From an uncultured Lachnospiraceae bacterium (GTDB lineage: Bacteria > Bacillota > Clostridia > Lachnospirales > Lachnospiraceae): 64,000 nucleotides of DNA. A program made the position numbers and the translations under genes. The notes under the pieces are model-generated. The model was not told the DNA's origin. It saw only the letters and a list, made by a program, of their open reading frames with translations, and ran no database searches. Positions 1 to 64,000 of the stretch are shown piece after piece (position 1 is the stretch's first letter; every line of letters starts with the position of its first letter). The stretch covers positions 57,346 to 121,345 of the forward strand of contig CANOFW010000008.1 of the NCBI GenBank assembly GCA_947565425.1. The letters are read 5' to 3'.

Positions 1-1
1 T

Positions 2-247
2 TTAGAGACAGAGATTATGTTGGTGGACGAGGTGCTCAGCGTAGGAGACGCCAAGTTTAAGAAGAAAAGTTTTAAGAAAATGAAACAATTAATCAATGAC
101 AAAGACCGCACGGTTGTTATTGTCTCCCATAATAGTGAGACGTTGCGCAAGCTCTGCAATACGATTCTGTGGCTTCACGATGGAGTGATAAAGATGCAGG
201 GAAGCACCGAGGAGGTATTACCATTGTATGAAGAATTCATGTCATAA
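2..247 (+). CDS. ABC exporter ATPase, C-terminal fragment
   Basis: Partial gene cut by the window start; an open frame runs from base 2 to the stop at 247. The visible part carries the Walker B/D-loop stretch LVDEVLSVGD and the H-loop VSHN, followed by a short C-terminal tail. VDEVLSVGD is typical of the Wzt/TagH group of ABC ATPases that energise export of teichoic acids and O-polysaccharides across the membrane. The permease and the Walker A half would lie upstream, outside the window. The stop overlaps the licD-like start by 20 bases, suggesting translational coupling. The export role is inferred from family and neighbours. Confidence 0.85.
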   Translation, partial: LETEIMLVDEVLSVGDAKFKKKSFKKMKQLINDKDRTVVIVSHNSETLRKLCNTILWLHDGVIKMQGSTEEVLPLYEEFMS

Positions 248-1064
248 ACAGGAATATGATGTCAGACGGCTGCAAAAACATTTGCTGGATATCTTGACAG
301 AAGTGGTGCGTGTATGCGAAGAATTGGGGATTGATTATTTCATCATGGGAGGGACGGCGCTTGGCGCTGTGCGCCATGGAGGATTTATACCGTGGGATGA
401 TGATTTGGATATCGGCATGCGGCGGGAGGATTATGAGAAATTTCTTGCCGGGGCGCAGGCGCATCTGCGGTCAGATTTATTTTTACAGACATACCAGACA
501 GAACCGAATTCTCCATTCTATTTTGCCAAGGTAAGGAAAGATAATACGAAATTCATTGAAAAATATTGCCGGAAACTTGACATACATGCTGGAATTTATA
601 TTGATATTTTCCCTTATGACGCTCTGCCAGATGATAAGAAGGAACGAATGAAACATTACCGCAGGATGAAATATATGTTGAACCTGTATATAGCGAAATG
701 CGTGACTGGTACAAGTGTGCACTACAGGGGCATAAAGAAGCTGATCTATGGCTGTATTCGCCATACACTCCATATTCTGATGCTGCCTGTACCGAAACGT
801 TTCCTTTACAGGCAGACGGATAGGATGATGCGCAAATATAACGATAACCCGTCTCAGTATCTGGGTTATGGGGGGCAACCCAAAGTTCAGGTGCCGCGGG
901 CTGACGTCATCGAACCGGCAAAAATTACGTTTGAGAACCTCACAGTCAAATGTCCGCAAAAGATTGAAGAATATTTGACATATAATTATGGGGATTATAA
1001 GAAATTGCCTCCCGTAGAGGAGCGCAAAGGCCATGTTCCCTGGCTGGTGGAATATGAAAGATAA
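228..1064 (+). CDS. LicD family phosphotransferase
   Basis: 278-residue cytoplasmic protein with the LicD nucleotidyltransferase-fold signature at about residues 40-63, including GGTALGAVRHGG and PWDDDLDIG. LicD proteins transfer phosphocholine or related phospho-alcohol groups from a CDP-activated donor to sugars of teichoic acids or capsules. Here the donor need not be choline: the neighbouring genes point to a CDP-activated phosphonate alcohol. The ATG has GGAGG at 211-215, a rather long 12-base gap, and overlaps the exporter ATPase. The family call is firm; the substrate is not shown by the sequence. Confidence 0.88.
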   Translation: MKNSCHKQEYDVRRLQKHLLDILTEVVRVCEELGIDYFIMGGTALGAVRHGGFIPWDDDLDIGMRREDYEKFLAGAQAHLRSDLFLQTYQTEPNSPFYFAKVRKDNTKFIEKYCRKLDIHAGIYIDIFPYDALPDDKKERMKHYRRMKYMLNLYIAKCVTGTSVHYRGIKKLIYGCIRHTLHILMLPVPKRFLYRQTDRMMRKYNDNPSQYLGYGGQPKVQVPRADVIEPAKITFENLTVKCPQKIEEYLTYNYGDYKKLPPVEERKGHVPWLVEYER

Positions 1065-1129
1065 TGGATAGAGATAGATGGCAATTGGACAAGCTAATAG
1101 TGTATGACAATAAGATGGAGGAATGGTGA

Positions 1130-2254
1130 ATGCAAATCAAATATTTATTGGATGAGATTGAAAAGTTGGGTGTAGCATTTTACACGGGTGTGCCGGATTC
1201 TCAACTGCGCGCGCTGTGCGATACGCTGATGAGCCGTTATGGTATCGGTGAGAAGCATGTGATTGCAGCGAACGAGGGAGCGGCAGTCGGGCTTGCCGCA
1301 GGACATTATCTTGCGACGGGCAATCCGGCGGTTGTCTATATGCAAAACAGTGGCATTGGCAATGCTGTAAACCCGATTTGTTCTCTGGTAAATGATAAAG
1401 TCTATGCAATTCCTGTATTGTTTATTGTGGGATGGCGAGGAGAACCGGGTGTTCATGATGAGCCGCAGCATATTTATCAGGGAGAAGTCACCAGGCAGTT
1501 GTTGGATTGTCTGGGTGTGAAGAATTTTGTTATCTCAAAGGACACTTCGCCGGAGGAATTATGCAGTTATTTTACAGAAATTAAAAAAGAGTTTGCTCTG
1601 GGACACCAGTGTGCGTTGGTGGTGCGAAAAGGCGCTTTGGAGTCGGAGGAAAAGCTGAAATATGTCAATGAGTATCCATTGTCCAGAGAAGACGTGGTGA
1701 AATTGTTTGTGGAGCATACCGATGAGCGGGATATCATTGTCTCCACGACTGGCAAGCTTTCCAGAGAGTTGTTTGAGGCAAGAGAGGCGCGCGGACAGGG
1801 ACATGAGAAGGACTTCTTAACAGTTGGCTCGATGGGGCACTCTTCGATGATTGCCATGGGCATTGCCAGGGAGAAGAAGGATCGTCGCGTCTTCTGTTTG
1901 GATGGAGACGGCGCGGTGTTGATGCATATGGGAAGCCTTGCTGTGGCAGGCAGCGCGCAGATGGCAAACTTTGTCCATGTCTTGTTTAACAATGGAGCGC
2001 ACGAGACGGTTGGAGGTATGCCTACGGTAAGTGAGAAGATTGATTATCTGGGTGTTGCAAAGTCGTGCGGTTATGAGAATATTTATACGGCCAAGACAGA
2101 AGCAGAAGTGGTAGCTTTATTTGAAAAAATTGCGCAGGCGAAAGGCTCTGTGTTCGCAGAAGTAAAGACGAACTTGTTGTCGCGTGCAGATTTAGGCAGG
2201 CCCACCACGACACCTGTACAGAATAAAGAAGCGTTTATGGCGTTTTTAAAATAG
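1130..2254 (+). CDS. ppd: Phosphonopyruvate decarboxylase
   Basis: 374-residue thiamine-diphosphate enzyme of the usual length for Ppd/AepY. It converts phosphonopyruvate to phosphonoacetaldehyde, the step that makes PEP-mutase-driven phosphonate synthesis irreversible. The TPP-activating glutamate is visible as E49 in AANEGAAVGLAAG. The metal/TPP motif starts with GDGAV near residue 258 and ends with NN around residue 288. GVPDSQL near the N-terminus is characteristic of the Ppd/sulfopyruvate decarboxylase group. GGAGG at 1117-1121 sits 8 bases before the ATG. The PEP mutase it depends on is encoded about 15 kb downstream at 17153. Sulfopyruvate decarboxylase is the main alternative but does not fit these neighbours. 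Confidence 0.88.
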   Translation: MQIKYLLDEIEKLGVAFYTGVPDSQLRALCDTLMSRYGIGEKHVIAANEGAAVGLAAGHYLATGNPAVVYMQNSGIGNAVNPICSLVNDKVYAIPVLFIVGWRGEPGVHDEPQHIYQGEVTRQLLDCLGVKNFVISKDTSPEELCSYFTEIKKEFALGHQCALVVRKGALESEEKLKYVNEYPLSREDVVKLFVEHTDERDIIVSTTGKLSRELFEAREARGQGHEKDFLTVGSMGHSSMIAMGIAREKKDRRVFCLDGDGAVLMHMGSLAVAGSAQMANFVHVLFNNGAHETVGGMPTVSEKIDYLGVAKSCGYENIYTAKTEAEVVALFEKIAQAKGSVFAEVKTNLLSRADLGRPTTTPVQNKEAFMAFLK

Positions 2255-2264
2255 GGGAAAAAGA

Positions 2265-2993
2265 ATGAAAGCATTGATTTTAAATTCAGGAATCGGCAAA
2301 CGTATGGGTGAGCTGACAAAGACGAAGAATAAGTGTATGGCAGAGATTGCGCCGGGAATTACGATTCTCGACTGGCAGCTTCGGTTGCTTGAAAAAGAAG
2401 GTATTACCGACGTGGTGATTACCACCGGTCCCTTTGCAGAACATTTACAGGAATATGTGTCTGAAAGATATCCAGGGATTTCGTTTACGTTTCGTCACAA
2501 TCCGGTGTATGACCAGACAAATTATATTTACTCGATTGCGCTTGCCGAAGATGCGCTGCGAGAGGATGATATCTTGCTGATGCATGGGGATTTGGTGTTT
2601 GAACGAAGCGTCCTTGCGGACATTGCTGGGTGCGAGACCAGCGCTATGGTGGTAGATGAGACGTTACCTCTGCCGGAAAAGGATTTTAAGGCGGTTGTGC
2701 AGGAGGGAAAGATTACCAAAGTTGGGATTGAATTTTTTGAGGACGCTTATGCTGCGCAGCCTTTGTATAAGTTATACAGGGAAGACTGGTCACAGTGGCT
2801 TGCGAATATTTTGGCGTTTTGTGAACAGGGAACTCGTAGCGTTTATGCTGAGAATGCTATGAATGAAATTTCCGACAAATTAACCATTCATCCATTTAAC
2901 GTTGCAGGAAGAATCTGCACAGAGGTGGATAACCTTGAGGATTTAGCGCGGGTACAGAAGATGATGGAACCAATCATTGCCAAGGAGAGCTGA
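2265..2993 (+). CDS. Sugar/alcohol-phosphate nucleotidyltransferase, LicC/PntC-like
   Basis: 242-residue NTP-transferase with an N-terminal loop NSGIGKRMGEL followed by K (the GxGxR...K nucleotide-binding pattern) and a metal-binding aspartate near residue 108 in MHGDLVF. The size and loop resemble LicC-type CTP:phosphocholine cytidylyltransferases and the PntC group that activates aminoethylphosphonate. Lying directly after ppd and before the alcohol dehydrogenase, it is a good candidate for making CDP-2-hydroxyethylphosphonate. Hexose-1-phosphate nucleotidyltransferase activity cannot be excluded. It starts 10 bases after ppd, suggesting one operon. A degenerate copy of this domain appears at the N-terminus of the protein at 6662. 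Confidence 0.75.
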   Translation: MKALILNSGIGKRMGELTKTKNKCMAEIAPGITILDWQLRLLEKEGITDVVITTGPFAEHLQEYVSERYPGISFTFRHNPVYDQTNYIYSIALAEDALREDDILLMHGDLVFERSVLADIAGCETSAMVVDETLPLPEKDFKAVVQEGKITKVGIEFFEDAYAAQPLYKLYREDWSQWLANILAFCEQGTRSVYAENAMNEISDKLTIHPFNVAGRICTEVDNLEDLARVQKMMEPIIAKES

Positions 2994-3077
2994 TACCGGC
3001 TGTCTGTTATGTGCAGATCAAGCGCAGGGCGGACGGTTTGATTTGCAGCTCGAGAAGGCGGATGTGGAGGCGGGAGT

Positions 3078-3917
3078 GTGTTATATAATGTTGTGCAGTC
3101 GGTGAAAACGGTACTCAAACAGGGGATGAAAGCGTGGTATGGCATGGTGGGTTTTTTTCGGAGCCATGGCATTGTATTTCGCGCAAATAGCAGGCGGCTT
3201 TTATCCTACCGGGATAAGTACAAAGGGCAAAGGTGCTTCCTTATCGGCAATGGGCCAAGCCTCAGAATGGAGGATTTGGAGAAGCTTGATGGGGAGGTTT
3301 CTTTTGCCTGCAATATTATTTATAAGGTATTCGATAAAGTCCGCTGGCGGCCAACGTATCATTTTATCTCGGATGTTGTGGCCATTCATGCGATAAACGA
3401 GGAAGGAATGCTCGACAAGATTTTAGAACGTCCCCTATTTTCCAATAAAGATGTATATGCAAAGCTCAAGCGCCTGCAAGATGTAGGAGAAGGGGTTATC
3501 TATTTAAACCGCATCAATCAGCAGAAGTACAGAGTCAGCAGAAATCCTCTGGCGTATTATGTGCCGGCACAGGCAACGGTGATGACATTGATGATTGAGA
3601 TGGCGGTTTTTATGGGATTTGCGGAAATCTATCTGCTGGGCGTGGACTGTACCAATACGTTTACAGAAGGCCATTTTGAGAAATCTTATACTGATAAGTC
3701 GGTGGATGATTATAATTTGGAATGGGTGCGCAAGAAGACAAACCGTCCGAATCTGACGTTGTTTGAGCTTGGCGAGGAACGTAGGCTGCGCTCGCTGGAT
3801 GCCTATCGCAAACTGAAGGAATATGCAGACAGCAAACAGGTAAAAATATATAATGCCACGCGTGGAGGCGCCCTGGAAGTGTTTGAGCGGGTGGATTTCG
3901 ACGAGGTTATGAAATGA
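3078..3917 (+). CDS. DUF115/MptE-like, GT42-like protein
   Basis: 279-residue protein starting at GTG 3078 with GGAGG at 3066-3070. It carries CFLIGNGPSLR near residues 51-61, a later FACN, then a helix ending in EIYLLGVD and a closing NATRGG segment. This set (GNGPSL, CN, EIYL.G.D) belongs to the DUF115/MptE-like fold, which from memory also resembles GT42 sialyltransferases such as CstII. A motif HFxxSYxDK follows EIYLLGVD and is shared with the C-terminal domain of the protein at 6662. Because a nonulosonic acid pathway lies nearby, a CMP-nonulosonate transferase role is possible. That is inference; the fold call is firmer. Confidence 0.65.
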   Translation: MLYNVVQSVKTVLKQGMKAWYGMVGFFRSHGIVFRANSRRLLSYRDKYKGQRCFLIGNGPSLRMEDLEKLDGEVSFACNIIYKVFDKVRWRPTYHFISDVVAIHAINEEGMLDKILERPLFSNKDVYAKLKRLQDVGEGVIYLNRINQQKYRVSRNPLAYYVPAQATVMTLMIEMAVFMGFAEIYLLGVDCTNTFTEGHFEKSYTDKSVDDYNLEWVRKKTNRPNLTLFELGEERRLRSLDAYRKLKEYADSKQVKIYNATRGGALEVFERVDFDEVMK

Positions 3918-4009
3918 GAATGCCCCAGTATGTGGGGAATTTGCAGTAAAGTCCGCAGACGTCTGTGAGAGGAAAGACGACGGATTGCCAGTTGCATAGA
4001 GGAGGAGCC

Positions 4010-5140
4010 ATGCAAAAAGAAAATTATAAAACCCAGGTGATTGTCAGTGGAGAAGGAGCTTTGCAGGAGGCGGCTTTGATTGTTCGGAAATTGGGCGTAC
4101 AGAATATATTAGCAGTCTGCTCAAAATCGGCAAAGAAGCATTGCGGCGAGGAATTTTGGCGGGAATTTCCGGGAAAGGTTATCTTTTTCCATGCGTTTTC
4201 TCCCAATCCCAAATATGAAGAAGTTGAGGCGGGGGTGGCGTTGTTTGAGAAAGAACAATGCGAAATGGTTCTTTCCATGGGTGGCGGCAGCGCCATGGAT
4301 GTGGCGAAATGCATCAAAATGTTTGCGCCTATGGACAAACATGAGAATTATTTGAAGCAGGAAAAGAAAGTCAATGATATTCGTCATATTGCGATACCGT
4401 CCACTGCCGGAACCGGCAGTGAATCTACGAGTTTTGCCGTGGTTTATTACCAGGAGGAGAAGCAGTCCGTGGCGCATTCATCGCTGCTTCCAGATTATGC
4501 TATTTTGCATGCAGGATTTTTGGAAAATTTACCGCTCTATCAGAAAAAGGCGACGATGATGGACGCTTTGTGTCAGGCGGTGGAATCTTACTGGTCGGTA
4601 AATTCCACGAAAGAGAGCAGGCAATATGCGCGCGAGGCGATTGTGGCGTTGCGTAAGGCGTGGCAGGGGTATGTTGAGGAAAATACAAATTGGCTACAGA
4701 TTATGGCGGCGGCGAATTTCGCAGGCCGGGCTATCAATATTTCTAAGACGACGGCTGCACATGCGATGAGTTATAAGATTACTTCGATGTATGGGTTTGC
4801 CCACGGGCATGCGGCGGCAATCTGCCTGCCAAAGACTTGGGCTTATCTGCAAGAGCATATAGATGACTGTACAGATGAAAGAGGGAAAGATTACCTCTTG
4901 CAGATATTAGAGGAATTGAATCAGATGCTAGGCACGGAAAATACACAGGAGTCTATATCCTGGTTTACCAAGCTGATTGATGACTTAGAGCTTCCTTATC
5001 CAGTTCAGTGTGGGGAAGAGGACGTGGAAATCTTATCCGCCTCGGTCAATGCAGAGCGGTTAAATAACTTTCCGGTAAAAGTAACTAAGGAAGCGTTGTG
5101 CGCGATGTACCGTGAGATTGTAGGAGAAACGCAGAGGTAG
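4010..5140 (+). CDS. Iron-type alcohol dehydrogenase, probable phosphonoacetaldehyde reductase
   Basis: 376-residue group III metal-dependent alcohol dehydrogenase. ATG 4010 is chosen because GGAGGAG lies at 4001-4007; an in-frame ATG at 3965 lacks a ribosome site. Visible features are the nucleotide-binding GGGSAMDVAK near residues 91-100, the PSTAGTGSE loop, and metal-ligand histidines around H251 and H265/H267 (AHAMSYK, FAHGHA). Enzymes of this family (PhpC type) reduce phosphonoacetaldehyde to 2-hydroxyethylphosphonate. The combination with Ppd and PEP mutase, and the absence of an aminoethylphosphonate transaminase in the window, supports that substrate. The 5-base gap to the next gene indicates co-translation. 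Confidence 0.78.
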   Translation: MQKENYKTQVIVSGEGALQEAALIVRKLGVQNILAVCSKSAKKHCGEEFWREFPGKVIFFHAFSPNPKYEEVEAGVALFEKEQCEMVLSMGGGSAMDVAKCIKMFAPMDKHENYLKQEKKVNDIRHIAIPSTAGTGSESTSFAVVYYQEEKQSVAHSSLLPDYAILHAGFLENLPLYQKKATMMDALCQAVESYWSVNSTKESRQYAREAIVALRKAWQGYVEENTNWLQIMAAANFAGRAINISKTTAAHAMSYKITSMYGFAHGHAAAICLPKTWAYLQEHIDDCTDERGKDYLLQILEELNQMLGTENTQESISWFTKLIDDLELPYPVQCGEEDVEILSASVNAERLNNFPVKVTKEALCAMYREIVGETQR

Positions 5141-5144
5141 AGAA

Positions 5145-6356
5145 ATGTCAATAATCACCAAGCTTCGCAACCGTGTGGAGAAGAAAATTGCATATATCAT
5201 TTTTCGCACCCTGTTTCGGCAGGATGAGAAGCTTGTGTTGTTTGAATCCTATAATGGGGAGGATAACAGCTATAGTTGCAACCCTAAGGCATTGTATGAG
5301 CGGATGCAAAAGGCGCCGGAGTATGCGGCGTATCGTTTTGTCTGGTCGGTGCAGCATCCAGAGAAATTTGCCTTTTTATGCAAGAATCCCCGCACAAGTG
5401 TGGTACAAAAGGGCAGCTATGAGTATTTGAAAACTTGTGCCAGAGCTTGCTATTTGTTTACCAATACTGGACTGCCAAGTTATATCCTGCCGAACAGACG
5501 CCAGAAGTTGGTGTATCTGTGGCATGGGAAGCCCCTGAAATGTATTGGCTGCGGGATCAAAGGCGCTGGCGACGGCAAACGCTCCAAGGCAAAGATTGCT
5601 ATGGATTATCGAAGTTCCGGCAGACGGTTGGATATCCTGTTATCCCCCGCTCCGGCATTTTCAGATGTTATGAGCCAGGCTTACGCGCTCAGTGAGAAGA
5701 AACGAAAGCGCGCCTTACTATTGTGCGGTTATCCGAGAAATGATTTCCTGTTTCGTTATACGAGGGAAGATATTGCGCGCGTGAAGGTGAGGTTGTCGGT
5801 GCCCGCGGGGAAGAAGGTTATTCTCTATGCGCCGACCTGGAGGCCTTATCATTGGCTGGGGGGGAATCATTTTCAGCATACGGGCGGGCTTGATTTTGAC
5901 TTGATGCGACGGAAGCTGGGAGAAGATTGTGTGCTGCTTTGTCGTCTGCATCATATGGAAAAAGGAAGCGTTCGTTATGATGAATATCCAGGTTTCTTGT
6001 ATGATGTGACGGATTACCCCGAGGTCAACGAGTTATATATTATCAGCGATTTGATGATATCGGACTATTCCGGGACAATCTTTGATTATGCCAATCTTAA
6101 ACGCCCGATGGTATTGTATATGTATGATAGGGAACAATATGTAGAGCACGCGAATGGGCTGAACTTTCCCTTAGAATCGCTGCCAGGCAGAATTGTCGAG
6201 AACCAGGAGGAACTAGTATGCGCGGTTCGAGAAGAACTGTCTGCGTTTTCGTATGATGAGAAGTACCGTCAATTTAATGAAACGTTCAACTGCCTAGAAG
6301 GAGCGGATTCTTCTGGCAAGCTTTTGGCAGCGGTCATTGGGCAGACAAATAGCTAA
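5145..6356 (+). CDS. CDP-glycerol glycerophosphotransferase family protein (TagB/TagF-like)
   Basis: 403-residue peripheral membrane transferase. Family marks include FESYNGEDNSYSCNP at the N-terminus, WHGKPLK in the middle, YAPTWRP, and the C-terminal ISDYSGTIFDYAN that forms the CDP-alcohol site in TagF. TagB/TagF enzymes move glycerol- or ribitol-phosphate from CDP-alditols onto lipid-linked acceptors during teichoic acid assembly. It lies 5 bases after the alcohol dehydrogenase, so the CDP-activated group here could be hydroxyethylphosphonate instead of glycerol phosphate; that is inference. The protein is strongly similar to the third domain of the fusion at 6662, suggesting duplication. 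Confidence 0.88.
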   Translation: MSIITKLRNRVEKKIAYIIFRTLFRQDEKLVLFESYNGEDNSYSCNPKALYERMQKAPEYAAYRFVWSVQHPEKFAFLCKNPRTSVVQKGSYEYLKTCARACYLFTNTGLPSYILPNRRQKLVYLWHGKPLKCIGCGIKGAGDGKRSKAKIAMDYRSSGRRLDILLSPAPAFSDVMSQAYALSEKKRKRALLLCGYPRNDFLFRYTREDIARVKVRLSVPAGKKVILYAPTWRPYHWLGGNHFQHTGGLDFDLMRRKLGEDCVLLCRLHHMEKGSVRYDEYPGFLYDVTDYPEVNELYIISDLMISDYSGTIFDYANLKRPMVLYMYDREQYVEHANGLNFPLESLPGRIVENQEELVCAVREELSAFSYDEKYRQFNETFNCLEGADSSGKLLAAVIGQTNS

Positions 6357-6396
6357 AATGCTGGATTTGATGCAAGGAAATGGGAAGGACATGCAT

Positions 6397-6575
6397 TATC
6401 TATAGTGACAATTCAGCCATCGCCAAATTTATGGGCGAATCATGCTAGCATGAATGAGCACATAATGACGGCGATGAACGGAACGCCAGATTATGAGCAA
6501 AAAGAGTTGTGTAGCAACGGAAAGCACGTAAGTGCGGTTTTGCGAATGGCGTGGGTTGAATAGTTACTATCTATA
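6397..6575. mobile_element. MITE-like element, possibly IS66-related, with 8-bp target duplication
   Basis: A 163-bp non-coding segment (6405-6567) is bounded by the direct repeat TATCTATA at 6397-6404 and 6568-6575. Its ends are inverted repeats: the left begins GTGACAATTCAGCC and the right, read in complement, GTAACTATTCAACC; about 16 of the first 21 bases match. Ends close to 5'-GTAA and an 8-bp duplication are features recalled for the IS66 family, but no transposase is present. Inside is an interrupted dyad: CATCGCC 6418-6424 with GGCGATG 6470-6476, TTATG 6429-6433 with CATAA 6461-6465, and a perfect 14-bp palindrome at 6440-6453. This accounts for most of the 305-base gene gap at 6357-6661. 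Confidence 0.6.
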
Positions 6576-6591
6576 GCAGCAGTACCCTTGC

Positions 6592-6620
6592 TTGCAAATA
6601 TATGCCTGGAATGGTATAAT
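6592..6620 (+). promoter_or_regulatory. Sigma-A-type promoter for the 1296-residue fusion gene
   Basis: TTGCAA at 6592-6597, a 17-base spacer and TATAAT at 6615-6620, with TGG just before the -10 (extended -10). The gene starts at 6662 with GGAGG at 6651-6655. The promoter begins 16 bases beyond the MITE-like element, so the insertion left it intact or supplied new upstream context. Confidence 0.7.
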
Positions 6621-6661
6621 TATGTGGAAAATTTTGGCATTATGGACAAAGGAGGAACATT

Positions 6662-9600
6662 GTGTACACCTTTCTATACGATTTTAATCCTTCCGCGGAA
6701 GAAGGATTATATGATATATATTTACCGAACGGCGAAGGACTTATCGAGCGGCAGCTTAGGATCTTGCAGGAAGCAAAGATAACAAAGATAAAGATAGCCG
6801 GCAGTGAAGCATTGTTCCGGTACTGTAGTAAACTGGTGGAAAGCCGTAAGGATTTGCATAGATTATCATTGGAATTTGCAGGGACAGAGATTAAGGAAGA
6901 TATGGTTGCGGACAAGGAGGCGACATATCTGTTTTTGGCGTATAATCTAATGTATGGGCGTGAAGAATTTAAGAATTTTTTGGCGTCATCTTCCAAATAT
7001 GTGATTGCCTCGTCTCCCAGGCAGAGGGACGGCCAGGAGCTCGCCGTGCGGGTGGATATGGATTGGATTGTGGAGCTCGGCTTGGACTTAGCAGGCTTGG
7101 ATACCTGCGGTGTATTTTCTATGATGAAGATTAATCCTGACCAGCCGGAGGAAGAACCTGTTTCGGCAAAGCCAGCGTGGAATTGTCAATCCAATCAGGC
7201 GTTTGTTCGTGGATTTATCAATTCTCTCGCCAAAGACATCAAGGGAATCTTGTGGTTTGACGAAAGCCAGGGCATTTGCCAGGTCAGGGATGGGCAAGTG
7301 GACGCGGAGTTTGCCGCGCGTATGGAGAAGGAAGATTACCTTAACAGGAGGGTTATTTCCGGGCAGGGACATGTTGTATATCTCAAAGATATCATACAAG
7401 AGAGTGGGGCGGAGCATGTATTGTTGGTCCGCGACAGTTTGTCGGAGAATATACCAATCGCAGAGCTCTTGCAGATGCAGAAGGTTGCATATAAAGAATA
7501 TAAGGTTTGCGATCACAAGGAATCCGGGGAGGCATGTGCGGCATTAAAACAGATGATGCAGCAGGAAAACGTGGATTTGTTGCTGGCGGCAGGCAGTAAT
7601 CAGACGTTAGGGCTTGCGCAGGAGGCAAGACAGCAGTTGTGTGAAGGAAAAAAAGGATGTGCGGATATCCGGCTGGCTGCGATACCTGCTGAATACGGCG
7701 ATTGGAGTTTCTGTGTGGCGGAATATTGGATTTTAGATAGTAATTTTGTGCGCACAGCGTTTGCTGTTGAGAAAGATAAAGCACAAATATACCTGTTGCT
7801 GTACCGTGCTTTGTGTGCGCTTATGCGTGATGACTTGACGGAGAAAGAGCAGACAATGGCAAGGCGCGTCTTTAGCGAACTGGCAAAAAGCCGTGCCAAC
7901 TTTTTGCAAGGAGAGAGTGCCGGGCTGCAAGCAGCATTGTATGAAAATCATACCTTAGGGTATTTCAGCAGATTTTATGGCAGCGGATTGGAAAAGCTGC
8001 CGGAGCTTATCGGACAAGCCATCGGTGCGCCAGCGCAAGACGTGGCGGCTGCGGCGATTCCTTTTATGATTCGTCGTCTGTTTGAGCATGTACAAGGCGC
8101 TGTAGTCGAAGGAACCCTTATGTATAAGAGGCTGTATACATTAGAGCTTCATACCCGTTTTGTAAGAGGCGGGGATTTTTCGGGCAGCCTGAAAACATGG
8201 TCGCAGGATTTGGCAAATTATAAGGTTTATTTTGGCAATAAATCTTACGCGTCTTATCGCGAACAGATTATGCGTCAAATTAGGACAGACGCGGAAATGA
8301 CCGGGCATTTTTTTGTTACCATGGATGATTTGCAAGAAGTGGTGACAAAAACCTTATCTTATAATAACCGCAAATTAAAGCCGCAGTGGAAGTTTGTCAA
8401 TCCGCAGACAGAGGAAGAGCGAAAGCAGATAGAAGAGTTAGCGGAGGCGGAACGTATTGAGAAATTAAAGAATATGCCGCTGAAAAATCGTATGTTATAT
8501 TCGCTCAAACGTACAAAGTTTTTCCATGAAGTGAATAACTTCCGCAAGAAGATATTTTATAAATTGTACCAGTTGATTTATCCGGTGCAGACGAAATGGG
8601 TGCTCTTTGAATCCTATGGCGGCACGAATAATTACGGATGCAATACCAGGGCAATTTATGAGTCCATGTTAGAGGATGCGGATTACTTTGATTACAAGTT
8701 TATCTGGGCGTTTAATAATCCCAAGAACTTTAATTTTCTTAAACAGAACCCGCGTACGGTACTTGTGAAACGTGGTTCCAGGCGTTATGTCAAGTTCTGT
8801 GCGCGCTCGAAATATATATTTACGAATACGGGCATGCCCAAATATATTAAGCCGAACAAAGAGCAGAAGATGGTGTACACCTGGCATGGCAAACCATTGA
8901 AGCGGATTGGCTGTTCGTTCCAGGGGGAATCAGAAGGCAAGCGCAACAAGCGTGAGCTGATGCGGGATTATACGGCATCCGGAAAGAGGCTTTCCATACT
9001 GACTTCGCCCTCTCCGGTGTTCACGCCGATTATGGCGGATGCTTATAATCTAAGCCCTAAGAAGCGTCAGACGGCAATGTTAGAGACCGGATATCCCAGA
9101 AATGATTTTCTGTTTCGCTATACGCAGGAAGATGTTTTGCGTATGAAGATGAATCTGGGAATCCCACTTGATAAGAAGGTTGTCCTCTATGCTCCGACCT
9201 GGCGTCCGTATCGCTGGCTTGGCGGTAAGAATTTTGAGCATGTGCCGGTGTTGGATTTGGACAAGCTGCATGAACAGTTGGGAGATGAGTATGTATTCTT
9301 GTGCCGGCTGCATCATTTGGAACGCGATTCCATGCGTTTTGATAACCATCCGGGGTTTGTATATGACGTCTCGATGGTACAGGATGTAAACGAGCTTTAT
9401 ATTATCAGCGATATCCTGGTGTCCGATTATTCTGGTACAGTGTTCGACTTTGCGAATTTACGTCGCCCAATTGTATTTTTTATGTACGATATGGAGGAAT
9501 ATGTGGGTGGCGCCAACGGATTGAATTTCGATTTGGATTTCCTTCCCGGACCGATCGTAGAGACGCAGGAGGATATGGCGCAGGCAGTCAAGGATGGGCT

Positions 9601-10552
9601 TGCAAATTTTGTGTATGATGAGAAATATCAGAAATTTAACGAGGCGTGCAACTGCTTGGACGGCGCGGACTGCGCTTATCGCACATCCCATCAGATCGTA
9701 GAAGTAAATCCGCCCGAGACGAAGAAACAGAAGCGGATCGTAAAATATAAGATTTTTGGCAGAAATACAAAGCTTGTTCTGCGGGGATTTTTCCAGAAGC
9801 TGCCATTTATCAAGAATGATAATACAAGGAGAATTGCCTCCTTCCATAATAAATATCAGGGGCAGCGTTGTTTCCTGATAGGCAATGGGCCAAGCCTTAG
9901 GCTGTCCGATTTGAATATGCTCAAGGATGAAATCTGTTTTGGCTGCAATATGATTTATAAGGTGTTTGAGCGCACAGACTGGCGGCCGACATTCCTTTGT
10001 GCCTCCGACCGCGTGGTGGCGCAGGCGGCGGCAGAGCAGCTTCAGGCCAATCCTGAGTGTACCTTGTGGGTGTCGCGGACAGCATATGATTTGATGAAGT
10101 ACAAGGGAGACAACTTAATCTATGTCAGCAACTTGCGCAAAGAGAAGTTCTATGTGCATGGGGATATGACAGAGTATTATGTGCCCTCGATTGCCACCGT
10201 TATGACCTTTATGATAGAACTTGCCATGTATATGGGATTTTCAGAAATATATCTTTTGGGTGTGGATTTCACAATTGGCAGAGGCAAAAACGATCATTTT
10301 ATGAACAGTTACCGCGACAAGGAGATGACGACGTTAGAGCACATAAAGATGCGCAATATGTTCAAAGGCGAGGATATTGGCGTACATGACGCGCAGATAC
10401 GTTTTGAGGGGCGCGCGCTTTACGCATATGAACAGTTAGAAAAGTATGCGAAAAAGCATGGCTACCATGTATATAATGCTACCAGGGGCGGCATGCTTGA
10501 AGTGTTTGAGCGTGCTGATTTAGATAAAGTAGCAGGAGATAAAAATAATTAG
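6662..10552 (+). CDS. Four-domain fusion: nucleotidyltransferase-like, ADH-like, TagF, DUF115
   Basis: 1296 residues, starting at GTG 6662 with GGAGG six bases upstream. Residues 1-200 resemble the nucleotidyltransferase at 2265 (ERQLRILQEAKITKI against DWQLRLLEKEGITDV) but lack its GxGxR loop. Residues about 225-620 resemble the iron alcohol dehydrogenase at 4010; AAGSNQTLGLAQ replaces GGGSAMDVAK and the metal-binding histidines have no evident counterparts. Residues about 620-1010 are an intact TagF-like domain with WHGKPLK, YAPTWRP and VSDYSGTVFDFAN. Residues about 1050-1296 are an intact DUF115 domain with FLIGNGPSLR and EIYLLGVD. The first two domains therefore look like non-catalytic relics or binding modules; the last two look active. 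The role is probably glycan phospho-alcohol transfer. Confidence 0.75.
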   Translation: MYTFLYDFNPSAEEGLYDIYLPNGEGLIERQLRILQEAKITKIKIAGSEALFRYCSKLVESRKDLHRLSLEFAGTEIKEDMVADKEATYLFLAYNLMYGREEFKNFLASSSKYVIASSPRQRDGQELAVRVDMDWIVELGLDLAGLDTCGVFSMMKINPDQPEEEPVSAKPAWNCQSNQAFVRGFINSLAKDIKGILWFDESQGICQVRDGQVDAEFAARMEKEDYLNRRVISGQGHVVYLKDIIQESGAEHVLLVRDSLSENIPIAELLQMQKVAYKEYKVCDHKESGEACAALKQMMQQENVDLLLAAGSNQTLGLAQEARQQLCEGKKGCADIRLAAIPAEYGDWSFCVAEYWILDSNFVRTAFAVEKDKAQIYLLLYRALCALMRDDLTEKEQTMARRVFSELAKSRANFLQGESAGLQAALYENHTLGYFSRFYGSGLEKLPELIGQAIGAPAQDVAAAAIPFMIRRLFEHVQGAVVEGTLMYKRLYTLELHTRFVRGGDFSGSLKTWSQDLANYKVYFGNKSYASYREQIMRQIRTDAEMTGHFFVTMDDLQEVVTKTLSYNNRKLKPQWKFVNPQTEEERKQIEELAEAERIEKLKNMPLKNRMLYSLKRTKFFHEVNNFRKKIFYKLYQLIYPVQTKWVLFESYGGTNNYGCNTRAIYESMLEDADYFDYKFIWAFNNPKNFNFLKQNPRTVLVKRGSRRYVKFCARSKYIFTNTGMPKYIKPNKEQKMVYTWHGKPLKRIGCSFQGESEGKRNKRELMRDYTASGKRLSILTSPSPVFTPIMADAYNLSPKKRQTAMLETGYPRNDFLFRYTQEDVLRMKMNLGIPLDKKVVLYAPTWRPYRWLGGKNFEHVPVLDLDKLHEQLGDEYVFLCRLHHLERDSMRFDNHPGFVYDVSMVQDVNELYIISDILVSDYSGTVFDFANLRRPIVFFMYDMEEYVGGANGLNFDLDFLPGPIVETQEDMAQAVKDGLANFVYDEKYQKFNEACNCLDGADCAYRTSHQIVEVNPPETKKQKRIVKYKIFGRNTKLVLRGFFQKLPFIKNDNTRRIASFHNKYQGQRCFLIGNGPSLRLSDLNMLKDEICFGCNMIYKVFERTDWRPTFLCASDRVVAQAAAEQLQANPECTLWVSRTAYDLMKYKGDNLIYVSNLRKEKFYVHGDMTEYYVPSIATVMTFMIELAMYMGFSEIYLLGVDFTIGRGKNDHFMNSYRDKEMTTLEHIKMRNMFKGEDIGVHDAQIRFEGRALYAYEQLEKYAKKHGYHVYNATRGGMLEVFERADLDKVAGDKNN

Positions 10553-10581
10553 GTAAACGCAAACAGGAAAAGGAGAAGAAC

Positions 10582-11454
10582 ATGAAAAATAATCAACCAT
10601 ATGTAATCGCAGAAGCAGGATGCAACCACAAAGGTGAGATGGAGATAGCAAAGGAATTGATCAATGTAGCAGCAATGTTCTGTCATGCAGACGCCATCAA
10701 ATTTCAGAAACGCTGCCCCAAAGAACTCTTGACCGAGGAGCAGTACAATGCGCCGCACCCCAATCCCGCCAATTCATACGGCGCAACATACGGTGCGCAC
10801 AGAGAATTTTTGGAGTTCACGGTAGACCAGCATGCACAGCTCAAAGAGTGGTGCGAGGAGGCAGGCATTACGTATTCCACATCCGTATGGGATATGACGT
10901 CCGCACAGGAGATTGCAGGCTTAAAGCCGGAATTTATCAAGATTCCTTCCGCCTGCAACAACCATTTTGATATGCTGCAATGGCTTTGCGATAATTATAA
11001 GGGGGAAATTCAACTGTCCTTCGGCATGACAACCCATGAGGAGGAAGAGGAGATTATACAGCTATTTGAGAAAAATGGCAGAAATAAAGATCTCGTGATT
11101 TTCAACTGTACCTCCGGTTATCCGGTACCTTTTGAAGATGTCTGCCTTTTGGAGATTAAGCGTATGCAGCAAAGTTATGCGCAGCGCGTGAAAAAGATAG
11201 GCTTTTCCGGTCATCATCTGGGGATTGCTGTGGACGTGGCGGCTTATACTTTGGGCGCAGAGGTAATTGAGCGCCATTATACGCTGGACCGTACCTGGAA
11301 GGGCACAGACCATGCGGCGTCTTTAGAGCCGGACGGTATTCGTAAACTTGTGCGTAATTTAAAGGCGGTGCAGAAAGCGTTGACTTACAAAGAGCAGGAA
11401 ATTTTGCCGATCGAGCAGGTACAGAGAGATAAATTAAAATACCGCAAGAAATAA
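10582..11454 (+). CDS. NeuB-family nonulosonate synthase lacking the SAF domain
   Basis: 290-residue TIM-barrel synthase starting YVIAEAGCNHKGEME, with the family's KFQKR and IKIPSACNN segments and a late SGHHLG and ERHYTLD. NeuB-type enzymes condense PEP with a mannose or N-acetylmannosamine derivative to give a nine-carbon sugar acid. Typical NeuB proteins are about 340-350 residues with a C-terminal SAF/antifreeze-like domain; this one stops after the barrel. Shortened relatives include 9-phosphate synthases, which fits the phosphatase domain fused to the next gene. AAAAGGAG precedes the ATG. Neu5Ac, KDN and other nonulosonates cannot be told apart from sequence alone. Confidence 0.8.
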   Translation: MKNNQPYVIAEAGCNHKGEMEIAKELINVAAMFCHADAIKFQKRCPKELLTEEQYNAPHPNPANSYGATYGAHREFLEFTVDQHAQLKEWCEEAGITYSTSVWDMTSAQEIAGLKPEFIKIPSACNNHFDMLQWLCDNYKGEIQLSFGMTTHEEEEEIIQLFEKNGRNKDLVIFNCTSGYPVPFEDVCLLEIKRMQQSYAQRVKKIGFSGHHLGIAVDVAAYTLGAEVIERHYTLDRTWKGTDHAASLEPDGIRKLVRNLKAVQKALTYKEQEILPIEQVQRDKLKYRKK

Positions 11455-11493
11455 GCGAAAGCCCATGCCAGAAAGAGAAAGGATTTTGAGATC

Positions 11494-12681
11494 ATGAATG
11501 TAGCGTTTATACCGGTAAGGGGCGGAAGTAAATCTATTCCGCTCAAGAATATCAAGCCCATCTGCGGTAAGCCTTTGGTGTATTGGGTGGTAAAGGCGGC
11601 ATGTCTGTGCAGCCATATTGATAAGGTTTACATTGCAACGGACAGCGATAAGATTAAGGAGACTGTAGAGCAAATGGGTTTTGAGAAAGCCCAGGTGATC
11701 GGCAGGAGCGCAGAGTCTGCTTCAGACACGGCCTCAACGGAATTTGCCATGCTTGAGTTTGCAGAGAAGTATCTGTTTGATAATATTGTGTTGATTCAGG
11801 CGACTTCTCCGCTGCTTACCAGCGATGATTTGCAGCGCGGATTTGAGATTTTTGGTCAGGAGGGGGCAGATAGCGTTCTCTCTGTCGTACCGCAGAAGCG
11901 ATTTTATTGGGAATACGATGAGGCTGGCAATGCCGTGCCAATCAATTATGACGTGTATGCAAGGCCGAGGAGACAAGAGTTTGACGGATGCCTGACGGAA
12001 AACGGGGCGTTCTATATTACAACCAGGGAAGGGCTTTTAGCGAGCAAGAACCGGGTGTCCGGTAATATTAAGGCGGTAGAAATGTGTGAAGATTCTTTCT
12101 TTGAAATTGACGAGCCAAGCGATTGGGTGATTATCGAAGGACTGATGAAGAAAAACGGCGTCGCCTCGGAAAATGACAGGGAAGAGATTTTAAAGAACAT
12201 TAAAATGGTGCTCACCGATTGCGACGGCTGTTTGACAGACGCGGGCATGTATTATTCCGAGCATGGGGACGAGCTGAAGAAATTTAATACGAGGGACGGC
12301 ATGGGCTTTAAGCTCCTTCGGCAGAGCGGGATTCTTACGGGAATTATTACCAGTGAGAATGTAGAACTTGTATCACGCCGCGCTGATAAATTGCAGCTTG
12401 ATATTTTAAAGATGGGCGTTGGCGACAAGCTTGAGATTGTAAAGGAGCTGTGTGTTAAATATCAGATAGGGCTAGAGCAGGTAGCGTATGTAGGCGATGA
12501 CATCAACGATCTTGACGTGATTGCGCATGTCGGTTTTGGTTGCAGCGTGGCAAGCGGCATGGAGTGCGTGAAGGAAAAAGCTTCTTATATCACTGAGGCG
12601 AAGGGTGGTGAAGGAGCAATTCGTGAGGTCGCTGAGTTGATCCTTCATGCACAGGGCAAAATTAAACTGCGCACTAGATAA
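11494..12681 (+). CDS. CMP-nonulosonate cytidylyltransferase fused to KdsC-like HAD phosphatase
   Basis: 395 residues in two domains. Residues 1-225 are a NeuA-type cytidylyltransferase: AFIPVRGGSKSIPLKNI is the CTP-binding start and LIQATSPLLTSDD a conserved core. Residues about 235-395 are a KdsC/8-phosphatase HAD domain with catalytic aspartates in LTDCDGCLTD and the closing VGDDINDLD. In this arrangement one protein could dephosphorylate a nonulosonate 9-phosphate and activate the product with CTP. It follows the NeuB-like gene by 39 bases. With mannose-6-phosphate isomerase encoded at 18457, CMP-KDN is the most economical product; CMP-Neu5Ac would need NeuC or NanE, not seen here. Confidence 0.85.
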   Translation: MNVAFIPVRGGSKSIPLKNIKPICGKPLVYWVVKAACLCSHIDKVYIATDSDKIKETVEQMGFEKAQVIGRSAESASDTASTEFAMLEFAEKYLFDNIVLIQATSPLLTSDDLQRGFEIFGQEGADSVLSVVPQKRFYWEYDEAGNAVPINYDVYARPRRQEFDGCLTENGAFYITTREGLLASKNRVSGNIKAVEMCEDSFFEIDEPSDWVIIEGLMKKNGVASENDREEILKNIKMVLTDCDGCLTDAGMYYSEHGDELKKFNTRDGMGFKLLRQSGILTGIITSENVELVSRRADKLQLDILKMGVGDKLEIVKELCVKYQIGLEQVAYVGDDINDLDVIAHVGFGCSVASGMECVKEKASYITEAKGGEGAIREVAELILHAQGKIKLRTR

Positions 12682-12694
12682 ATCTGATGCGGAT

Positions 12695-12723
12695 TCAAGA
12701 ACAGAAAATGTTTTTGTTCTTGA
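12695..12723 (+). terminator. Hairpin, possible weak terminator or attenuator
   Basis: TCAAGAACA at 12695-12703 pairs perfectly with TGTTCTTGA at 12715-12723 around an A/T-rich loop. It lies in the 89-base gap after the NeuA-phosphatase gene. The following bases are not a clean U-run, so termination may be partial or absent. Confidence 0.4.
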
Positions 12724-12770
12724 GTATAAATTTAGAGAAGGGATTAATGCAAAAAGGAAGGTGAAGGGGG

Positions 12771-14462
12771 ATGAATAAGGTTTTATGCGGATTGTTTTCG
12801 CTGATATTCTTATTCACATCACTACAGATAACTGTGCTGCCGGCAGAGGCGGCGGCCAAAGAGATGACCATATATGACCTTTATCTGGGAGAAAAGACTG
12901 GAGCTGAAAGCGCAGAGCAGGGGGAGGATTCCGGCAGGGGCGGGGATAGCGTAATGCTTGCGTCCCAGGGGGAATACCTTTTGATGGATATGGGGTATTT
13001 TGAGCAGCAGCAGAGGTATGTGATCCCATTTATCAAGAAGCATAAAATCAAAGAGTTGAGCCTTTACTTCAGCCATATGCATATTGACCATTATGCGGGT
13101 AAGGTGACGAAGATTACGGCAGGTATTGACGCGGTGGCGGCGATTCCTGGTATTAAAATTAAAAACCTTTATCTTCCGGACGCATCAATTGGCGGGACAG
13201 ATCCGACTTATGTAAAGAAATATGACAGATTTGTCAAGGCATTTCAGAGTTATGAGAATATCACTGGTAAAATTATCCGTCTGAAAAAGGGTAGTACCTT
13301 TACGGTCGGCTCGGCGAATGCAGAAGTAATTGGGCCGGTAAATGCTAGCCAGAACATGTCGCAGAATAATTTATCGCTGGTGACAATGATTACTTGCGGC
13401 AGGACGCGCTATCTCACGGCGGGAGACTGCATGGGCACGCAGGAAGAGCTGCTGATGAAGGAGTATAAGGGAACGACCAAACTGCGCGCCGACATTATGA
13501 AGTTGTCCCACCATGGAACGCCTAAGGCAAACTCCAGGGAATTTGTCAGCGAGGTCAAGCCGCAGTATGCGTTTGCCCAGAACAGCGGCTATACCGGCAT
13601 GCTTACGGATAATGCCAATAAGTGGCGAATTATGCACCACGCATGGGATGTAGTAAATCCATATGGGCTTCTCTATTTGACGGCAAATGAGAAGAAAGAT
13701 CTAATTATTCGGGTCAGCAACGATGTTATCAGCTTGTACAAAGGAACCATTGCCTCCGTAAACAGGCTTTCGGGCTGGGTAAGTTTGCAGGGCGGCACCG
13801 GGCTTAGTAACGATGCCATTGTCAAGTACTATATTCAGAATGGCAAGCTTGTCAAAGGAATAAAAACGATTGGCGGCAAAAAGTATTATTTTAATAGCTG
13901 TATGTTGCGGGGGAGGTATTCTGCAAAATCCCAGAAATGGAATCCGGTAGTAAAATTTGGCAGTAGTTACCGCCAGTTTAATCCTTATACGGGGATTATG
14001 GCGACCGGGTTTCAGACGTACAACGGCCGCAAATACTATTATGACGCCAATGGCTTGAGGCTTATGGGCAAAGGAACGTGTACCGTCAGAAAGATAAAGG
14101 GCAAGTATTATGGCTTCAGCAGATCAGGGGTAATCGCACGAAAATGCTGGCGTAAGTTTTCTAAGAAGTACCGTTACTTTGACGATAGCGGGAAAATGTT
14201 GATAGGATGGCAAAGGATTGGCAATAATAAATATTATTTCAATAAAAAAGGTTATCGTACGGATAACCAGATTAAAAAGATAGGCAGATACAAATATTAT
14301 TTTACGAATAGTGGTAAAATGGTTGTTGGTAAGATGTATAATATTGGCAGACATCGCTATTATTTTGATAAGAAGGGTCATATGGCGGTAAAGAAGCGCG
14401 TCAAATATCAAGGCGTGAAGTATTATTTTGACAAGAATGGAAGAATGGTGTCAGGGAAATGA
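12771..14462 (+). CDS. Secreted metallo-beta-lactamase-fold hydrolase with cell-wall-binding repeats
   Basis: 563 residues with an N-terminal signal peptide (hydrophobic FSLIFLFTSLQITVL, then AEAAAKE). The catalytic domain has the dinuclear metal set: H102, H104, D106, H107 in SHMHIDHY, a later AGD, and H247/H248 in LSHHGT. From about residue 350 it carries roughly eight aromatic cell-wall-binding repeats of the KYYF(D/N)..G type. Metallo-beta-lactamase domain plus such repeats is the architecture of pneumococcal Pce/CbpE, a phosphorylcholine esterase acting on teichoic acids. In this cluster it may remodel the phospho-alcohol groups added by LicD/TagF. The substrate is inference. The gene overlaps the next by 4 bases (ATGA). 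Confidence 0.82.
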   Translation: MNKVLCGLFSLIFLFTSLQITVLPAEAAAKEMTIYDLYLGEKTGAESAEQGEDSGRGGDSVMLASQGEYLLMDMGYFEQQQRYVIPFIKKHKIKELSLYFSHMHIDHYAGKVTKITAGIDAVAAIPGIKIKNLYLPDASIGGTDPTYVKKYDRFVKAFQSYENITGKIIRLKKGSTFTVGSANAEVIGPVNASQNMSQNNLSLVTMITCGRTRYLTAGDCMGTQEELLMKEYKGTTKLRADIMKLSHHGTPKANSREFVSEVKPQYAFAQNSGYTGMLTDNANKWRIMHHAWDVVNPYGLLYLTANEKKDLIIRVSNDVISLYKGTIASVNRLSGWVSLQGGTGLSNDAIVKYYIQNGKLVKGIKTIGGKKYYFNSCMLRGRYSAKSQKWNPVVKFGSSYRQFNPYTGIMATGFQTYNGRKYYYDANGLRLMGKGTCTVRKIKGKYYGFSRSGVIARKCWRKFSKKYRYFDDSGKMLIGWQRIGNNKYYFNKKGYRTDNQIKKIGRYKYYFTNSGKMVVGKMYNIGRHRYYFDKKGHMAVKKRVKYQGVKYYFDKNGRMVSGK

Positions 14463-17107
14463 AAAATCAGATAAAAAAAGTATTAATAAACGTCGCCCCC
14501 TATGGCGTAGTTGAAAAACATCGCGGAAAAAAGAGAGAGCTTGAGGAAGAACGGAAACGTTTGGAGAAGGAGAGGCTCGCGCTGGAGAAAAAGCAGCAAA
14601 AGGAAGAAGAAAAAAGGCAGAAGTTTCTTGCTACAAGCAATTCTCCTAGATGGGGAAGGTTCTATGCAGACTATCATGAGAAAGAAGCAATCGAGGATAA
14701 ATGGGTGCTGTATGAATCTTCCGCAGGTATTGGTATGACTTGTAATCCATACGCAATTTTTAGAGCATTTATGAAAATGCCGGAATTTACGGATTATGTG
14801 CATATTTGGGCAATTCAAGATGAAGAAGAAATGGAGCTTTTGAAAGAAGATTACCGTGCATATAAGAATGTGATTTTCATTTCTTATCACAGCAGGGCAT
14901 ATTCCTATTTTCTTGCGAAAGCAAAATATCTGATTAATAATACGTCTTTTGCCGATGCATTCTCTAAGAGAGAGGGGCAGATATTTCTGAATACCTGGCA
15001 CAGTATCACGGTAAAAACATTAGGGTATGATACGCCGGACGGAAACCGTGTCGTTGGCAATATGGTGCGCAATCTTCTGATGTCGGATTATATCATTTCA
15101 CCTAATGAATTTATGACGGAGATTTTTGAAAAATCATTTCGTCTGGCAAACATTTATGAGGGAAGATATATTTGCGAGGGTTATCCCAGGAATGATTTCG
15201 TAGTAGACACGAAGCGGGATGAGATTTTGCACAAAATGGAAGTGCGCGGCACGAAAGTGGATCCTACAAAAAAGGTAATCCTTTACGCGCCGACCTGGAC
15301 GGGAAATGCTGCTGCGCGGCCAGTAATTGATATGGGAAAATATACGGGTTTGTATGAGTATCTCATGGCAAACATTAATACGGACGAGTATCAGGTTTTA
15401 ATGAAACCGCATCCGGTAGTATATAAGAATTTAAGTGTAGAGGCGAGGGAAAGCGGACGTTATATCTCTTATGGGGTAGATACCAATGAACTCCTTTCTG
15501 TGGTTGATATTTTGATTACAGACTATTCCAGTATTTATTTTGATTATTTGCTGACGGATAAGCCGATACTTTTCTATATACCAGATTATAAATCATATGA
15601 AAATGCGAGAGGTATTTATTTTAAGCCGCAAGAGCTGCCAGGTCCTTGTTCTAAGGAACTTTCGGAACTTTTGGAGCAAATCTCCCATATTGGGGAATAC
15701 GAAAAGCAGTATCAAAAAGTGCGTAAACAGACAAGAGAGTGGGCATGCCGTTATGATGATGGAAACGTTTCGCAGAAGATGATTGATATCGTATTCCGGG
15801 GCAGCCAGGACTATAAGCTTTTGCAAGCGGCACGGACAGGAAAAAAGAAGATTCTCATGTATGCAGGCGCATTTTTGATGAACGGCATGACGAGCGCGTC
15901 GTTGAATTTGCTTCATAATATAGATTATGACACTTACGATGTAACGGTATACGCAACCGCCTTGAGGACAGGGATGCAAAACTATAATTTTGACAGGCTT
16001 CCGGGGGAAATACGCGTATTGCTCAGATGCGGTGTAATGCCTTTGACAGAAGAAAACAGACGAATTTATGAGGATACCACGCGCAATGGTTTTTATATTG
16101 CCCCAGAAGATATGCCGATGCAGGATTATCTAATGAAGCGTGAGTATATGCGATGTTTTGGCGTCAGCAGCTACGATTATATCATAGATTTTTCAGGATA
16201 TGCGCCCTATTTTATGTGTCTTACGGCAAAGCAGTGCCCTCAGGCGAAGAAAATGATTTGGCAGCACAGTGATTTAAAAGAAGAATTTATGAATGAAGAA
16301 AAGTGCAAACTAAATGAGACAGCTACCACGCTGGAGGGGTTGCTCTCCGTATACCCGTACTGTGATAAAGTGGTTTCTGCAAGTAAGACGGTGTGTGAGG
16401 TAAATAAGGAGAATCTTGCCACAGATAAGACGCGTGGAAAATTCGTATATAGTACGAATCTAATGGATGCACAGCGGACAGAGGAGATGTTACAAAGCGC
16501 CGGGAGCTGCCAGATGGATGGCCGGGATTATGTAAGAATTGTCAATGAGTTAAATGATAACGGCACTATGGATGCAACGTTGATTCCCTTCCCTTTGCAT
16601 GAAAAGGATTGTGTAAAGTTTGTCACAATGGGTCGTTGTATGCCGGAGAAGAATCACAAAAGTATTATCCTTGCACTCAAGAGGCTCATTGATGAAGGAG
16701 TTTCTTGTAGGTTGTTTATTATCGGCGACGGCCATATGAGAGAAGAGTTGGAAAGTCTGGCAGAAGATTTAGGAATTGAGGACAAAGTTACAATTACAGG
16801 CTTTATCACGAATCCCTACGCAATTTTAAAGGAATGCGACTGTTTTGTATTTCCGTCTTCTTATGAAGCGCAGGGGCTCGCGGTACTTGAAGCAAGGATT
16901 GTACAGTTGCCGATTGTCGTGAGTAATTACCCCGCGGTCAAATCTGTGATGCTTGAGGACAAGCAGTATATCATAGAGGGGACGGATGAAAATGCAGTCT
17001 ATGAGGGTATGCGGGCGTATTTGGATGGCAAAGTTTCCAACGACTATTATTTTGATGTGGCGGAATATAACCGCAAGGCATACCAGGAGTTTTTAGAGCT
17101 GCTGTAA
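14459..17107 (+). CDS. TagF-like phosphotransferase fused to GT4 glycosyltransferase
   Basis: 882 residues. Residues about 20-55 are a charged coiled coil rich in E, K and R. Residues about 70-460 form a CDP-glycerol-phosphotransferase domain with YESSAGIGMTCNP, NTWHSITVKTLG, YAPTWTG and ITDYSSIYFDYL. Residues about 470-882 form a GT-B glycosyltransferase of family 4 with GRCMPEKNHKS, FIIGDGHMREE and FVFPSSYEAQGLAVLEA. One polypeptide could thus add a sugar and a phospho-alcohol to the same growing chain. It is translationally coupled to the secreted hydrolase gene and closely followed by the PEP mutase gene. Enzyme classes are clear; donors and acceptors are unknown. Confidence 0.85.
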   Translation: MKNQIKKVLINVAPYGVVEKHRGKKRELEEERKRLEKERLALEKKQQKEEEKRQKFLATSNSPRWGRFYADYHEKEAIEDKWVLYESSAGIGMTCNPYAIFRAFMKMPEFTDYVHIWAIQDEEEMELLKEDYRAYKNVIFISYHSRAYSYFLAKAKYLINNTSFADAFSKREGQIFLNTWHSITVKTLGYDTPDGNRVVGNMVRNLLMSDYIISPNEFMTEIFEKSFRLANIYEGRYICEGYPRNDFVVDTKRDEILHKMEVRGTKVDPTKKVILYAPTWTGNAAARPVIDMGKYTGLYEYLMANINTDEYQVLMKPHPVVYKNLSVEARESGRYISYGVDTNELLSVVDILITDYSSIYFDYLLTDKPILFYIPDYKSYENARGIYFKPQELPGPCSKELSELLEQISHIGEYEKQYQKVRKQTREWACRYDDGNVSQKMIDIVFRGSQDYKLLQAARTGKKKILMYAGAFLMNGMTSASLNLLHNIDYDTYDVTVYATALRTGMQNYNFDRLPGEIRVLLRCGVMPLTEENRRIYEDTTRNGFYIAPEDMPMQDYLMKREYMRCFGVSSYDYIIDFSGYAPYFMCLTAKQCPQAKKMIWQHSDLKEEFMNEEKCKLNETATTLEGLLSVYPYCDKVVSASKTVCEVNKENLATDKTRGKFVYSTNLMDAQRTEEMLQSAGSCQMDGRDYVRIVNELNDNGTMDATLIPFPLHEKDCVKFVTMGRCMPEKNHKSIILALKRLIDEGVSCRLFIIGDGHMREELESLAEDLGIEDKVTITGFITNPYAILKECDCFVFPSSYEAQGLAVLEARIVQLPIVVSNYPAVKSVMLEDKQYIIEGTDENAVYEGMRAYLDGKVSNDYYFDVAEYNRKAYQEFLELL

Positions 17108-17152
17108 AGGCGGCAGACAATCATGGATAGAAGATATCAGAAGGAGGCAGAA

Positions 17153-18448
17153 ATGAGTACAGTATATTTGAGTATGAGTACAGATATTATTCATGGAGGA
17201 CACATGAATATCATTGAAAAAGCAGCAGAGCTGGGAGACTTAATTGTTGGAGTGCTGACAGACGATGTAGTTGCAAGCTACAAGCGTTTCCCGCTGCTTG
17301 CGTACGAAGAGAGAGTAAAGATTATAAAAGGTATAAAGGGCGTTTCCAAAGTTGTTGCGCAAGATACGCTCAGTTATAGAAAGAACTTAGAGGAATTAAA
17401 GCCGGATTATCTGGTGCATGGTGACAATTGGAAAGAAGGATTCCAAAGTTCCATTCGTGCCGAGGCAATTGAGGTTCTCGCCTCATACGGTGGAATCTTA
17501 AAGGAGTTCCCCTATTCTTCCGACGCACAGTATCAGAGGTTGGAAGATGCGTCCAGAGACCGGCTGTCTATTCCAGATGTTAGAAGGAGCAGGCTCAAAA
17601 AATTGCTGGGTATGAAGACGACGGTGAGTGCAATTGAGGCACACAGCGGATTGACGGGAATTATTGCTGAGAAGACACAGGTGTTAGAGGATGGAAAGGC
17701 GTACCAGTTTGATGCTATGTGGGTGTCTAGTCTTTGCGACTCCACGTCCAGAGGCAAGCCTGATATTGAGCTCGTAGATATGACGTCAAGACTTCGGACG
17801 ATTGAAGAGATTATGGAGGTAACGACAAAACCCATCATCTTTGACGGAGATACCGGCGGATTGATTGAACATTTTGTGTACAATATTAAGACCTTAGAGC
17901 GTATTGGCGTGTCTGCCTGCATTATCGAGGATAAGACAGGGTTAAAGAAGAATTCGCTGTTTGGCAATGAAGTCGTGCAGACACAGGATTCCATTGAGCA
18001 TTTCTGTGAGAAAATTCGTGCCGGTAAGAAAGTACTAAAGACCAGCGATTTTATGCTGATTGCGCGCATTGAGAGCTTGATTTTAGAGCAGGGAATGGAT
18101 GATGCTTTGAAGCGTGCCGAAGCGTACGTGGAGGCGGGAGCAGACGGAATTATGATTCATTCCAGACTGAAAGATCCGGCAGAAATTTTTGAATTTTGTG
18201 AGAAATTCAGGGCCAGAGATACGACAACCCCGATTGTTGTGGTGCCGACCTCCTTTAATGGCGTCACGGAAGCGGAGTGGGCCGAGAAGAATGTCAATAT
18301 TGTTATTTATGCAAACCAGCTTACCAGAAGCGCATTCCCGGCAATGCAGAATGTAGCGGAGACTATTTTGAAGAATCATAGAGCGAAGGAGGCGGATGAT
18401 ATGTGTATGTCGTTTAAAGAAATTATCACATTGATTCCGGAAGAGTAA
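17153..18448 (+). CDS. Cytidylyltransferase-phosphoenolpyruvate phosphomutase fusion
   Basis: 431 residues from ATG 17153, chosen because AAGGAGG lies at 17141-17147; an in-frame ATG at 17123 lacks such a site. Residues 1-130 are a TagD/GCT-like cytidylyltransferase with the HxGH signature in IIHGGHMNI. Residues about 155-420 are an isocitrate-lyase-superfamily PEP mutase with the diagnostic EDKx5NS motif at residues 259-268 (EDKTGLKKNS) and the metal-site FDGDTGG. PEP mutase makes the carbon-phosphorus bond of nearly all known phosphonates by turning PEP into phosphonopyruvate. The fused cytidylyltransferase suggests the end product is used as a CDP-conjugate. Together with Ppd and the reductase this completes a route to hydroxyethylphosphonate. 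Confidence 0.92.
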   Translation: MSTVYLSMSTDIIHGGHMNIIEKAAELGDLIVGVLTDDVVASYKRFPLLAYEERVKIIKGIKGVSKVVAQDTLSYRKNLEELKPDYLVHGDNWKEGFQSSIRAEAIEVLASYGGILKEFPYSSDAQYQRLEDASRDRLSIPDVRRSRLKKLLGMKTTVSAIEAHSGLTGIIAEKTQVLEDGKAYQFDAMWVSSLCDSTSRGKPDIELVDMTSRLRTIEEIMEVTTKPIIFDGDTGGLIEHFVYNIKTLERIGVSACIIEDKTGLKKNSLFGNEVVQTQDSIEHFCEKIRAGKKVLKTSDFMLIARIESLILEQGMDDALKRAEAYVEAGADGIMIHSRLKDPAEIFEFCEKFRARDTTTPIVVVPTSFNGVTEAEWAEKNVNIVIYANQLTRSAFPAMQNVAETILKNHRAKEADDMCMSFKEIITLIPEE

Positions 18449-18456
18449 AAAATAGT

Positions 18457-19404
18457 ATGAGCGTATTAAAGCTGAAACCAAGCTGCAAAGATAACCTTTG
18501 GGGTGGCAGCAGGCTGAAAGAGGAATATGGCAAAGAATGCGAAGGAGATGTACTCGCGGAAACGTGGGAGCTCTCCTGCCACCCGGATGGGTATTCTACC
18601 ATTGCAAACGGTGAGTTCGCAGGCAAGACCTTACAACAGTATATTGATGAGATGGGCAGAGAGGTGTTAGGAACACATTGTGAGAAATTCACGGATTTTC
18701 CCATCTTGGTGAAATTTATTGATGCAAAGGAGAATATCTCTATCCAGGTTCATCCTGACAACCGATATGCCCTCAAGAATGAAGGGCAGTCGGGAAAGAC
18801 GGAAGTATGGTATGTGATGGATGCGGGAGAGGATGCCTTCTTGTATTATGGGTTTAACCGAGAGATTACAGAAGGTGAATTTATCAAGCGTATCCGCGAG
18901 GACTCCTTGGTTCCAGTGTTGAATGCAGTTCGTGTCCGCAAGGGCGACGTGCTGTTTATTGAACCGGGGACCATTCATGCCATTGGTAAAGACGTCATTG
19001 TAGCAGAAATTCAGCAGAACTCCAACGTAACGTACCGTGTGTATGATTATGGCAGAATTGGCAAGGATGGAAAAAAGCGGGAGTTGCATATTGAGAAGGC
19101 AATCGCAGTCACGAATTTTCAGCCAAGTGTGAAGGACAACAGAAGTTATCCGCATGTGGCAAAGTGCGTGTATTTTACCATTGACAAGCTGAATCTGGAT
19201 GGAGCAGTTATGAAGAAAATGGAAGGGTATGTGTCTGGGGAAACGTTTGTCAATCTTTTAGTGCTGGACGGTAAGGGAACCATATCGGATAATCAGCAGA
19301 CTGTGGAATTTCAAAAAGGCGACAGTTTTTTCCTTCCGGCAGGAACTGGGGATTATACGGTAGAAGGTTGCTGTGACGCTTTGGTGATCACAATTCCAGA
19401 ATAA
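18457..19404 (+). CDS. manA: Mannose-6-phosphate isomerase, type I
   Basis: 315-residue zinc cupin enzyme interconverting fructose-6-phosphate and mannose-6-phosphate. Typical marks are ETWELSCHPDG near the N-terminus, SIQVHPD with zinc-binding histidine, KTEVWYV, and EPGTIHAIG. Length is normal for the short Firmicute form. It starts 8 bases after the PEP mutase gene. In this setting mannose-6-phosphate could be the acceptor for the NeuB-like synthase, giving KDN-9-phosphate; supply of GDP-mannose is the alternative, but no GDP-mannose pyrophosphorylase is seen here. The ribosome site is weak, so translation is probably coupled to the upstream gene. Confidence 0.9.
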   Translation: MSVLKLKPSCKDNLWGGSRLKEEYGKECEGDVLAETWELSCHPDGYSTIANGEFAGKTLQQYIDEMGREVLGTHCEKFTDFPILVKFIDAKENISIQVHPDNRYALKNEGQSGKTEVWYVMDAGEDAFLYYGFNREITEGEFIKRIREDSLVPVLNAVRVRKGDVLFIEPGTIHAIGKDVIVAEIQQNSNVTYRVYDYGRIGKDGKKRELHIEKAIAVTNFQPSVKDNRSYPHVAKCVYFTIDKLNLDGAVMKKMEGYVSGETFVNLLVLDGKGTISDNQQTVEFQKGDSFFLPAGTGDYTVEGCCDALVITIPE

Positions 19405-19468
19405 GGCGCAGGAACATGAAAGTTGTTGATGTGAATATGGAATTGCTGCAAAGGAGGAATTGAGAACG

Positions 19469-20938
19469 ATGAAGAATATGCTGAAAGCAGCGGCGTTTCT
19501 GTTGGTGGGCGCCATTCTCATTGGCTGGGTGTCACAAGTATTAAATGGAAAATGGACAGAGGCAAATAAAGAGACGTATACCTCGAAAGAATTTTATGAG
19601 TTAGAGAAAAACAGCGTAGATGTTGTATTTTTGGGCAGCAGCCAGGTGGTGATGGGCATTTCACCTGTGCGGATGTATGAGAAGTATGGCATAGCGGCTT
19701 ATGGGCTGGGGCGTGGGAGCGCGCCTATAGCAGCAAATTATTATTGGCTGAAGGAATGTGAGAAAACACAGGATATTTCCACGGTGGTGATTGACGTCAG
19801 TATGCTCTATGAGCATACCGGACAGGGCCTTTTCCGCAGGTCTTTTGATCCGATGAAGTTGTCGCGCAACAAGCTGGAGGCGGTGACGGAGCAGTACAGG
19901 ACGCACGGCGGGGATAGTGTGCTGACGTATGTGTTTCCAGTTATGAAGTATCATAACAGATGGAAGGAACTCACAAAGACGGATTTTGTGTACCGCAAAG
20001 AGGACACCTTGGTCTACGGCGGGTATGTGATGAAGTCCGGTATCAAGCCAATGTCCTATGAGAAAGTTGCCATAGATAACGATGAGCTGCAAGACGTCAA
20101 GATGGTAGAGCCACAACTGGCATATTTTGAGAGAATCTTATCACATTGCAAAGAGAAGGGCTGGAATGTTTTACTGATTAAGACGCCGAAAGCTACCTGG
20201 AGCCTGTCTAAGTCGAAAGGGGCGGAGGCGCTAGCCGAGAAACATGGTCTGCCGTATTTGGACTTTAATTATGACAAGATGCTGCAAGAGATTAAGTTTG
20301 ACTCCAGCAGAGATATGAGGGATTCCGAACATATGAATCTGCGGGGGGCGGAAAAGCTTTCCGATTATATCGGAGCATATCTCAAAGAGCATTATGACTT
20401 GAAGGATCATCGGCAGGATGGCGTTGACCCGGTGGATATGCAGATGTATGCGGAGGATCGGGAAGATTGTTATCTCAAATTGTCGACAGAGATTGGAGAA
20501 TACCTGGGGCATCTTGATAACGACAGGTATGGCGTGATGGTTCAATTGACGGATAATATTTCGGAAGGTTGGAGAGATATATACCAGGAGAAGTTTGCCG
20601 AACTTGGATTTAAGACGGATATTAGCAAATTGTCCGGGAAGAATTATATTGGTATTCTGGAACATGGGAACTGTGTATATGAGGAAGCGGCAGACAGAGG
20701 CTTGAGTTATACAGGAAGTTTTGAAGGGCGGCTGCCTTATACGGTCTGGGGAGACATCTGGTTCCAGGAAGAGGATGTGAGGATGGAAGTAAGTGGTACA
20801 ACGGTGCCTTTTGGGGATAAAGGCATGAACATCCTTGTGTATGATATTGCCAAGGAGAGGATTCTCAGCGAGGTTACCATCAAAAAGCAGGGAGATTCCG
20901 CGAACCTGGAATTAGAGAGACAGTACTATTTTGAATAG
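19469..20938 (+). CDS. Membrane-anchored SGNH/DltD-like protein of an acylation cassette
   Basis: 489 residues from ATG 19469; the alternative TTG 19460 is only 2 bases from AAGGAGG (19451-19457), whereas the ATG has 11. An N-terminal membrane anchor (residues about 6-24) precedes an extracytoplasmic domain with FLGSSQVVMG (nucleophile-block GxSx), VVIDVSMLY, and DSEHMNLRGAEK (late D/H block). This pattern is shared with DltD and AlgX/AlgJ partners of MBOAT acyltransferases. The C-terminal 150 residues are an extension I do not recognise. Next come an MBOAT, a carrier protein and an AMP ligase, so it probably completes transfer of an acyl group to the exported glycan or teichoic acid. Confidence 0.75.
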   Translation: MKNMLKAAAFLLVGAILIGWVSQVLNGKWTEANKETYTSKEFYELEKNSVDVVFLGSSQVVMGISPVRMYEKYGIAAYGLGRGSAPIAANYYWLKECEKTQDISTVVIDVSMLYEHTGQGLFRRSFDPMKLSRNKLEAVTEQYRTHGGDSVLTYVFPVMKYHNRWKELTKTDFVYRKEDTLVYGGYVMKSGIKPMSYEKVAIDNDELQDVKMVEPQLAYFERILSHCKEKGWNVLLIKTPKATWSLSKSKGAEALAEKHGLPYLDFNYDKMLQEIKFDSSRDMRDSEHMNLRGAEKLSDYIGAYLKEHYDLKDHRQDGVDPVDMQMYAEDREDCYLKLSTEIGEYLGHLDNDRYGVMVQLTDNISEGWRDIYQEKFAELGFKTDISKLSGKNYIGILEHGNCVYEEAADRGLSYTGSFEGRLPYTVWGDIWFQEEDVRMEVSGTTVPFGDKGMNILVYDIAKERILSEVTIKKQGDSANLELERQYYFE

Positions 20939-20961
20939 GGAAAGGATAGGAGATTATTGTC

Positions 20962-22470
20962 ATGACGTTTATCTCAGCAGAGTTTTATCTGTTTTTACTG
21001 ATATTGGTAATCGCATATTTCATCATTCCCTTAAAGTTCCGTTGGATTGCGCTGCTTATCGGGAGTATTGTGTTTTATGTCTTTCAGGGAATTGAGATGC
21101 TTCCCATGTTGCTTTTGGCGGCGGCGGTGGGCTGGCTGTTTGGACTTGGCATTGGCAGAGTATATAATGATGGGAAAACAAAGGAGATACAGCAGGCTAG
21201 AAAAAAAGCAAAGCTTGTGAGTGGAGTCGGCATTGTGATTCTGATTGCAGTGTTGGCACTTGTGAAAAGCACGCGTTATATGCCGGAGAACCTGGCGGCA
21301 AAGATGATTGTGCCATTGGGGATTTCTTATTATACATTTTCCATTATTTCTTATTTGATTGACGTTTATCGCAGGAAATATCAGCCGGAACAGAATGCGC
21401 TGAAATTTCTGCTGTTTGTTGCGTTTTTCCCCAAAATCTTACAGGGGCCGATTGCGCGCTATGATAAGCTGGCAAATCAATTATACGAGGGGCACCGTTT
21501 TGAGTATCAGAGAGTTTGTTTTGGTTTGCAGCTTTTTCTGTGGGGTTTAATGAAGAAGCTGATTATTGCGGACAGGCTGGCAATTTTTACAGACAGAGTA
21601 TTTGGTGATGTGTTCCAAATGTCGGGCAGTATGTTGCTGGTGGCGGCTATCTTTGCAACATTTGAGTTGTATTGTGATTTTTCAGGCTGTATGGATATGG
21701 CTTCCGGCGTTTCACAGATTTTTGGCATTGAACTGGAACAGAACTTTCAGCGGCCGTTTTTTTCCAAGAGTGCGGCAGAGTTCTGGAGAAGATGGCATAT
21801 CACGCTGGGCGCATGGTTTAAAGATTATGTATATATGCCGGTGGTAACTTCCCCGCGCATGGCAAAGATTCTTCAGTGGGCGAAAAAGAGATTTGGCGCA
21901 CGCGTGGGTAAATCTTTGATGGTTATTCTGCCGCTTGCTATCGTGTGGATTCTTACCGGCGTCTGGCATGGAACGGGTAAGGCGTATGTGATGTGGGGCA
22001 TTTATTGGGGTGCGATGATTATCGCATCGCAGATTTGGGCGCCTGAGATCAAGAAGATGGGTCGATTTCTTCATATCAATACGGAGGCGGAGAGCTTTCA
22101 GATTTTTCGTATGGTGCGTACCTTTTTCCTGTTCTGCATTGGCAGGATCATCACGATTCCCAATAGCTTGCCGACAAGTTTAGAGATTTTTCGCAGAATT
22201 GCCTTTGAATTTCATCCATGGGAACTTGTGGACGAGACGCTCTATACATATGGCTTAGACAGTAAGGATATTTCGCTGCTATTGTGTATGTTTGTCTTAT
22301 TGTGGGCAGTTGCCATGCTACAGGAAAAAGGTGGGCTTCGTACTCGGATTGCCGGATACAATCTGGTATTTCGCTGGGCGATTTATTATATAGCAATTGT
22401 AGCGCTGATTGTATTTGGCATTTATGGACCTGGTTACGATGCCTCAAACTTTGTGTATATGGGATTTTAG
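20962..22470 (+). CDS. MBOAT family O-acyltransferase (DltB/AlgI-like)
   Basis: 502-residue polytopic membrane protein with about ten hydrophobic segments. MBOAT marks are GISYYTFSIISYLIDVYR, ILQGPIARY, FWRRWHITLGAWFKDYVY and the putative catalytic histidine in LTGVWHGTG. MBOAT proteins such as DltB and AlgI move activated acyl groups across the membrane onto cell-surface polymers. It follows the SGNH-like gene by 23 bases and precedes the carrier protein gene, matching a Dlt-type layout. The transferred acyl group is unknown. Confidence 0.9.
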   Translation: MTFISAEFYLFLLILVIAYFIIPLKFRWIALLIGSIVFYVFQGIEMLPMLLLAAAVGWLFGLGIGRVYNDGKTKEIQQARKKAKLVSGVGIVILIAVLALVKSTRYMPENLAAKMIVPLGISYYTFSIISYLIDVYRRKYQPEQNALKFLLFVAFFPKILQGPIARYDKLANQLYEGHRFEYQRVCFGLQLFLWGLMKKLIIADRLAIFTDRVFGDVFQMSGSMLLVAAIFATFELYCDFSGCMDMASGVSQIFGIELEQNFQRPFFSKSAAEFWRRWHITLGAWFKDYVYMPVVTSPRMAKILQWAKKRFGARVGKSLMVILPLAIVWILTGVWHGTGKAYVMWGIYWGAMIIASQIWAPEIKKMGRFLHINTEAESFQIFRMVRTFFLFCIGRIITIPNSLPTSLEIFRRIAFEFHPWELVDETLYTYGLDSKDISLLLCMFVLLWAVAMLQEKGGLRTRIAGYNLVFRWAIYYIAIVALIVFGIYGPGYDASNFVYMGF

Positions 22471-22486
22471 AAAAGGAGATGAAATC

Positions 22487-22714
22487 ATGGAAGAGAAAAT
22501 TTTTGAATTACTGTCGGAAGAATTTCCGGAAATTGATTTTAAGGAGTCGGACACGCTGGTGGATGATGGAATCCTGGATTCCCTGACAATTACGGGAATC
22601 ATTGCCACGCTTACAATGGAATTCGGAATTACAATTCCGTATGAAGAGATCATTGAGGAGAATTTCAATTCCATTGCTGGCTTGGCGAAGATGGTTGAGA
22701 AGCTTTCCAATTAA
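22487..22714 (+). CDS. Acyl/D-alanyl carrier protein-like
   Basis: 75-residue four-helix carrier protein starting at ATG 22487 with AAAAGGAGA just upstream; longer in-frame starts fall inside the MBOAT gene. The phosphopantetheine attachment serine is S32 in DGILDSLTI. The acidic composition and length match DltC and small acyl carrier proteins. Sitting between the MBOAT and AMP-ligase genes, it probably receives the acyl group from the ligase at 22775 and presents it to the MBOAT. Whether it carries D-alanine or another acid cannot be read from the sequence. Confidence 0.85.
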   Translation: MEEKIFELLSEEFPEIDFKESDTLVDDGILDSLTITGIIATLTMEFGITIPYEEIIEENFNSIAGLAKMVEKLSN

Positions 22715-22774
22715 GCCATTTTGTATGGCATTATTTGCGATTGATATTTACAGTTATATAGTCAGGAGGAAAGA

Positions 22775-24817
22775 ATGTATAAGACGATTGTGGAAGCAGT
22801 GCTTGCGCATGGACAGGAGCCTGGGCTTGCAGAGAAGACGGCGGTTGGCTTTAAGGGCGTAAAGATTAGCTATGCGCAGCTCTGTAGTCAGATGAAGATT
22901 GCTGCACATAAACTGCATACACAATATGGTGTGGACCGCGGGGATATAGTAATGCTGACGGCGATGTCCAAACCGGAGTATGTGGTAATGTTACTTGGTG
23001 CGCAGTATCTTGGAGCCGTAACAGTTCCGCTGGACAAGAAATCAAAGGAAAAGAATATTCTCGACGTCTATCAGTTTATCAATCCCAAGCTTTTGTTGAC
23101 AGATAGTAAGGCCGTGGGAGCAGAGACGGTTTCTTTGAAGAGATTCTACCAGGAGGTCTTGGAAGCGGCAGAAAACGGCGCGGAGCCAAAGATAGAATAT
23201 ACACTGCCGAGGCAAGAGGATGTGGCGGAAATGTTGTTTACAACGGGAACGACGGGGACGCCCAAAGGAGCTATGCTGACATACCGGACGCTTTATGCGA
23301 GTACGCACAATACTTGGAATGGGGTGGGGATGCAGACTTCCGACGTTGTGTTAATTCCCTTGCCCCTCAACCATTCGGTAGGCATGCGTGTGCTGCGCAC
23401 ATCATTGTATGTCGGCGCGACAGTTGTCATCCAGAATGGGTTTACGTTTGCCAAAGAGTTGGAACGTAATATTGTGGATTTCGCGTGTACGGCGCTTGTC
23501 TGTGTTCCGGCGTCCATTGATTTGATTATGCGTCAGATGCAGGAACAGTTTGTGGGGATTCTGGGAAGGCTGCGTTATATTGAGTTTGGCGCCGGTTCTC
23601 TGAGCTATGATATGAAGAAAAAGCTGGTGTCTTTGTTGCCACAGACCACAATCTTTAATACATGGGGTTCCACGGAGACCGGCGGAGCCATTTTCCTGAA
23701 TGTATCGGAAAGGCCGGATAAATATATGGCGCTGGGCAAGCCGATTGCCGGCGTCACCTTAAAAGTTGTGGATAAAGACGGACAGGAAGTCAAGGCAAGA
23801 GATATCGACACGGCAGGCAGGATGGTCTTGAAAGGCGATATGCAGATGGCAGGTTATTACAATCTGCCGGAGGAAAATGCCAAAACTTTGGTAGACGGAT
23901 GGTTATATACCAATGATATGGTATATACGGATGATGAGGGATTTGTCTATATGTTAGGTCGCGCCGATGCGATTATCAATGTCGGCGGAGAGAAGGTCTC
24001 TCCCATCGAGGTTGAAAATATTGCGCAGGAGTTTGAGCAGGTAAGAGAGTGTGGTTGTATAGGGGTCAAAGACCCGGATGATACCTTGGGCTTTGTGCCG
24101 GTGCTTTATGTAGTGCCAGAGGGCAGTGAGTTTGATGGCAATGCATTGACGAAATTTCTCTCAACGAAGATGGAAGCGTATAAGATCCCGCACAGATATA
24201 TCGTAATTGAGGAACTTCCGCGCAACCGCATGCAGAAGTTGGATTATAAAATGCTTAGGAAAATGTGGGAAGAAAACGGTGATGAAGAGCTGATGAATCC
24301 GGTTATTCGTGCGATTTATAATCGTCACAGCGTCAGAGATTTCACGGATGAGCAAATATCCAGGGCAAAGTTGGAGATGATTGTTAAGGCGGGTATTTAT
24401 GCACCTTCCGGGCATAACATGCAGACTTGGAAATTTACAGTCATTCAGGATGCAGACACAATTGCACATTTCCGTGAGGTCGTTTCAGAAGTGGCCAAGG
24501 AAAAAGGAGTCTATTTTTATGGGTTCAATAACCCGGTAACGCTGTTACTTGTTTCCAATGACAGAAGGAATGACAACTGCATTCAAGATAGTTCTTGCGC
24601 GGCGGAGAATATCATGTTGGCGGCGGGATCTTACGGAATTGGTACAGTTTGGCTGAATGCCCTAAAGACCATTTCCGATGAGCCCAAGGTACGTGAATTG
24701 TTGAATACTTATGGAATTCCTAAGACGCATATTGTTTGGTCCACGATTGCCATGGGATATCCGGCAAAAGAGCCGAAAGCCCTGGCAAAGAAAATGGGAG
24801 TCGTCCAGTGGTTGTGA
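22775..24817 (+). CDS. AMP-forming acyl ligase fused to nitroreductase-family flavoprotein
   Basis: 680 residues. Residues 1-500 are an ANL-superfamily adenylating enzyme with the P-loop FTTGTTGTPKGA near residue 153, NTWGSTETGG, the YTNDMVYTDDEGF core and a C-terminal lysine region. Residues 507-680 are an FMN nitroreductase domain beginning AIYNRHSVRDF and containing APSGHNMQTW and GSYGIGTVWLN. The first domain would adenylate a carboxylic acid and load it on the carrier protein; the flavin domain could oxidise or reduce the bound group. The A8 sequence is not the usual DltA form, so D-alanine is not assured. CAGGAGG precedes the ATG. The fusion is the most unusual part of this Dlt-like cassette. 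Confidence 0.85.
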   Translation: MYKTIVEAVLAHGQEPGLAEKTAVGFKGVKISYAQLCSQMKIAAHKLHTQYGVDRGDIVMLTAMSKPEYVVMLLGAQYLGAVTVPLDKKSKEKNILDVYQFINPKLLLTDSKAVGAETVSLKRFYQEVLEAAENGAEPKIEYTLPRQEDVAEMLFTTGTTGTPKGAMLTYRTLYASTHNTWNGVGMQTSDVVLIPLPLNHSVGMRVLRTSLYVGATVVIQNGFTFAKELERNIVDFACTALVCVPASIDLIMRQMQEQFVGILGRLRYIEFGAGSLSYDMKKKLVSLLPQTTIFNTWGSTETGGAIFLNVSERPDKYMALGKPIAGVTLKVVDKDGQEVKARDIDTAGRMVLKGDMQMAGYYNLPEENAKTLVDGWLYTNDMVYTDDEGFVYMLGRADAIINVGGEKVSPIEVENIAQEFEQVRECGCIGVKDPDDTLGFVPVLYVVPEGSEFDGNALTKFLSTKMEAYKIPHRYIVIEELPRNRMQKLDYKMLRKMWEENGDEELMNPVIRAIYNRHSVRDFTDEQISRAKLEMIVKAGIYAPSGHNMQTWKFTVIQDADTIAHFREVVSEVAKEKGVYFYGFNNPVTLLLVSNDRRNDNCIQDSSCAAENIMLAAGSYGIGTVWLNALKTISDEPKVRELLNTYGIPKTHIVWSTIAMGYPAKEPKALAKKMGVVQWL

Positions 24818-26811
24818 CAGAGAGAATTAGCAGTCTGAAAGTTATCGTCGGTATACTGGTTGGCGTTATTTTTTCTGCGATGATTTCCGTCATGTTTATA
24901 AGTGGCAGTGTCAATCTGCAACAGTTTTATGATGTTGGAAATGTTTATGATGTCAGTAGCATTGAGTATGAGAAGGAAGGGAAAAACTGGTGTTACAATT
25001 TCAGCACAAAACGGATTGAGATTGACGCTGCAAAGGGCAGTCATGTTTTTTTGATAAATAGCAGTCAAAAAGAGTGGAAGTATCTTTTTTTAGAATTAAA
25101 AGGTTTGCGTACGCCTGTCGAAGCCCAGGCTGCGTTTTTTGACAGTAGCAGTAAATTTATCTATAATTTACATTGTGATTTGCAGGAGGGGAGAAATGTT
25201 CTACCGTTACAGGAAGGAGCAATTGCTGGATTTGCCCTGACGGTAAAAGGCCCTTCCTCTTTTTATATCAGCCGTATGCAGTTCCGGGAGCAGCCGCAAA
25301 TATTTGAATGGAGAAGCGCTCTGGCGGTGTTTGGTATCGTTTTTGTCTGTTGGCTGCCGTTAATGTTTGCGTTGTTTCTTTTTCAACGCGGAGGGCGGCG
25401 TAATTTTCCAAACAGAGGCGGCTGGCTAGAAAGTTTACAGGAGGCTTATCGCTGCCTGTTGTGTAACGCCCACGAAGTGTTTGGCATGTTTTCTTCCCAG
25501 AAAGCTTTTGTCATACGCCGGGCGCTCTTTTTTATAAGCCTGTTGCTCGTTTATCTGATGTTCGTCATGGGTTGGCGTTGGCAAATACTGGCACAGCGGC
25601 GATTGGTTTTTTTACTTGGTATGTGCCTGTTGCTTATCGCTTTTGTTTCGTGGGAACAAAAAATGCGGGCGGTGAATTGGAAGAATCCGCTGATGTCTGC
25701 ATGGCTAGTTATGTGGGTGCTGTGTATCATATCAGAATTTGTAGTGGGCAAAACCATTCAGCATGTGGGTATCTTTATGTTGGGCTGCATGGGACCGCTG
25801 TATCTGTCATGGGGGAGCATGAAGTATCCCGACCGGTTTTTAAAGGATTTTTTGGTGGCATTGCGTTGGAGTTATTGGGTATCATGCGTGTTTTGTATCC
25901 TTTTTCGTCCGGCAACAGAAGGCGTTCGCTATATGGGGATTTATCAGAATCCCAATTCTTTTGCTGGTTTTCTTGTCACAGTAAATATTGCATTTTTGAT
26001 TTGGCTGGATGAAAACTTGAATAGGGTGAACCTCAAATTTGGCGCGTTGTGTAAAAATGTGCTGGCGCTTGCAAGCATCTGTGGTTTTCTGCTGCTGACA
26101 GAGAGTATTACTTCTGTGGTTGTATACGCTGCACAGTGGATGGTGTTTATCTGGAAACAATTTCCCAATGAAAAAACGCAAAATTATCAGAGAAATTTGA
26201 GAGTTTTTGCAGTGACGTTTTTCGTTGCTATCGCTGTCACATGGATTCCGGGTAAGATATGTCTGGATTATGTGCCGCGCTTGTTAGATACGACAATTTC
26301 ATTTGAGGGAGATGTATATATTACACAGAGAAATCCCTTGTCGTTAATTTCTAATGCAGCGCAAGAGCCCGACACGGGAGTAGCAAAGCGTATATTAGAG
26401 AAAGTCAGGACCGGTGATTGGGATTCGTTGTTTAGCAGTAGAACGGATGTCTGGGAGTCTTATTTGCGTCAGATGAACTTGTTTGGACATAGTGGATATT
26501 TGGAATCTTTGAACGGGAAGAGAGCACATGCGCATAATGCGCTTTTGCAGATGATGAGTTATTATGGCGTTTTTGTGGCGGTGCCTTACCTAGTTCTGTT
26601 ATATTATAGTGTGAAATATGGGATTTTAGCGATTTTTAACGGAGGGCGATCGGGTGTAAGTCTGTTCTTTTTAATGGCTGCTGTGAATTATATTATCCAG
26701 GGTTTGGTGGAGGACATGGCTACGCCGTTTTTCTATATTAGCTGGCTGACATTTTTTATCGCCTTGGGAGGTCTTGCCAATCAGCCTGAAATCAGAAGCA
26801 TAAGAAGGTGA
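24808..26811 (+). CDS. O-antigen ligase/polymerase-like membrane protein, copy 1
   Basis: About 667 residues. GTG 24808, overlapping the previous stop, is preferred because GGGAG lies about 7 bases upstream; GTG 24814 is the alternative. One N-terminal membrane helix is followed by an extracytoplasmic domain of about 150 residues, then about ten helices. The features YQNPNSFAGFLV and a late periplasmic loop with RTDVWESYL, FGHSG and HAHNALLQM are typical of the Wzy/WaaL O-antigen ligase family. It would polymerise or transfer lipid-linked glycan outside the membrane. The next gene is a full-length paralogue. The family call rests on topology and short motifs. Confidence 0.65.
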   Translation: MVVTERISSLKVIVGILVGVIFSAMISVMFISGSVNLQQFYDVGNVYDVSSIEYEKEGKNWCYNFSTKRIEIDAAKGSHVFLINSSQKEWKYLFLELKGLRTPVEAQAAFFDSSSKFIYNLHCDLQEGRNVLPLQEGAIAGFALTVKGPSSFYISRMQFREQPQIFEWRSALAVFGIVFVCWLPLMFALFLFQRGGRRNFPNRGGWLESLQEAYRCLLCNAHEVFGMFSSQKAFVIRRALFFISLLLVYLMFVMGWRWQILAQRRLVFLLGMCLLLIAFVSWEQKMRAVNWKNPLMSAWLVMWVLCIISEFVVGKTIQHVGIFMLGCMGPLYLSWGSMKYPDRFLKDFLVALRWSYWVSCVFCILFRPATEGVRYMGIYQNPNSFAGFLVTVNIAFLIWLDENLNRVNLKFGALCKNVLALASICGFLLLTESITSVVVYAAQWMVFIWKQFPNEKTQNYQRNLRVFAVTFFVAIAVTWIPGKICLDYVPRLLDTTISFEGDVYITQRNPLSLISNAAQEPDTGVAKRILEKVRTGDWDSLFSSRTDVWESYLRQMNLFGHSGYLESLNGKRAHAHNALLQMMSYYGVFVAVPYLVLLYYSVKYGILAIFNGGRSGVSLFFLMAAVNYIIQGLVEDMATPFFYISWLTFFIALGGLANQPEIRSIRR

Positions 26812-26815
26812 AAGA

Positions 26816-28798
26816 ATGAAAGACAAAAGAAAACTTCATATGTTTCTGTGTATTCTCATTGCAGCGCTTATGAGTCTGATGTTAGTGTTGATGCACATGG
26901 GAGGAAGTGTAAATTTTCAGGAATTTATGTCGGCAGGGCGGGTGTATGATGTTGAACCGGTCAAGTTGCAGATGAGTTCGAGAGGCTGGCTCTATGAGAG
27001 CCAGAATCAAGGACATCGGCTGCAAAAAAACAAGGCAATGATTCGCTTTTCTGCGAGTGATACGGTACAGACGTGGGAGTATCTTTATATTACGGTGCGT
27101 TGGCTGAGCAAGGAGCCGCTGGAGGGCGTACTGAGATATTATGATGGAGAAGACAGCAAGGTTTTGGAGCAGCCAATAATGCTTACGCAAGGAAGGAACA
27201 TGATCCGGCTGGACAGTACGATTCCCATGCGGATTTTTGGCATAACTATTTTTGATGCAAAAGGGGAGTTTATTTCCGTCTCGGACATACAGATCAGGAC
27301 CACGCCATCTTGGTTTACCATTCCGTATTTTCTAAAGTTGTTTGCCGTTGCTTTGGCAGAAACGCTTGCTTTGCTTGTAGTAATTACCAGCATTTACAGG
27401 TTGATACGGGCGCAATTACCCGGGGGGAGATATGGATTGCGCGGTGAATGGCTGTTGGACAGCATGCAGGATGTTATCCGTGTATTTGGAAACTTTTTGG
27501 GAAAGCAGATGGGGGGAAGATTGTACCCTCACCAAAGGGAATCCGTGCGTATCTTTTTATTTAGCCTGCTGTTTGTGTGGATGATGTTTGGGAATATAGC
27601 GGGATGGCTTGCGAACACGCAGATGTACCGTTATCATGTGCTCATTTGTGCGCTTTTGCTGCTTGCAATATCTTTTGTATCTTGGGAGAGGGCCTTGCAA
27701 AACCAGAATTGGAGTGGGCCATTAATGGTAAGCTGGCTGTGTATTTGGCTGGGAATGATACTATGTGATTTCTTTGTGGTGCGGAAAATAGAATCTGTTA
27801 CCGGATATGCAATGCTTATCGTTGGCAGTGTGTTTCTCTATTTCTGGCAGAATATGCAAAGGCCAGACAGAATGATCCGTGACATGATGGAAGCTTTGGA
27901 GGTTACATTTTTCTTGAGCGCTGCCTACTGTTTTTTTTTCCGCGGAAAGCTGCCGGCAGTTGACTATAACGGAATGTTTAGGAGTTCGGAAGAGCTAGCC
28001 ATGTATGCAGTCCTAATGGCAGTGGTATTTTTAACAGAATTGGATTGGGCGCTTGAAGGCCAAAAAGGATTTTCCTCTTATGTTAAAAATATTACTGGCG
28101 GTGCGGCAAGTTTATTTTTTTTATTGAGGAGTGGACACTTGCCGGGAATACTGATTTTCCTGCTGATTGGCATATTGTATATTCCTATTTTTGCCGGGAA
28201 ATTATATAGGCAGACAGCAAAGATACGGACGTTTTTTTGTATAATTGCCGCCGCAATTGTGGCATATGCATGTACTTGCATCCTCTTTATTGGTACAAAA
28301 TATGTTCCGCAGCTATTGGGCATGGATGTAGCATATGAAGAGGAGCTGCTAGTGACCTGGCTTGAGGGTGAACAGAGGGAACAGCATTTGCTACAGAATC
28401 CGCAGAGTCTTTTGGGCGTGAGGTCGAAGCAGCTAGCAAACCTTCCCATTATTTGGAGAACTTATGGCAGGAGGCTCAATTTATTTGGCCATAGCGGTGG
28501 GCAAAAGGTGTTTCGGCGCGACATTGCTCCCTATAGCGGGTATCTGGGGATGGCATATCAACAAGGGTTGTTTATCCTGCTCCCCTATGTGCTTTTTCAG
28601 GTACTGGTAGTGGTGTTGGGAATGAAATGTTTGTTACAAAAGTGCAGTGGAAAGAATGTCTTCCTGTTTTTTCTGGGAATAACATATTTGTGTTTTTGTT
28701 TCTGTGCAAACATAGAGCGTTGCTGGGGACATCCATTATGGCTTTGTTATTATTTGTCAGCGGGTTATCTTGGAAGGATGGAAAAGGGAAAAGATTAG
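26816..28798 (+). CDS. O-antigen ligase/polymerase-like membrane protein, copy 2
   Basis: 660-residue paralogue of the preceding gene, with the same layout: N-terminal helix, extracytoplasmic domain opening GGSVNFQEFM (GSVNLQQFY in copy 1), then about ten membrane helices and a late loop with LNLFGHSGG. Copy 1's NPNSF and HAHN signatures are not preserved (RSSEELAMY and APYSGYL instead). This copy may have altered specificity or act as a partner rather than a catalyst. The genes are 4 bases apart and must be a tandem duplication. AAGGTG precedes the ATG. Confidence 0.6.
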   Translation: MKDKRKLHMFLCILIAALMSLMLVLMHMGGSVNFQEFMSAGRVYDVEPVKLQMSSRGWLYESQNQGHRLQKNKAMIRFSASDTVQTWEYLYITVRWLSKEPLEGVLRYYDGEDSKVLEQPIMLTQGRNMIRLDSTIPMRIFGITIFDAKGEFISVSDIQIRTTPSWFTIPYFLKLFAVALAETLALLVVITSIYRLIRAQLPGGRYGLRGEWLLDSMQDVIRVFGNFLGKQMGGRLYPHQRESVRIFLFSLLFVWMMFGNIAGWLANTQMYRYHVLICALLLLAISFVSWERALQNQNWSGPLMVSWLCIWLGMILCDFFVVRKIESVTGYAMLIVGSVFLYFWQNMQRPDRMIRDMMEALEVTFFLSAAYCFFFRGKLPAVDYNGMFRSSEELAMYAVLMAVVFLTELDWALEGQKGFSSYVKNITGGAASLFFLLRSGHLPGILIFLLIGILYIPIFAGKLYRQTAKIRTFFCIIAAAIVAYACTCILFIGTKYVPQLLGMDVAYEEELLVTWLEGEQREQHLLQNPQSLLGVRSKQLANLPIIWRTYGRRLNLFGHSGGQKVFRRDIAPYSGYLGMAYQQGLFILLPYVLFQVLVVVLGMKCLLQKCSGKNVFLFFLGITYLCFCFCANIERCWGHPLWLCYYLSAGYLGRMEKGKD

Positions 28799-28814
28799 GA
28801 AAAGAGGGACTCTC

Positions 28815-30680
28815 GTGAAACGATTGATAGAAAACAATCAACTCTTACTGAAAAAACTGGGGCTTGTGTTGTATGACATGTTTGCCGTTGTGCTCTCAAG
28901 CTTGCTGGCGTTGATTCTGCGGTTTGAGGGGAATTACAGCGCAATTCCACAGGAGTACCTGGACAGAAGCCTTCAGTATATCGTAATTGTGATGGGCGTG
29001 ACGTTTGGAATTTTCTATATGCTGAGGCTCTATGGCAGCCTTTGGAGTTATGCAGGCGCTACGGAGTTTCTCAATATTATTATCGCATGTGTGTTGTCGG
29101 CAGGGGTGCAGATGGCGCTGATTGTTCTAATGGATATGAAGATGCCCAGAAGTTATTATGTGTTTTATGGGATGTGTCTGTTTGCGCTGGTGGCTGTCAG
29201 CCGTTATTCTTACCGGGTGCTGCGCACACTGTTAAAAAGACAGACGGATGTTCAATCACGTAAAAATGTACTGATCGTGGGGGCAGGTGACGCCGGCAAT
29301 ATGCTGGTGCGGGAGATTACAAATAGCAGGCATGTCAATAAACGTGTGGTCTGCATTGTTGACGACGCCCGGGCGAAGCAGGGAAGCTATCTGCACGGTG
29401 TAAGAATTATGGGCACACGCAGCGATATTCCGCGATTAGTGAAAAAGTGTCACGTAGATGAAATTATGATAGCCATTCCCTCTGCTCCGGCCAAAGAGAT
29501 TAAGGAAATTCTCGATATTTGTAAAGAGACAGGGTGTGAATTGAAACGTCTGCCGGGAATCTACCAGCTTGTCAATGGTGAAGTGAATATCAATACCCTC
29601 AAAGAAGTGGACGTCAATGATTTGTTAGGGCGTGAACCGGTGGAAGTAGATTTGTCCGCTATCTTGGATTATGTAGCAGGCAAGACCGTTTTGGTAACTG
29701 GCGGCGGAGGTTCCATCGGAAGCGAGCTTTGCCGCCAGGTGGCGGAGCATAACCCGAAACGGCTGGTGATTGTTGATATTTATGAGAATACCACATACGA
29801 TATTCAGAATGAACTGAAACATAAATATCCATATTTAAAACTTTCGGTATTGATTGCGTCTGTGCGCAATACGAAGCGGATAAATATGATTTTTGAAAAA
29901 TATCGTCCAGATATTGTATACCATGCGGCGGCACATAAACATGTGCCTTTGATGGAAGATAGCCCGAATGAAGCGGTAAAAAATAATGTCCTTGGCACCT
30001 GGAAGATTGTGCAGGCGGCAGACAAATGGAATGTAAAACGATTTGTACTAATTTCGACCGACAAAGCGGTAAATCCCACTAATATCATGGGCGCTACCAA
30101 GCGAATCTGTGAGATGATTGTACAGACCTATAATGACCGCTCACAAACGGAATTTGTATCTGTGCGATTTGGCAATGTTCTGGGCAGTAACGGGAGCGTC
30201 ATTCCCTTATTCAAAAGTCAGATTGCCCGTGGAGGACCGGTGACCGTTACGCATCCCGAAATTATCCGTTATTTTATGACAATCCCGGAAGCGGTGTCTT
30301 TGGTATTACAGGCGGGCGTCTATGCCCGCGGTGGTGAAATCTTTGTTCTCGATATGGGGGAGCCGGTGAAAATTGTGGATTTGGCGAGAAATTTAATTCT
30401 TTTGTCCGGGCATAAACCGGATGAGGATATTCCGATTGTTTTTACAGGGCTTCGTCCAGGCGAAAAGCTATATGAAGAAATGCTTTTAAAGGAGGAGGGA
30501 TTGAGAGACACGGAAAATAAATTAATTCATATTGGTGTGCCGATTAAAATGGATGCTGAGAAGTTCTTAATGCAGTTAGAGAATCTTGCCAATTATGTGG
30601 TACAGGAACCAGATGATATTCGTAAATGGGTACAAGAGATTGTAACGACGTACCAGCCAATCACAGGAGGAGACAGATGA
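28815..30680 (+). CDS. UDP-GlcNAc 4,6-dehydratase, PglF/CapD-like membrane form
   Basis: 621 residues from GTG 28815, which has GAGGG upstream; an in-frame ATG at 28770 lies inside the previous gene. Four N-terminal membrane helices precede a first Rossmann fold (VLIVGAGDAGNMLV) and the catalytic SDR domain with VTGGGGSIGSELC and STDKAVNPTNIMGATK, where methionine replaces the usual tyrosine as in PglF/WbpM. It converts UDP-GlcNAc to the 4-keto-6-deoxy sugar, first step to bacillosamine or related 4-amino sugars. The stop overlaps the aminotransferase start (ATGA). Confidence 0.9.
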   Translation: MKRLIENNQLLLKKLGLVLYDMFAVVLSSLLALILRFEGNYSAIPQEYLDRSLQYIVIVMGVTFGIFYMLRLYGSLWSYAGATEFLNIIIACVLSAGVQMALIVLMDMKMPRSYYVFYGMCLFALVAVSRYSYRVLRTLLKRQTDVQSRKNVLIVGAGDAGNMLVREITNSRHVNKRVVCIVDDARAKQGSYLHGVRIMGTRSDIPRLVKKCHVDEIMIAIPSAPAKEIKEILDICKETGCELKRLPGIYQLVNGEVNINTLKEVDVNDLLGREPVEVDLSAILDYVAGKTVLVTGGGGSIGSELCRQVAEHNPKRLVIVDIYENTTYDIQNELKHKYPYLKLSVLIASVRNTKRINMIFEKYRPDIVYHAAAHKHVPLMEDSPNEAVKNNVLGTWKIVQAADKWNVKRFVLISTDKAVNPTNIMGATKRICEMIVQTYNDRSQTEFVSVRFGNVLGSNGSVIPLFKSQIARGGPVTVTHPEIIRYFMTIPEAVSLVLQAGVYARGGEIFVLDMGEPVKIVDLARNLILLSGHKPDEDIPIVFTGLRPGEKLYEEMLLKEEGLRDTENKLIHIGVPIKMDAEKFLMQLENLANYVVQEPDDIRKWVQEIVTTYQPITGGDR

Positions 30681-31867
30681 AGCAGCATATTTATCTCGCA
30701 TCCCCACATATGAGTGAGGAAGGGTATGAGCAGGAGTATATCAAAGAGGCGTTTGATACGAATTGGATTGCGCCTCTTGGCAGGAATGTAACGGAATTTG
30801 AAAACGAAATCACGGCAAAGCTCTCTGCACAAAAGGCCGTTGCGCTCTCCTCAGGCACAGCAGCTATTCATATGGCGTTGAAAGCTGCCGGGGTGAGGCA
30901 GGGAGATGTTGTATTTTGCCAGTCTCTGACATTTTCCGCCAGCGCCAACCCAATCGCTTATGAGAAAGCAGTTCCTGTTTTTATTGACAGTGAGACAGAT
31001 ACTTGGAATATGGACCCGCAGGCGCTAAAGCGGGCATTTGAAACATATGAAAAGAGAGGAATAAAGCCGAAAGCAGTGATTGTGGTACATTTGTATGGGA
31101 TCTGCGCGAAGATACGAGAAATCAGGGAAATTTGCGATGAGTACACGGTAGCGCTAATCGAGGACGCGGCGGAAAGTTTGGGCACTACCTGCCACGGGCA
31201 AAGCACGGGAACGTTTGGCGATTATGGAATTATCAGTTTTAATGGAAATAAAATCATTACCAGTTCTGGCGGCGGGATGCTACTGGTAAATACGTCAGAC
31301 GCACAGGAGAAAGCAGCGCAGGTCTTGTCTTGGGCGACGCAGGCGCGGGAGCCGGCGCCCTGGTATCAGCACACGCAAATCGGCTATAATTACCGCATGA
31401 GTAATGTGGTGGCGGGTATTGGCAGAGGGCAGCTTCGGGTTTTAGAAAGACGTGTGGAGCAGAAGCGTGCTATTTTTGCATATTATAAGAAGCATTTGGG
31501 AAACTTGCCAGGCGTTTCTTTTATGCCGATGCCAGAGGGTACATACTGCAACTGCTGGCTTTCGGTCATGCAGCTTGACGAGGAATGTCCGCTTACGCCT
31601 TTAGATATTATGCGTGCGTTAGAGGAGGATGATGTGGAGAGCCGCCCGGTGTGGAAGCCGATGCATTTACAGCCGGTGTTTGCAGATTGTGACTTTGTGA
31701 GTTTGATGCCTCATTTACACATCAGGGATGAACAAATGGGCGCGGATTCCAGTATCAGCGGACAGCTTTTTGCCCATGGCATTTGTTTGCCCAGCGACAG
31801 TAAAATGACGGATGAAGATTTGCAGCGGATATGCGAGGTTGTGCAGGGCTTATGGAAGAGGGCATAA
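30677..31867 (+). CDS. DegT/PglE-like PLP aminotransferase
   Basis: 396 residues from ATG 30677, chosen for AGGAGG at 30665-30670; an upstream in-frame ATG at 30626 lies within pglF. Family marks include the opening IYLASPHMS, LSSGTAAIHMALKA, IEDAAESLGT, and the PLP-lysine segment SFNGNKIITSSGGG. PglE-type enzymes add an amino group at C4 of the 4-keto sugar made by the upstream dehydratase. The overlap with that gene supports a shared pathway. The product would be UDP-4-amino-4,6-dideoxy-GlcNAc. Confidence 0.9.
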   Translation: MKQHIYLASPHMSEEGYEQEYIKEAFDTNWIAPLGRNVTEFENEITAKLSAQKAVALSSGTAAIHMALKAAGVRQGDVVFCQSLTFSASANPIAYEKAVPVFIDSETDTWNMDPQALKRAFETYEKRGIKPKAVIVVHLYGICAKIREIREICDEYTVALIEDAAESLGTTCHGQSTGTFGDYGIISFNGNKIITSSGGGMLLVNTSDAQEKAAQVLSWATQAREPAPWYQHTQIGYNYRMSNVVAGIGRGQLRVLERRVEQKRAIFAYYKKHLGNLPGVSFMPMPEGTYCNCWLSVMQLDEECPLTPLDIMRALEEDDVESRPVWKPMHLQPVFADCDFVSLMPHLHIRDEQMGADSSISGQLFAHGICLPSDSKMTDEDLQRICEVVQGLWKRA

Positions 31868-31897
31868 TTGTTTTTCTATCTTCCTAATAAGATGAGA

Positions 31898-31936
31898 AAT
31901 ACCCCCGATTGTATGCGCAGTACAATCGGGGGTATT
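31898..31936. terminator. Strong hairpin between convergent genes, possible bidirectional terminator
   Basis: A perfect 16-bp stem (arms 31898-31913 and 31921-31936, containing ACCCCCGATTG) with a 7-base loop lies between the + strand aminotransferase and the reverse-strand XRE gene. No clean U-run follows on either strand, so it may end transcripts by structure alone or protect 3' ends. Confidence 0.5.
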
Positions 31937-32034
31937 CGTTGGAGGATTGAGGGGCTAGGGGAGCCCTCTTGGGCTTGCCCACTTTGTTCATACGGTTATC
32001 CTTTTGCCTACAGATACCGAGTATTTCATAAAGG

Positions 32035-32370
32035 CTAAAATCTCTCTGGAAGACTGCGATAGAAGTTTGCCTGTTCAATAAGAAGTTCTTTCCGTTCCGG
32101 GATGAGAGAGCGGTACAGATGGATGAGCCGGGTCTCGGCTGCGTCCAGAGATGAGGGAGCGGGTTTTTTCTCCTCAGAAAGTCCTAACAGGTAATCAGCG
32201 GACACATCGAAGTATTGCGCTAACCGGACAAGCATGCCGAAGTCTGGCTCACGGTAATCTTTGAGGTAACCGTTGACAGTGGAGCTGGCGATATGAAGGT
32301 CAAAGGCAAGCTGTTTTTGTGTAAGGTTCTTTTCTTCAAGAAGCTCTTTGAGACGAACATTGAAATCCAT
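32035..32370 (-). CDS. XRE-family transcriptional regulator
   Basis: 111 residues on the reverse strand, the only reverse gene in the glycan regions. Residues 1-65 form a Cro/C1-type helix-turn-helix: LTQKQLAFDLHIASSTVNGYLKDYREPDFG contains the recognition helix, then YLLGL. The C-terminal 45 residues are charged and may mediate dimerisation. GGAGG precedes the ATG. It is divergent from the gene at 32683 across a 312-base gap with inverted repeats, so it may control that gene and itself. Confidence 0.85.
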   Translation of the reverse strand: MDFNVRLKELLEEKNLTQKQLAFDLHIASSTVNGYLKDYREPDFGMLVRLAQYFDVSADYLLGLSEEKKPAPSSLDAAETRLIHLYRSLIPERKELLIEQANFYRSLPERF

Positions 32371-32682
32371 AGCGTTAATTCCTCCTGTTTATCTTTAGTA
32401 TAATCATTATTCCCCGTTCTTATCTTAATAGAAGTATGTGTTTCTTTGCCTGGAAATACGCACTAAGAACAAGTGGAATCGCGAAATGCGATATACATAT
32501 CGTGTTGAGATTGCGCGCGAATGGTAAAGAGGTTGTTTCAAGAGAGGGAAATCACATAAAAACCCAATTGTAAATGTAAATAAAGTGTAGTAGAATGTGT
32601 GGGAAAGCGAAAATAGTATGTAATACATGGAAACTTGAGTGTTGAAGGAACTTTTGGCATAATTGTGAGATTGGCGGATAGT
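32371..32682. promoter_or_regulatory. 312-base divergent regulatory gap with dyads
   Basis: The gap separates the reverse XRE gene from the + gene at 32683. It contains the inverted pair GTTCTTA at 32416-32422 and TAAGAAC at 32464-32470, and the dyad CGATAT-AC-ATATCG at 32489-32502, either of which could be an operator. No ORF in it looks real. Confidence 0.4.
32568..32596 (+). promoter_or_regulatory. Sigma-A-type promoter
   Basis: TTGTAA at 32568-32573, 17-base spacer, TAGAAT at 32591-32596. It points to the gene at 32683 and probably serves the second half of the Wzy-type locus. Confidence 0.55.
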
Positions 32683-33750
32683 ATGATGAAAGAAATCGGC
32701 AGTGAATTTTGGACAGAGGAATGTGTAGGGACAAAAAAGTTCAGACATGTTGTATTTAGCAAAAGGAGCCGCGGTTTTTTATGCGGACGTGGTGCGCTTG
32801 ATTATATAATTAGAGATGCGAAACAAACGATTGGTTTTGCGTCTGTCTTGTTGCCGTCCTATTGCTGTCATACGATGATAGAGCCTTTTGTCAGAAATGG
32901 AATAAGAATTCGGTTTTATCCGGTAACGGTGGATGAAAATGGTCTTGCATGTCACTTTCCCTATCCTCAAAAGGAAGAGGCGTTATATTTGATGCCTTAT
33001 TTTGGCTTTGGTATGCACGAATCTTATCAGTTGCAGACAAAACGGTGGAAATTTTGCATATTAGATGAAACGCATTGTTGTTTTTCAGAGCTTCCGATAT
33101 CATATGCGGACTGGAATATTAAGTACACCTATGTCAGTTATCGTAAATGGTCGGACATCCGAGGATTTGCAATTGCTAATAAAATAGCAGATGATTTTGT
33201 GTTGCCGTATGAGGAGAAGTACCATAACAATTATCTGACTGTGAAGAACCAGGCGTGTATGTTGAAACAGGCTTATATAGAAAAAGGTGTGGGGGATAAG
33301 CAGCGTTTTTTAAATCTTTATCGTCAATCGGAGAAAATGTTGGATAGTGATTATGAAAATTATGTATCTATGCGAGAAGGGGTAGAAGTCTATGAAAGAC
33401 TGGATATAGATGCAATACGCCAAAAGAGGCGGGAGAATGGAAGCTTTCTTATGGAAGCATTTGGCAAGATGAAAGGAATCCGTCTGCTTTACCACTCTTT
33501 ATCTGGGGATTGCCCGCTGTTTATTCCAATACTGGTGGAGGATGGCTTGCGGGATGGCTTGCGGAAATATTTAATTGACAATCAAATATATTGTCCGGTC
33601 CATTGGCCGCAGTCAGAATATCTTGTCCTACAAAATTCACAGGAAAAAGAAATATATGAAAAAGAGTTGTCAGTTGTTTGCGATCAGCGTTATGGACTTT
33701 CTGATATGCAAAGGATTGTACAATGTATTTCGAGGTTTTTGGAATCCTGA
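32683..33750 (+). CDS. DegT-like PLP-dependent aminotransferase fold protein
   Basis: About 355 residues; ATG 32683 or 32686 is likely, since the longer TTG start at 32635 has no good ribosome site. Visible landmarks are RGFLCGRGALDYII, LPSYCCHTM, ILDETHC (the PLP-ring aspartate position) and VSYRKWSDIRGF, where K fits the Schiff-base lysine. The pattern is that of a divergent fold-type I aminotransferase found in polysaccharide loci. The substrate is unknown. It lies just upstream of the initiating sugar transferase, GNAT and FemAB-like genes, so it may act on a sugar or amino-acid substituent. Confidence 0.6.
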   Translation: MMKEIGSEFWTEECVGTKKFRHVVFSKRSRGFLCGRGALDYIIRDAKQTIGFASVLLPSYCCHTMIEPFVRNGIRIRFYPVTVDENGLACHFPYPQKEEALYLMPYFGFGMHESYQLQTKRWKFCILDETHCCFSELPISYADWNIKYTYVSYRKWSDIRGFAIANKIADDFVLPYEEKYHNNYLTVKNQACMLKQAYIEKGVGDKQRFLNLYRQSEKMLDSDYENYVSMREGVEVYERLDIDAIRQKRRENGSFLMEAFGKMKGIRLLYHSLSGDCPLFIPILVEDGLRDGLRKYLIDNQIYCPVHWPQSEYLVLQNSQEKEIYEKELSVVCDQRYGLSDMQRIVQCISRFLES

Positions 33751-33788
33751 GAAATAGGTATTGTCTTTAGGAAGGAAAGGAAGAAGCA

Positions 33789-34451
33789 ATGAGAGCGAGG
33801 AAAAACAGTCTCTACGGCAAATACATAAAGCGGATGCTGGATCTCATACTTTCAGCGCTCGGTATGATTTTGCTTTTGCCGGTTTATCTTCTGATAACGG
33901 TTTTGGTGCGCATAAAGCTGGGGAGCCCTGTCATCTTTTGCCAGGATCGTCCAGGAAAGGATGAAAAGATATTTAAACTTTATAAGTTTCGTTCGATGGT
34001 GGATGCCAGGGATAGAAATGGACGGCTGCTGCCAGATGAGGCGCGGTTGACAAAGTTTGGCAAGACATTGCGGAGCACGAGTTTAGACGAACTGCCGGAG
34101 CTGTATAATATCTTTAAAGGAGAGATGAGCCTGGTTGGTCCCAGACCATTAGCGGTTCAATATCTGCCTTATTATAATGAGACGGAGAAGCGCCGCCACG
34201 ATGTGCGCCCGGGTTTAACCGGACTGGCACAGGTCAGTGGAAGAGGCAGCATAGGCTGGGAGGAACGGTTTTCCTATGATATTCGCTATATAGAGAATGT
34301 ATCTTTTGTGATGGACGTCTGGATTTTGTGGAAAACTGTACAGAAAGTGTTTCTGCGTGAAAATATTGTGTCGGCAGAAGGATTGAAAGACTTTGATGAG
34401 TTCAGACGTTGTCAGATGGAAGAAAGACAAGCCCAGACCAGAGAAGTCTGA
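33789..34451 (+). CDS. Initiating phosphoglycosyl transferase, PglC-like
   Basis: 220-residue monotopic transferase with one N-terminal re-entrant hydrophobic segment (MLDLILSALGMILLLP). Family marks are the KFRSM motif, LRSTSLDELPEL with the catalytic DE pair, and LVGPRPL. PglC-type enzymes move a phospho-sugar from UDP-sugar onto undecaprenyl phosphate to begin lipid-linked glycan assembly. With PglF- and PglE-like enzymes upstream, the first sugar is likely a bacillosamine-type residue. AAGGAAAGGAAG precedes the ATG. Confidence 0.9.
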   Translation: MRARKNSLYGKYIKRMLDLILSALGMILLLPVYLLITVLVRIKLGSPVIFCQDRPGKDEKIFKLYKFRSMVDARDRNGRLLPDEARLTKFGKTLRSTSLDELPELYNIFKGEMSLVGPRPLAVQYLPYYNETEKRRHDVRPGLTGLAQVSGRGSIGWEERFSYDIRYIENVSFVMDVWILWKTVQKVFLRENIVSAEGLKDFDEFRRCQMEERQAQTREV

Positions 34452-34486
34452 AAATAATATAGTCCGATAAGCTGCGGGAAGGTGGT

Positions 34487-35047
34487 ATGAAAATGAATAT
34501 AAAAGGCAGAACGGTTACACTGCGGGCGATAGATGTTCAGGATATGGAATTTATGCGAAAAATGATCAACGATCCGCAGATGGAGCATTTGGTAGTCGGA
34601 TGGTCTTTTCCAGTCTCCTCTACACAACAGGAAAAGTGGTTTGCGTCTGCCATTGTGGATAAGAGAAATCAACGGTTTGTGATTGAAACGCCGGAGGATG
34701 GCAAAGTTGGCATTTTTGTACTTGCCGATATTGACTGGAAAAACCGTACAGCGGATGCTGGTATAAAACTTGCCGATAGCAAAGTTCGTCGAAAGGGCGT
34801 AGGCACAGACGCGACGATGGCGATTATGAGATATGCCTTTGATGAGCTCAATTTAAACAGGCTGACAGCAGAATGGCTGGAGGAAAATATCGCCTCACAG
34901 AAAATGCATTTAAAATGCGGCTATCAGGTGGAAGGGTGTATCCGGAACTGTATTTACAAGAACGGCTCCTATCATAATCTGATTGTTGGAGGGATACTAA
35001 GAGAAGAGTATTATCAGATGATAGAAGAGAATAAATATTGGGATTAA
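34487..35047 (+). CDS. GNAT acetyltransferase, RimJ/RimL-like
   Basis: 186 residues with a GNAT acetyl-CoA-binding fold: DAGIKLADSKVRRKGVGTDA contains the R/QxxGxG/A loop (RRKGVGTD), followed by NLNRLTAEWLEEN and ASQKMHLKCGY. In pathways for 4-amino-6-deoxy sugars such as the PseH step, a GNAT enzyme acetylates the C4 amine. Here it could do so on the PglE product, since no PglD-type left-handed helix enzyme adjoins these genes. ATG 34487 or 34493 could be the start. The fold is clear; the substrate is inferred from position. Confidence 0.78.
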   Translation: MKMNIKGRTVTLRAIDVQDMEFMRKMINDPQMEHLVVGWSFPVSSTQQEKWFASAIVDKRNQRFVIETPEDGKVGIFVLADIDWKNRTADAGIKLADSKVRRKGVGTDATMAIMRYAFDELNLNRLTAEWLEENIASQKMHLKCGYQVEGCIRNCIYKNGSYHNLIVGGILREEYYQMIEENKYWD

Positions 35048-35089
35048 CAATCGCAATCAGCGTGGCGATAAATGGATGAGGATAAAACG

Positions 35090-36133
35090 ATGGAAACAAT
35101 AAGCCTGAACGATGCGAACAAATGGGACATGATTGTTCGCAGTTTTAAAGAATACGATGTATATTACCTTTCCGGTTATGTCAAAGCATTTCAGATTAAT
35201 GGAGACGGCGAGCCTGTGCTTTTGTATTTTGAGGGAAATGGGTGCAGGGCAATAAATGTTGTTATCAAACGAGATATTGGCAAATACGAAAAGTTATCTT
35301 CATTTGTGAAAGAAAATCAATACTATGATTATACGACGCCTTATGGTTATGGAGGTTTTTTAATAGAAGGGAAAGTCACGCAGGCGTTGGAGGCGGATTA
35401 TGCGGAGTATTGCAGAAGTAACCGCATTGTAAGCGAAGTTGTCCGTTTCCATCCACTTTTGGGGAATCAGGCAGATGTAGAAACGATATACGATAAAGTA
35501 TGCTTGGGAAAGACAGTTGCCATAGACACAACGAGCGCAGAAATTATCTGGCAAAATTTCAGCAGTAAAAATCGAAATATGGTGAGAAAAGCGCAGAAAT
35601 CAGGATTGAAATCATACTGGACGTTAGATGAAAGCATGATTGATGTGTTCATGGAATTATATAATGCAACAATGGATAAAGATCGGGCGGCAAAATATTA
35701 TTATTTTGACAGAAAGTTTTATGAAAGTATCGTAAATGATTTGAAATATCATGCTATGTGGTTTTACACAAAAGCGGAAAAAGAGATTGCGGCAATCTCT
35801 ATTTTTCTATTTGCCAATGGCAAGATGCATTACCACTTGTCTGCATCCAGACCGCAGTATCGCCCTATGGCGCCCACGAACTTATTGTTGTATGAAGCAT
35901 CTTTGTGGGCGGCAGAGAATGGGTATGGTACGCTTCACCTTGGCGGCGGTTTGGGCGCAGCGTGCGATAATCTGTATGCCTTTAAAAAGGCGTTCAATCG
36001 CCAGCCAGATTATGATTTTTATTTGGGAAAAAGAATCTTTTGCAAAGAAATATATGAAGAGCTTGTAGATTATAGAAGAAAAGATGATAATTTTGATACG
36101 CAGAGCAGTTTTTTCCCGTTATATCGTGCATAG
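35090..36133 (+). CDS. FemAB-like GNAT acyl/aminoacyltransferase
   Basis: About 347 residues; ATG 35090 is preferred to 35072 because TGAGGA lies 8-13 bases upstream. The C-terminal half shows the FemAB/Acetyltransf_6 pattern: SSKNRNMVRKAQKSG, YYYFDRKFYES, and HLGGGLG near the end. Relatives add amino acids or acyl groups to peptidoglycan or surface glycans. In this cluster it may attach an amino acid to a sugar residue. The substrate cannot be seen. Confidence 0.72.
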   Translation: METISLNDANKWDMIVRSFKEYDVYYLSGYVKAFQINGDGEPVLLYFEGNGCRAINVVIKRDIGKYEKLSSFVKENQYYDYTTPYGYGGFLIEGKVTQALEADYAEYCRSNRIVSEVVRFHPLLGNQADVETIYDKVCLGKTVAIDTTSAEIIWQNFSSKNRNMVRKAQKSGLKSYWTLDESMIDVFMELYNATMDKDRAAKYYYFDRKFYESIVNDLKYHAMWFYTKAEKEIAAISIFLFANGKMHYHLSASRPQYRPMAPTNLLLYEASLWAAENGYGTLHLGGGLGAACDNLYAFKKAFNRQPDYDFYLGKRIFCKEIYEELVDYRRKDDNFDTQSSFFPLYRA

Positions 36134-36144
36134 GAGAACTATAA

Positions 36145-37401
36145 ATGAAGAAAAACGTCTGGATATTGAATCATTATGCAGCTACCATGATGGCGCAGAG
36201 AGGCGGCAGACATTATTGGATGGCGAAGGAATTAAAGAAAAAAGGCTACCATCCGGTTATATTTTGTGCAAATGTGTTGCATAATTCCAATGAAATTATC
36301 GAAACGGATGGAATCTATACAGCGATAGAGCAGGATGGGATTGTGTTTGTTGTGGTAAAAACTCCGCCGTATACAGGAAACGGACTCAGCCGGATTCGCA
36401 ATATGTTGGGATTTTATCAAAATGTGAAAAAAGCGATGAAAAAGTATTGGCAGAAAGAAGATGTAGCGCCAGATGTCATTCTCGCTTCTCATGTACACCC
36501 GCTGACGTGCGTTGCGGGTATTCAGATGGGGAAGCGATGGAAGGTTCCTACTATTGTGGAAATTCGTGATTTATGGCCGGCAGAGTTGATTGCAGCGGGC
36601 AGTATGAAAGAAAAGAGCGTTGCTGCGTCGTTATTGTACCGCCTGGAAAAATATCTTTATCGCAGGGCAGACGCCGTGATATTTACGATGGCGGGAGGCG
36701 CAAAATATATTCAGGATAAGAAATGGGATGTGGAATCTGGAGGTCCCATTGACTTAAATAAGATTTTTTATATCAATAATGGCGTGGATGTGCAGGCATT
36801 TGCAGAAAACGCGGCAAATTATCCGACAAAGGATGAGGATCTTGGCAATAAGGAACGTTTTCACCTTGTCTATACGGGTTCTATACGCAGAATTAATCAA
36901 ATAGATGTGCTGTTGGACACAGCCAAGGAATTGCGCGATCAACCAGCAATTGAGATTTTGATCTGGGGTGCGGGGGATTATGTAGAGCAGATTGTAAGAA
37001 GGATTCGTGAGGAACGGATTACAAATGTGAAATATAAAGGCGTTGTGAAGAAGCAGGAAGTTCCCGGTATTCTCACGCAAAGCGATGTGAACGTGGTTCA
37101 TTGGCAGAATATGGACGTTTTGAAGTATGGTTGCAGTTACAATAAATTATTTGAGTATCTTGCGGCAGGAAAACCGATATTTTCCACCGTACACACCGGA
37201 TACAGCATTCTAAAAGAGGAGAACTGCGGACTAGAGACGGAAGGTTATACGCCGAAAGAATTTGCAGAGGATATCAAAAAGCTTTATAATATGACAGAAG
37301 AACAGCGTAAATGGTTAGGCGAAAATGCGGCAAAGGCAGTGAAACAGTTTGACTTTGCAGTATTGACAGAAAAGTTGATTCAGATTATTGAGAATTTATA
37401 G
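36145..37401 (+). CDS. Glycosyltransferase family 4, WbuB-like
   Basis: 418-residue GT-B enzyme. Visible features are the opening VWILNHYAATMMAQRGGRHY, ASHVHPL, VEIRDLWPAEL (WbuB-type linker), INNGVDVQAF and the C-terminal donor site YNKLFEYLAAGKP. It would add a sugar to the lipid-linked intermediate on the cytoplasmic face. The gene sits among the sugar-nucleotide genes of the Wzy-type locus with AGGAG before the ATG. Donor and acceptor are unknown. Confidence 0.85.
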   Translation: MKKNVWILNHYAATMMAQRGGRHYWMAKELKKKGYHPVIFCANVLHNSNEIIETDGIYTAIEQDGIVFVVVKTPPYTGNGLSRIRNMLGFYQNVKKAMKKYWQKEDVAPDVILASHVHPLTCVAGIQMGKRWKVPTIVEIRDLWPAELIAAGSMKEKSVAASLLYRLEKYLYRRADAVIFTMAGGAKYIQDKKWDVESGGPIDLNKIFYINNGVDVQAFAENAANYPTKDEDLGNKERFHLVYTGSIRRINQIDVLLDTAKELRDQPAIEILIWGAGDYVEQIVRRIREERITNVKYKGVVKKQEVPGILTQSDVNVVHWQNMDVLKYGCSYNKLFEYLAAGKPIFSTVHTGYSILKEENCGLETEGYTPKEFAEDIKKLYNMTEEQRKWLGENAAKAVKQFDFAVLTEKLIQIIENL

Positions 37402-37414
37402 AAATGGAGGTCTT

Positions 37415-38725
37415 ATGAGAGTAACAGTAGTAGGGACCGGATATGTAGGGCTCATAGCAGGGCTGGGGTTTGCAGAGTTTGGCAATGATGTAATCTGCCT
37501 GGATGTGGAGGCGGAGAAAATAGAGTCTCTCAAGAACGGGAAATGTCCAATTTATGAGCCGGGAGCGGGAGATTTATTGGAGCGAAATCTTCGGGCAAAG
37601 CGTATTCGTTTTACGACAGAAGCAAGAGAGGCAATTACGTTTGGCGAGCTTATTTTTATTGCAGTAGGTACGCCGGAAGATGAGAATGGTAATGCGGATT
37701 TGCGCTATGTCTATGAGACGGCGCGCGAGATAGGCGCCTATATGAACGAATATAAGGTGATTGTAGACAAGTCTACAGTGCCTATCGGAACGTCCAGAGA
37801 AGTGACGAAAATCATTCAGGACGAACTTGATAAGCGTGGGGAAGCGCTTGCCTTTGACGTCGCCTCTAATCCGGAGTTTTTGCGGGAAGGCAAAGCGGTG
37901 GGGGACTTTTTAAATCCTGACCGTATAGTGCTGGGGGTAGAAAGTCTAAGAGCAGAGAAGAAGCTTCGCAAGTTATATCATGTGTTTGTGCGCTCCAAAA
38001 AACCGATGATTGTCACCACGCCGGAGACGGCAGAGATGATTAAATATGCCTCCAATGCGTTTCTGGCGACAAAGATTACGTTTATCAATGAGATTGCCAA
38101 TCTCTGTGATAAGGTGGGAGCCAACGCCATAGAAGTAGCGTCGGCAATGGGGGCGGATGGGAGGATTTCACCGAAATTTCTCCATCCAGGCCCAGGTTAT
38201 GGCGGTTCTTGTTTTCCCAAAGATACGAAGGCGCTGGCGGGTACGGGAAGAAAATATAATGCGCCGATGACGGTGGTAGAGAGCGTTATAGACGCAAATG
38301 AACGCCAGAAAGAATTGGCGGCAGAGAAGATTATTTCTGCCATGCCGGATGGTGGAAGAATTGCTGTCTTAGGGCTGTCGTTCAAGCCGGAAACGGATGA
38401 CATGCGCGAAGCTCCTGCAATTACCGTGATAGACAGGCTCTTAAAGACGGAGAAGTTCCAGATTAAAGTCTATGATCCACAGGCGATGGAGACGGCGCAG
38501 ATGGTTTTGCCGAAGGATAAACTTCAATGGTGCCAGAGCACAAAAGAAGTCTTAAAGGATATTGACGCGGTGGCGGTACTGACAGAGTGGGCGGAGTTTC
38601 GTAATTTGGACAGCGAGCTTTTGTCAGAGGTAATGCCCGGTGGAAAAGTCTTTGATTTGCGTCATATTTTTGACCGCAGAGAGATGGAAGAGGCGGGGCT
38701 GCAATATATTGGTATGGGATTTTAG
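37415..38725 (+). CDS. UDP-glucose 6-dehydrogenase-type nucleotide-sugar dehydrogenase
   Basis: 436 residues from ATG 37415 with TGGAGG at 37405-37410. The N-terminal Rossmann motif is VVGTGYVGLIAGLGFAE. The catalytic cysteine C266 lies in GPGYGGSCFPKD, followed by SFKPETDDMREAP. That cysteine motif is the UDP-glucose dehydrogenase form; UDP-GlcNAc/ManNAc dehydrogenases (WbpA, WecC) usually show GLGGHCIPVD. The enzyme oxidises C6 of a UDP-hexose to a uronate. Three Wbp-like genes follow, so the product probably feeds an amino-uronic acid pathway. Confidence 0.9.
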   Translation: MRVTVVGTGYVGLIAGLGFAEFGNDVICLDVEAEKIESLKNGKCPIYEPGAGDLLERNLRAKRIRFTTEAREAITFGELIFIAVGTPEDENGNADLRYVYETAREIGAYMNEYKVIVDKSTVPIGTSREVTKIIQDELDKRGEALAFDVASNPEFLREGKAVGDFLNPDRIVLGVESLRAEKKLRKLYHVFVRSKKPMIVTTPETAEMIKYASNAFLATKITFINEIANLCDKVGANAIEVASAMGADGRISPKFLHPGPGYGGSCFPKDTKALAGTGRKYNAPMTVVESVIDANERQKELAAEKIISAMPDGGRIAVLGLSFKPETDDMREAPAITVIDRLLKTEKFQIKVYDPQAMETAQMVLPKDKLQWCQSTKEVLKDIDAVAVLTEWAEFRNLDSELLSEVMPGGKVFDLRHIFDRREMEEAGLQYIGMGF

Positions 38726-38736
38726 GAGGAAGATGC

Positions 38737-39912
38737 ATGATACCATTGATGGAATTAACACGCCAGTATAAAAGCCTGCAAGGACAATTGGATGAAGCTG
38801 CCTTGAAAGTACTGCATTCTGGCAAATATATTTTGGGTGACGAGGTTGTCCGTTTTGAACAGGAGTTTGCAGATTATTGCGGCGTGAAATATGCAGTGGG
38901 TGTGGGAAATGGGACGGATGCGCTGGTATTGGCTCTTTTGGCGGCTGGCGTGGGACCGGGAGACGAGGTTATTACCTGTGCCATGAGTTTTTTTGCGACG
39001 GCGGAAGCAATTGCAGTGGTTGGCGCTACGCCTGTATTTGTAGATTGCACAAAAGAGACATACGTAATAGATGCCAATGCTGTGGAAGCCAGGATTACCG
39101 AGCGTACAAAAGCTATTCTACCCGTACATCTCTATGGGCAGTGCGCCGATATGGATCAGATAAATGAAATTGCCAGACGGCGCCGGTTGTATGTGATTGA
39201 GGACTGTGCACAGGCAGCGGGGGCAGAATATAAAGGAAGGCGGGCAGGTTCTATGGGAGACATGGGCTGCGTGTCTTTTTTCCCTACTAAGAATCTCGGT
39301 TGTGCCGGGGACGGCGGTATGATTGTGACAGATCATGAGGAACTTTACCGGCTCTGTCAGGCGTACCGCGTACATGGCAGCGGTGAAAACGGCCTTTTGG
39401 CATATGGAAAGAAAAAGGGAATTGCTATGGAGCCGGGAAGTGTAAATTTCCATGGAAACCTACCCAAGTATTATAATTTTGTGATTGGGCATAATTCCAG
39501 ATTGGACGCGATACAGGCGGCATTGCTGCGTGTAAAGCTGCCGCATCTGAATGGCTGGAATCACAGGCGGCGGCAAATTGCCAAACGCTATGATGAGTCA
39601 ATCACCAATCCATTGGTGAAAAAGCCCGTTTGTGGAGGCTTTGGCAGCCATATTTACTATGTTTTCGTGGTAGCAGTGGAAGACAGGGACGGATTTCGCG
39701 CATTTATGAAATCGCATGAGATAGCTACAGGCGTTTATTTTCCGGTTCCGTTGCATTTGCAGAAAGTATTTGAGGATTTGGGATATCAGCCGGGGGATAT
39801 GCCGAACGCGGAATATCTCGCGGAGCATGGCGTGGCGATACCCATGTTTCCGGAATTATCAGAGGAAGAGATTGCTAAGGTCATAAATTGTGTAAATGCC
39901 TGGGAGGAATAA
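38737..39912 (+). CDS. DegT/WbpE-like aminotransferase
   Basis: 391-residue PLP enzyme with VGNGTDALVLALLA, IEDCAQAAGAEYKG, and the lysine segment SFFPTKNLGCAGDGGM. WbpE-type enzymes transaminate C3 of a 3-keto uronic acid. Its place between the dehydrogenase and the WbpD/WbpB-like genes supports that role. AGGAGG precedes the ATG. A different sugar substrate is possible, because the dehydrogenase is not of the WbpA type. Confidence 0.87.
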   Translation: MIPLMELTRQYKSLQGQLDEAALKVLHSGKYILGDEVVRFEQEFADYCGVKYAVGVGNGTDALVLALLAAGVGPGDEVITCAMSFFATAEAIAVVGATPVFVDCTKETYVIDANAVEARITERTKAILPVHLYGQCADMDQINEIARRRRLYVIEDCAQAAGAEYKGRRAGSMGDMGCVSFFPTKNLGCAGDGGMIVTDHEELYRLCQAYRVHGSGENGLLAYGKKKGIAMEPGSVNFHGNLPKYYNFVIGHNSRLDAIQAALLRVKLPHLNGWNHRRRQIAKRYDESITNPLVKKPVCGGFGSHIYYVFVVAVEDRDGFRAFMKSHEIATGVYFPVPLHLQKVFEDLGYQPGDMPNAEYLAEHGVAIPMFPELSEEEIAKVINCVNAWEE

Positions 39913-39993
39913 GGAAGCATATTAGATTTGAGCGTTGTCGTGAACGGTAACTATGTGAATTAATATAACGAAAATGATAGGAGAATATTTAGA

Positions 39994-40677
39994 ATGAAGG
40001 TAAGTGAGACTGCTGTAATCCATCCAGGAGCGATTGTTTCGGAGGATGCAATTATCCATGATTATGTGGTGATCTATCCGGGAGTTATCATTGAAGATGA
40101 AGTAGAAATATTTGATCATAGCGTTGTTGGTAAAATTCCTAAGACGGCAGGCAGCACAAAGCGTAAAGTTGAGGAAGAATATAAAAGAACAGTAATTGGA
40201 AGAGGCAGCGTATTGTCGGTGGGGTGCGTTGTGTATACTGGAACAGTTATAGGCAGGAATGTGTTGTTAGGCGATATGGCTTCATTGCGGGAAGATTGTG
40301 TAGTGGGAGATCATTGTGTGCTTGCAAGAAACGTCAGCGTAAATTATAATACGAAGATTGGAAGTCATACTAAAATTATGGACAACACTCATATTACGGG
40401 AAACATGATAATAGAAGATCACGTATTTATCAGCACATTGGTTGCCACTACCAATGATAATGCTATGGGAAAAGGCGGGGAATATAACGAGGAGAGGGAA
40501 AAAGGGCCTTATATCAAAAGCGGCGCCACGATCGGTGCGGCGGCAAATATTTTACCAGCCGTGGAGATTGGAAAAAATGCGGTGGTTGGTGCAGGAAGCG
40601 TTGTGACCAAAGATGTGCCGGATAGAAAGACTGTTATGGGCGTTCCGGCGAGAATTGTAAGAGAGGTAGAAAAATGA
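39994..40677 (+). CDS. Left-handed beta-helix N-acetyltransferase, WbpD-like
   Basis: 227 residues made almost entirely of hexapeptide repeats (for example AVIHPGAIVSEDAII and VEIGKNAVVGAGSVVTKDVP), the trimeric left-handed beta-helix fold. WbpD-like enzymes acetylate the C3 amine of a UDP-diamino-uronic acid. It directly follows the WbpE-like aminotransferase and overlaps the WbpB-like oxidoreductase by 4 bases. An unusual basic, non-repeat loop (about residues 48-63, TAGSTKRKVEEEYKRTV) interrupts the repeats. Acetyl donor and sugar are inferred. Confidence 0.85.
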   Translation: MKVSETAVIHPGAIVSEDAIIHDYVVIYPGVIIEDEVEIFDHSVVGKIPKTAGSTKRKVEEEYKRTVIGRGSVLSVGCVVYTGTVIGRNVLLGDMASLREDCVVGDHCVLARNVSVNYNTKIGSHTKIMDNTHITGNMIIEDHVFISTLVATTNDNAMGKGGEYNEEREKGPYIKSGATIGAAANILPAVEIGKNAVVGAGSVVTKDVPDRKTVMGVPARIVREVEK

Positions 40678-41747
40678 AATACGCATTAATCGGCTGCGGC
40701 AGGATTTCAACAAATCATATCAAAGCCGCGCGAAATAATAAACTGGAGATTGCAGCAGTCTGCGATATCGAAGAAAATCATATGCAAACATTGCTTGCCA
40801 AGCACGGACTTGAGACAGATACTTCTATTCGGCGGTATGCAGATTACCGTAAGATGATAGCAGAAGTAAAGCCTGAGCTTGTCAGCATTGCCACGGAAAG
40901 CGGAAGCCATGCCGAGATTGCCTTGCACTGCATTCAGGCTGGCATTCATGTAATTATTGAAAAACCGATGGCTATGAGTATGGAGGACGCCGAAGAGATA
41001 ATTCGTCAATCCCAAGAAAAGAATGTAAAAGTGTCGGCATGTCATCAGAACCGCTTTAATCTTGCCGTACAAGAGATGCGTAAGGCGTTGGAACAGGGCA
41101 GGTTCGGCAGGCTCTCTCATGGTTCTATTCATGTGAGATGGAACCGTAATCAGCAATATTATACGCAGGCTTCCTGGCGCGGCACCTGGGAGCAGGATGG
41201 CGGAGCCTTAATGAATCAATGTATTCATGGCATTGATCTTCTGCGTTGGATGATGGGAGATGAAGTGGCAGAGGTCTACGGTGTAACTAGACAGCAATTT
41301 CACAATTACCTGGAAGCGGAAGATGTGGGAATGGCGGTAATCAAGTTTAAGAATGGCACAATCGCCACGGTTGAGGGGACTACGAATGTATATTCTAAGA
41401 ATCTGGAAGAAACGTTATACCTTTTTGGTGAGAACGGAACCGTAAAGCTGGGAGGAACCTCTACGAATAATATAGATATCTGGAACTTTGCAGACGAGAC
41501 AGAGGAGGATGGCAAGAAGAAAGGGTTTGAGGAAAAGACTTCAAATGTATATGGCAACGGCCATACCAGCCTTTTTGCAGATGTGATGGAGGCAATTCGC
41601 GACGACAGAGAGCCTTATGTGAGCGCGCAGGCAGGCAGGAATGCCTTGGAACTGGTGCTTGCTATTTATAAGAGCCAGAGAACAGGAGTACCGGTAAAAT
41701 TGCCTCTGACAGAGTTTGCCAGTACGGATATGAAAGGAGAATTCTGA
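40674..41747 (+). CDS. Gfo/Idh/MocA oxidoreductase, WbpB-like
   Basis: 357 residues with an N-terminal NAD(P) site (YALIGCGRISTNH), the family's EKPMAM lysine motif near residue 99, and QCIHGIDLLRWMMGD containing the catalytic histidine. WbpB-type enzymes oxidise C3 of a UDP-uronic acid to the keto form used by the aminotransferase. Gene order dehydrogenase, aminotransferase, acetyltransferase, oxidoreductase makes a compact 3-acetamido-uronate module. The start overlaps the upstream stop by 4 bases. Confidence 0.87.
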   Translation: MKYALIGCGRISTNHIKAARNNKLEIAAVCDIEENHMQTLLAKHGLETDTSIRRYADYRKMIAEVKPELVSIATESGSHAEIALHCIQAGIHVIIEKPMAMSMEDAEEIIRQSQEKNVKVSACHQNRFNLAVQEMRKALEQGRFGRLSHGSIHVRWNRNQQYYTQASWRGTWEQDGGALMNQCIHGIDLLRWMMGDEVAEVYGVTRQQFHNYLEAEDVGMAVIKFKNGTIATVEGTTNVYSKNLEETLYLFGENGTVKLGGTSTNNIDIWNFADETEEDGKKKGFEEKTSNVYGNGHTSLFADVMEAIRDDREPYVSAQAGRNALELVLAIYKSQRTGVPVKLPLTEFASTDMKGEF

Positions 41748-41749
41748 TA

Positions 41750-42844
41750 ATGAATATCGTAATGCTGCTTACCAATAGTTTTCACCCGGATGTGAGGGTG
41801 TATAAGGAAGCAGTTTATTTGGTGGAACAGGGACATCGGGTTACTATACTATGTTGGGACAGAGAAGCGGAATCCGAACTGCCGCAAAAAGAGAAAAAAG
41901 ATGGTATCAGGATTATACGCTTTCGCATTCCGTCTGTTGCAGGCACGGGGTATCATCAAATTGGCGCTTATGTTCGCTTTATCAAGGCTTGCAGAAGTTA
42001 TCTGGTAAAGCATCCGACAGACTTTGTTCATTGTCATGATTTGGATGGCATGATGGTTTATAAGCTCTCAGGAATAAAACGAATTCCGTATGTATTTGAT
42101 ATGCATGAATTCTATATCCAGGGAGACGGTATAAAGAGAATGGTACTTCGTCGCCTGGTGGGAAAATTCATTCAAAAAAGCCATTACAGTTTATATGAAA
42201 ACGATGGGTATTTAAAGATTTATCCCCCAAAGGTAACGGAGCGTTTGCTGCCTTTAAAAAATTATCCAGGCGACTATTTAAAAAGGCTTAAAAAGACGGA
42301 CTCTGACAAGCTGCGGATTGCTTACATTGGTTGTGTGCGCAGTCAGATTCCCCAATTCACAGCGTTGTTTGAGGCTTGTAAAGGTATGGAAGACGTAAGG
42401 GTAGATATTCATGGTGGGGGAATTGACCTGCCAGCCTTGAAGGAGCTTGGGAAAAAGTATCACAATGTCTTCATACATGGGCAATATGACGGGATCAGGG
42501 AATCCTCCGTACTGTATCAGAATACAGATGTGTTGTTTTGCGGTTATGATGCCGATAATCCGAATTATCAGAAAGATGCAGAGGTTGTAAAATTTTATGA
42601 AGCAATCGTTACCGGTACTCCTATGATTATGACGGAAGGAATAGGCATGGCCCAAAAGGTAAGGAAAAATGGTTTTGGCGTGACGGCAGATACACGCAGC
42701 GCCGCTTCTATCAAAGAAAAAATTCAAGTGTTTTTGCAGGATAGAAAGATTTTACGGGGATTCAGTGAAAATATGCTGGCGAAAGCTTCTGATTACCGGT
42801 GGGAAGAAGCGGTGGGCGTTTTACAGATAATCTATCGGAAATGA
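41750..42844 (+). CDS. Glycosyltransferase family 4
   Basis: 364-residue GT-B enzyme. It opens IVMLLTNSFHPDVRVYKEA, has FVHCHDLDGMMV and VFDMHEFYI in the N-lobe, and IAYIGCVRSQI then VVKFYEAIVTGTPMIM in the donor lobe. It would transfer a sugar in the cytoplasm, possibly the uronic acid made by the preceding four genes. GGAG precedes the ATG. Donor and acceptor are not known. Confidence 0.8.
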   Translation: MNIVMLLTNSFHPDVRVYKEAVYLVEQGHRVTILCWDREAESELPQKEKKDGIRIIRFRIPSVAGTGYHQIGAYVRFIKACRSYLVKHPTDFVHCHDLDGMMVYKLSGIKRIPYVFDMHEFYIQGDGIKRMVLRRLVGKFIQKSHYSLYENDGYLKIYPPKVTERLLPLKNYPGDYLKRLKKTDSDKLRIAYIGCVRSQIPQFTALFEACKGMEDVRVDIHGGGIDLPALKELGKKYHNVFIHGQYDGIRESSVLYQNTDVLFCGYDADNPNYQKDAEVVKFYEAIVTGTPMIMTEGIGMAQKVRKNGFGVTADTRSAASIKEKIQVFLQDRKILRGFSENMLAKASDYRWEEAVGVLQIIYRK

Positions 42845-42854
42845 GGTATGGTAC

Positions 42855-44099
42855 GTGAACAGAGTCAAAGTTAAGAGAGATATTTGCTTGAAACCTAGCA
42901 AGATAACCAGAATAGACAGCGAGTATGCGGCATGTATTTCGATTGCTTTGTTTTATCTATGGCAGACGGGAAACTTGTTTGTACAAAAATGTTTTGGTGG
43001 AAACATGTTGCTAATGCTCGCAATGTATCTGTTGCTGGCGGCGGGGATAGGGATTTCTCTGTTGAATGCGGCAAGAACTCAGGTTGCATATCTGTTGTTG
43101 TCTGAATTAATAGCGCTAATACTTTACGGGCTGAGTTTTTTATATGGTAATGCCCAAACCGCAACTTTATTTTACAATCTGATCTGGACGTTGGTAATCT
43201 GCGTGCCGATTGCCTTGAATATTTTCAGTATTCGTGATTTGGACAGGTTTTGGCGTCTGCTCTATTTGCTGGCGAAGCCGATGGTTATCATATTATGCGG
43301 CATGATTTTCCTGGAATTTCATGTTTTAAAGACAAATCTGGGCGGATATGATATGCCGGCAACGTATGCGTTGATTTTTTATTGTATTATCTTGTGTAAT
43401 GCTATTTTGGAAAAAGCAAAGATTGCAGATATTATTGTTTTGCTGTTGGGATTGGGATTTGATTTATTACGGGGGAGTAGAGGCACTTATTTTTGTTTTG
43501 CTTTGTTTGTTATAATAAAAATTTTGTTTGATATAAATTCAAGCAAAAAAAAGCGTATCTTGCTTATGTGCGGAATAGGGGCGATTTTGATAGGCGTGTT
43601 GGCAATCGTTGCGCTTAGGATGTATTTTGCAAATGGGGTTGACAGTGAATTGCTGCGGTTTCGTAGTCTTACAAAATTATTGAGCGGTGAACTGTTCCGT
43701 TCGGATGCCAGAGCGCAGTTATATCGTTATTATACGGAATTGATTACACAAAAACCGCTTTTGGGCTGGGGGGTGGCAGGGGGCTGGATTAATTCTCAGA
43801 ATTATCCCCACAATTTTTTCATGGAAGTTATGTTGGCGATTGGAATTTTGCCGGGAGTGTTGGTGTTTTTTGCGATGCTTGTCGGAATGTGCTATATTTT
43901 AAGGGGCAATCGAACACCGGAGAGGACGCTATTTTTGTTATATTTGGCAAATATATTTTCATTATTCATTTCAGGCACATTCTTGCAGAATACGTCATTT
44001 TTTATCTGTGTGTGTTTGGGAATTCGCTGTATAACATGCAGGCGGATGCAACAAAGAGCCTATGATAATGTGAAGAGAAAGGAATACCATGCTTTATAA
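42855..44099 (+). CDS. O-antigen polymerase (Wzy-like)
   Basis: 414-residue protein with about ten membrane helices, starting at GTG 42855 with GAGG 8 bases upstream. A large loop holds ARAQLYRYYTELITQKPLLG, then GWGVAGG and PHNFFMEVMLAIG; the PHN and GWG features are typical of Wzy/WaaL proteins. It probably polymerises the repeat unit made by this locus. The stop overlaps the next gene by 11 bases. It is shorter and unrelated in layout to the two ligase-like proteins at 24808 and 26816. Confidence 0.78.
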   Translation: MNRVKVKRDICLKPSKITRIDSEYAACISIALFYLWQTGNLFVQKCFGGNMLLMLAMYLLLAAGIGISLLNAARTQVAYLLLSELIALILYGLSFLYGNAQTATLFYNLIWTLVICVPIALNIFSIRDLDRFWRLLYLLAKPMVIILCGMIFLEFHVLKTNLGGYDMPATYALIFYCIILCNAILEKAKIADIIVLLLGLGFDLLRGSRGTYFCFALFVIIKILFDINSSKKKRILLMCGIGAILIGVLAIVALRMYFANGVDSELLRFRSLTKLLSGELFRSDARAQLYRYYTELITQKPLLGWGVAGGWINSQNYPHNFFMEVMLAIGILPGVLVFFAMLVGMCYILRGNRTPERTLFLLYLANIFSLFISGTFLQNTSFFICVCLGIRCITCRRMQQRAYDNVKRKEYHAL

Positions 44100-45702
44100 T
44101 AGAAAAGAAAAACAGTTTATCAATATAGAGAATTTTCATAAATTGGATTATAGAAATTATAATGTATATTACAGTGGATTAATCTATCTGGCACAGGGAA
44201 TAAAAGCTGGAAAACCAAGTATTGATATTATCATACAGCAATATGAGAAAGGTGAAATTTCCTTTCGTGACATTTATGGAATATATGTAATTTTGATAGA
44301 AAATAAAGAAGATAAGAGTATATACATGTTTTCTGATAACAGTGGCATGACGACGAGTTTTTATACGGAGCAATTTATCAGCGATAATTTTACAGAGATT
44401 GCGCGCACCATGAAGAATCCTAAGTTGTATAAGAAGATGATATGCGAGTATCTGACATTGTCCAGAGGATATTATTTGGAGACGTTTATGGAAGAGGTAC
44501 AAATGCTGGAAGCGTCTTGCTATTACGAGGTGCAGGAAGAACAGCTTATGAAACATTCTAAGAAGAACGGTTATCTGGGGGACCGCAGCAAACTGGCAGA
44601 TATTCCGTCTTTTTTTGCAGATATGGCAAAATCATTGTCAGGTCTCAAAGTGGTGTCTGCACTGACCGGCGGTTACGATAGCCGTATGGTTGTGGCTTCT
44701 CTTTGGAAGAAATTGGAGTTTGATCTGTTTATCAGCGGCAATAATTTAAAGAGCAGGGAAATTCAGTTATCGAAAAGAGCGGCTGACAGTATTCAAAAAG
44801 AATTAAAGATTTTGAGTCCCGACATGAAAATGATAGAAAAAGAGAAGATTATTGAACAAACGTTTGAAAATTCCGGCGGCAGAGCATGTACGAATTCGTC
44901 CGGTTTGTACAGAGTAGATTATTTTCAAAAAGAATTGCAAAGACAAGGATATGAGGTGTTATTGACGGGGGACGCCGGTGATATGTATAAAGATTTGTGG
45001 TACAAACAGGAGTATCCGTTCTATCATAAAAAAAGCACGAATACGCGGCTGTTTTATGCGACGAGAATGGAGCCGGCAAATAACGCTGTTTTTTTGGGAA
45101 ATGATTTGCTTGAATGCTATCGGAATCAGAGAAAGAATATTATCCGTGAGTTAGAAAAACGTAAGTATGGACAAGCAGTAAAAAGTTATGAATCGTATGG
45201 TTATCGTATTGCCTGGGAAAAAGGGGCGTTTAGTCATTCTCTGGGAAAAGGAATGGTAACGTATTCGCCGTTACAGGAGTTGGAATTGGTAAAATATTCA
45301 TTTTTACAGCCCATACATATGAAACGTTTCAACCGTCTGCAAAGAAAGATTATCACCGAACGGTCCCGGAACTTGGCTAAGGTTCCAACTACAAATGGAA
45401 CGAATGCGTCTTTGGATGCTTTTTCAATATGTAAGGATAGCTGGATAGAGAGTGTGGGACAAGTAAAGCGGCTAGTCAGAGGAGTGAGGCGAAAGCTTGG
45501 GGACAGGGAAAAAACGATGGCAAAAGTTATGTTAGAGGATGATGCAGATCTGAGGGAATTGTCACTTGGCAGGCAGGCTGTCAAATATTGCCAGCGTGTG
45601 GGATATATAAAACCAGGGTTAGCTATTCGGGACATACCAATTGCATTACTGTATAAAATAATCTATATTTATCAATTGGAAACGGCAATCAATCGGGAAT
45701 AA
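44089..45702 (+). CDS. Asparagine-synthase-like amidotransferase lacking the glutaminase cysteine
   Basis: 537 residues. Residues about 191-198 carry the PP-loop LTGGYDSRM, the ATP-pyrophosphatase motif of asparagine synthases. The mature N-terminus starts MLYNRKEK, without the catalytic Cys2 of the glutaminase domain, although the beta-structured N-terminal region seems kept. Related WbpS-type proteins amidate uronic acids in O-antigens, and a uronic-acid module lies just upstream. Ammonia from another source or loss of glutaminase activity would have to be assumed. Asparagine supply for metabolism is less likely in this setting. Confidence 0.75.
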   Translation: MLYNRKEKQFINIENFHKLDYRNYNVYYSGLIYLAQGIKAGKPSIDIIIQQYEKGEISFRDIYGIYVILIENKEDKSIYMFSDNSGMTTSFYTEQFISDNFTEIARTMKNPKLYKKMICEYLTLSRGYYLETFMEEVQMLEASCYYEVQEEQLMKHSKKNGYLGDRSKLADIPSFFADMAKSLSGLKVVSALTGGYDSRMVVASLWKKLEFDLFISGNNLKSREIQLSKRAADSIQKELKILSPDMKMIEKEKIIEQTFENSGGRACTNSSGLYRVDYFQKELQRQGYEVLLTGDAGDMYKDLWYKQEYPFYHKKSTNTRLFYATRMEPANNAVFLGNDLLECYRNQRKNIIRELEKRKYGQAVKSYESYGYRIAWEKGAFSHSLGKGMVTYSPLQELELVKYSFLQPIHMKRFNRLQRKIITERSRNLAKVPTTNGTNASLDAFSICKDSWIESVGQVKRLVRGVRRKLGDREKTMAKVMLEDDADLRELSLGRQAVKYCQRVGYIKPGLAIRDIPIALLYKIIYIYQLETAINRE

Positions 45703-45717
45703 TGGAGGAACATGGAT

Positions 45718-47115
45718 ATGGAGAAACGGGAAGCGTTGGAGAGAGAAATTAACGTGAGTGAAATACTATGGAGTATATTGTTAGGCTGGCGCAAGCTCAT
45801 TTGCTGTGCGATCGTGTTTGGCATATTATTTGGTGGATTCCGTTATGCTCGCGATTTGTCCGGGTATCGTGCGTCGCAGAAGACGGAGACTGAGGAAGAA
45901 ACTAGTTTGTTGGGCGAGGAACGAAACGAGATTGAAAATATCAAAAATCTGAGAAAGCAGCAAATTCAGACGCAAGAGTATTTGAGCAATTCTGCATATA
46001 TGCAAATGGATCCGTTTAATGTACCTATTGTAGAGCTGCATTACTATATAAAATCGGATTATGTTATAAATTATACAAAAGATGCGTTGCCGGATTATAC
46101 GGACGCCCTGGGCGCTATGTATTATAGATATATAGCGAGCGGAGAGATGCGGCACGAGTTGTTAAAAAAAGCCGAGCTATCCATAAGTTTGGAAGAATTG
46201 GCAGAAATGGTTGATGTGGGACAAAATGCAAATACTATTTCTCTTTCTGTCAAATATCCGCAGGAGGAAAAGCTGGGAGATATTTCAACTGTTTTAAAAG
46301 AGCTTCTAAGTCAAAAGGAAAGAGATTTTCAGAAAATTGGCAGTCACAGTTTAATTTTGATGGGAGAAAGCCAGAGCAGAATTGTTGATAATTCGTCTAT
46401 AGAAAAAAGGAGTACTCTTTTTAGCAGAATGGCGTCCGTCAATGTTCAGATTAACCAGTTAAAAGGGTCGTTATCAGCGCAGCAGAAAAATATATTGAAT
46501 GAGGAGTTAGAGACAGGGGAAGAACAGGAAGTTTCCATGAAGCCGCAGCCTAGTAAAAAATTCGTCTTGTTAGGGGGCATTGTAGGAATATTTCTGGCGG
46601 CTGTGTGGATTGTCTGCCGGGTATTATTTACAGCAAAATTGCAGAGCGCAGAAGAAATACGCAGCCTTTTTGGAATGCGCCTTTTGGGGGAAGTCAGTCG
46701 GCAGGATAAGAAAAAGCGATTCTTTTCATTTGTTGATCGTAAGCTGCTTTTGATAAAAAATAGAAGAAGAAAGCAATTGACAAAGGAACAGCAAATTAAT
46801 CTGGCTTGTACCAATATTGCAATATCTTGTAAAGAACAAGGTATCAACAACATCTATTTGACAGGCAGTGAGTATGAACATGCAGACGCCGCAGTGACGG
46901 AGGCGCTCAAAAAGAAACTGAAGGAGCAAGGCATCCAGGTGGAAGAGGGAGCAAATATGTATTACGACGCTTCATCTATGATGCGAGGAAAAGTGCTGGG
47001 GAATATTTTGTTGATCGAGCAGATCGGAGAATCTGTATATGATGAAATTTCTCATGAATTACAGTTGATTGCAGAGCAGAATAGCAATGTTTTGGGAGTA
47101 GTTGTTTTAACATGA
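45718..47115 (+). CDS. Wzz-type chain-length/copolymerase with degenerate kinase-like domain
   Basis: 465 residues; ATG 45718 is chosen because GGAGG (45704-45708) is only 3 bases from ATG 45712. A first membrane helix (residues about 22-40), a mostly helical extracytoplasmic region and a second helix (about 282-305) are the Wzz plan. The cytoplasmic tail resembles a BY-kinase fold: INLACTNIAISCK, YLTGSEYEHADAA where Walker A should be, and a late ILLIEQIG and GVVVLT. The Walker A GKS/T is missing, so it cannot bind ATP in the usual way. It probably controls glycan length. It overlaps the flippase gene by 4 bases. Confidence 0.8.
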   Translation: MEKREALEREINVSEILWSILLGWRKLICCAIVFGILFGGFRYARDLSGYRASQKTETEEETSLLGEERNEIENIKNLRKQQIQTQEYLSNSAYMQMDPFNVPIVELHYYIKSDYVINYTKDALPDYTDALGAMYYRYIASGEMRHELLKKAELSISLEELAEMVDVGQNANTISLSVKYPQEEKLGDISTVLKELLSQKERDFQKIGSHSLILMGESQSRIVDNSSIEKRSTLFSRMASVNVQINQLKGSLSAQQKNILNEELETGEEQEVSMKPQPSKKFVLLGGIVGIFLAAVWIVCRVLFTAKLQSAEEIRSLFGMRLLGEVSRQDKKKRFFSFVDRKLLLIKNRRRKQLTKEQQINLACTNIAISCKEQGINNIYLTGSEYEHADAAVTEALKKKLKEQGIQVEEGANMYYDASSMMRGKVLGNILLIEQIGESVYDEISHELQLIAEQNSNVLGVVVLT

Positions 47116-48605
47116 AAAAAACAATGGAAAAGTCGGCGGTAATGCTAAGTATATTTACCGTGGCGGGAAAAGGAATCGGCTTTTTGCGGATGATGGTGGT
47201 GGCGTTTCTTTTTGGCGCAAACTATGAGACAGACGCTTATTATCTTGCAAATGGACTGGTATCGAATATATTATATGCGCTGTCTACAGCGATAGCAGTT
47301 TCGTTTTTGCCGATTTATATTGAGAAGAAGGCGCGAAAAGGAGAGGAGGAAACATCTAAATTTACATCAAACGTTATTACCGTATTATCGGTTCTGGCGG
47401 TGATTGTCAGTGTGGCGGTCTGTGTGGGAGCGCCGTTGTTGGCAAAACTATCTGCCCCTTCCTATGAAGAAGTACAGTTACGGCAGGTTGCTTTATACTT
47501 CCGGGTTCTGGCGGTTGGAATTGTTTTTTCACTTGTCACAAGCCTGTTAAAAAGTTTGCTGGATGCGGAAGAAATATATGGTTACGGGGCGTTTTCTGGA
47601 ATCATATTCAGTGTGGTTACGATCGTATTTGCAGTGCTGTTTTATAAAACGTGGGGCATTTTGTCATTGGTGGTATCTGTACCGGCAGCCTATTTTATTC
47701 AATATATTTTTTTAAATGTGAGAGCGCGCAAGTGTGTCAAAATTACGTTCAAGTTTGATTTGCATGAGGAGGGGTTAAAAGTATTACTATATTCCAGCGT
47801 GCCGGTCTTGTTGAGCAATACTACTGTGGAAATACTTCAGTTAGTCGATCGGATGCTGGCGTCTTCTTCCGCGGAAGGCGCGGTATCAGCCTTATCTTAC
47901 AGTGCAAATTTGAATGATGTAGTAATTAGTGTAATCTCTGCATCTCTGATTACTGTATTTTTCACGGAATTTTCTAAAAATACGGTGAACAACAATGTGG
48001 AGTTCCTTAAACGTAATCTTCAAAAAGGGCTCGGTATACTGATATTGATATTATTGCCAATTTCGGTCATAACGGTTTTGTTTGGTGAGGATATTGTCAC
48101 GATTGTATATTACAGAGGGTCCTTTGGGAGAGAAGCTGTCGAATTGACATCTTTGGCAATTATGATTTATGCTGTGAGTTGGGTGGCTGTAAGTGTAGAA
48201 AAGTTGTTTATCAAGGTGTTTTTCGCGTTAAATGATACGAAGAAGCCAATGATTATCAGTATTTCCGTGGTCTTGGTTAATATTATTCTGAGCGTCTCTT
48301 TTGTACAGCTTTTGGGATTTGCAGGGATCCCGCTGGGGACTGTCTGTGCAGAAATCTTCTCCGTTATCCTAAACGTCTTCTTTTTGCAGCGCAAAATTGG
48401 CAGTATTGGCATCAAGGAGTTGATTGCGGATATAGGAAAAATGATTATGGGGGCATTAGCGGTAGGGGTTGTGTCAAATATAGTGAAAATTGTGATGGCA
48501 GAACAAGCGGCTCTTGTCAGATTTGCCTCAGGTACGGTAGTTGGCTTGTCTGTTTATGCACTAGTGCTGGTTGCTTTGAAATGCCAGGTGATTAGGAAGC
48601 ATTAA
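47112..48605 (+). CDS. MurJ/MviN-type lipid-linked glycan flippase (Wzx-like)
   Basis: 497 residues with about 13-14 membrane helices. The MurJ opening is clear: GFLRMMVVAFLFGANYETDAYYLA, then FLPIYIEK. MurJ homologues flip undecaprenyl-linked precursors; inside a polysaccharide locus they often act as the Wzx exporter. It overlaps the Wzz-like gene (ATGA) and is the last gene of the locus before the tRNA. Lipid II as substrate cannot be excluded, but position argues for the glycan repeat unit. Confidence 0.85.
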   Translation: MKKTMEKSAVMLSIFTVAGKGIGFLRMMVVAFLFGANYETDAYYLANGLVSNILYALSTAIAVSFLPIYIEKKARKGEEETSKFTSNVITVLSVLAVIVSVAVCVGAPLLAKLSAPSYEEVQLRQVALYFRVLAVGIVFSLVTSLLKSLLDAEEIYGYGAFSGIIFSVVTIVFAVLFYKTWGILSLVVSVPAAYFIQYIFLNVRARKCVKITFKFDLHEEGLKVLLYSSVPVLLSNTTVEILQLVDRMLASSSAEGAVSALSYSANLNDVVISVISASLITVFFTEFSKNTVNNNVEFLKRNLQKGLGILILILLPISVITVLFGEDIVTIVYYRGSFGREAVELTSLAIMIYAVSWVAVSVEKLFIKVFFALNDTKKPMIISISVVLVNIILSVSFVQLLGFAGIPLGTVCAEIFSVILNVFFLQRKIGSIGIKELIADIGKMIMGALAVGVVSNIVKIVMAEQAALVRFASGTVVGLSVYALVLVALKCQVIRKH

Positions 48606-48619
48606 AAATCATTCAGCTC

Positions 48620-48648
48620 TTGACATTTTTATCATCTGATATTATAAT
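48620..48648 (+). promoter_or_regulatory. Consensus sigma-A promoter for tRNA-Leu
   Basis: TTGACA at 48620-48625, exactly 17 bases, TATAAT at 48643-48648. The tRNA begins 67 bases after the -10. This is a perfect-consensus promoter, as expected for stable RNA. Confidence 0.85.
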
Positions 48649-48715
48649 CAAGGCGACTTCTCTTTGAACTTGTGGGGAAGCGATATGTGCAACTATATGA
48701 TTACCTTGTTATCAG

Positions 48716-48797
48716 GCGGATATGGCGGAATTGGCAGACGCGCTAGATTTAGGTTCTAGTGGGCAACCCCGTGCAGGTTCAAGTCCTGTTATCCGCA
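48716..48797 (+). tRNA. tRNA-Leu (anticodon UAG)
   Basis: 82-base cloverleaf: acceptor GCGGATA pairs with TATCCGC, discriminator A at 48797, anticodon stem CTAGA/TCTAG with loop giving UAG, long variable arm and GGTTCAAGTCC T-arm. The long variable arm and anticodon give leucine (reads CUA). CCA is not encoded. It stands alone between the glycan locus and the housekeeping block. Confidence 0.96.
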
Positions 48798-48830
48798 TTG
48801 AAAATATCATTATAAATATCAGAAAACATA

Positions 48831-48859
48831 TTGAAAAAGTTTAAGAATCTTGGTAATAT
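48831..48859 (+). promoter_or_regulatory. Sigma-A-type promoter for the DUF342 gene
   Basis: TTGAAA at 48831-48836, 17-base spacer, TAATAT at 48854-48859 with TGG directly before the -10. The next gene starts at 48914. Confidence 0.55.
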
Positions 48860-48913
48860 ATATGTGTATAATACTTTTTTTGACAGAAATTCCATGCAAA
48901 GGGGGGATCTGTG

Positions 48914-50275
48914 ATGGCAGCCTCAACGCAAAATGAACCCAAAGTAAGATTAAGCCATGATAATATGAAGGCATACCTGTTTCTCCCGAGGCCGGAGTTG
49001 GAGGTCCATGATTTCAATTATATTTTGGCGCTGCTAAAGACTAGTGGCGTGTCCTTTGGGATTAATGAAAAGAAAATCAGACAGATGCTAGAGCAGCAGG
49101 TATACAATCAGGAAGTTCTTATTGCGGAGGGTCAGATACCTGAAGATGGCATAGATGGGTATTATGAATATAAATTTGACATGAATTTCAGCAAGAAGCC
49201 TAAGCTGAAACCAGATGGTTCTGTTGATTACTGGAGTATTAAGATGGTGGAAATTGTCACCCAGGGTCAGGTGATTGCAGAGTATCATAAATCGGTTCCA
49301 GGTAAGGACGGCGTAGATCTAAAGGGCAGACCGGTTCTTGCAAAGCGTGGAAGGGACTTAGTTCCATTGCGCGGCAAAGGGTTTGAACGTTCTGAAGATG
49401 GCTCTGTATATACATCATTGCTGGATGGCAAGATTGAGAAGAATGGTGAGCGTATCGTTATTTTGCCTGTATATGAGATTGGTGGCGATGCGGATTTATC
49501 TGTGGGAAATATTGACTTTCGTGGCGATGTGATTATTCATGGCGCTGTTTGCAGCGGCTTATCTGTGAAGGCAACTGGAACGGTAACGGTAGATGGTATT
49601 GTGGAAAGCGCGAATATAGAAGCCGGGAAAGATATTGTATTGAGAAGCGGGGTTATGGGAGGCTCCAGGGCTACGATTATTGCCAATGGCAATATCTCCG
49701 CGAAGTTTTTTGAGTATACCAGGGTACATGCCAACGGAACCATTCAGGCGGATGTATTTTTGAATTGTCAGGTGTCTTGTGGGGAAAGCATTATTCTTAA
49801 TGGCAAGAAAGCGAGCATCATCGGCGGAGAAGTCGGTGCGATTGAGAGCATAGAGGTTGATACGCTGGGCAGTGAAGGTGAAGTTAAGACTCAGGTGAAG
49901 ATAGGCAATGATATGGCTACGCGGCGCAGAATCAGTGTTCTACAGAATAAGATTAAGATTGAAAAAACGAATCTTAGCAAGATTGAGGAAGGGTTGAAGA
50001 TTTTAAAGGACATGAAGAACGATCCAAGAAGAACCGATCTTTTGCGTGTGAAGATTCGGGATACCGCTTTACTGGCAGGTGATGAAGCGGAGCTTGAGAA
50101 GCTTCTCGATCAGATTGAGCGTGCAAGAGGTGGAAGTGTCAAAGTCAACGGAAACGTATATCCGGGTGTGCGGGTAGAGATTGACGAGTTGCGTGTCTTA
50201 GTGAAGGAACAACAGGAGCGTTTGGAGTTTGTTCGAGATCAGGATAAGATACTGATGTGTGCGCTGGAATCTTAA
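48914..50275 (+). CDS. DUF342/FapA family protein
   Basis: 453 residues; ATG 48914 is 7 bases after GGGGGG, so it is preferred over GTG 48911. The N-terminal half has the FapA-specific GKDGVDLKG and ILPVYEIGGDADLSVGNI, then a run of beta-helix turns (for example VDGIVESANIEAG) and a C-terminal coiled coil from about residue 335. FapA proteins form beta-helical assemblies and regulate membrane- or flagellum-linked processes in some bacteria; no specific role is shown here. Confidence 0.85.
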   Translation: MAASTQNEPKVRLSHDNMKAYLFLPRPELEVHDFNYILALLKTSGVSFGINEKKIRQMLEQQVYNQEVLIAEGQIPEDGIDGYYEYKFDMNFSKKPKLKPDGSVDYWSIKMVEIVTQGQVIAEYHKSVPGKDGVDLKGRPVLAKRGRDLVPLRGKGFERSEDGSVYTSLLDGKIEKNGERIVILPVYEIGGDADLSVGNIDFRGDVIIHGAVCSGLSVKATGTVTVDGIVESANIEAGKDIVLRSGVMGGSRATIIANGNISAKFFEYTRVHANGTIQADVFLNCQVSCGESIILNGKKASIIGGEVGAIESIEVDTLGSEGEVKTQVKIGNDMATRRRISVLQNKIKIEKTNLSKIEEGLKILKDMKNDPRRTDLLRVKIRDTALLAGDEAELEKLLDQIERARGGSVKVNGNVYPGVRVEIDELRVLVKEQQERLEFVRDQDKILMCALES

Positions 50276-50348
50276 GATTACAGGTTAGATTTCATATCAC
50301 AGGGATGTAACTACCTCATCCAATATCAAAATGAAATAGAATGGAACG

Positions 50349-50384
50349 ATGGCTGGATTCCTTAACGGGTCCAGTCATTATTTT
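50349..50384 (+). terminator. Rho-independent terminator
   Basis: ATGGCTGGA at 50349-50357 pairs with TCCAGTCAT at 50370-50378 (one G-U), followed by TATTTTG. It ends the DUF342 transcript about 75 bases after the stop. Confidence 0.6.
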
Positions 50385-50429
50385 GAATGGAAAAGTATTC
50401 TAGTTAAACATTAGGAAGAAGGAATAAGC

Positions 50430-51499
50430 GTGAGTGAAAGAAGAAATGACACGGATAATTTACAAGGCAGAACCATATATTTTGATTTTTTGAGAGTCAT
50501 GGCTACGTTTGCAGTGGTTGTTCTGCATGTTTCAGCACAGAAATATTATGCAGTAGAGGTTGAGACATGGGAATGGCAAATATTTAATGTATATGATAGT
50601 ATTGTCAGGTGGGCGGTGCTATTTTTGTAATGATTAGTGGCGCCTTGTTTCTCAATGGAAATCACAGTATTGAAAAAATATATAAAAAAAGTATTGCAAG
50701 GATTGTACTGGCCTTTGTATTCTGGTCTATGATTTATACGGCGGTGAGTATGGCTGTTACGCATCTTAGAGGGAAACAGGCACTTAAAGAATTTTTGCTG
50801 GGACATTACCATATGTGGTTTTTATTCATGATAGTAGGGTTGTATATGATTGTTCCACTGCTCAAACAGATCGTATCATCTATGGAACTAGTGAAATATT
50901 TTCTGCTACTGTCGTTGGTGTTTGCGTTTGTAATCCCGCAGACAATTGCAGTGGTGTCTTTAAAATTTCCTGGGGTCGGTTCCTTAGCAAATAATATGAT
51001 TGGGAAGATGGCGTTTCATTTTACGCTTGGCTATGCGGGCTATTTCATAGCAGGATATTATTTGAGTAAAATTGAGTTAAGTAAAAGGATGAAGGGTATC
51101 ATTTACTTCTTGGGGCTATGCGGACTTCTACTGACAATTGTAAGCACATCTATACTTTCGGCAAGTCAGAAGAAAGCGGATGTTATGTTTTATGGAAATC
51201 TCACCGTTAATACCTTGGTGGAAAGTATAGCGGTATTTGTGTTAGCAAAAGATCTTTTCTCCGGGCGTATTGTGAGAGATAAAATAAAAGACGTCTTGGG
51301 TGTCTTGTCAAAGTATAGTTTTGGGGCTTACTTAATCCATGCCCTAGTTCTGGAAGAATTGGGAAGGCTGTTTGGACTTCATACGCTATCCTTTTTTCCG
51401 GTTGTCTCGGTGCCGGTCATCAGTATCATTGTTTTTGTGGTTTCTTTTGTGCTCTCTGGAATCTTAAACCACATTCCTTTTATAAAAAAAGTGGTTTAA
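50430..51499 (+). pseudogene. Acyltransferase 3 (OafA/WecH-like), frameshifted
   Basis: The reading frame from GTG 50430 gives YFDFLRVMATFAVVVLHVS, the conserved start of acyltransferase 3 proteins, and stops at 50630. The rest of the family, beginning IFVMISGALFLNGNHSIEK, continues in another frame from about 50621 to 51499. Family members read SIVRWAVPIFVMISG across this point. Losing one C in GTGCCTATTTTT, seen here as GTGCTATTTTT near 50619, explains the break. The combined protein would be about 355 residues with ten membrane helices. Unless this is a sequencing error or programmed frameshift, the gene is inactive. Confidence 0.82.
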
Positions 51500-51646
51500 G
51501 AGGAATGGAGGGAAACTTGTGAAGTGTGGGAGTCTTTGGTTTTGCAATGGAGAAGTGAGGATGCTGTGTCATATAAAGTAGAAAATTGTCATACGAAAAA
51601 TTCCTGTTTTCTATATTTAGGACTGGATTTCGTTTGGCTGCTGTAT

Positions 51647-51652
51647 TATAAT
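51647..51652 (+). promoter_or_regulatory. Possible -10 element upstream of folC
   Basis: A perfect TATAAT lies at 51647-51652, 38 bases before the folC start. The -35 region at about 51624-51629 (TGGATT) is poor. The 190-base gap at 51500-51689 holds nothing else I recognise. Confidence 0.35.
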
Positions 51653-51689
51653 GGGCACTGCGAATAAGTACAAAGGAAAATGGGAAATT

Positions 51690-53003
51690 ATGAGAACTTA
51701 TGAAGAGACAGTGGAGGCAATATTAGAGATTCCCAGATTTTCTACCAAAAATAAGCCGGAGCATACGCGCGAACTGCTTCGCCGTCTGGGGCAGCCGCAA
51801 AATAATTTTAAAGTGATTCATGTGGCGGGCAGCAATGGCAAGGGCAGCGTCTGTGCTTTTCTTGACAGCATTCTGCGGGCGTCAGGCAAGCGCGTGGGTC
51901 TGTTTACTTCTCCACATCTGATGTGTATTGAGGAGCGGTTTCAGGTGGACGGTCAGCCTTGCAATAGGGAGTGTTTTGTACGGGCGGCACAGACAGTTCA
52001 GCGGACGGTTGAGGTTATGATGCAGCAAGGGATGCCGCATCCCTCGTTTTTTGAATACATGTTTGCCACAGGTATGCTTATCTTTGCAGAGTATCAGGTA
52101 GAGTATGTGGTGTTGGAGACGGGGCTCGGAGGGCGTCTGGATGCCACGAATATTGTGGAGCGGCCGCTTCTTTCCGTGATTACGTCTATTAGCCTGGAGC
52201 ACACAGAGCTTTTAGGAGACACGATTGCTAAAATTGCGGCGGAGAAAGCAGGAATCATCAAGCCTGGCGTTCCGGTTGTGTACGACGCGTCTAATCCTGA
52301 GGCTAGCAGAGTCATTGTGGATTGCGCCTGTCGGCAGGAGTGCAGCGTTTATCCAGTTTTTCCGAATAAAGTTAAAATTTTATTAAACACAGCGAAAAAG
52401 ATTGCATTTTCCTATGATTGTGGTTATGATGGTACTGTTACAAAATTTGAGATTCCCTTTGCCGCGCCTTATCAGGCGCAGAATGCTGCTATAGCTTTGC
52501 AGGCGGTTGGCTGTATTAGACAGAGTGAAGATATCCCGCAGACAGCAGTGCGGCAAGGTCTTGCAGACGTGAATTGGCGGGGGAGGATGCAGCAGATTAT
52601 GCCGGATGTGTACTTTGATGGGGCGCACAATCCAGATGGCATTCTAAGATTTCTTGAGGCGGCAGGAAAGATTACAGAGTATCCGTCGGTTTTATTATTT
52701 GCCATGGTGAAAGAGAAGGATTCTGTGCGCGCCGCAGAAGAGATACTACAGAAAGGTCAATGGGAAGAGATTGTTATTACATCCGTTCCGGGGAGCCGAG
52801 GGACAGACTGCCGTATGCTGGCGCAAATATTTGAGAAAACGGCACGTAAGAACCGACAGACAGTGAGGATTACAGGGATAGAGAAGATAGAGGAAGCATA
52901 TGCATATGCATTGTCGGCGAAGAAGCCGGGACAGGTATTGTTCTGTGCAGGTTCACTTTATCTGATTGGCGCATTAGAGAGAATTGCAGGAGGTATGGAA
53001 TGA
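51690..53003 (+). CDS. folC: Folylpolyglutamate/dihydrofolate synthase
   Basis: 437 residues from ATG 51690; an in-frame ATG at 51651 overlaps the -10 element and is unlikely. The Mur-ligase-type P-loop is HVAGSNGKGSVCAF, followed by FTSPHL, ETGLGGRLDATN, SLEHTELLG and the C-terminal DGAHNPDG. It ligates glutamate to folates and, in bifunctional forms, makes dihydrofolate from dihydropteroate. The start of the following 46-codon ORF overlaps its stop. Confidence 0.93.
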   Translation: MRTYEETVEAILEIPRFSTKNKPEHTRELLRRLGQPQNNFKVIHVAGSNGKGSVCAFLDSILRASGKRVGLFTSPHLMCIEERFQVDGQPCNRECFVRAAQTVQRTVEVMMQQGMPHPSFFEYMFATGMLIFAEYQVEYVVLETGLGGRLDATNIVERPLLSVITSISLEHTELLGDTIAKIAAEKAGIIKPGVPVVYDASNPEASRVIVDCACRQECSVYPVFPNKVKILLNTAKKIAFSYDCGYDGTVTKFEIPFAAPYQAQNAAIALQAVGCIRQSEDIPQTAVRQGLADVNWRGRMQQIMPDVYFDGAHNPDGILRFLEAAGKITEYPSVLLFAMVKEKDSVRAAEEILQKGQWEEIVITSVPGSRGTDCRMLAQIFEKTARKNRQTVRITGIEKIEEAYAYALSAKKPGQVLFCAGSLYLIGALERIAGGME

Positions 53004-53140
53004 TTGATTTTGAAGAAGAATTGAAGAAATTTAAGCCCAGCCTGGAAGTGGAAGAGGTTGAGGATGCGATATATGACAGGGACCTCACGGATATGACAGA
53101 CATCATGCAGGAAATTATCAAAGAAGCAAGGCAGCGGTAG
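53000..53140 (+). CDS. Small acidic hypothetical protein
   Basis: 46 codons starting at ATG 53000, which overlaps the folC stop by 4 bases, with GGAGG at 52989-52993. The protein is acidic and helical, without a membrane segment; EEELKKFKPSLEVEE and DIMQEIIKEARQR look like amphipathic helices. It is followed by the TPR gene. The overlap, ribosome site and helix pattern suggest a real small gene; no function is recognised. Confidence 0.6.
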   Translation: MIDFEEELKKFKPSLEVEEVEDAIYDRDLTDMTDIMQEIIKEARQR

Positions 53141-53165
53141 GTTCCAAGGAATAGAAAGGATTGGT

Positions 53166-54479
53166 ATGGACAGTTATAACAAAATTATCCGTCTATCAAA
53201 TACCTTTTACAATGACGGATTGAAAAAAGCAAAGGTGCGTGATTTGTCTGGAGCGGCAAAATCTTTGCGCATGAGTCTGCAATATTACAAGGCGAATATA
53301 CAGGCGCGTAATCTGCTGGGGCTGGTCTATTATGAAATGGGCGAGGTGGTAGACGCCCTGAGCGAGTGGGTCATCAGTCGCAGCCTGAAAGCAGAGGATA
53401 ATCCTGCGGAGCAATATCTGGATGCAATTCAGTCGAACAGTTCCCGTTTGAGTTCTGTGAACCAGACAATTAAAAAATATAATCAGGCGCTGCTTTATTG
53501 TCAACAGGATAGTAAAGATTTAGCGATTATCCAACTCAAAAAGGTGCTTTCCATGAATCCCGGGCTGGTGAAAGCGCATCAGCTTCTGGCGTTGCTTTAT
53601 ATAGAAGAGGGTAAGTATGAGCGTGCCAGGAGAGAGTTGAACGACGCGGCAAAGGTTGATACGGGTAACTTGACGACGCTGCGTTACCTAAGGGAGGTAG
53701 ACAGTTATTTGCAAAAAGACGTTTCAGCCTCTAAGAGCACAAGCCATAAGAAAGAGAAAACAGCGTCTTACCAAAGCGGCAATGAGACGATTATCCAGCC
53801 GGTAAATGTCAGGGATATGTCACCGCTGATGACAATTTTGAATTTGATTATCGGTGTGGCAATCGGCGCTTTGATCACATATTTTCTGATTATTCCTACT
53901 GTGCGGCAGAATGCCGTGTCTGACGCGCGCAAGGCGGAACTGGAGGCAAACAATGAGCTGACTTCTCGCACGCAAGAGATGAACGGGCTCAATCAAGAGA
54001 TAGAGGAGCTCAAAGAACAGATTAAGAATATGGAGGGAGAATCGGCAGATACGCAGAAGATCATTGCCAATTATGAGCAGATGATAAATGTGTGTTTCGA
54101 TTACGCGCAAGAGAATATTCAAGCAGCAGGAGACGGCATGAGCAAAATTGATCCGGGGCTTTTGGGCGCTCAGGCAAAGTCAGTTTACGATCAGATGAAT
54201 GGTTTCGTAAATGAACAGTATATGGAAGCGGTGTATCAGCAGGCAGAGCAAGACTACAATAGCCGTAATTTTGCAGCGGCAATCACCGGATTGGAAAAGG
54301 TCGTAAAGGCGGAGGAGGATCATGACGACGGATACGCCATCTATCATTTGGCGCATTCTTACCGCCAGACCGGGGATGTAGAGAATGCTAAGAAATATTA
54401 TCAGCGGATGATAGAGCTTCATCCGGGGACGCAGCGGGCAAAGGCGTCTCAGCAGTATTTGGATGAATTGAACCGGTAG
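53166..54479 (+). CDS. TPR-repeat membrane protein
   Basis: 437 residues. N-terminal TPR-like helices cover residues about 10-175 (LLGLVYYEMGEVVDALSEW and ALLYIEEGKYERARREL). One membrane helix lies at about 220-240 (ILNLIIGVAIGALITYF), then a coiled coil at about 255-305, and further TPRs at the C-terminus (YAIYHLAHSYRQTGDVENAK). It is probably a membrane-anchored scaffold with TPRs on both sides of the helix. No enzyme motif is seen. It is co-oriented with folC and ends at a strong terminator. Confidence 0.75.
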   Translation: MDSYNKIIRLSNTFYNDGLKKAKVRDLSGAAKSLRMSLQYYKANIQARNLLGLVYYEMGEVVDALSEWVISRSLKAEDNPAEQYLDAIQSNSSRLSSVNQTIKKYNQALLYCQQDSKDLAIIQLKKVLSMNPGLVKAHQLLALLYIEEGKYERARRELNDAAKVDTGNLTTLRYLREVDSYLQKDVSASKSTSHKKEKTASYQSGNETIIQPVNVRDMSPLMTILNLIIGVAIGALITYFLIIPTVRQNAVSDARKAELEANNELTSRTQEMNGLNQEIEELKEQIKNMEGESADTQKIIANYEQMINVCFDYAQENIQAAGDGMSKIDPGLLGAQAKSVYDQMNGFVNEQYMEAVYQQAEQDYNSRNFAAAITGLEKVVKAEEDHDDGYAIYHLAHSYRQTGDVENAKKYYQRMIELHPGTQRAKASQQYLDELNR

Positions 54480-54512
54480 CAGCCGTAAATAAAAACAGTA
54501 GAATATATTACA

Positions 54513-54546
54513 AAAGACGTCATAATTTTTATGGCGTCTTTTTTAT
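54513..54546 (+). terminator. Rho-independent terminator
   Basis: AAAGACGTCAT (54513-54523) pairs with ATGGCGTCTTT (54531-54541; one G-U) around a 7-base loop, and the strand runs on into TTTTTTAT. It ends the folC-TPR transcript. Confidence 0.85.
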
Positions 54547-54647
54547 CTTATAGGAAAGACCTTGTCACACTAACATGCGGAAGTGTGAGTGGTCCTCCTA
54601 TATTCTCCTAATGGTAAAAGTTTTAAAAATGGAAAGGAAGGAAATCT

Positions 54648-54953
54648 ATGGATTATAAATACAAAAAGGAATATGGATGCCTCATCTTGAAAATGCCTGC
54701 GGAATTGGATCACCATGCGGCAGAATTTCTGAAAGAAGAGGCAGATGGGCTGATTTTAAGATACCCGGTACGCAGCCTGGTATTTGATTTTGCAGATACC
54801 AGTTTTATGGACAGCTCTGGAATAGGGGTAATTATTGGCAGATGCAAGAATGTGCGCTTTGGCGGCGGTTATGTGAAGGCAGTGCATCTCAATGAGCAGA
54901 TACGGCGTGTGTTCCAGATATCGGGTTTGAGAAAAATAATGGAAGTTGAGTAG
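54648..54953 (+). CDS. spoIIAA: Anti-sigma F factor antagonist SpoIIAA
   Basis: 101-residue STAS-domain protein. The phosphorylated serine lies in DTSFMDSSGIGVIIG, the hallmark of SpoIIAA. Unphosphorylated SpoIIAA frees sigma F from SpoIIAB in the forespore. AAGGAAGGAAA precedes the ATG. It leads the spoIIAA-spoIIAB-sigF operon. A clear sigma-H promoter was not found in the 168-base gap upstream. Confidence 0.95.
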   Translation: MDYKYKKEYGCLILKMPAELDHHAAEFLKEEADGLILRYPVRSLVFDFADTSFMDSSGIGVIIGRCKNVRFGGGYVKAVHLNEQIRRVFQISGLRKIMEVE

Positions 54954-54970
54954 GCAAAAAGGAGGAAACT

Positions 54971-55402
54971 ATGGAAAGTTTAAAGAACGAGATGAAGATG
55001 GAATTTCTTGCTGCATCTTCCAATGAAGGGTTTGCAAGAGTTGCGGTGGGGGCGTTTGTGGCTGGTTTAAACCCGACGGTGGACGAGCTGGCGGATATTA
55101 AAACGGCGGTCAGTGAGGCGGTGACAAACTGTATTATCCATGGGTATGAACAGAAGGAAGGGCATATCTGGATTCAATGCAGTATAGAAGGCAATAAAGT
55201 GGAAATCTCCGTGATGGATGTTGGCAAAGGCATTGCCGATATTGCGCAGGCGCGGGCGCCGATGTTTACCACTAAGCCGGAATTAGAGCGATCAGGTATG
55301 GGATTTGCATTTATGGAGGCATTTATGGACACGGTGGATGTGGTCTCGGAACCGCGGAAAGGAACTTGCGTTACCATGCGCAAAACCATAGGGGAAGGGT
55401 GA
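54971..55402 (+). CDS. spoIIAB: Anti-sigma F factor/serine kinase SpoIIAB
   Basis: 143-residue GHKL-type kinase with the N-box EAVTNCIIHGYE, the G1 box DVGKGIAD and the G2 segment GMGFAF. SpoIIAB binds and inhibits sigma F and phosphorylates SpoIIAA. AGGAGG lies just before the ATG. It is followed directly by the sigma F gene. Confidence 0.95.
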   Translation: MESLKNEMKMEFLAASSNEGFARVAVGAFVAGLNPTVDELADIKTAVSEAVTNCIIHGYEQKEGHIWIQCSIEGNKVEISVMDVGKGIADIAQARAPMFTTKPELERSGMGFAFMEAFMDTVDVVSEPRKGTCVTMRKTIGEG

Positions 55403-55407
55403 GAAAG

Positions 55408-56166
55408 TTGGACGAGCCTAAGATAATGGGGATAGAAGAGGAAAGAGAAGCATTACATAGGCAGCTTTTGCAGCAGTCCCGGGCGGGGGATCGCCTTGCC
55501 AGGGAAGCCATGATAAAGAATAATATGGGTCTGGTGTGGAGTATTGTGCGCAGGTTCAATAACCGCGGATATGAGCAGGAAGATTTATTTCAGATTGGCA
55601 GCATTGGCTTGATGAAAGCCATTGACAAGTTTGACGCCTCTTTTTCTGTGAAGTTCTCCACATATGCTGTACCAATGATTACGGGGGAGATTCGGCGTTT
55701 TTTGAGAGATGACGGTATGATTAAGGTGAGCCGCAGCTTAAAGGAGAGCGGCGCGAAAATGAAGCAGGCGCGCGAAAAGTTGCAGGCAGAGCGTGGAAGA
55801 GAGCCGACACTTTCCGAATTATCTGAGGAGACTGGAATGCCGCGGGAGGAAATTGTCATGGCTTTGGAGGCAAATGGGGAAGTGGAGTCCATCTATAAAA
55901 ATACCGGAGCTGCGGAGGGAAAAGAGGTCTGTCTTGCAGATCGTTTGCCACAGGAGAAGGACAGCCATGAAATGCTGCTCAACCATATGGCGCTGGAACA
56001 GATTTTGCAGGAGCTTGGTGAGAGCGAGCGGCATTTGATTGAACTTCGCTATTTTAAGGAGCAAACGCAAAGTGAAATTGCTAAGGAGCTGGGAATTAGT
56101 CAGGTTCAGGTCAGCCGTATGGAGAAAAAAATTCTCTTAGAAATGCGCAGGAAGTTTAATGGTTAG
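55408..56166 (+). CDS. sigF: RNA polymerase sigma F factor
   Basis: 252 residues, preferring TTG 55408, which has a ribosome site (GGGTGAGA); ATG 55426 has none. Region 2 includes EDLFQIGSIGLMKAIDKFD. Region 4 ends with QSEIAKELGISQVQVSRMEK. Sigma F drives the first forespore-specific genes. The stop is only 10 bases from the end of the reverse-strand AraC gene, with no room for a terminator between them. Confidence 0.93.
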   Translation: MDEPKIMGIEEEREALHRQLLQQSRAGDRLAREAMIKNNMGLVWSIVRRFNNRGYEQEDLFQIGSIGLMKAIDKFDASFSVKFSTYAVPMITGEIRRFLRDDGMIKVSRSLKESGAKMKQAREKLQAERGREPTLSELSEETGMPREEIVMALEANGEVESIYKNTGAAEGKEVCLADRLPQEKDSHEMLLNHMALEQILQELGESERHLIELRYFKEQTQSEIAKELGISQVQVSRMEKKILLEMRRKFNG

Positions 56167-56176
56167 CAGATTATTG

Positions 56177-57286
56177 TTAAGCGTATTGGCTGCGGAATTC
56201 CCCGGGTGTCATTTGGTAAGTTTCTTTAAACGCCCGGTAGAAATTACTGATGTCTGTGTAGCCTACTTTGTATACGATTTCCTCAACGCTGAGGTTGGAG
56301 TTTATCAATAGATAGGCGGCCTCTTTGAGCCTGAGTTTTTGAACCAGCCCGGAAAAAGTATAACCAGTGCGCGATTTGATATATCGGCTCAAATAACCTT
56401 TGCTGAGTCCAAAATGTTCCGCAACCATGCTTAAAGAGACAGTTGATTTATTCTCAGTAATAAACTGGAAGATTCTGGAAGTTGCGCTTGTGCTGTTTTC
56501 ACCGGAAAGTCTCTGCACATCGCCGATATGGTTGCGGATAAGCTGGGCAAACAGCAGCAGTACATAACTGTTGATGATGAGCAGACTGTGATTGCGGTTG
56601 AGCTGCGACTCATAGTATAGTTGTAGGACAAGATGACGAATTTCCTGGTTTTCCTGACAGTTAAATAGCAGAATGGAGGAGAAGTCTTTTTCGTAAAGCA
56701 TCTGCCAGAAATAGTCGGACAGTTCGTTGCTCTCCATAAGCAGTGGGAGAAACATTTTCTCGAAGGAGGAAGTGCGCATGATGATATTGAGGGCAATATC
56801 TTCATCATGGAGAGCCGAGAAGCTCTGTATCGTGTTAGGCCCCACAACAATCAGGCGTCCCGCGGGGAGACGGTAGTTTTTCTGGTTGAGATGAAAGATA
56901 TTGCTTCCCTGCAATATGTAGACAAGTTTGACGAATTCCAGCGCGTGATCGAAAACAGGCAGATAACGAAGGTGCTTGAAAATGACGCACTCTGAGTTAG
57001 CAATTGGCGGATAGACCATCTCAAAGGCATTGGGCGAGGGGTTATGGGGAATCAGCGTTTGAGGGGAGAAGAACTGACTTTCATAAAAATAAGTAGAAAT
57101 ATCAGAAATAGGCTCTGTGGGGATTTCCACAGGGCTTTTCATATTCTGGCGGTATTCGGTGACAAAATCTTGCCAGTCGCGCACAGGCGGAATTTTGTCG
57201 TAGGGGTTGGCAAGGTAGAGCTTGCGGTAAGCATCTTCCGCAGCTTCAAATTCATTGAGGATGGCGAGGATTTTTTGGTCTTCCAT
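56177..57286 (-). CDS. AraC-family transcriptional regulator
   Basis: 369 residues on the reverse strand. The start at 57286 has AAGGAG at a suitable distance; the upstream in-frame extension would run through hairpin DNA. An N-terminal sensor region, with a cupin-like KLVYILQGSNIFHLN, precedes a C-terminal double helix-turn-helix: HFGLSKGYLSRYIKSR and KVGYTDISNFYRAFKETYQMTPGEFR. It is divergent from the secreted rhamnosidase gene, so it probably controls that gene in response to a sugar. This pair is inserted between the spoIIA and spoVA genes. Confidence 0.88.
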   Translation of the reverse strand: MEDQKILAILNEFEAAEDAYRKLYLANPYDKIPPVRDWQDFVTEYRQNMKSPVEIPTEPISDISTYFYESQFFSPQTLIPHNPSPNAFEMVYPPIANSECVIFKHLRYLPVFDHALEFVKLVYILQGSNIFHLNQKNYRLPAGRLIVVGPNTIQSFSALHDEDIALNIIMRTSSFEKMFLPLLMESNELSDYFWQMLYEKDFSSILLFNCQENQEIRHLVLQLYYESQLNRNHSLLIINSYVLLLFAQLIRNHIGDVQRLSGENSTSATSRIFQFITENKSTVSLSMVAEHFGLSKGYLSRYIKSRTGYTFSGLVQKLRLKEAAYLLINSNLSVEEIVYKVGYTDISNFYRAFKETYQMTPGEFRSQYA

Positions 57287-57317
57287 GGGACTACTCCTTG
57301 TGGCTATAGTAGGTAAC

Positions 57318-57393
57318 GGCAGGCGACGCAATGCGTCACCTGCCAAAACGTCGGAAGGCATTCCAGAAATGCTTCGCATTTGCCTTCCTCCTG
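57318..57393 (-). repeat. Two-hairpin repeat in the araC leader
   Basis: Read on the reverse strand, AGGAGG leads into a hairpin whose outer arms AAGGCA/TGCCTT enclose AAATGCGAAGCATTT, followed by GGAATGCCTT; a second stem (arms at 57318-57330 and 57332-57344) follows. It lies between the likely araC promoter and its start, so it would be transcribed as leader RNA. AGGAGG, CGAAG and GGA(A)TGCCTT are shared with the tandem repeat at 63877. Confidence 0.6.
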
Positions 57394-57415
57394 ATAGAAA
57401 AAAGTTATTATACAC

Positions 57416-57445
57416 ATTATAATCCCCAAAGGTCATATAAAGCAA
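57416..57445 (-). promoter_or_regulatory. Sigma-A-type promoter for araC
   Basis: On the reverse strand TTGCTT (57445-57440), an 18-base spacer and TATAAT (57421-57416). A second TATAAT-like sequence lies just downstream. Confidence 0.5.
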
Positions 57446-57458
57446 GTACCTACCAACA

Positions 57459-57488
57459 GTGACAGTCGGGCAGGTTACAATTTATAAT
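57459..57488 (+). promoter_or_regulatory. Sigma-A-type promoter for the rhamnosidase gene
   Basis: GTGACA at 57459-57464, an 18-base spacer and TATAAT at 57483-57488, 45 bases before the likely start at 57534. It sits back to back with the araC promoter, so both could share AraC sites. Confidence 0.55.
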
Positions 57489-57533
57489 AGTTATATCTGT
57501 AAAAATATATTTAAGGGAAGGGAAGTGTGTGAA

Positions 57534-60500
57534 ATGAGAACAAGAGCAAAGGTTCTTGCAGTAGCGCTTGCAGGCTGCGTGGCGTTTACGGCGTTTCCTG
57601 TTTCACCCGTGCGGGCTGCGGGAAGCATACAGCAGCACGAGGCGGTTATGACCACGCAGCGGGGTGCGGCGGCAAAGACAAGCATTACAGGTTTGACTAC
57701 CAATTACCAAGCGAATCCATTGGGAATTGAGGCGGAAGGGATTCGTTTCGGATGGCAGATGGAGTCGACCGTGATTGGCGCTAAGCAGTCCTCATATCAA
57801 GTTCAGGTATTTGCGGAGGATGGCGTCCAGGTTTGGGACAGCGGTAAGGTTGAGAGTGATAAATCAACGGGCATCGCCTGCGGTGGAACGATTTCAGAGA
57901 GGGGAACTTATCGTTGGCAGGTTACGGTCTGGGACCAGGCCGGGCAGTCCTATACGGCGGAATCGTCCTTTGAGACGGGTGTGAGCAATGTACAGGAGTG
58001 GAAAGACGCGGAATTTATCTGTATGAACAGGAGCCGTCTGGCGCCGATATTTCGTACGGAGAAGCCGCTGGAACAGAAGGAAATACGCAAAGCAAGGCTC
58101 TATATCACGGCGCTTGGCGCCTATGAGGCGTATGTGAATGGAAATCGTGTGGGCGAATGGGATGAGAGTGGTAACCTGGTTTACCATCACATGAATCCTG
58201 GATATGGCAATCGAAATGTGAGCCTTGGTTATCAGACGTATGACGTTACGCCGTTTGTCAAAGACGCCAAATCCGCGGCGGTGGCAGTATCGGCGGGCGC
58301 CGGTTGGTATAACGGTATGGGTAACACAGATGTCAGCAGTCCGGCGGTAAAAGCGCTTTTGATGATTGACTATGCGGATGGCAGTACAAATGCAATCAAG
58401 ACGAATACCACGGATTGGAAAGGTACGCTTGCCGGAGGGATTACGGCCAGCGGTATTTATTATGGCGAAGATTATAATGCGATTTTTGCCAAAGAGCTTG
58501 GCGACTACACGAAGGTGGGATATGACGACAGCGCGTGGGTTAATGCCCAGGGCAGCGGTGAAGAAGAGGGGGAACTGGCAAGCCCTTGTATTGTCAATAA
58601 ATTTGCGCCGCAGACAGCATCCTATGTGCGGCTCTCGGTGCAGGAGTCGGGACCGGCAGATGAGAATGGTGAAAATTTACTGCAAATTATGGAACTCGAG
58701 CTTTTGGATGAAGAGAAGAATAATCTTGTGAGGGGCAACGTCCCGGATATTTCTAATGCCTGGCTTCCGTCGCCGGCTCCTGACATGTGGAGCCCGGATT
58801 ATTTAACGGATGGCGATTTAGGCGTAAACAGCGGCAAGGGCTATACTTCCACAGTGCTGAGGGCAAATGCGGTGGACGCTTTTAATTTCAAAGATAATCC
58901 CATCACTTTTACGTTTGCTCTCGGCAGTGAAAAATCGTTTGAATCGTTACGGCTGTATCCCAGGACGAATGTGAGAGCAAAGTCCGGGAACGAATGCCCC
59001 AATTATCCCAAGAAATATACGCTTCAAGTTTCACAGAATGGATTGGATTGGACCGACGTAGATTTAAATGGAGATGCGCAGGGTACGGATTATACGGTGG
59101 AGTATTTGCGCAATACAGAGCTTTTCCCGGAAGTAGAGGCGGAGCATTATGACACGGAATTTGGCAGAGAAATTACGGCCAAGAAGGTAAAAATCAGCGT
59201 GTCCCAGGTGGGGCCGGCAGTCTATGAGCCGAGTGACGTTGATAAAGAAAACCGTTTGCAAATCATGGAATTGGAGCTGTGGAACGGTATGGAAAATGTA
59301 GCGAGAGATGTGGTTCCAACTGTGAGCACGGATAAACCTTTTACGTTTGGGGATACCTGGCGGGCACAGAACCTTACGGATGGAGATTACGGTACGGAGA
59401 CGGACAAAGGTTACAGCACCGATATTTTAGACAGGATGAAATCGACGCTTGATTTAAGTCAGCCGCTTGTCATAGAGTTTGACTTTGCAGAGGCGGTGCA
59501 ATTTTCCAGTCTGCGTATTTTCCCCCGCAGTAGCAAGGAGTCGATTCTGGGCGGTATCTATGCCAACTATCCGAAATGCTATACGGTGTCTGTCTCGGAA
59601 AACGGCACGGATTGGACAGAGATTGCCAATGAAGATAAGGGTATGGTCAGGAAACAGGGAGATTTACAAAAGATGCGTATGTCCACATCATCATTTCCGG
59701 GCGTGATCCGCGCACAGACCGGGCTTCCGGGAAGAATGACAGGAGCGTTTGACCAAAAACCTGTTTCCGCAGTTGTCTACAGTGGATTGAAAGCGCAGTC
59801 GGAATATAAGGGCGGCGAAATTGACCCCATAGCAGAATATACAGGAGCGGATATGTTTGCAAATGGCGTTACCTTAAAGAAGGGACAGACCATGGTGGTA
59901 AACATGGGACAAAATTTGACAGCCGTGCCCAACGTGCGCTTTTCGGCTCCCTGCGGAACCAGAGCAGTGATGCGCTTTGCGGAGATGCTCAATGACGGAA
60001 GTGAAGTGGGGAAGGGTGCTACGCAGGCGGATGGACCGAAAGGATCCATTTACCAGAAGAGCCTTAGGGGTGTGCGTTCCCAGGCAACATATGTATTTTC
60101 CGGGGACGGTACGGAAGAGTATCAGCCGGGCATGTCCTTCTTCGGCTATCAATATGTGGAGTTTACAGCCAGCGACGACATGGTAATCTATGGCCTGACT
60201 TCCAAGGGGATTTCTTCGGTATCCGAGCAGACAGGACAGATTTCGACGAACAATGCTGATGTCAATAAATTTTTCAATAATGTACTGTTCGGGCAGCTCA
60301 GTAATTATTACACGGCTCCCACAGACTGCAACCAGAGGGATGAGCGTTTGTCCTGGACCGGAGATACGCAGGCATTTGCGCAGACCGCGGTGTATAATTT
60401 TAACTCTTATGCATTTTTGCAGGAGATGCAGGAAATCTTTGATGAAAATACCAAGAAGAATGGCTATGTGGCCTCTGTGACGGATTGTGTAGACACGAAT

Positions 60501-62483
60501 GAGTTTTTCGGCAATTGGGCGGCAGGCTGGAGCGATGTGTTGATTATCGTACCCTGGGCGCTTTATCAGCAGACCGGAGATGTAAGTTTCCTGGAGGACA
60601 ATTGGCAATATTTCGATACTTATATGACCTTCCTTGCCGGCAAAGAGCGCGGCGCGAATCAGTCCTGGATTCCCAATAATGCCAGGAATTACGGCGACTG
60701 GCTCTCTTTCCAGGGCACCAGCATCGAAGTCATGTTTGATTACTATTATGGATATATGAATCAACTGATGGCAGAGATCGCCGGCATCCTCGGCAAAGAG
60801 GATAAGCAGGCTGCATACCAGGCGAAGTTCGATAATATTAAGCAGACTTTTCTCAAAACGCATGTAACGTTTACGGATGATAATCTGGTAATTAAATCGG
60901 GAGAGGGAAATAAGAATTTTCAGTTTATGTATAGCGCGGGAAAAGGCGGTGTCTGGGAAAATAATTCACAGACTTCGCTATTGTGGATGTTGAAGCTGGG
61001 ATTCTATGACAGTGAGGAAATGCGGGACATTGCGCAGAAGCTATTGATAGAAAATATAAAAAATGAAAATCCCGACCCATCCAGCATCCGCGCGCAGGCA
61101 GGGAAAAATACGCTTGCCGTAGGATTTCTGGGCTCAAATGTGATTGCCCCGGTGCTGACGGATATTGGCAATCCCCAGGTCTCTTATGATTTGCTTTTGC
61201 AGGATGGGCAACCGTCCTGGCTCTTCGAGGTGAAAGCGGGGGCGACTACGGTATGGGAGCGTTGGAACTCTTATTCCCCGGGAATCGGGTTTGGCGACAG
61301 TGAGATGAATTCCTTTAACCACTATGCGTATGGTTCTGTGGTGGAATGGATGTATCGCTATATGGCAGGCATTTGTTCTGATTTGCAGGAACCAGGATTT
61401 AAGCATGTCATTTTGCAGCCGACGCTCGATACCGGCACGAAGTACAACGATGAGGAGCGAATTAACTGTGTGGATGCTTCGTACGATTCCGTATATGGAA
61501 GAATTGAGTCATCCTGGAAGAGTGAAGAAGGAAAACTTGCATTTTATCATGCAAGGATTCCAGCAAATACGACAGCTACCTTGTATCTTCCCGTGGATCA
61601 TATGGATATGGGGCCAATACCCAATAGTTCCGGCATTACTTTCAAGGGGATGACGGAGCACAATGGGCAGACGGCAGCGGAGTTTACGCTTTCGTCCGGC
61701 GGTTATGATTTCACAGTCAGCGGTGGAAAAGTCACTGCCGCGCCTGATAAGGAATACGGCGGCGGAGATAACACGGGAAATGGCGACCATAAGAATGATA
61801 AAATTGCGCTGACATCCTGTCAGATTGGCGGCATTTCCAAACAGTATTACAATGGAAAGAAGAAAACGCCCGGCGTGAGCGTGAAGTATCAGGGAAAAGC
61901 GCTTGTAAAAAATAGAGATTACGCGGTGACGTACAGCAACAATACAAAGATTGGCACGGCAAAAGCAACTATCACAGGGAAGGGGAAATACACAGGCACG
62001 CTTACCAGGACATTTGCTATTACGGTCAAGAAGAATGCGGTATATACGGTGGGAAATTATAAATACCGCATTACAAACGCCAAGACAAACGGCAAGGGCA
62101 GCGTCGCACTCACCGGCGTCAAAAGCAGTTCTGCGCGCAAGAAGCTAAAGAAGATTACCGTTGCCTCTTCCGTTAAGATTGGCGGTAAGAAATTCAATGT
62201 GACGGCTATCGGCAGCAATGCGTTTCAGAACTGCGGCAAGGTTACCAGCGCCGAAATAAAGGCGAACGTGACAGAAATCGGCAGTAAAGCGTTCTATAAT
62301 TGTAAAAAATTAAAAAAGCTTACAATACGGAGCACGAAACTTAAAAAAGTCGGCAAAAATGCTTTGCAGAACATCAACGCCAAAGCCTCCGTGCGTGTGC
62401 CGAAAGTAAAATTGAAATCTTACCAAAAGAAGCTCAAAGGAAAAGGTCAGAAAAAGAGCGTAAAAATTGCAGCGATAAAGTAA
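57534..62483 (+). CDS. Secreted alpha-L-rhamnosidase (GH78) with discoidin and BspA-type modules
   Basis: 1649 residues; ATG 57534 follows AAGGGAAGGGAAG and gives a signal peptide (VLAVALAGCVAFTAFPVSPVRAA). The rhamnosidase N-terminal domain is near residue 187 (LYITALGAYEAYVNGNRVG). Two similar discoidin-like insertions follow at about 361-545 and 549-735, each opening with a Q.GPA pattern and containing LQIMELEL. The GH78 catalytic core begins with TDCNQRDERLSWTGD near 929. The C-terminus has an Ig-like segment near 1438 and BspA-type leucine-rich repeats near 1555 (AIGSNAFQNC, EIGSKAFYNC). It would cleave terminal rhamnose outside the cell. AraC is divergent. Confidence 0.9.
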   Translation: MRTRAKVLAVALAGCVAFTAFPVSPVRAAGSIQQHEAVMTTQRGAAAKTSITGLTTNYQANPLGIEAEGIRFGWQMESTVIGAKQSSYQVQVFAEDGVQVWDSGKVESDKSTGIACGGTISERGTYRWQVTVWDQAGQSYTAESSFETGVSNVQEWKDAEFICMNRSRLAPIFRTEKPLEQKEIRKARLYITALGAYEAYVNGNRVGEWDESGNLVYHHMNPGYGNRNVSLGYQTYDVTPFVKDAKSAAVAVSAGAGWYNGMGNTDVSSPAVKALLMIDYADGSTNAIKTNTTDWKGTLAGGITASGIYYGEDYNAIFAKELGDYTKVGYDDSAWVNAQGSGEEEGELASPCIVNKFAPQTASYVRLSVQESGPADENGENLLQIMELELLDEEKNNLVRGNVPDISNAWLPSPAPDMWSPDYLTDGDLGVNSGKGYTSTVLRANAVDAFNFKDNPITFTFALGSEKSFESLRLYPRTNVRAKSGNECPNYPKKYTLQVSQNGLDWTDVDLNGDAQGTDYTVEYLRNTELFPEVEAEHYDTEFGREITAKKVKISVSQVGPAVYEPSDVDKENRLQIMELELWNGMENVARDVVPTVSTDKPFTFGDTWRAQNLTDGDYGTETDKGYSTDILDRMKSTLDLSQPLVIEFDFAEAVQFSSLRIFPRSSKESILGGIYANYPKCYTVSVSENGTDWTEIANEDKGMVRKQGDLQKMRMSTSSFPGVIRAQTGLPGRMTGAFDQKPVSAVVYSGLKAQSEYKGGEIDPIAEYTGADMFANGVTLKKGQTMVVNMGQNLTAVPNVRFSAPCGTRAVMRFAEMLNDGSEVGKGATQADGPKGSIYQKSLRGVRSQATYVFSGDGTEEYQPGMSFFGYQYVEFTASDDMVIYGLTSKGISSVSEQTGQISTNNADVNKFFNNVLFGQLSNYYTAPTDCNQRDERLSWTGDTQAFAQTAVYNFNSYAFLQEMQEIFDENTKKNGYVASVTDCVDTNEFFGNWAAGWSDVLIIVPWALYQQTGDVSFLEDNWQYFDTYMTFLAGKERGANQSWIPNNARNYGDWLSFQGTSIEVMFDYYYGYMNQLMAEIAGILGKEDKQAAYQAKFDNIKQTFLKTHVTFTDDNLVIKSGEGNKNFQFMYSAGKGGVWENNSQTSLLWMLKLGFYDSEEMRDIAQKLLIENIKNENPDPSSIRAQAGKNTLAVGFLGSNVIAPVLTDIGNPQVSYDLLLQDGQPSWLFEVKAGATTVWERWNSYSPGIGFGDSEMNSFNHYAYGSVVEWMYRYMAGICSDLQEPGFKHVILQPTLDTGTKYNDEERINCVDASYDSVYGRIESSWKSEEGKLAFYHARIPANTTATLYLPVDHMDMGPIPNSSGITFKGMTEHNGQTAAEFTLSSGGYDFTVSGGKVTAAPDKEYGGGDNTGNGDHKNDKIALTSCQIGGISKQYYNGKKKTPGVSVKYQGKALVKNRDYAVTYSNNTKIGTAKATITGKGKYTGTLTRTFAITVKKNAVYTVGNYKYRITNAKTNGKGSVALTGVKSSSARKKLKKITVASSVKIGGKKFNVTAIGSNAFQNCGKVTSAEIKANVTEIGSKAFYNCKKLKKLTIRSTKLKKVGKNALQNINAKASVRVPKVKLKSYQKKLKGKGQKKSVKIAAIK

Positions 62484-62491
62484 TCGTGAAA

Positions 62492-62521
62492 GAATAAAAT
62501 TTTTACTATTATGGCATACTA
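62492..62521 (+). promoter_or_regulatory. Sigma-G-type promoter for the spoVA block
   Basis: GAATA at 62492-62496, exactly 18 bases, then CATACTA at 62515-62521. This matches the published sigma-G consensus GHATR-N18-CATXHTA. It lies just after the rhamnosidase stop and 30 bases before the small gene at 62551. The spoVA operon is sigma-G-dependent in Bacillus subtilis. Confidence 0.75.
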
Positions 62522-62550
62522 CTTCCAAAGATGGAAAAGGAAGTGAGTAT

Positions 62551-62778
62551 ATGAGCCATAGTACGATTTATCGGATATGCCTTCTGGTAGTTGTGATACT
62601 CACAATTATCGGAGGCATATTTTATTATGTGAATTATGTAGAAAGCCAGGTCAAAGTGACCGAGGGAACCCTTGTAAGGGAAGAGTTTAAGGAAGAACTG
62701 CCTGCCGGCTGTAAGGATGCACGGCAGGATCATTTATCAATTTGTCAGTACCAGGGGCAGGAGAAGGCGGTGGCATAG
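62551..62778 (+). CDS. Small membrane protein, first gene after the sigma-G promoter
   Basis: 75 residues with one N-terminal membrane helix (ICLLVVVILTIIGGIFYY) and a charged tail containing FKEELPAGCKDARQD. AAAGGAAG precedes the ATG. It is the first gene after the sigma-G-type promoter and ends one base before the spoVAA start. It could be a forespore membrane protein. I do not recognise it. Confidence 0.6.
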   Translation: MSHSTIYRICLLVVVILTIIGGIFYYVNYVESQVKVTEGTLVREEFKEELPAGCKDARQDHLSICQYQGQEKAVA

Positions 62779-62779
62779 A

Positions 62780-63421
62780 ATGGCAGATGTCGTATATCTG
62801 AAAATAGAACAGAATGTAAAGGTGACGGAACCGTCCGTGGTCTTAAAGGATATCGCCAAGCTCACCTGTACGAATCGTCCTTTAGTCAATAAGATGAAGC
62901 AGATGAAAGTATATAACTTTCATACGCCGGCAAACCAGAGCAAGAAAAAGACACAGATGCAGGTGTTTTCGGTTCTGAAAGTAATTGAGTTAATAGGTAA
63001 GGAATTTCCCAGTGTGGAAATCCAGAATATCGGTGAAAAAGATTTTGTGATTGAGTATGTGCCCAAGGAGGAGCCCAAATGGCTGCTGTATCTGAAGACG
63101 GCGGTTCTCTGTGTTTTGATTTTCTTTGGTTCCGCATTTACCATTATGACTTTCAATAATGATGTGGGCGTGGGAGAAGTCTTCGCAGACTTCTATCAGC
63201 AGGTCATGGGGACGGAATCGGATGGTTTTACCGTTCTTGAAATCTGTTATTCGATTGGCCTGTTTCTGGGAATCACGGTATTTTTCAACCACGTCGGGCA
63301 TAAAAAGATTTCGCCCGATCCTACGCCAATCCAGGTGGAAATGCGTACTTATGAGAAGGATGTGGATACCACGTTTATTGAAAACTGCGGGCGCAACGGC
63401 ACAAGCAATGATGTGGAATAG
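62780..63421 (+). CDS. spoVAA: Stage V sporulation protein AA
   Basis: 213 residues from ATG 62780; an in-frame ATG at 62717 lies within the previous gene. The N-terminal half opens VVYLKIEQNVKVTEPSVVLKDIAKL, typical of SpoVAA. Two membrane helices follow (WLLYLKTAVLCVLIFFGSAF and ICYSIGLFLGITVFF). SpoVA proteins move dipicolinic acid into the spore and release it at germination. The neighbour spoVAB confirms the call. Confidence 0.88.
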   Translation: MADVVYLKIEQNVKVTEPSVVLKDIAKLTCTNRPLVNKMKQMKVYNFHTPANQSKKKTQMQVFSVLKVIELIGKEFPSVEIQNIGEKDFVIEYVPKEEPKWLLYLKTAVLCVLIFFGSAFTIMTFNNDVGVGEVFADFYQQVMGTESDGFTVLEICYSIGLFLGITVFFNHVGHKKISPDPTPIQVEMRTYEKDVDTTFIENCGRNGTSNDVE

Positions 63422-63454
63422 GCCTGACATGCCTAAGAAGAAGGAGCCGGAAAT

Positions 63455-63883
63455 ATGTGGATGAAAGAGATATTTTTAGGATTTATCGGGCTGGCGAGCG
63501 GCACAGCAGTTTCCGCCGGCGTGTTCAGCTTTATTATCACCGTGGGAGTGGTGCCGAGGATTATCGGTAAAAGCCGGACGGCGACCGATATCGTGCTCTA
63601 CGAAAATACAGTTATTTTGGGCGGTGTGTTCGGCAATATTTTTGCACTGTTCCACATCCATCTGCATCTGGGGATTTGGCTGGTGATGCTATTTGGTTTG
63701 TCGGCGGGCGTTTTTGTCGGCTGTCTGGCGATTGCCCTGGCGGAAATCCTCAACTCGTTTCCCATTATGTTCCGCCGTTTCGGTATTAAGGAAGGGCTGA
63801 GCTGGATTATGTTGTTTATGGCGTTGGGCAAGATGGCGGGTGCATTTTATTTTTACGCTAACCATATGCAGAACTTGTCCTAA
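63455..63883 (+). CDS. spoVAB: Stage V sporulation protein AB
   Basis: 142-residue membrane protein with about four helices, starting at ATG 63455 with AAGGAG 8 bases upstream. GFIGLASGTAVSAGVFSF and LAEILNSFPIMFRRFG are characteristic of SpoVAB. Its stop (63881-63883) lies inside the first copy of a tandem hairpin repeat, so the last codons are shared with that element. Other spoVA genes would be expected beyond the window. Confidence 0.88.
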   Translation: MWMKEIFLGFIGLASGTAVSAGVFSFIITVGVVPRIIGKSRTATDIVLYENTVILGGVFGNIFALFHIHLHLGIWLVMLFGLSAGVFVGCLAIALAEILNSFPIMFRRFGIKEGLSWIMLFMALGKMAGAFYFYANHMQNLS

Positions 63884-63945
63884 GGAGGGACCCAACGAAG
63901 TTGGGAGGATGCCTTAGGACTCTTGCCGAAGCCACAGAAGTTGAA
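63877..63945 (+). repeat. 69-bp tandem hairpin repeat, copy 1
   Basis: Outer arms CCTAAGG and CCTTAGG enclose an inner stem CCCAAC-GAA-GTTGGG flanked by AGGAGGGA and AGGATG. The unit is repeated head to tail after exactly 69 bases. Copy 1 begins inside the end of spoVAB. Confidence 0.85.
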
Positions 63946-64000
63946 GTCCTAAGGAGGGACCCAACGAAGTTGGGAGGATGCCTTAGGACTCTTGCCGAAG
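63946..64000 (+). repeat. 69-bp tandem hairpin repeat, copy 2 (cut by window end)
   Basis: The 55 bases visible are identical to the first 55 bases of copy 1. The array may continue beyond the window. Confidence 0.9.

Follow-up and report, generated by a model that had tools for sequence, protein, structure and literature searches.

Within the window, as we call the whole 64,000-nucleotide stretch analysed here, positions 6662..10552 (+) form a single open reading frame of 1296 aa with a GTG start, correctly placed by an earlier note on this DNA. Its product consists, in this order, of a nucleotidyltransferase-like part with the active site apparently gone (aa 1–215; 6662..7306), an iron-ADH-like part in the same condition, less certain in its C-terminal half (aa 221–584; 7322..8413), a charged linker defined by its position between domains (aa 585–624; 8414..8533), a TagF-like polyol-phosphate transferase domain (aa 625–1005; 8534..9676; Pfam Glyphos_transf, 1.7e-88) and a DUF115/MptE-like domain resembling Cst-II and Maf (aa 1040–1296; 9779..10549). 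A promoter-like site before the gene (TTGCAA-17-TATAAT, 6592..6620 (+), 10 of 12 positions) is one of five such sites in 901 bases, where shuffles lead one to expect 2.2. A second species, G011, carries a counterpart that is 77% identical over its length (L004, 6238-10125 (-)). The frame is unbroken in both, and we rejected an assembly artefact because the fusion recurs in this second assembly at that identity and with matching gene order.

The neighbouring genes all lie on the same strand. Upstream are a LicD-family phosphotransferase (228..1064), phosphonopyruvate decarboxylase (1130..2254; TIGR03297, 476 bits, cut-off 312.5), a LicC/PntC-like nucleotidyltransferase with an intact loop (NT, 2265..2993), a single DUF115/MptE-like protein (3078..3917), an iron-containing ADH that is probably a phosphonoacetaldehyde reductase (4010..5140; frame open from 3965) and a single TagF-like transferase (5145..6356), after which 68 open codons gave no Pfam match. 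Downstream follow a NeuB-like nonulosonate synthase (10582..11454; TIGR03569, 202 bits, below the cut-off of 399.65), a CMP-nonulosonate synthetase-like part fused to a KdsC-like phosphatase (11494..12681), a TagF–GT4 fusion that is a second polymerase-like protein (14459..17107), a cytidylyltransferase–PEP mutase fusion (PepM, 17123..18448; TIGR02320, 407 bits, cut-off 319.6; PF01467) and mannose-6-phosphate isomerase, a possible source of KDN precursor (18457..19404; TIGR00218, 166 bits, cut-off 116). PEP mutase, decarboxylase, NT and ADH are grouped in one cluster. Taken together, these assignments amount to a phosphonate pathway and, probably, a route to CMP-nonulosonate.

Similarity of the four parts to the single genes

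The earlier note had matched the four parts to the genes at 2265, 4010, 5145 and 3078, which pairwise comparisons and profiles bear out, and had called the alignments clear by eye. That is true of the TagF pair (55.8% over 382 aa, fusion 625–1005, E 1e-160), the DUF115 pair (42.5% over 254 aa, fusion 1042–1290, E 1e-58) and the ADH pair (20% over 249 aa, fusion 206–423, E 4e-4), whose local score of 90 exceeds 500 residue shuffles (mean 37, max 57). It is not true of the NT pair, which at 38 did not rise above 500 shuffles (mean 32, sd 5, max 55); one of 15 further pairs gave a signal, the window fusion with the NT of G023 (E 7e-4). Searches by segment were far above shuffles, with an NT profile of 28 rows scoring 46.7 on fusion 1–225 (60 column shuffles: mean 13.8, sd 2.5, max 20.7) and an ADH profile of 32 rows scoring 65.9 on fusion 215–611 (60 column shuffles: mean 16.2, sd 2.9, max 25.3); a few of the rows represent truncated copies of a single gene, and locus L009 was excluded. 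Chance similarity was rejected, as neither the column shuffles nor 33 other window proteins scored above 25.3, and the homology of both N-terminal parts stands.

The similarity in the second part is to the N-terminal Rossmann-like domain of the iron-containing ADH family, and Pfam Fe-ADH matched fusion 229–324 at 9.6e-5, under its cut-off. Fusion 380–611 alone gave no ADH signal (17.7; 40 shuffles: mean 15.0, sd 2.7, max 22.8), so the C-terminal half of this part rests on length, multiple alignment and a weak model. With an HMM of the ADH-like part, the top of the 32 rows was the ADH of G011 (19.5 bits; cut copy 20.5); the window's own ADH reached 16.1 bits, with a generic ADH close behind at 15.7. 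When NT and ADH rows were aligned jointly, MAFFT misplaced them.

Residues 1–613 modelled from two sequences gave a poor structure (pLDDT 34.5). The first part, folded together with NT homologues, adopted a nucleotidyltransferase fold with the phosphonate cytidylyltransferase PntC as its closest structural match, and GMPPA/GMPPB structures were also among its matches. The model of the second part retrieved iron-ADHs, at low confidence. The unrelated folds that would have spoken against the earlier assignment of the first 600 residues were not seen.

The losses of motif reported for these parts are real and common to both species. The consensus GXG(T/S)RX4-8PK, given for PntC-type cytidylyltransferases (PMC6697681), is absent from residues 1–215. 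In the ADH-like part GGGSAMD is replaced by AGSNQTL in one species and AGGNETL in the other. The four metal-ligand positions, which we take to be Asp, His/Gln, His and His in iron-ADHs, are occupied by Y, R, E and A in both, in a region where the alignment is weak, and only two histidines (476 and 497) are shared in residues 215–600. Both parts are apparently catalytically inactive. The other two domains keep their motifs, as had been proposed: the fused TagF aligned with solved TagF retains TWHG and RxH, whose histidines are presumably catalytic, and the fused DUF115 has profile similarity to Maf/Cst-II that includes the GNGPSL motif.

The N-terminal parts are retained under purifying selection: between the window and G011, dN/dS was 0.116 for the NT-like part, 0.175 and 0.184 for the ADH-like part and 0.038 for TagF and DUF115, an estimate from one species pair with dS near-saturated (about 1.5). 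Identity between the two species is 60–71% in the N-terminal parts and 90–91% in the remainder.

Distribution and gene history

The N-terminal part was found in two of 61 relatives, the window's own genome and G011; the four-domain order was found in this one further species. Among 397 family genomes it was found in the own genome, besides a match in G379 that was set aside (weak, in a frame with three stops); among 392 order genomes, again in the own genome, besides a G581 match set aside as a plain iron-ADH frame. Two of the 29 genus genomes searched with the whole protein carry the fusion. These genome sets overlap. No match was found in the viral contigs searched. A genome-contig scan returned one of 199 stretches as a relative, and because it rested on two short peptide patterns it tests wider absence weakly.

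In a third species of the genus, G003, the match runs from residue 619 onward, and the same TagF–DUF115 protein has an ADH fused to it. The GGGS loop is kept in this ADH, as is each of the four metal-ligand positions, and no separate copy was found in the 18-kb G003 stretch. Between ADH and TagF lies a part of ~457 aa that resembles nothing tried: on comparison it was rejected as a relative of the window fusion's N-terminus, and it had 0 matches in the 397 family genomes in a search run without a positive control. TagF–DUF115 proteins of 705–706 aa that have no N-terminal extension also exist (L105, L106).

In trees of hand-chosen rows (12 TagF, 13 DUF115), TagF is duplicated within this lineage, and the fused DUF115 lies apart from the single one; L107, which has no TagF match, and L110, which has a short one, are in the DUF115 tree only. 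The TagF duplication fits a duplicated gene block. The duplication proposed earlier is supported for TagF and not supported for the pathway as a whole, and a plain copy of all four genes was rejected, since the tree places the fused DUF115 as a homologue, yet no recent copy, of the single one. TagF and the fusion N-terminus were not necessarily duplicated together.

A probable polymerase with candidate docking domains

By sequence, the fusion has the features of TagF-like multidomain polymerases, a Glyphos_transf domain with TWHG and RxH joined in one polypeptide to another transferase domain, and a phosphate-bridged polymer is the predicted product. Cps3D (8qoy) matches the fused TagF at E 1e-34. 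The capsule polymerases Cps1B, Cps7D and Cps3D and Hib Bcs3 likewise join a polyol-phosphate transferase, another transferase and a non-catalytic part (PMC5974469; PMC10299916). Here, in contrast, the other transferase is a DUF115/Cst-II-like domain, and in place of TPR or SH3b the additional portion is made up of dead supply-enzyme relatives. A cytidylyltransferase domain fused within a phosphonate pathway also has precedent: 59.5% of PEP mutases carry fused domains, which in nearly every case are nucleotidyltransferases (PMC6697681). The first part, modelled with the PntC fold, differs in being joined to a polymerase, not to PEP mutase, and in having lost the consensus loop.

Maf_flag10 (pfam01973) is described as resembling Cst-II (PMC11339370). 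An 11-row DUF115 profile matched both Maf (5mu5) and Cst-II at E 4e-4 (single sequence: 0.23 and 0.005, respectively). Unlike these nonulosonate transferases (PF01973), the domain is fused to TagF, and the listed genes show no flagellin context. NeuA/KdsB-like or KdsC-like genes occur in eight of nine other DUF115 stretches (G003 and eight picked from 49 matching genomes), the exception being L106. With the NeuB/NeuA-like genes next door, DUF115 perhaps transfers CMP-nonulosonate.

TagD over the cut-off was absent from G000, G011 and G003; in G327 it sits between the TagF–DUF115 fusion and the single DUF115. This makes the usual CDP-glycerol donor unlikely in the window's genome. At C20, however, G000 has another IspD-like gene of nearly full length, which makes a CDP-polyol donor a possibility there. 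The assembly is 92.9% complete, and an absent gene may sit in a gap.

The reading that we favour, at somewhat less than an even chance, is that of a surface-polymer synthase with two activities, to which live supply enzymes dock by way of their dead N-terminal paralogues. TagF would transfer an activated phosphonate, probably the CMP ester of 2-hydroxyethylphosphonate, and DUF115 would transfer a CMP-nonulosonate, perhaps KDN. The first ~600 residues would be dead paralogues of the PntC-like cytidylyltransferase and the phosphonoacetaldehyde reductase, left over from a duplicated gene block and retained because they pair with or adjoin the live NT, four genes upstream, and ADH, two upstream. 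Docking would thereby keep substrate supply on the polymerase. This role, the donor and acceptor chemistry and the inactivity itself we infer; what the sequences show is the domain anatomy, both motif losses, purifying selection, the TagF duplication, the pathway genes and the intact-looking G003 ADH. Homology of the N-terminus to just the two pathway enzymes, found with controls, favours docking, and the ADH within the G003 protein lends plausibility to a scaffold or hand-over function. The earlier proposal of such a role is partly supported, by two motif-less parts that are retained under selection and fused to two motif-keeping domains, and by the TagF tree; scaffolding, docking or channelling would be the step beyond these observations.

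The N-terminal half could instead be an oligomerisation or stability module only, its folds kept for polymerase homodimers where other TagF-like polymerases carry TPR. The Cps1B TPR serves oligomerisation and is dispensable for activity, and its removal from Cps7D abolished expression (PMC5974469). The unrecognised middle part of G003 and the extension-free L105 and L106 agree with such a module, but it would explain neither the choice of precisely two neighbouring supply enzymes' relatives nor the G003 ADH, and we consider it rather unlikely. That the dead domains act as allosteric sensors, still binding CMP-phosphonate, CTP or NAD(H) and adjusting transferase activity to supply, is improbable, since changes affect both the GxGxR...PK loop for phosphate binding and the GGGS loop for the nucleotide. 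Silent regulators of this fold are nevertheless known, GMPPA being the catalytically silent regulatory partner of GMPPB, and both structures were matched by the first-part model. That case likewise pairs a non-catalytic nucleotidyltransferase-fold protein with a live relative, whereas here the pairing would involve a dead partner that is part of a polymerase. A new activity with rebuilt active sites is more improbable again: TEIKEDM, AEYGDWSFC and WSQDLAN are identical in both species and unlike the old motifs, but on inspection we saw no new site for a metal or a nucleotide, and the two shared histidines are few. A functionless passenger decaying after fusion would evolve faster, as the N-terminal parts do, but the low dN/dS (0.12–0.18) and the unbroken frames make it very improbable.

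A limited literature search found no paper on DUF115 with nonulosonic acid, on phosphonate teichoic acid by CDP-glycerol glycerophosphotransferase or on pseudoenzyme GMPPA/GMPPB; the teichoic acid and TagF papers among the matches listed lacked the term "pseudoenzyme". We do not claim from this that the fusion is unpublished. Most known cases of pseudo-enzymes acting as organisers come from eukaryotic signalling.

Extending the docking reading, the silenced copies may be sockets into which the live enzymes fit, achieving without a covalent bond what the ADH–polymerase fusion of G003 does with one, and phosphonate and nonulosonate may both be in a teichoic-acid-like backbone; this fuller picture is doubtful. 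One species has an intact-looking fused ADH and two have dead NT and ADH parts fused with live ones separate, a paired comparison that makes the step from fusion to docking directly testable. The locus further suggests that a Lachnospiraceae genus has a surface polymer containing phosphonate and nonulosonate, with DUF115 as the part that may vary with the sugar.

Two N-terminal parts resembling supply enzymes

The ORF at 6662–10552 (+) encodes a 1,296-aa fusion protein with nucleotidyltransferase (NT)-like, iron-ADH-like, TagF and DUF115 parts in that order. By BLASTP, residues 625–1005 are 55.8% identical to the single TagF (5145–6356) and residues 1042–1290 are 42.5% identical to the single DUF115 protein (3078–3917), consistent with Pfam matches to Glyphos_transf (1.7e-88) and MptE-like (1e-13). 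Residues 206–423 match the window ADH (4010–5140) at 20% identity (E 4e-4), and Pfam Fe-ADH gave 9.6e-5, below that model's cut-off. The pairwise score of the window NT (2265–2993) against the fusion was not above shuffles; among 15 further pairs, the NT of genome G023 gave E 7e-4.

Using HHalign, we compared profiles of the fusion and its orthologue in a second species, G011 (64% identity over the first 613 residues), with NT and ADH families collected from relatives. Residues 1–225 scored 46.7 against 28 NT rows (probability 90.5%) and residues 215–611 scored 65.9 against 32 ADH rows (95.5%), some rows being cut copies of one gene. The maxima of 60 column shuffles each were 20.7 (NT-like part) and 25.3 (ADH-like part). 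Of the 41 comparisons run for each part, 33 used other proteins of the window; the expected family and its members took the top ranks, and the highest score outside them was 21.2 for the NT-like and 23.3 for the ADH-like part. Residues 380–611 taken alone gave no ADH signal. An HMM of the ADH-like part scored highest with the ADHs of both fusion-carrying species, a generic ADH following closely, which mildly favours a local origin. The NT closest to the NT-like part is that of G023, not the window's own.

The GXG(T/S)RX4-8PK consensus, described as the pyrophosphate site of PntC (PMC6697681), is wholly absent from the fusion; in the related enzymes FrbH and YgbP, substitution of the consensus Lys is described as abolishing activity (PMC6697681). 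HGD of the NT is AYN in the fusion. In the ADH-like part, GGGSAMD has become AGSNQTL (AGGNETL in G011) and TAGTGSE has become EYGDWSF. In both species, the positions of D185, Q189, H251 and H265 of the window ADH, which we take to be its four metal ligands, are occupied by Y, R, E and A. The second ligand is Gln in the live ADH of the window and in the ADHs of G011 and G003 (a third species, same genus) and His in the other five rows shown, G046 and G023 among them. The fused TagF, aligned with solved TagF, retains TWHG and the RxH motif, and the DUF115 domain retains GNGPSL.

Constraint and history

Between the two species, dN/dS was 0.116, 0.175 and 0.184 for residues 1–220, 221–395 and 396–584, 0.038 in both fused TagF and fused DUF115, and 0.091, 0.067 and 0.070 for single ADH, TagF and DUF115; all values come from this one pair of draft assemblies and are rough because dS is near saturation. 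The N-terminus is constrained, though less strongly than either the catalytic half or the single genes. The G011 NT is split between contigs C102 and C3, its second piece lying at the C3 end.

In the TagF tree, the fused and single domains of both species form sister groups (100/99) and the G003 domain branches outside them (99/99); TagF was therefore duplicated in this lineage. The DUF115 tree groups the single proteins of both species with the G003 single protein (96/92), then the G003 fused domain (90/92); the window's fused DUF115 falls apart from the single-protein group, a placement without support. An origin from a duplicated NT–ADH–TagF block plus an older DUF115 fits, and a quicker N-terminal rate could explain the 15–20% N-terminal identity.

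G003 encodes a different fusion of 1,523 aa (L070, 8051–12622, +): an intact-looking ADH that keeps its motifs, followed by an orphan part (379–835, ~457 aa), TagF and DUF115. It follows LicD, decarboxylase, MBOAT with a partner gene, NT and single DUF115, and neither a separate ADH nor a single TagF lies in the 18-kb stretch. For the orphan part, Pfam gave no hit, and a search of 397 family genomes likewise returned nothing. TagF-DUF115 proteins of 705–706 aa without any extension occur elsewhere in the family (L105, L106). Downstream genes are Kdo-type in G003 (KdsA, 431 bits) whereas they are NeuB/NeuA-KdsC-like in the window, and the fused DUF115 also differs; a sugar-specific DUF115 would account for this. 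The MBOAT homologue is split into two successive ORFs in G003 (301 and 179 aa; L070 3511–4987, +) and unbroken in the window (20962–22470). In G160, a 415-aa protein adjoining NeuA/KdsC-like genes has a short TagF match (115 residues) ahead of its DUF115 domain (L110, 6757–8004, +).

A candidate phosphonate pathway

ADH, NT and LicD share a cluster with a cytidylyltransferase–PEP mutase fusion (17123) and a phosphonopyruvate decarboxylase (1130). The closest solved relative of the ADH is 6jko, almost level with 1vhd; its title names a sulfoacetaldehyde reductase, whose substrate is the sulfo-analogue of that proposed for the ADH. Against the PsrA model the ADH scored under the cut-off. Phosphonoacetaldehyde reduction of the phpC type is described as a known branch (PMC9381506), and the PEP-mutase-fused domain of Fom1 as CMP-activating 2-hydroxyethylphosphonate (PMC6697681). 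Among seven genomes searched, TagD was absent above cut-off from the own genome, G011 and G003 and present in two (G327, where it adjoins the TagF-DUF115 fusion, and G149). Near-full-length IspD-like genes number two in the own genome and one each in G011 and G003.

The DUF115 profile matches Maf and Cst-II, and the Maf central domain is described as similar to Cst-II (PMC11339370). KDN is hinted at as the sugar by a mannose-6-phosphate isomerase lying next to a domain that resembles KDN-9-phosphatase (168 bits, under the cut-off of 180). From this gene content, our best guess for the product would be a polymer with phosphonate and nonulosonate units.

A possible docking role and neighbouring genes

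Both nucleotidyltransferases and iron-ADHs are usually oligomeric, so the retained NT-like and ADH-like folds could pair with their live paralogues. In G003, an intact-looking ADH was once placed on the same polymerase. Because of this precedent, the oligomeric habit and the presence of supply-enzyme relatives on a polymerase, we favour a platform that would dock the live NT and ADH over a simple oligomerisation module, a ligand sensor, a decaying passenger or a new catalyst, giving the full proposal somewhat less than an even chance; the fusion form is known from two species only. TagF-like polymerases are described as multi-domain machines carrying non-catalytic parts (PMC5974469; PMC10299916). 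In the present fusion, degenerate relatives of the two supply enzymes make up this part.

After the single TagF stop, 68 in-frame open codons (6357–6560), perhaps a gene remnant, gave no Pfam match. A second NT of the own genome is joined to an aminotransferase in one 604-aa protein (L074 6514–8328, contig C3), laid out as in the solved PntC-AEPT, although its aminotransferase is class I/II by Pfam and that of PntC-AEPT is class V; it is perhaps another CMP-activation branch. A TagF-GT4 fusion (14459–17107, 882 aa) is a second polymerase-like protein of the cluster, with a counterpart in G003. The phosphonate/LicD cluster also encodes a protein with terminal choline-binding-type repeats by Pfam (12771–14462), whose N-terminus presumably carries a metallo-beta-lactamase-like motif, seen by eye. 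An AMP-binding enzyme is fused to a nitroreductase domain at 22775–24817 (680 aa).
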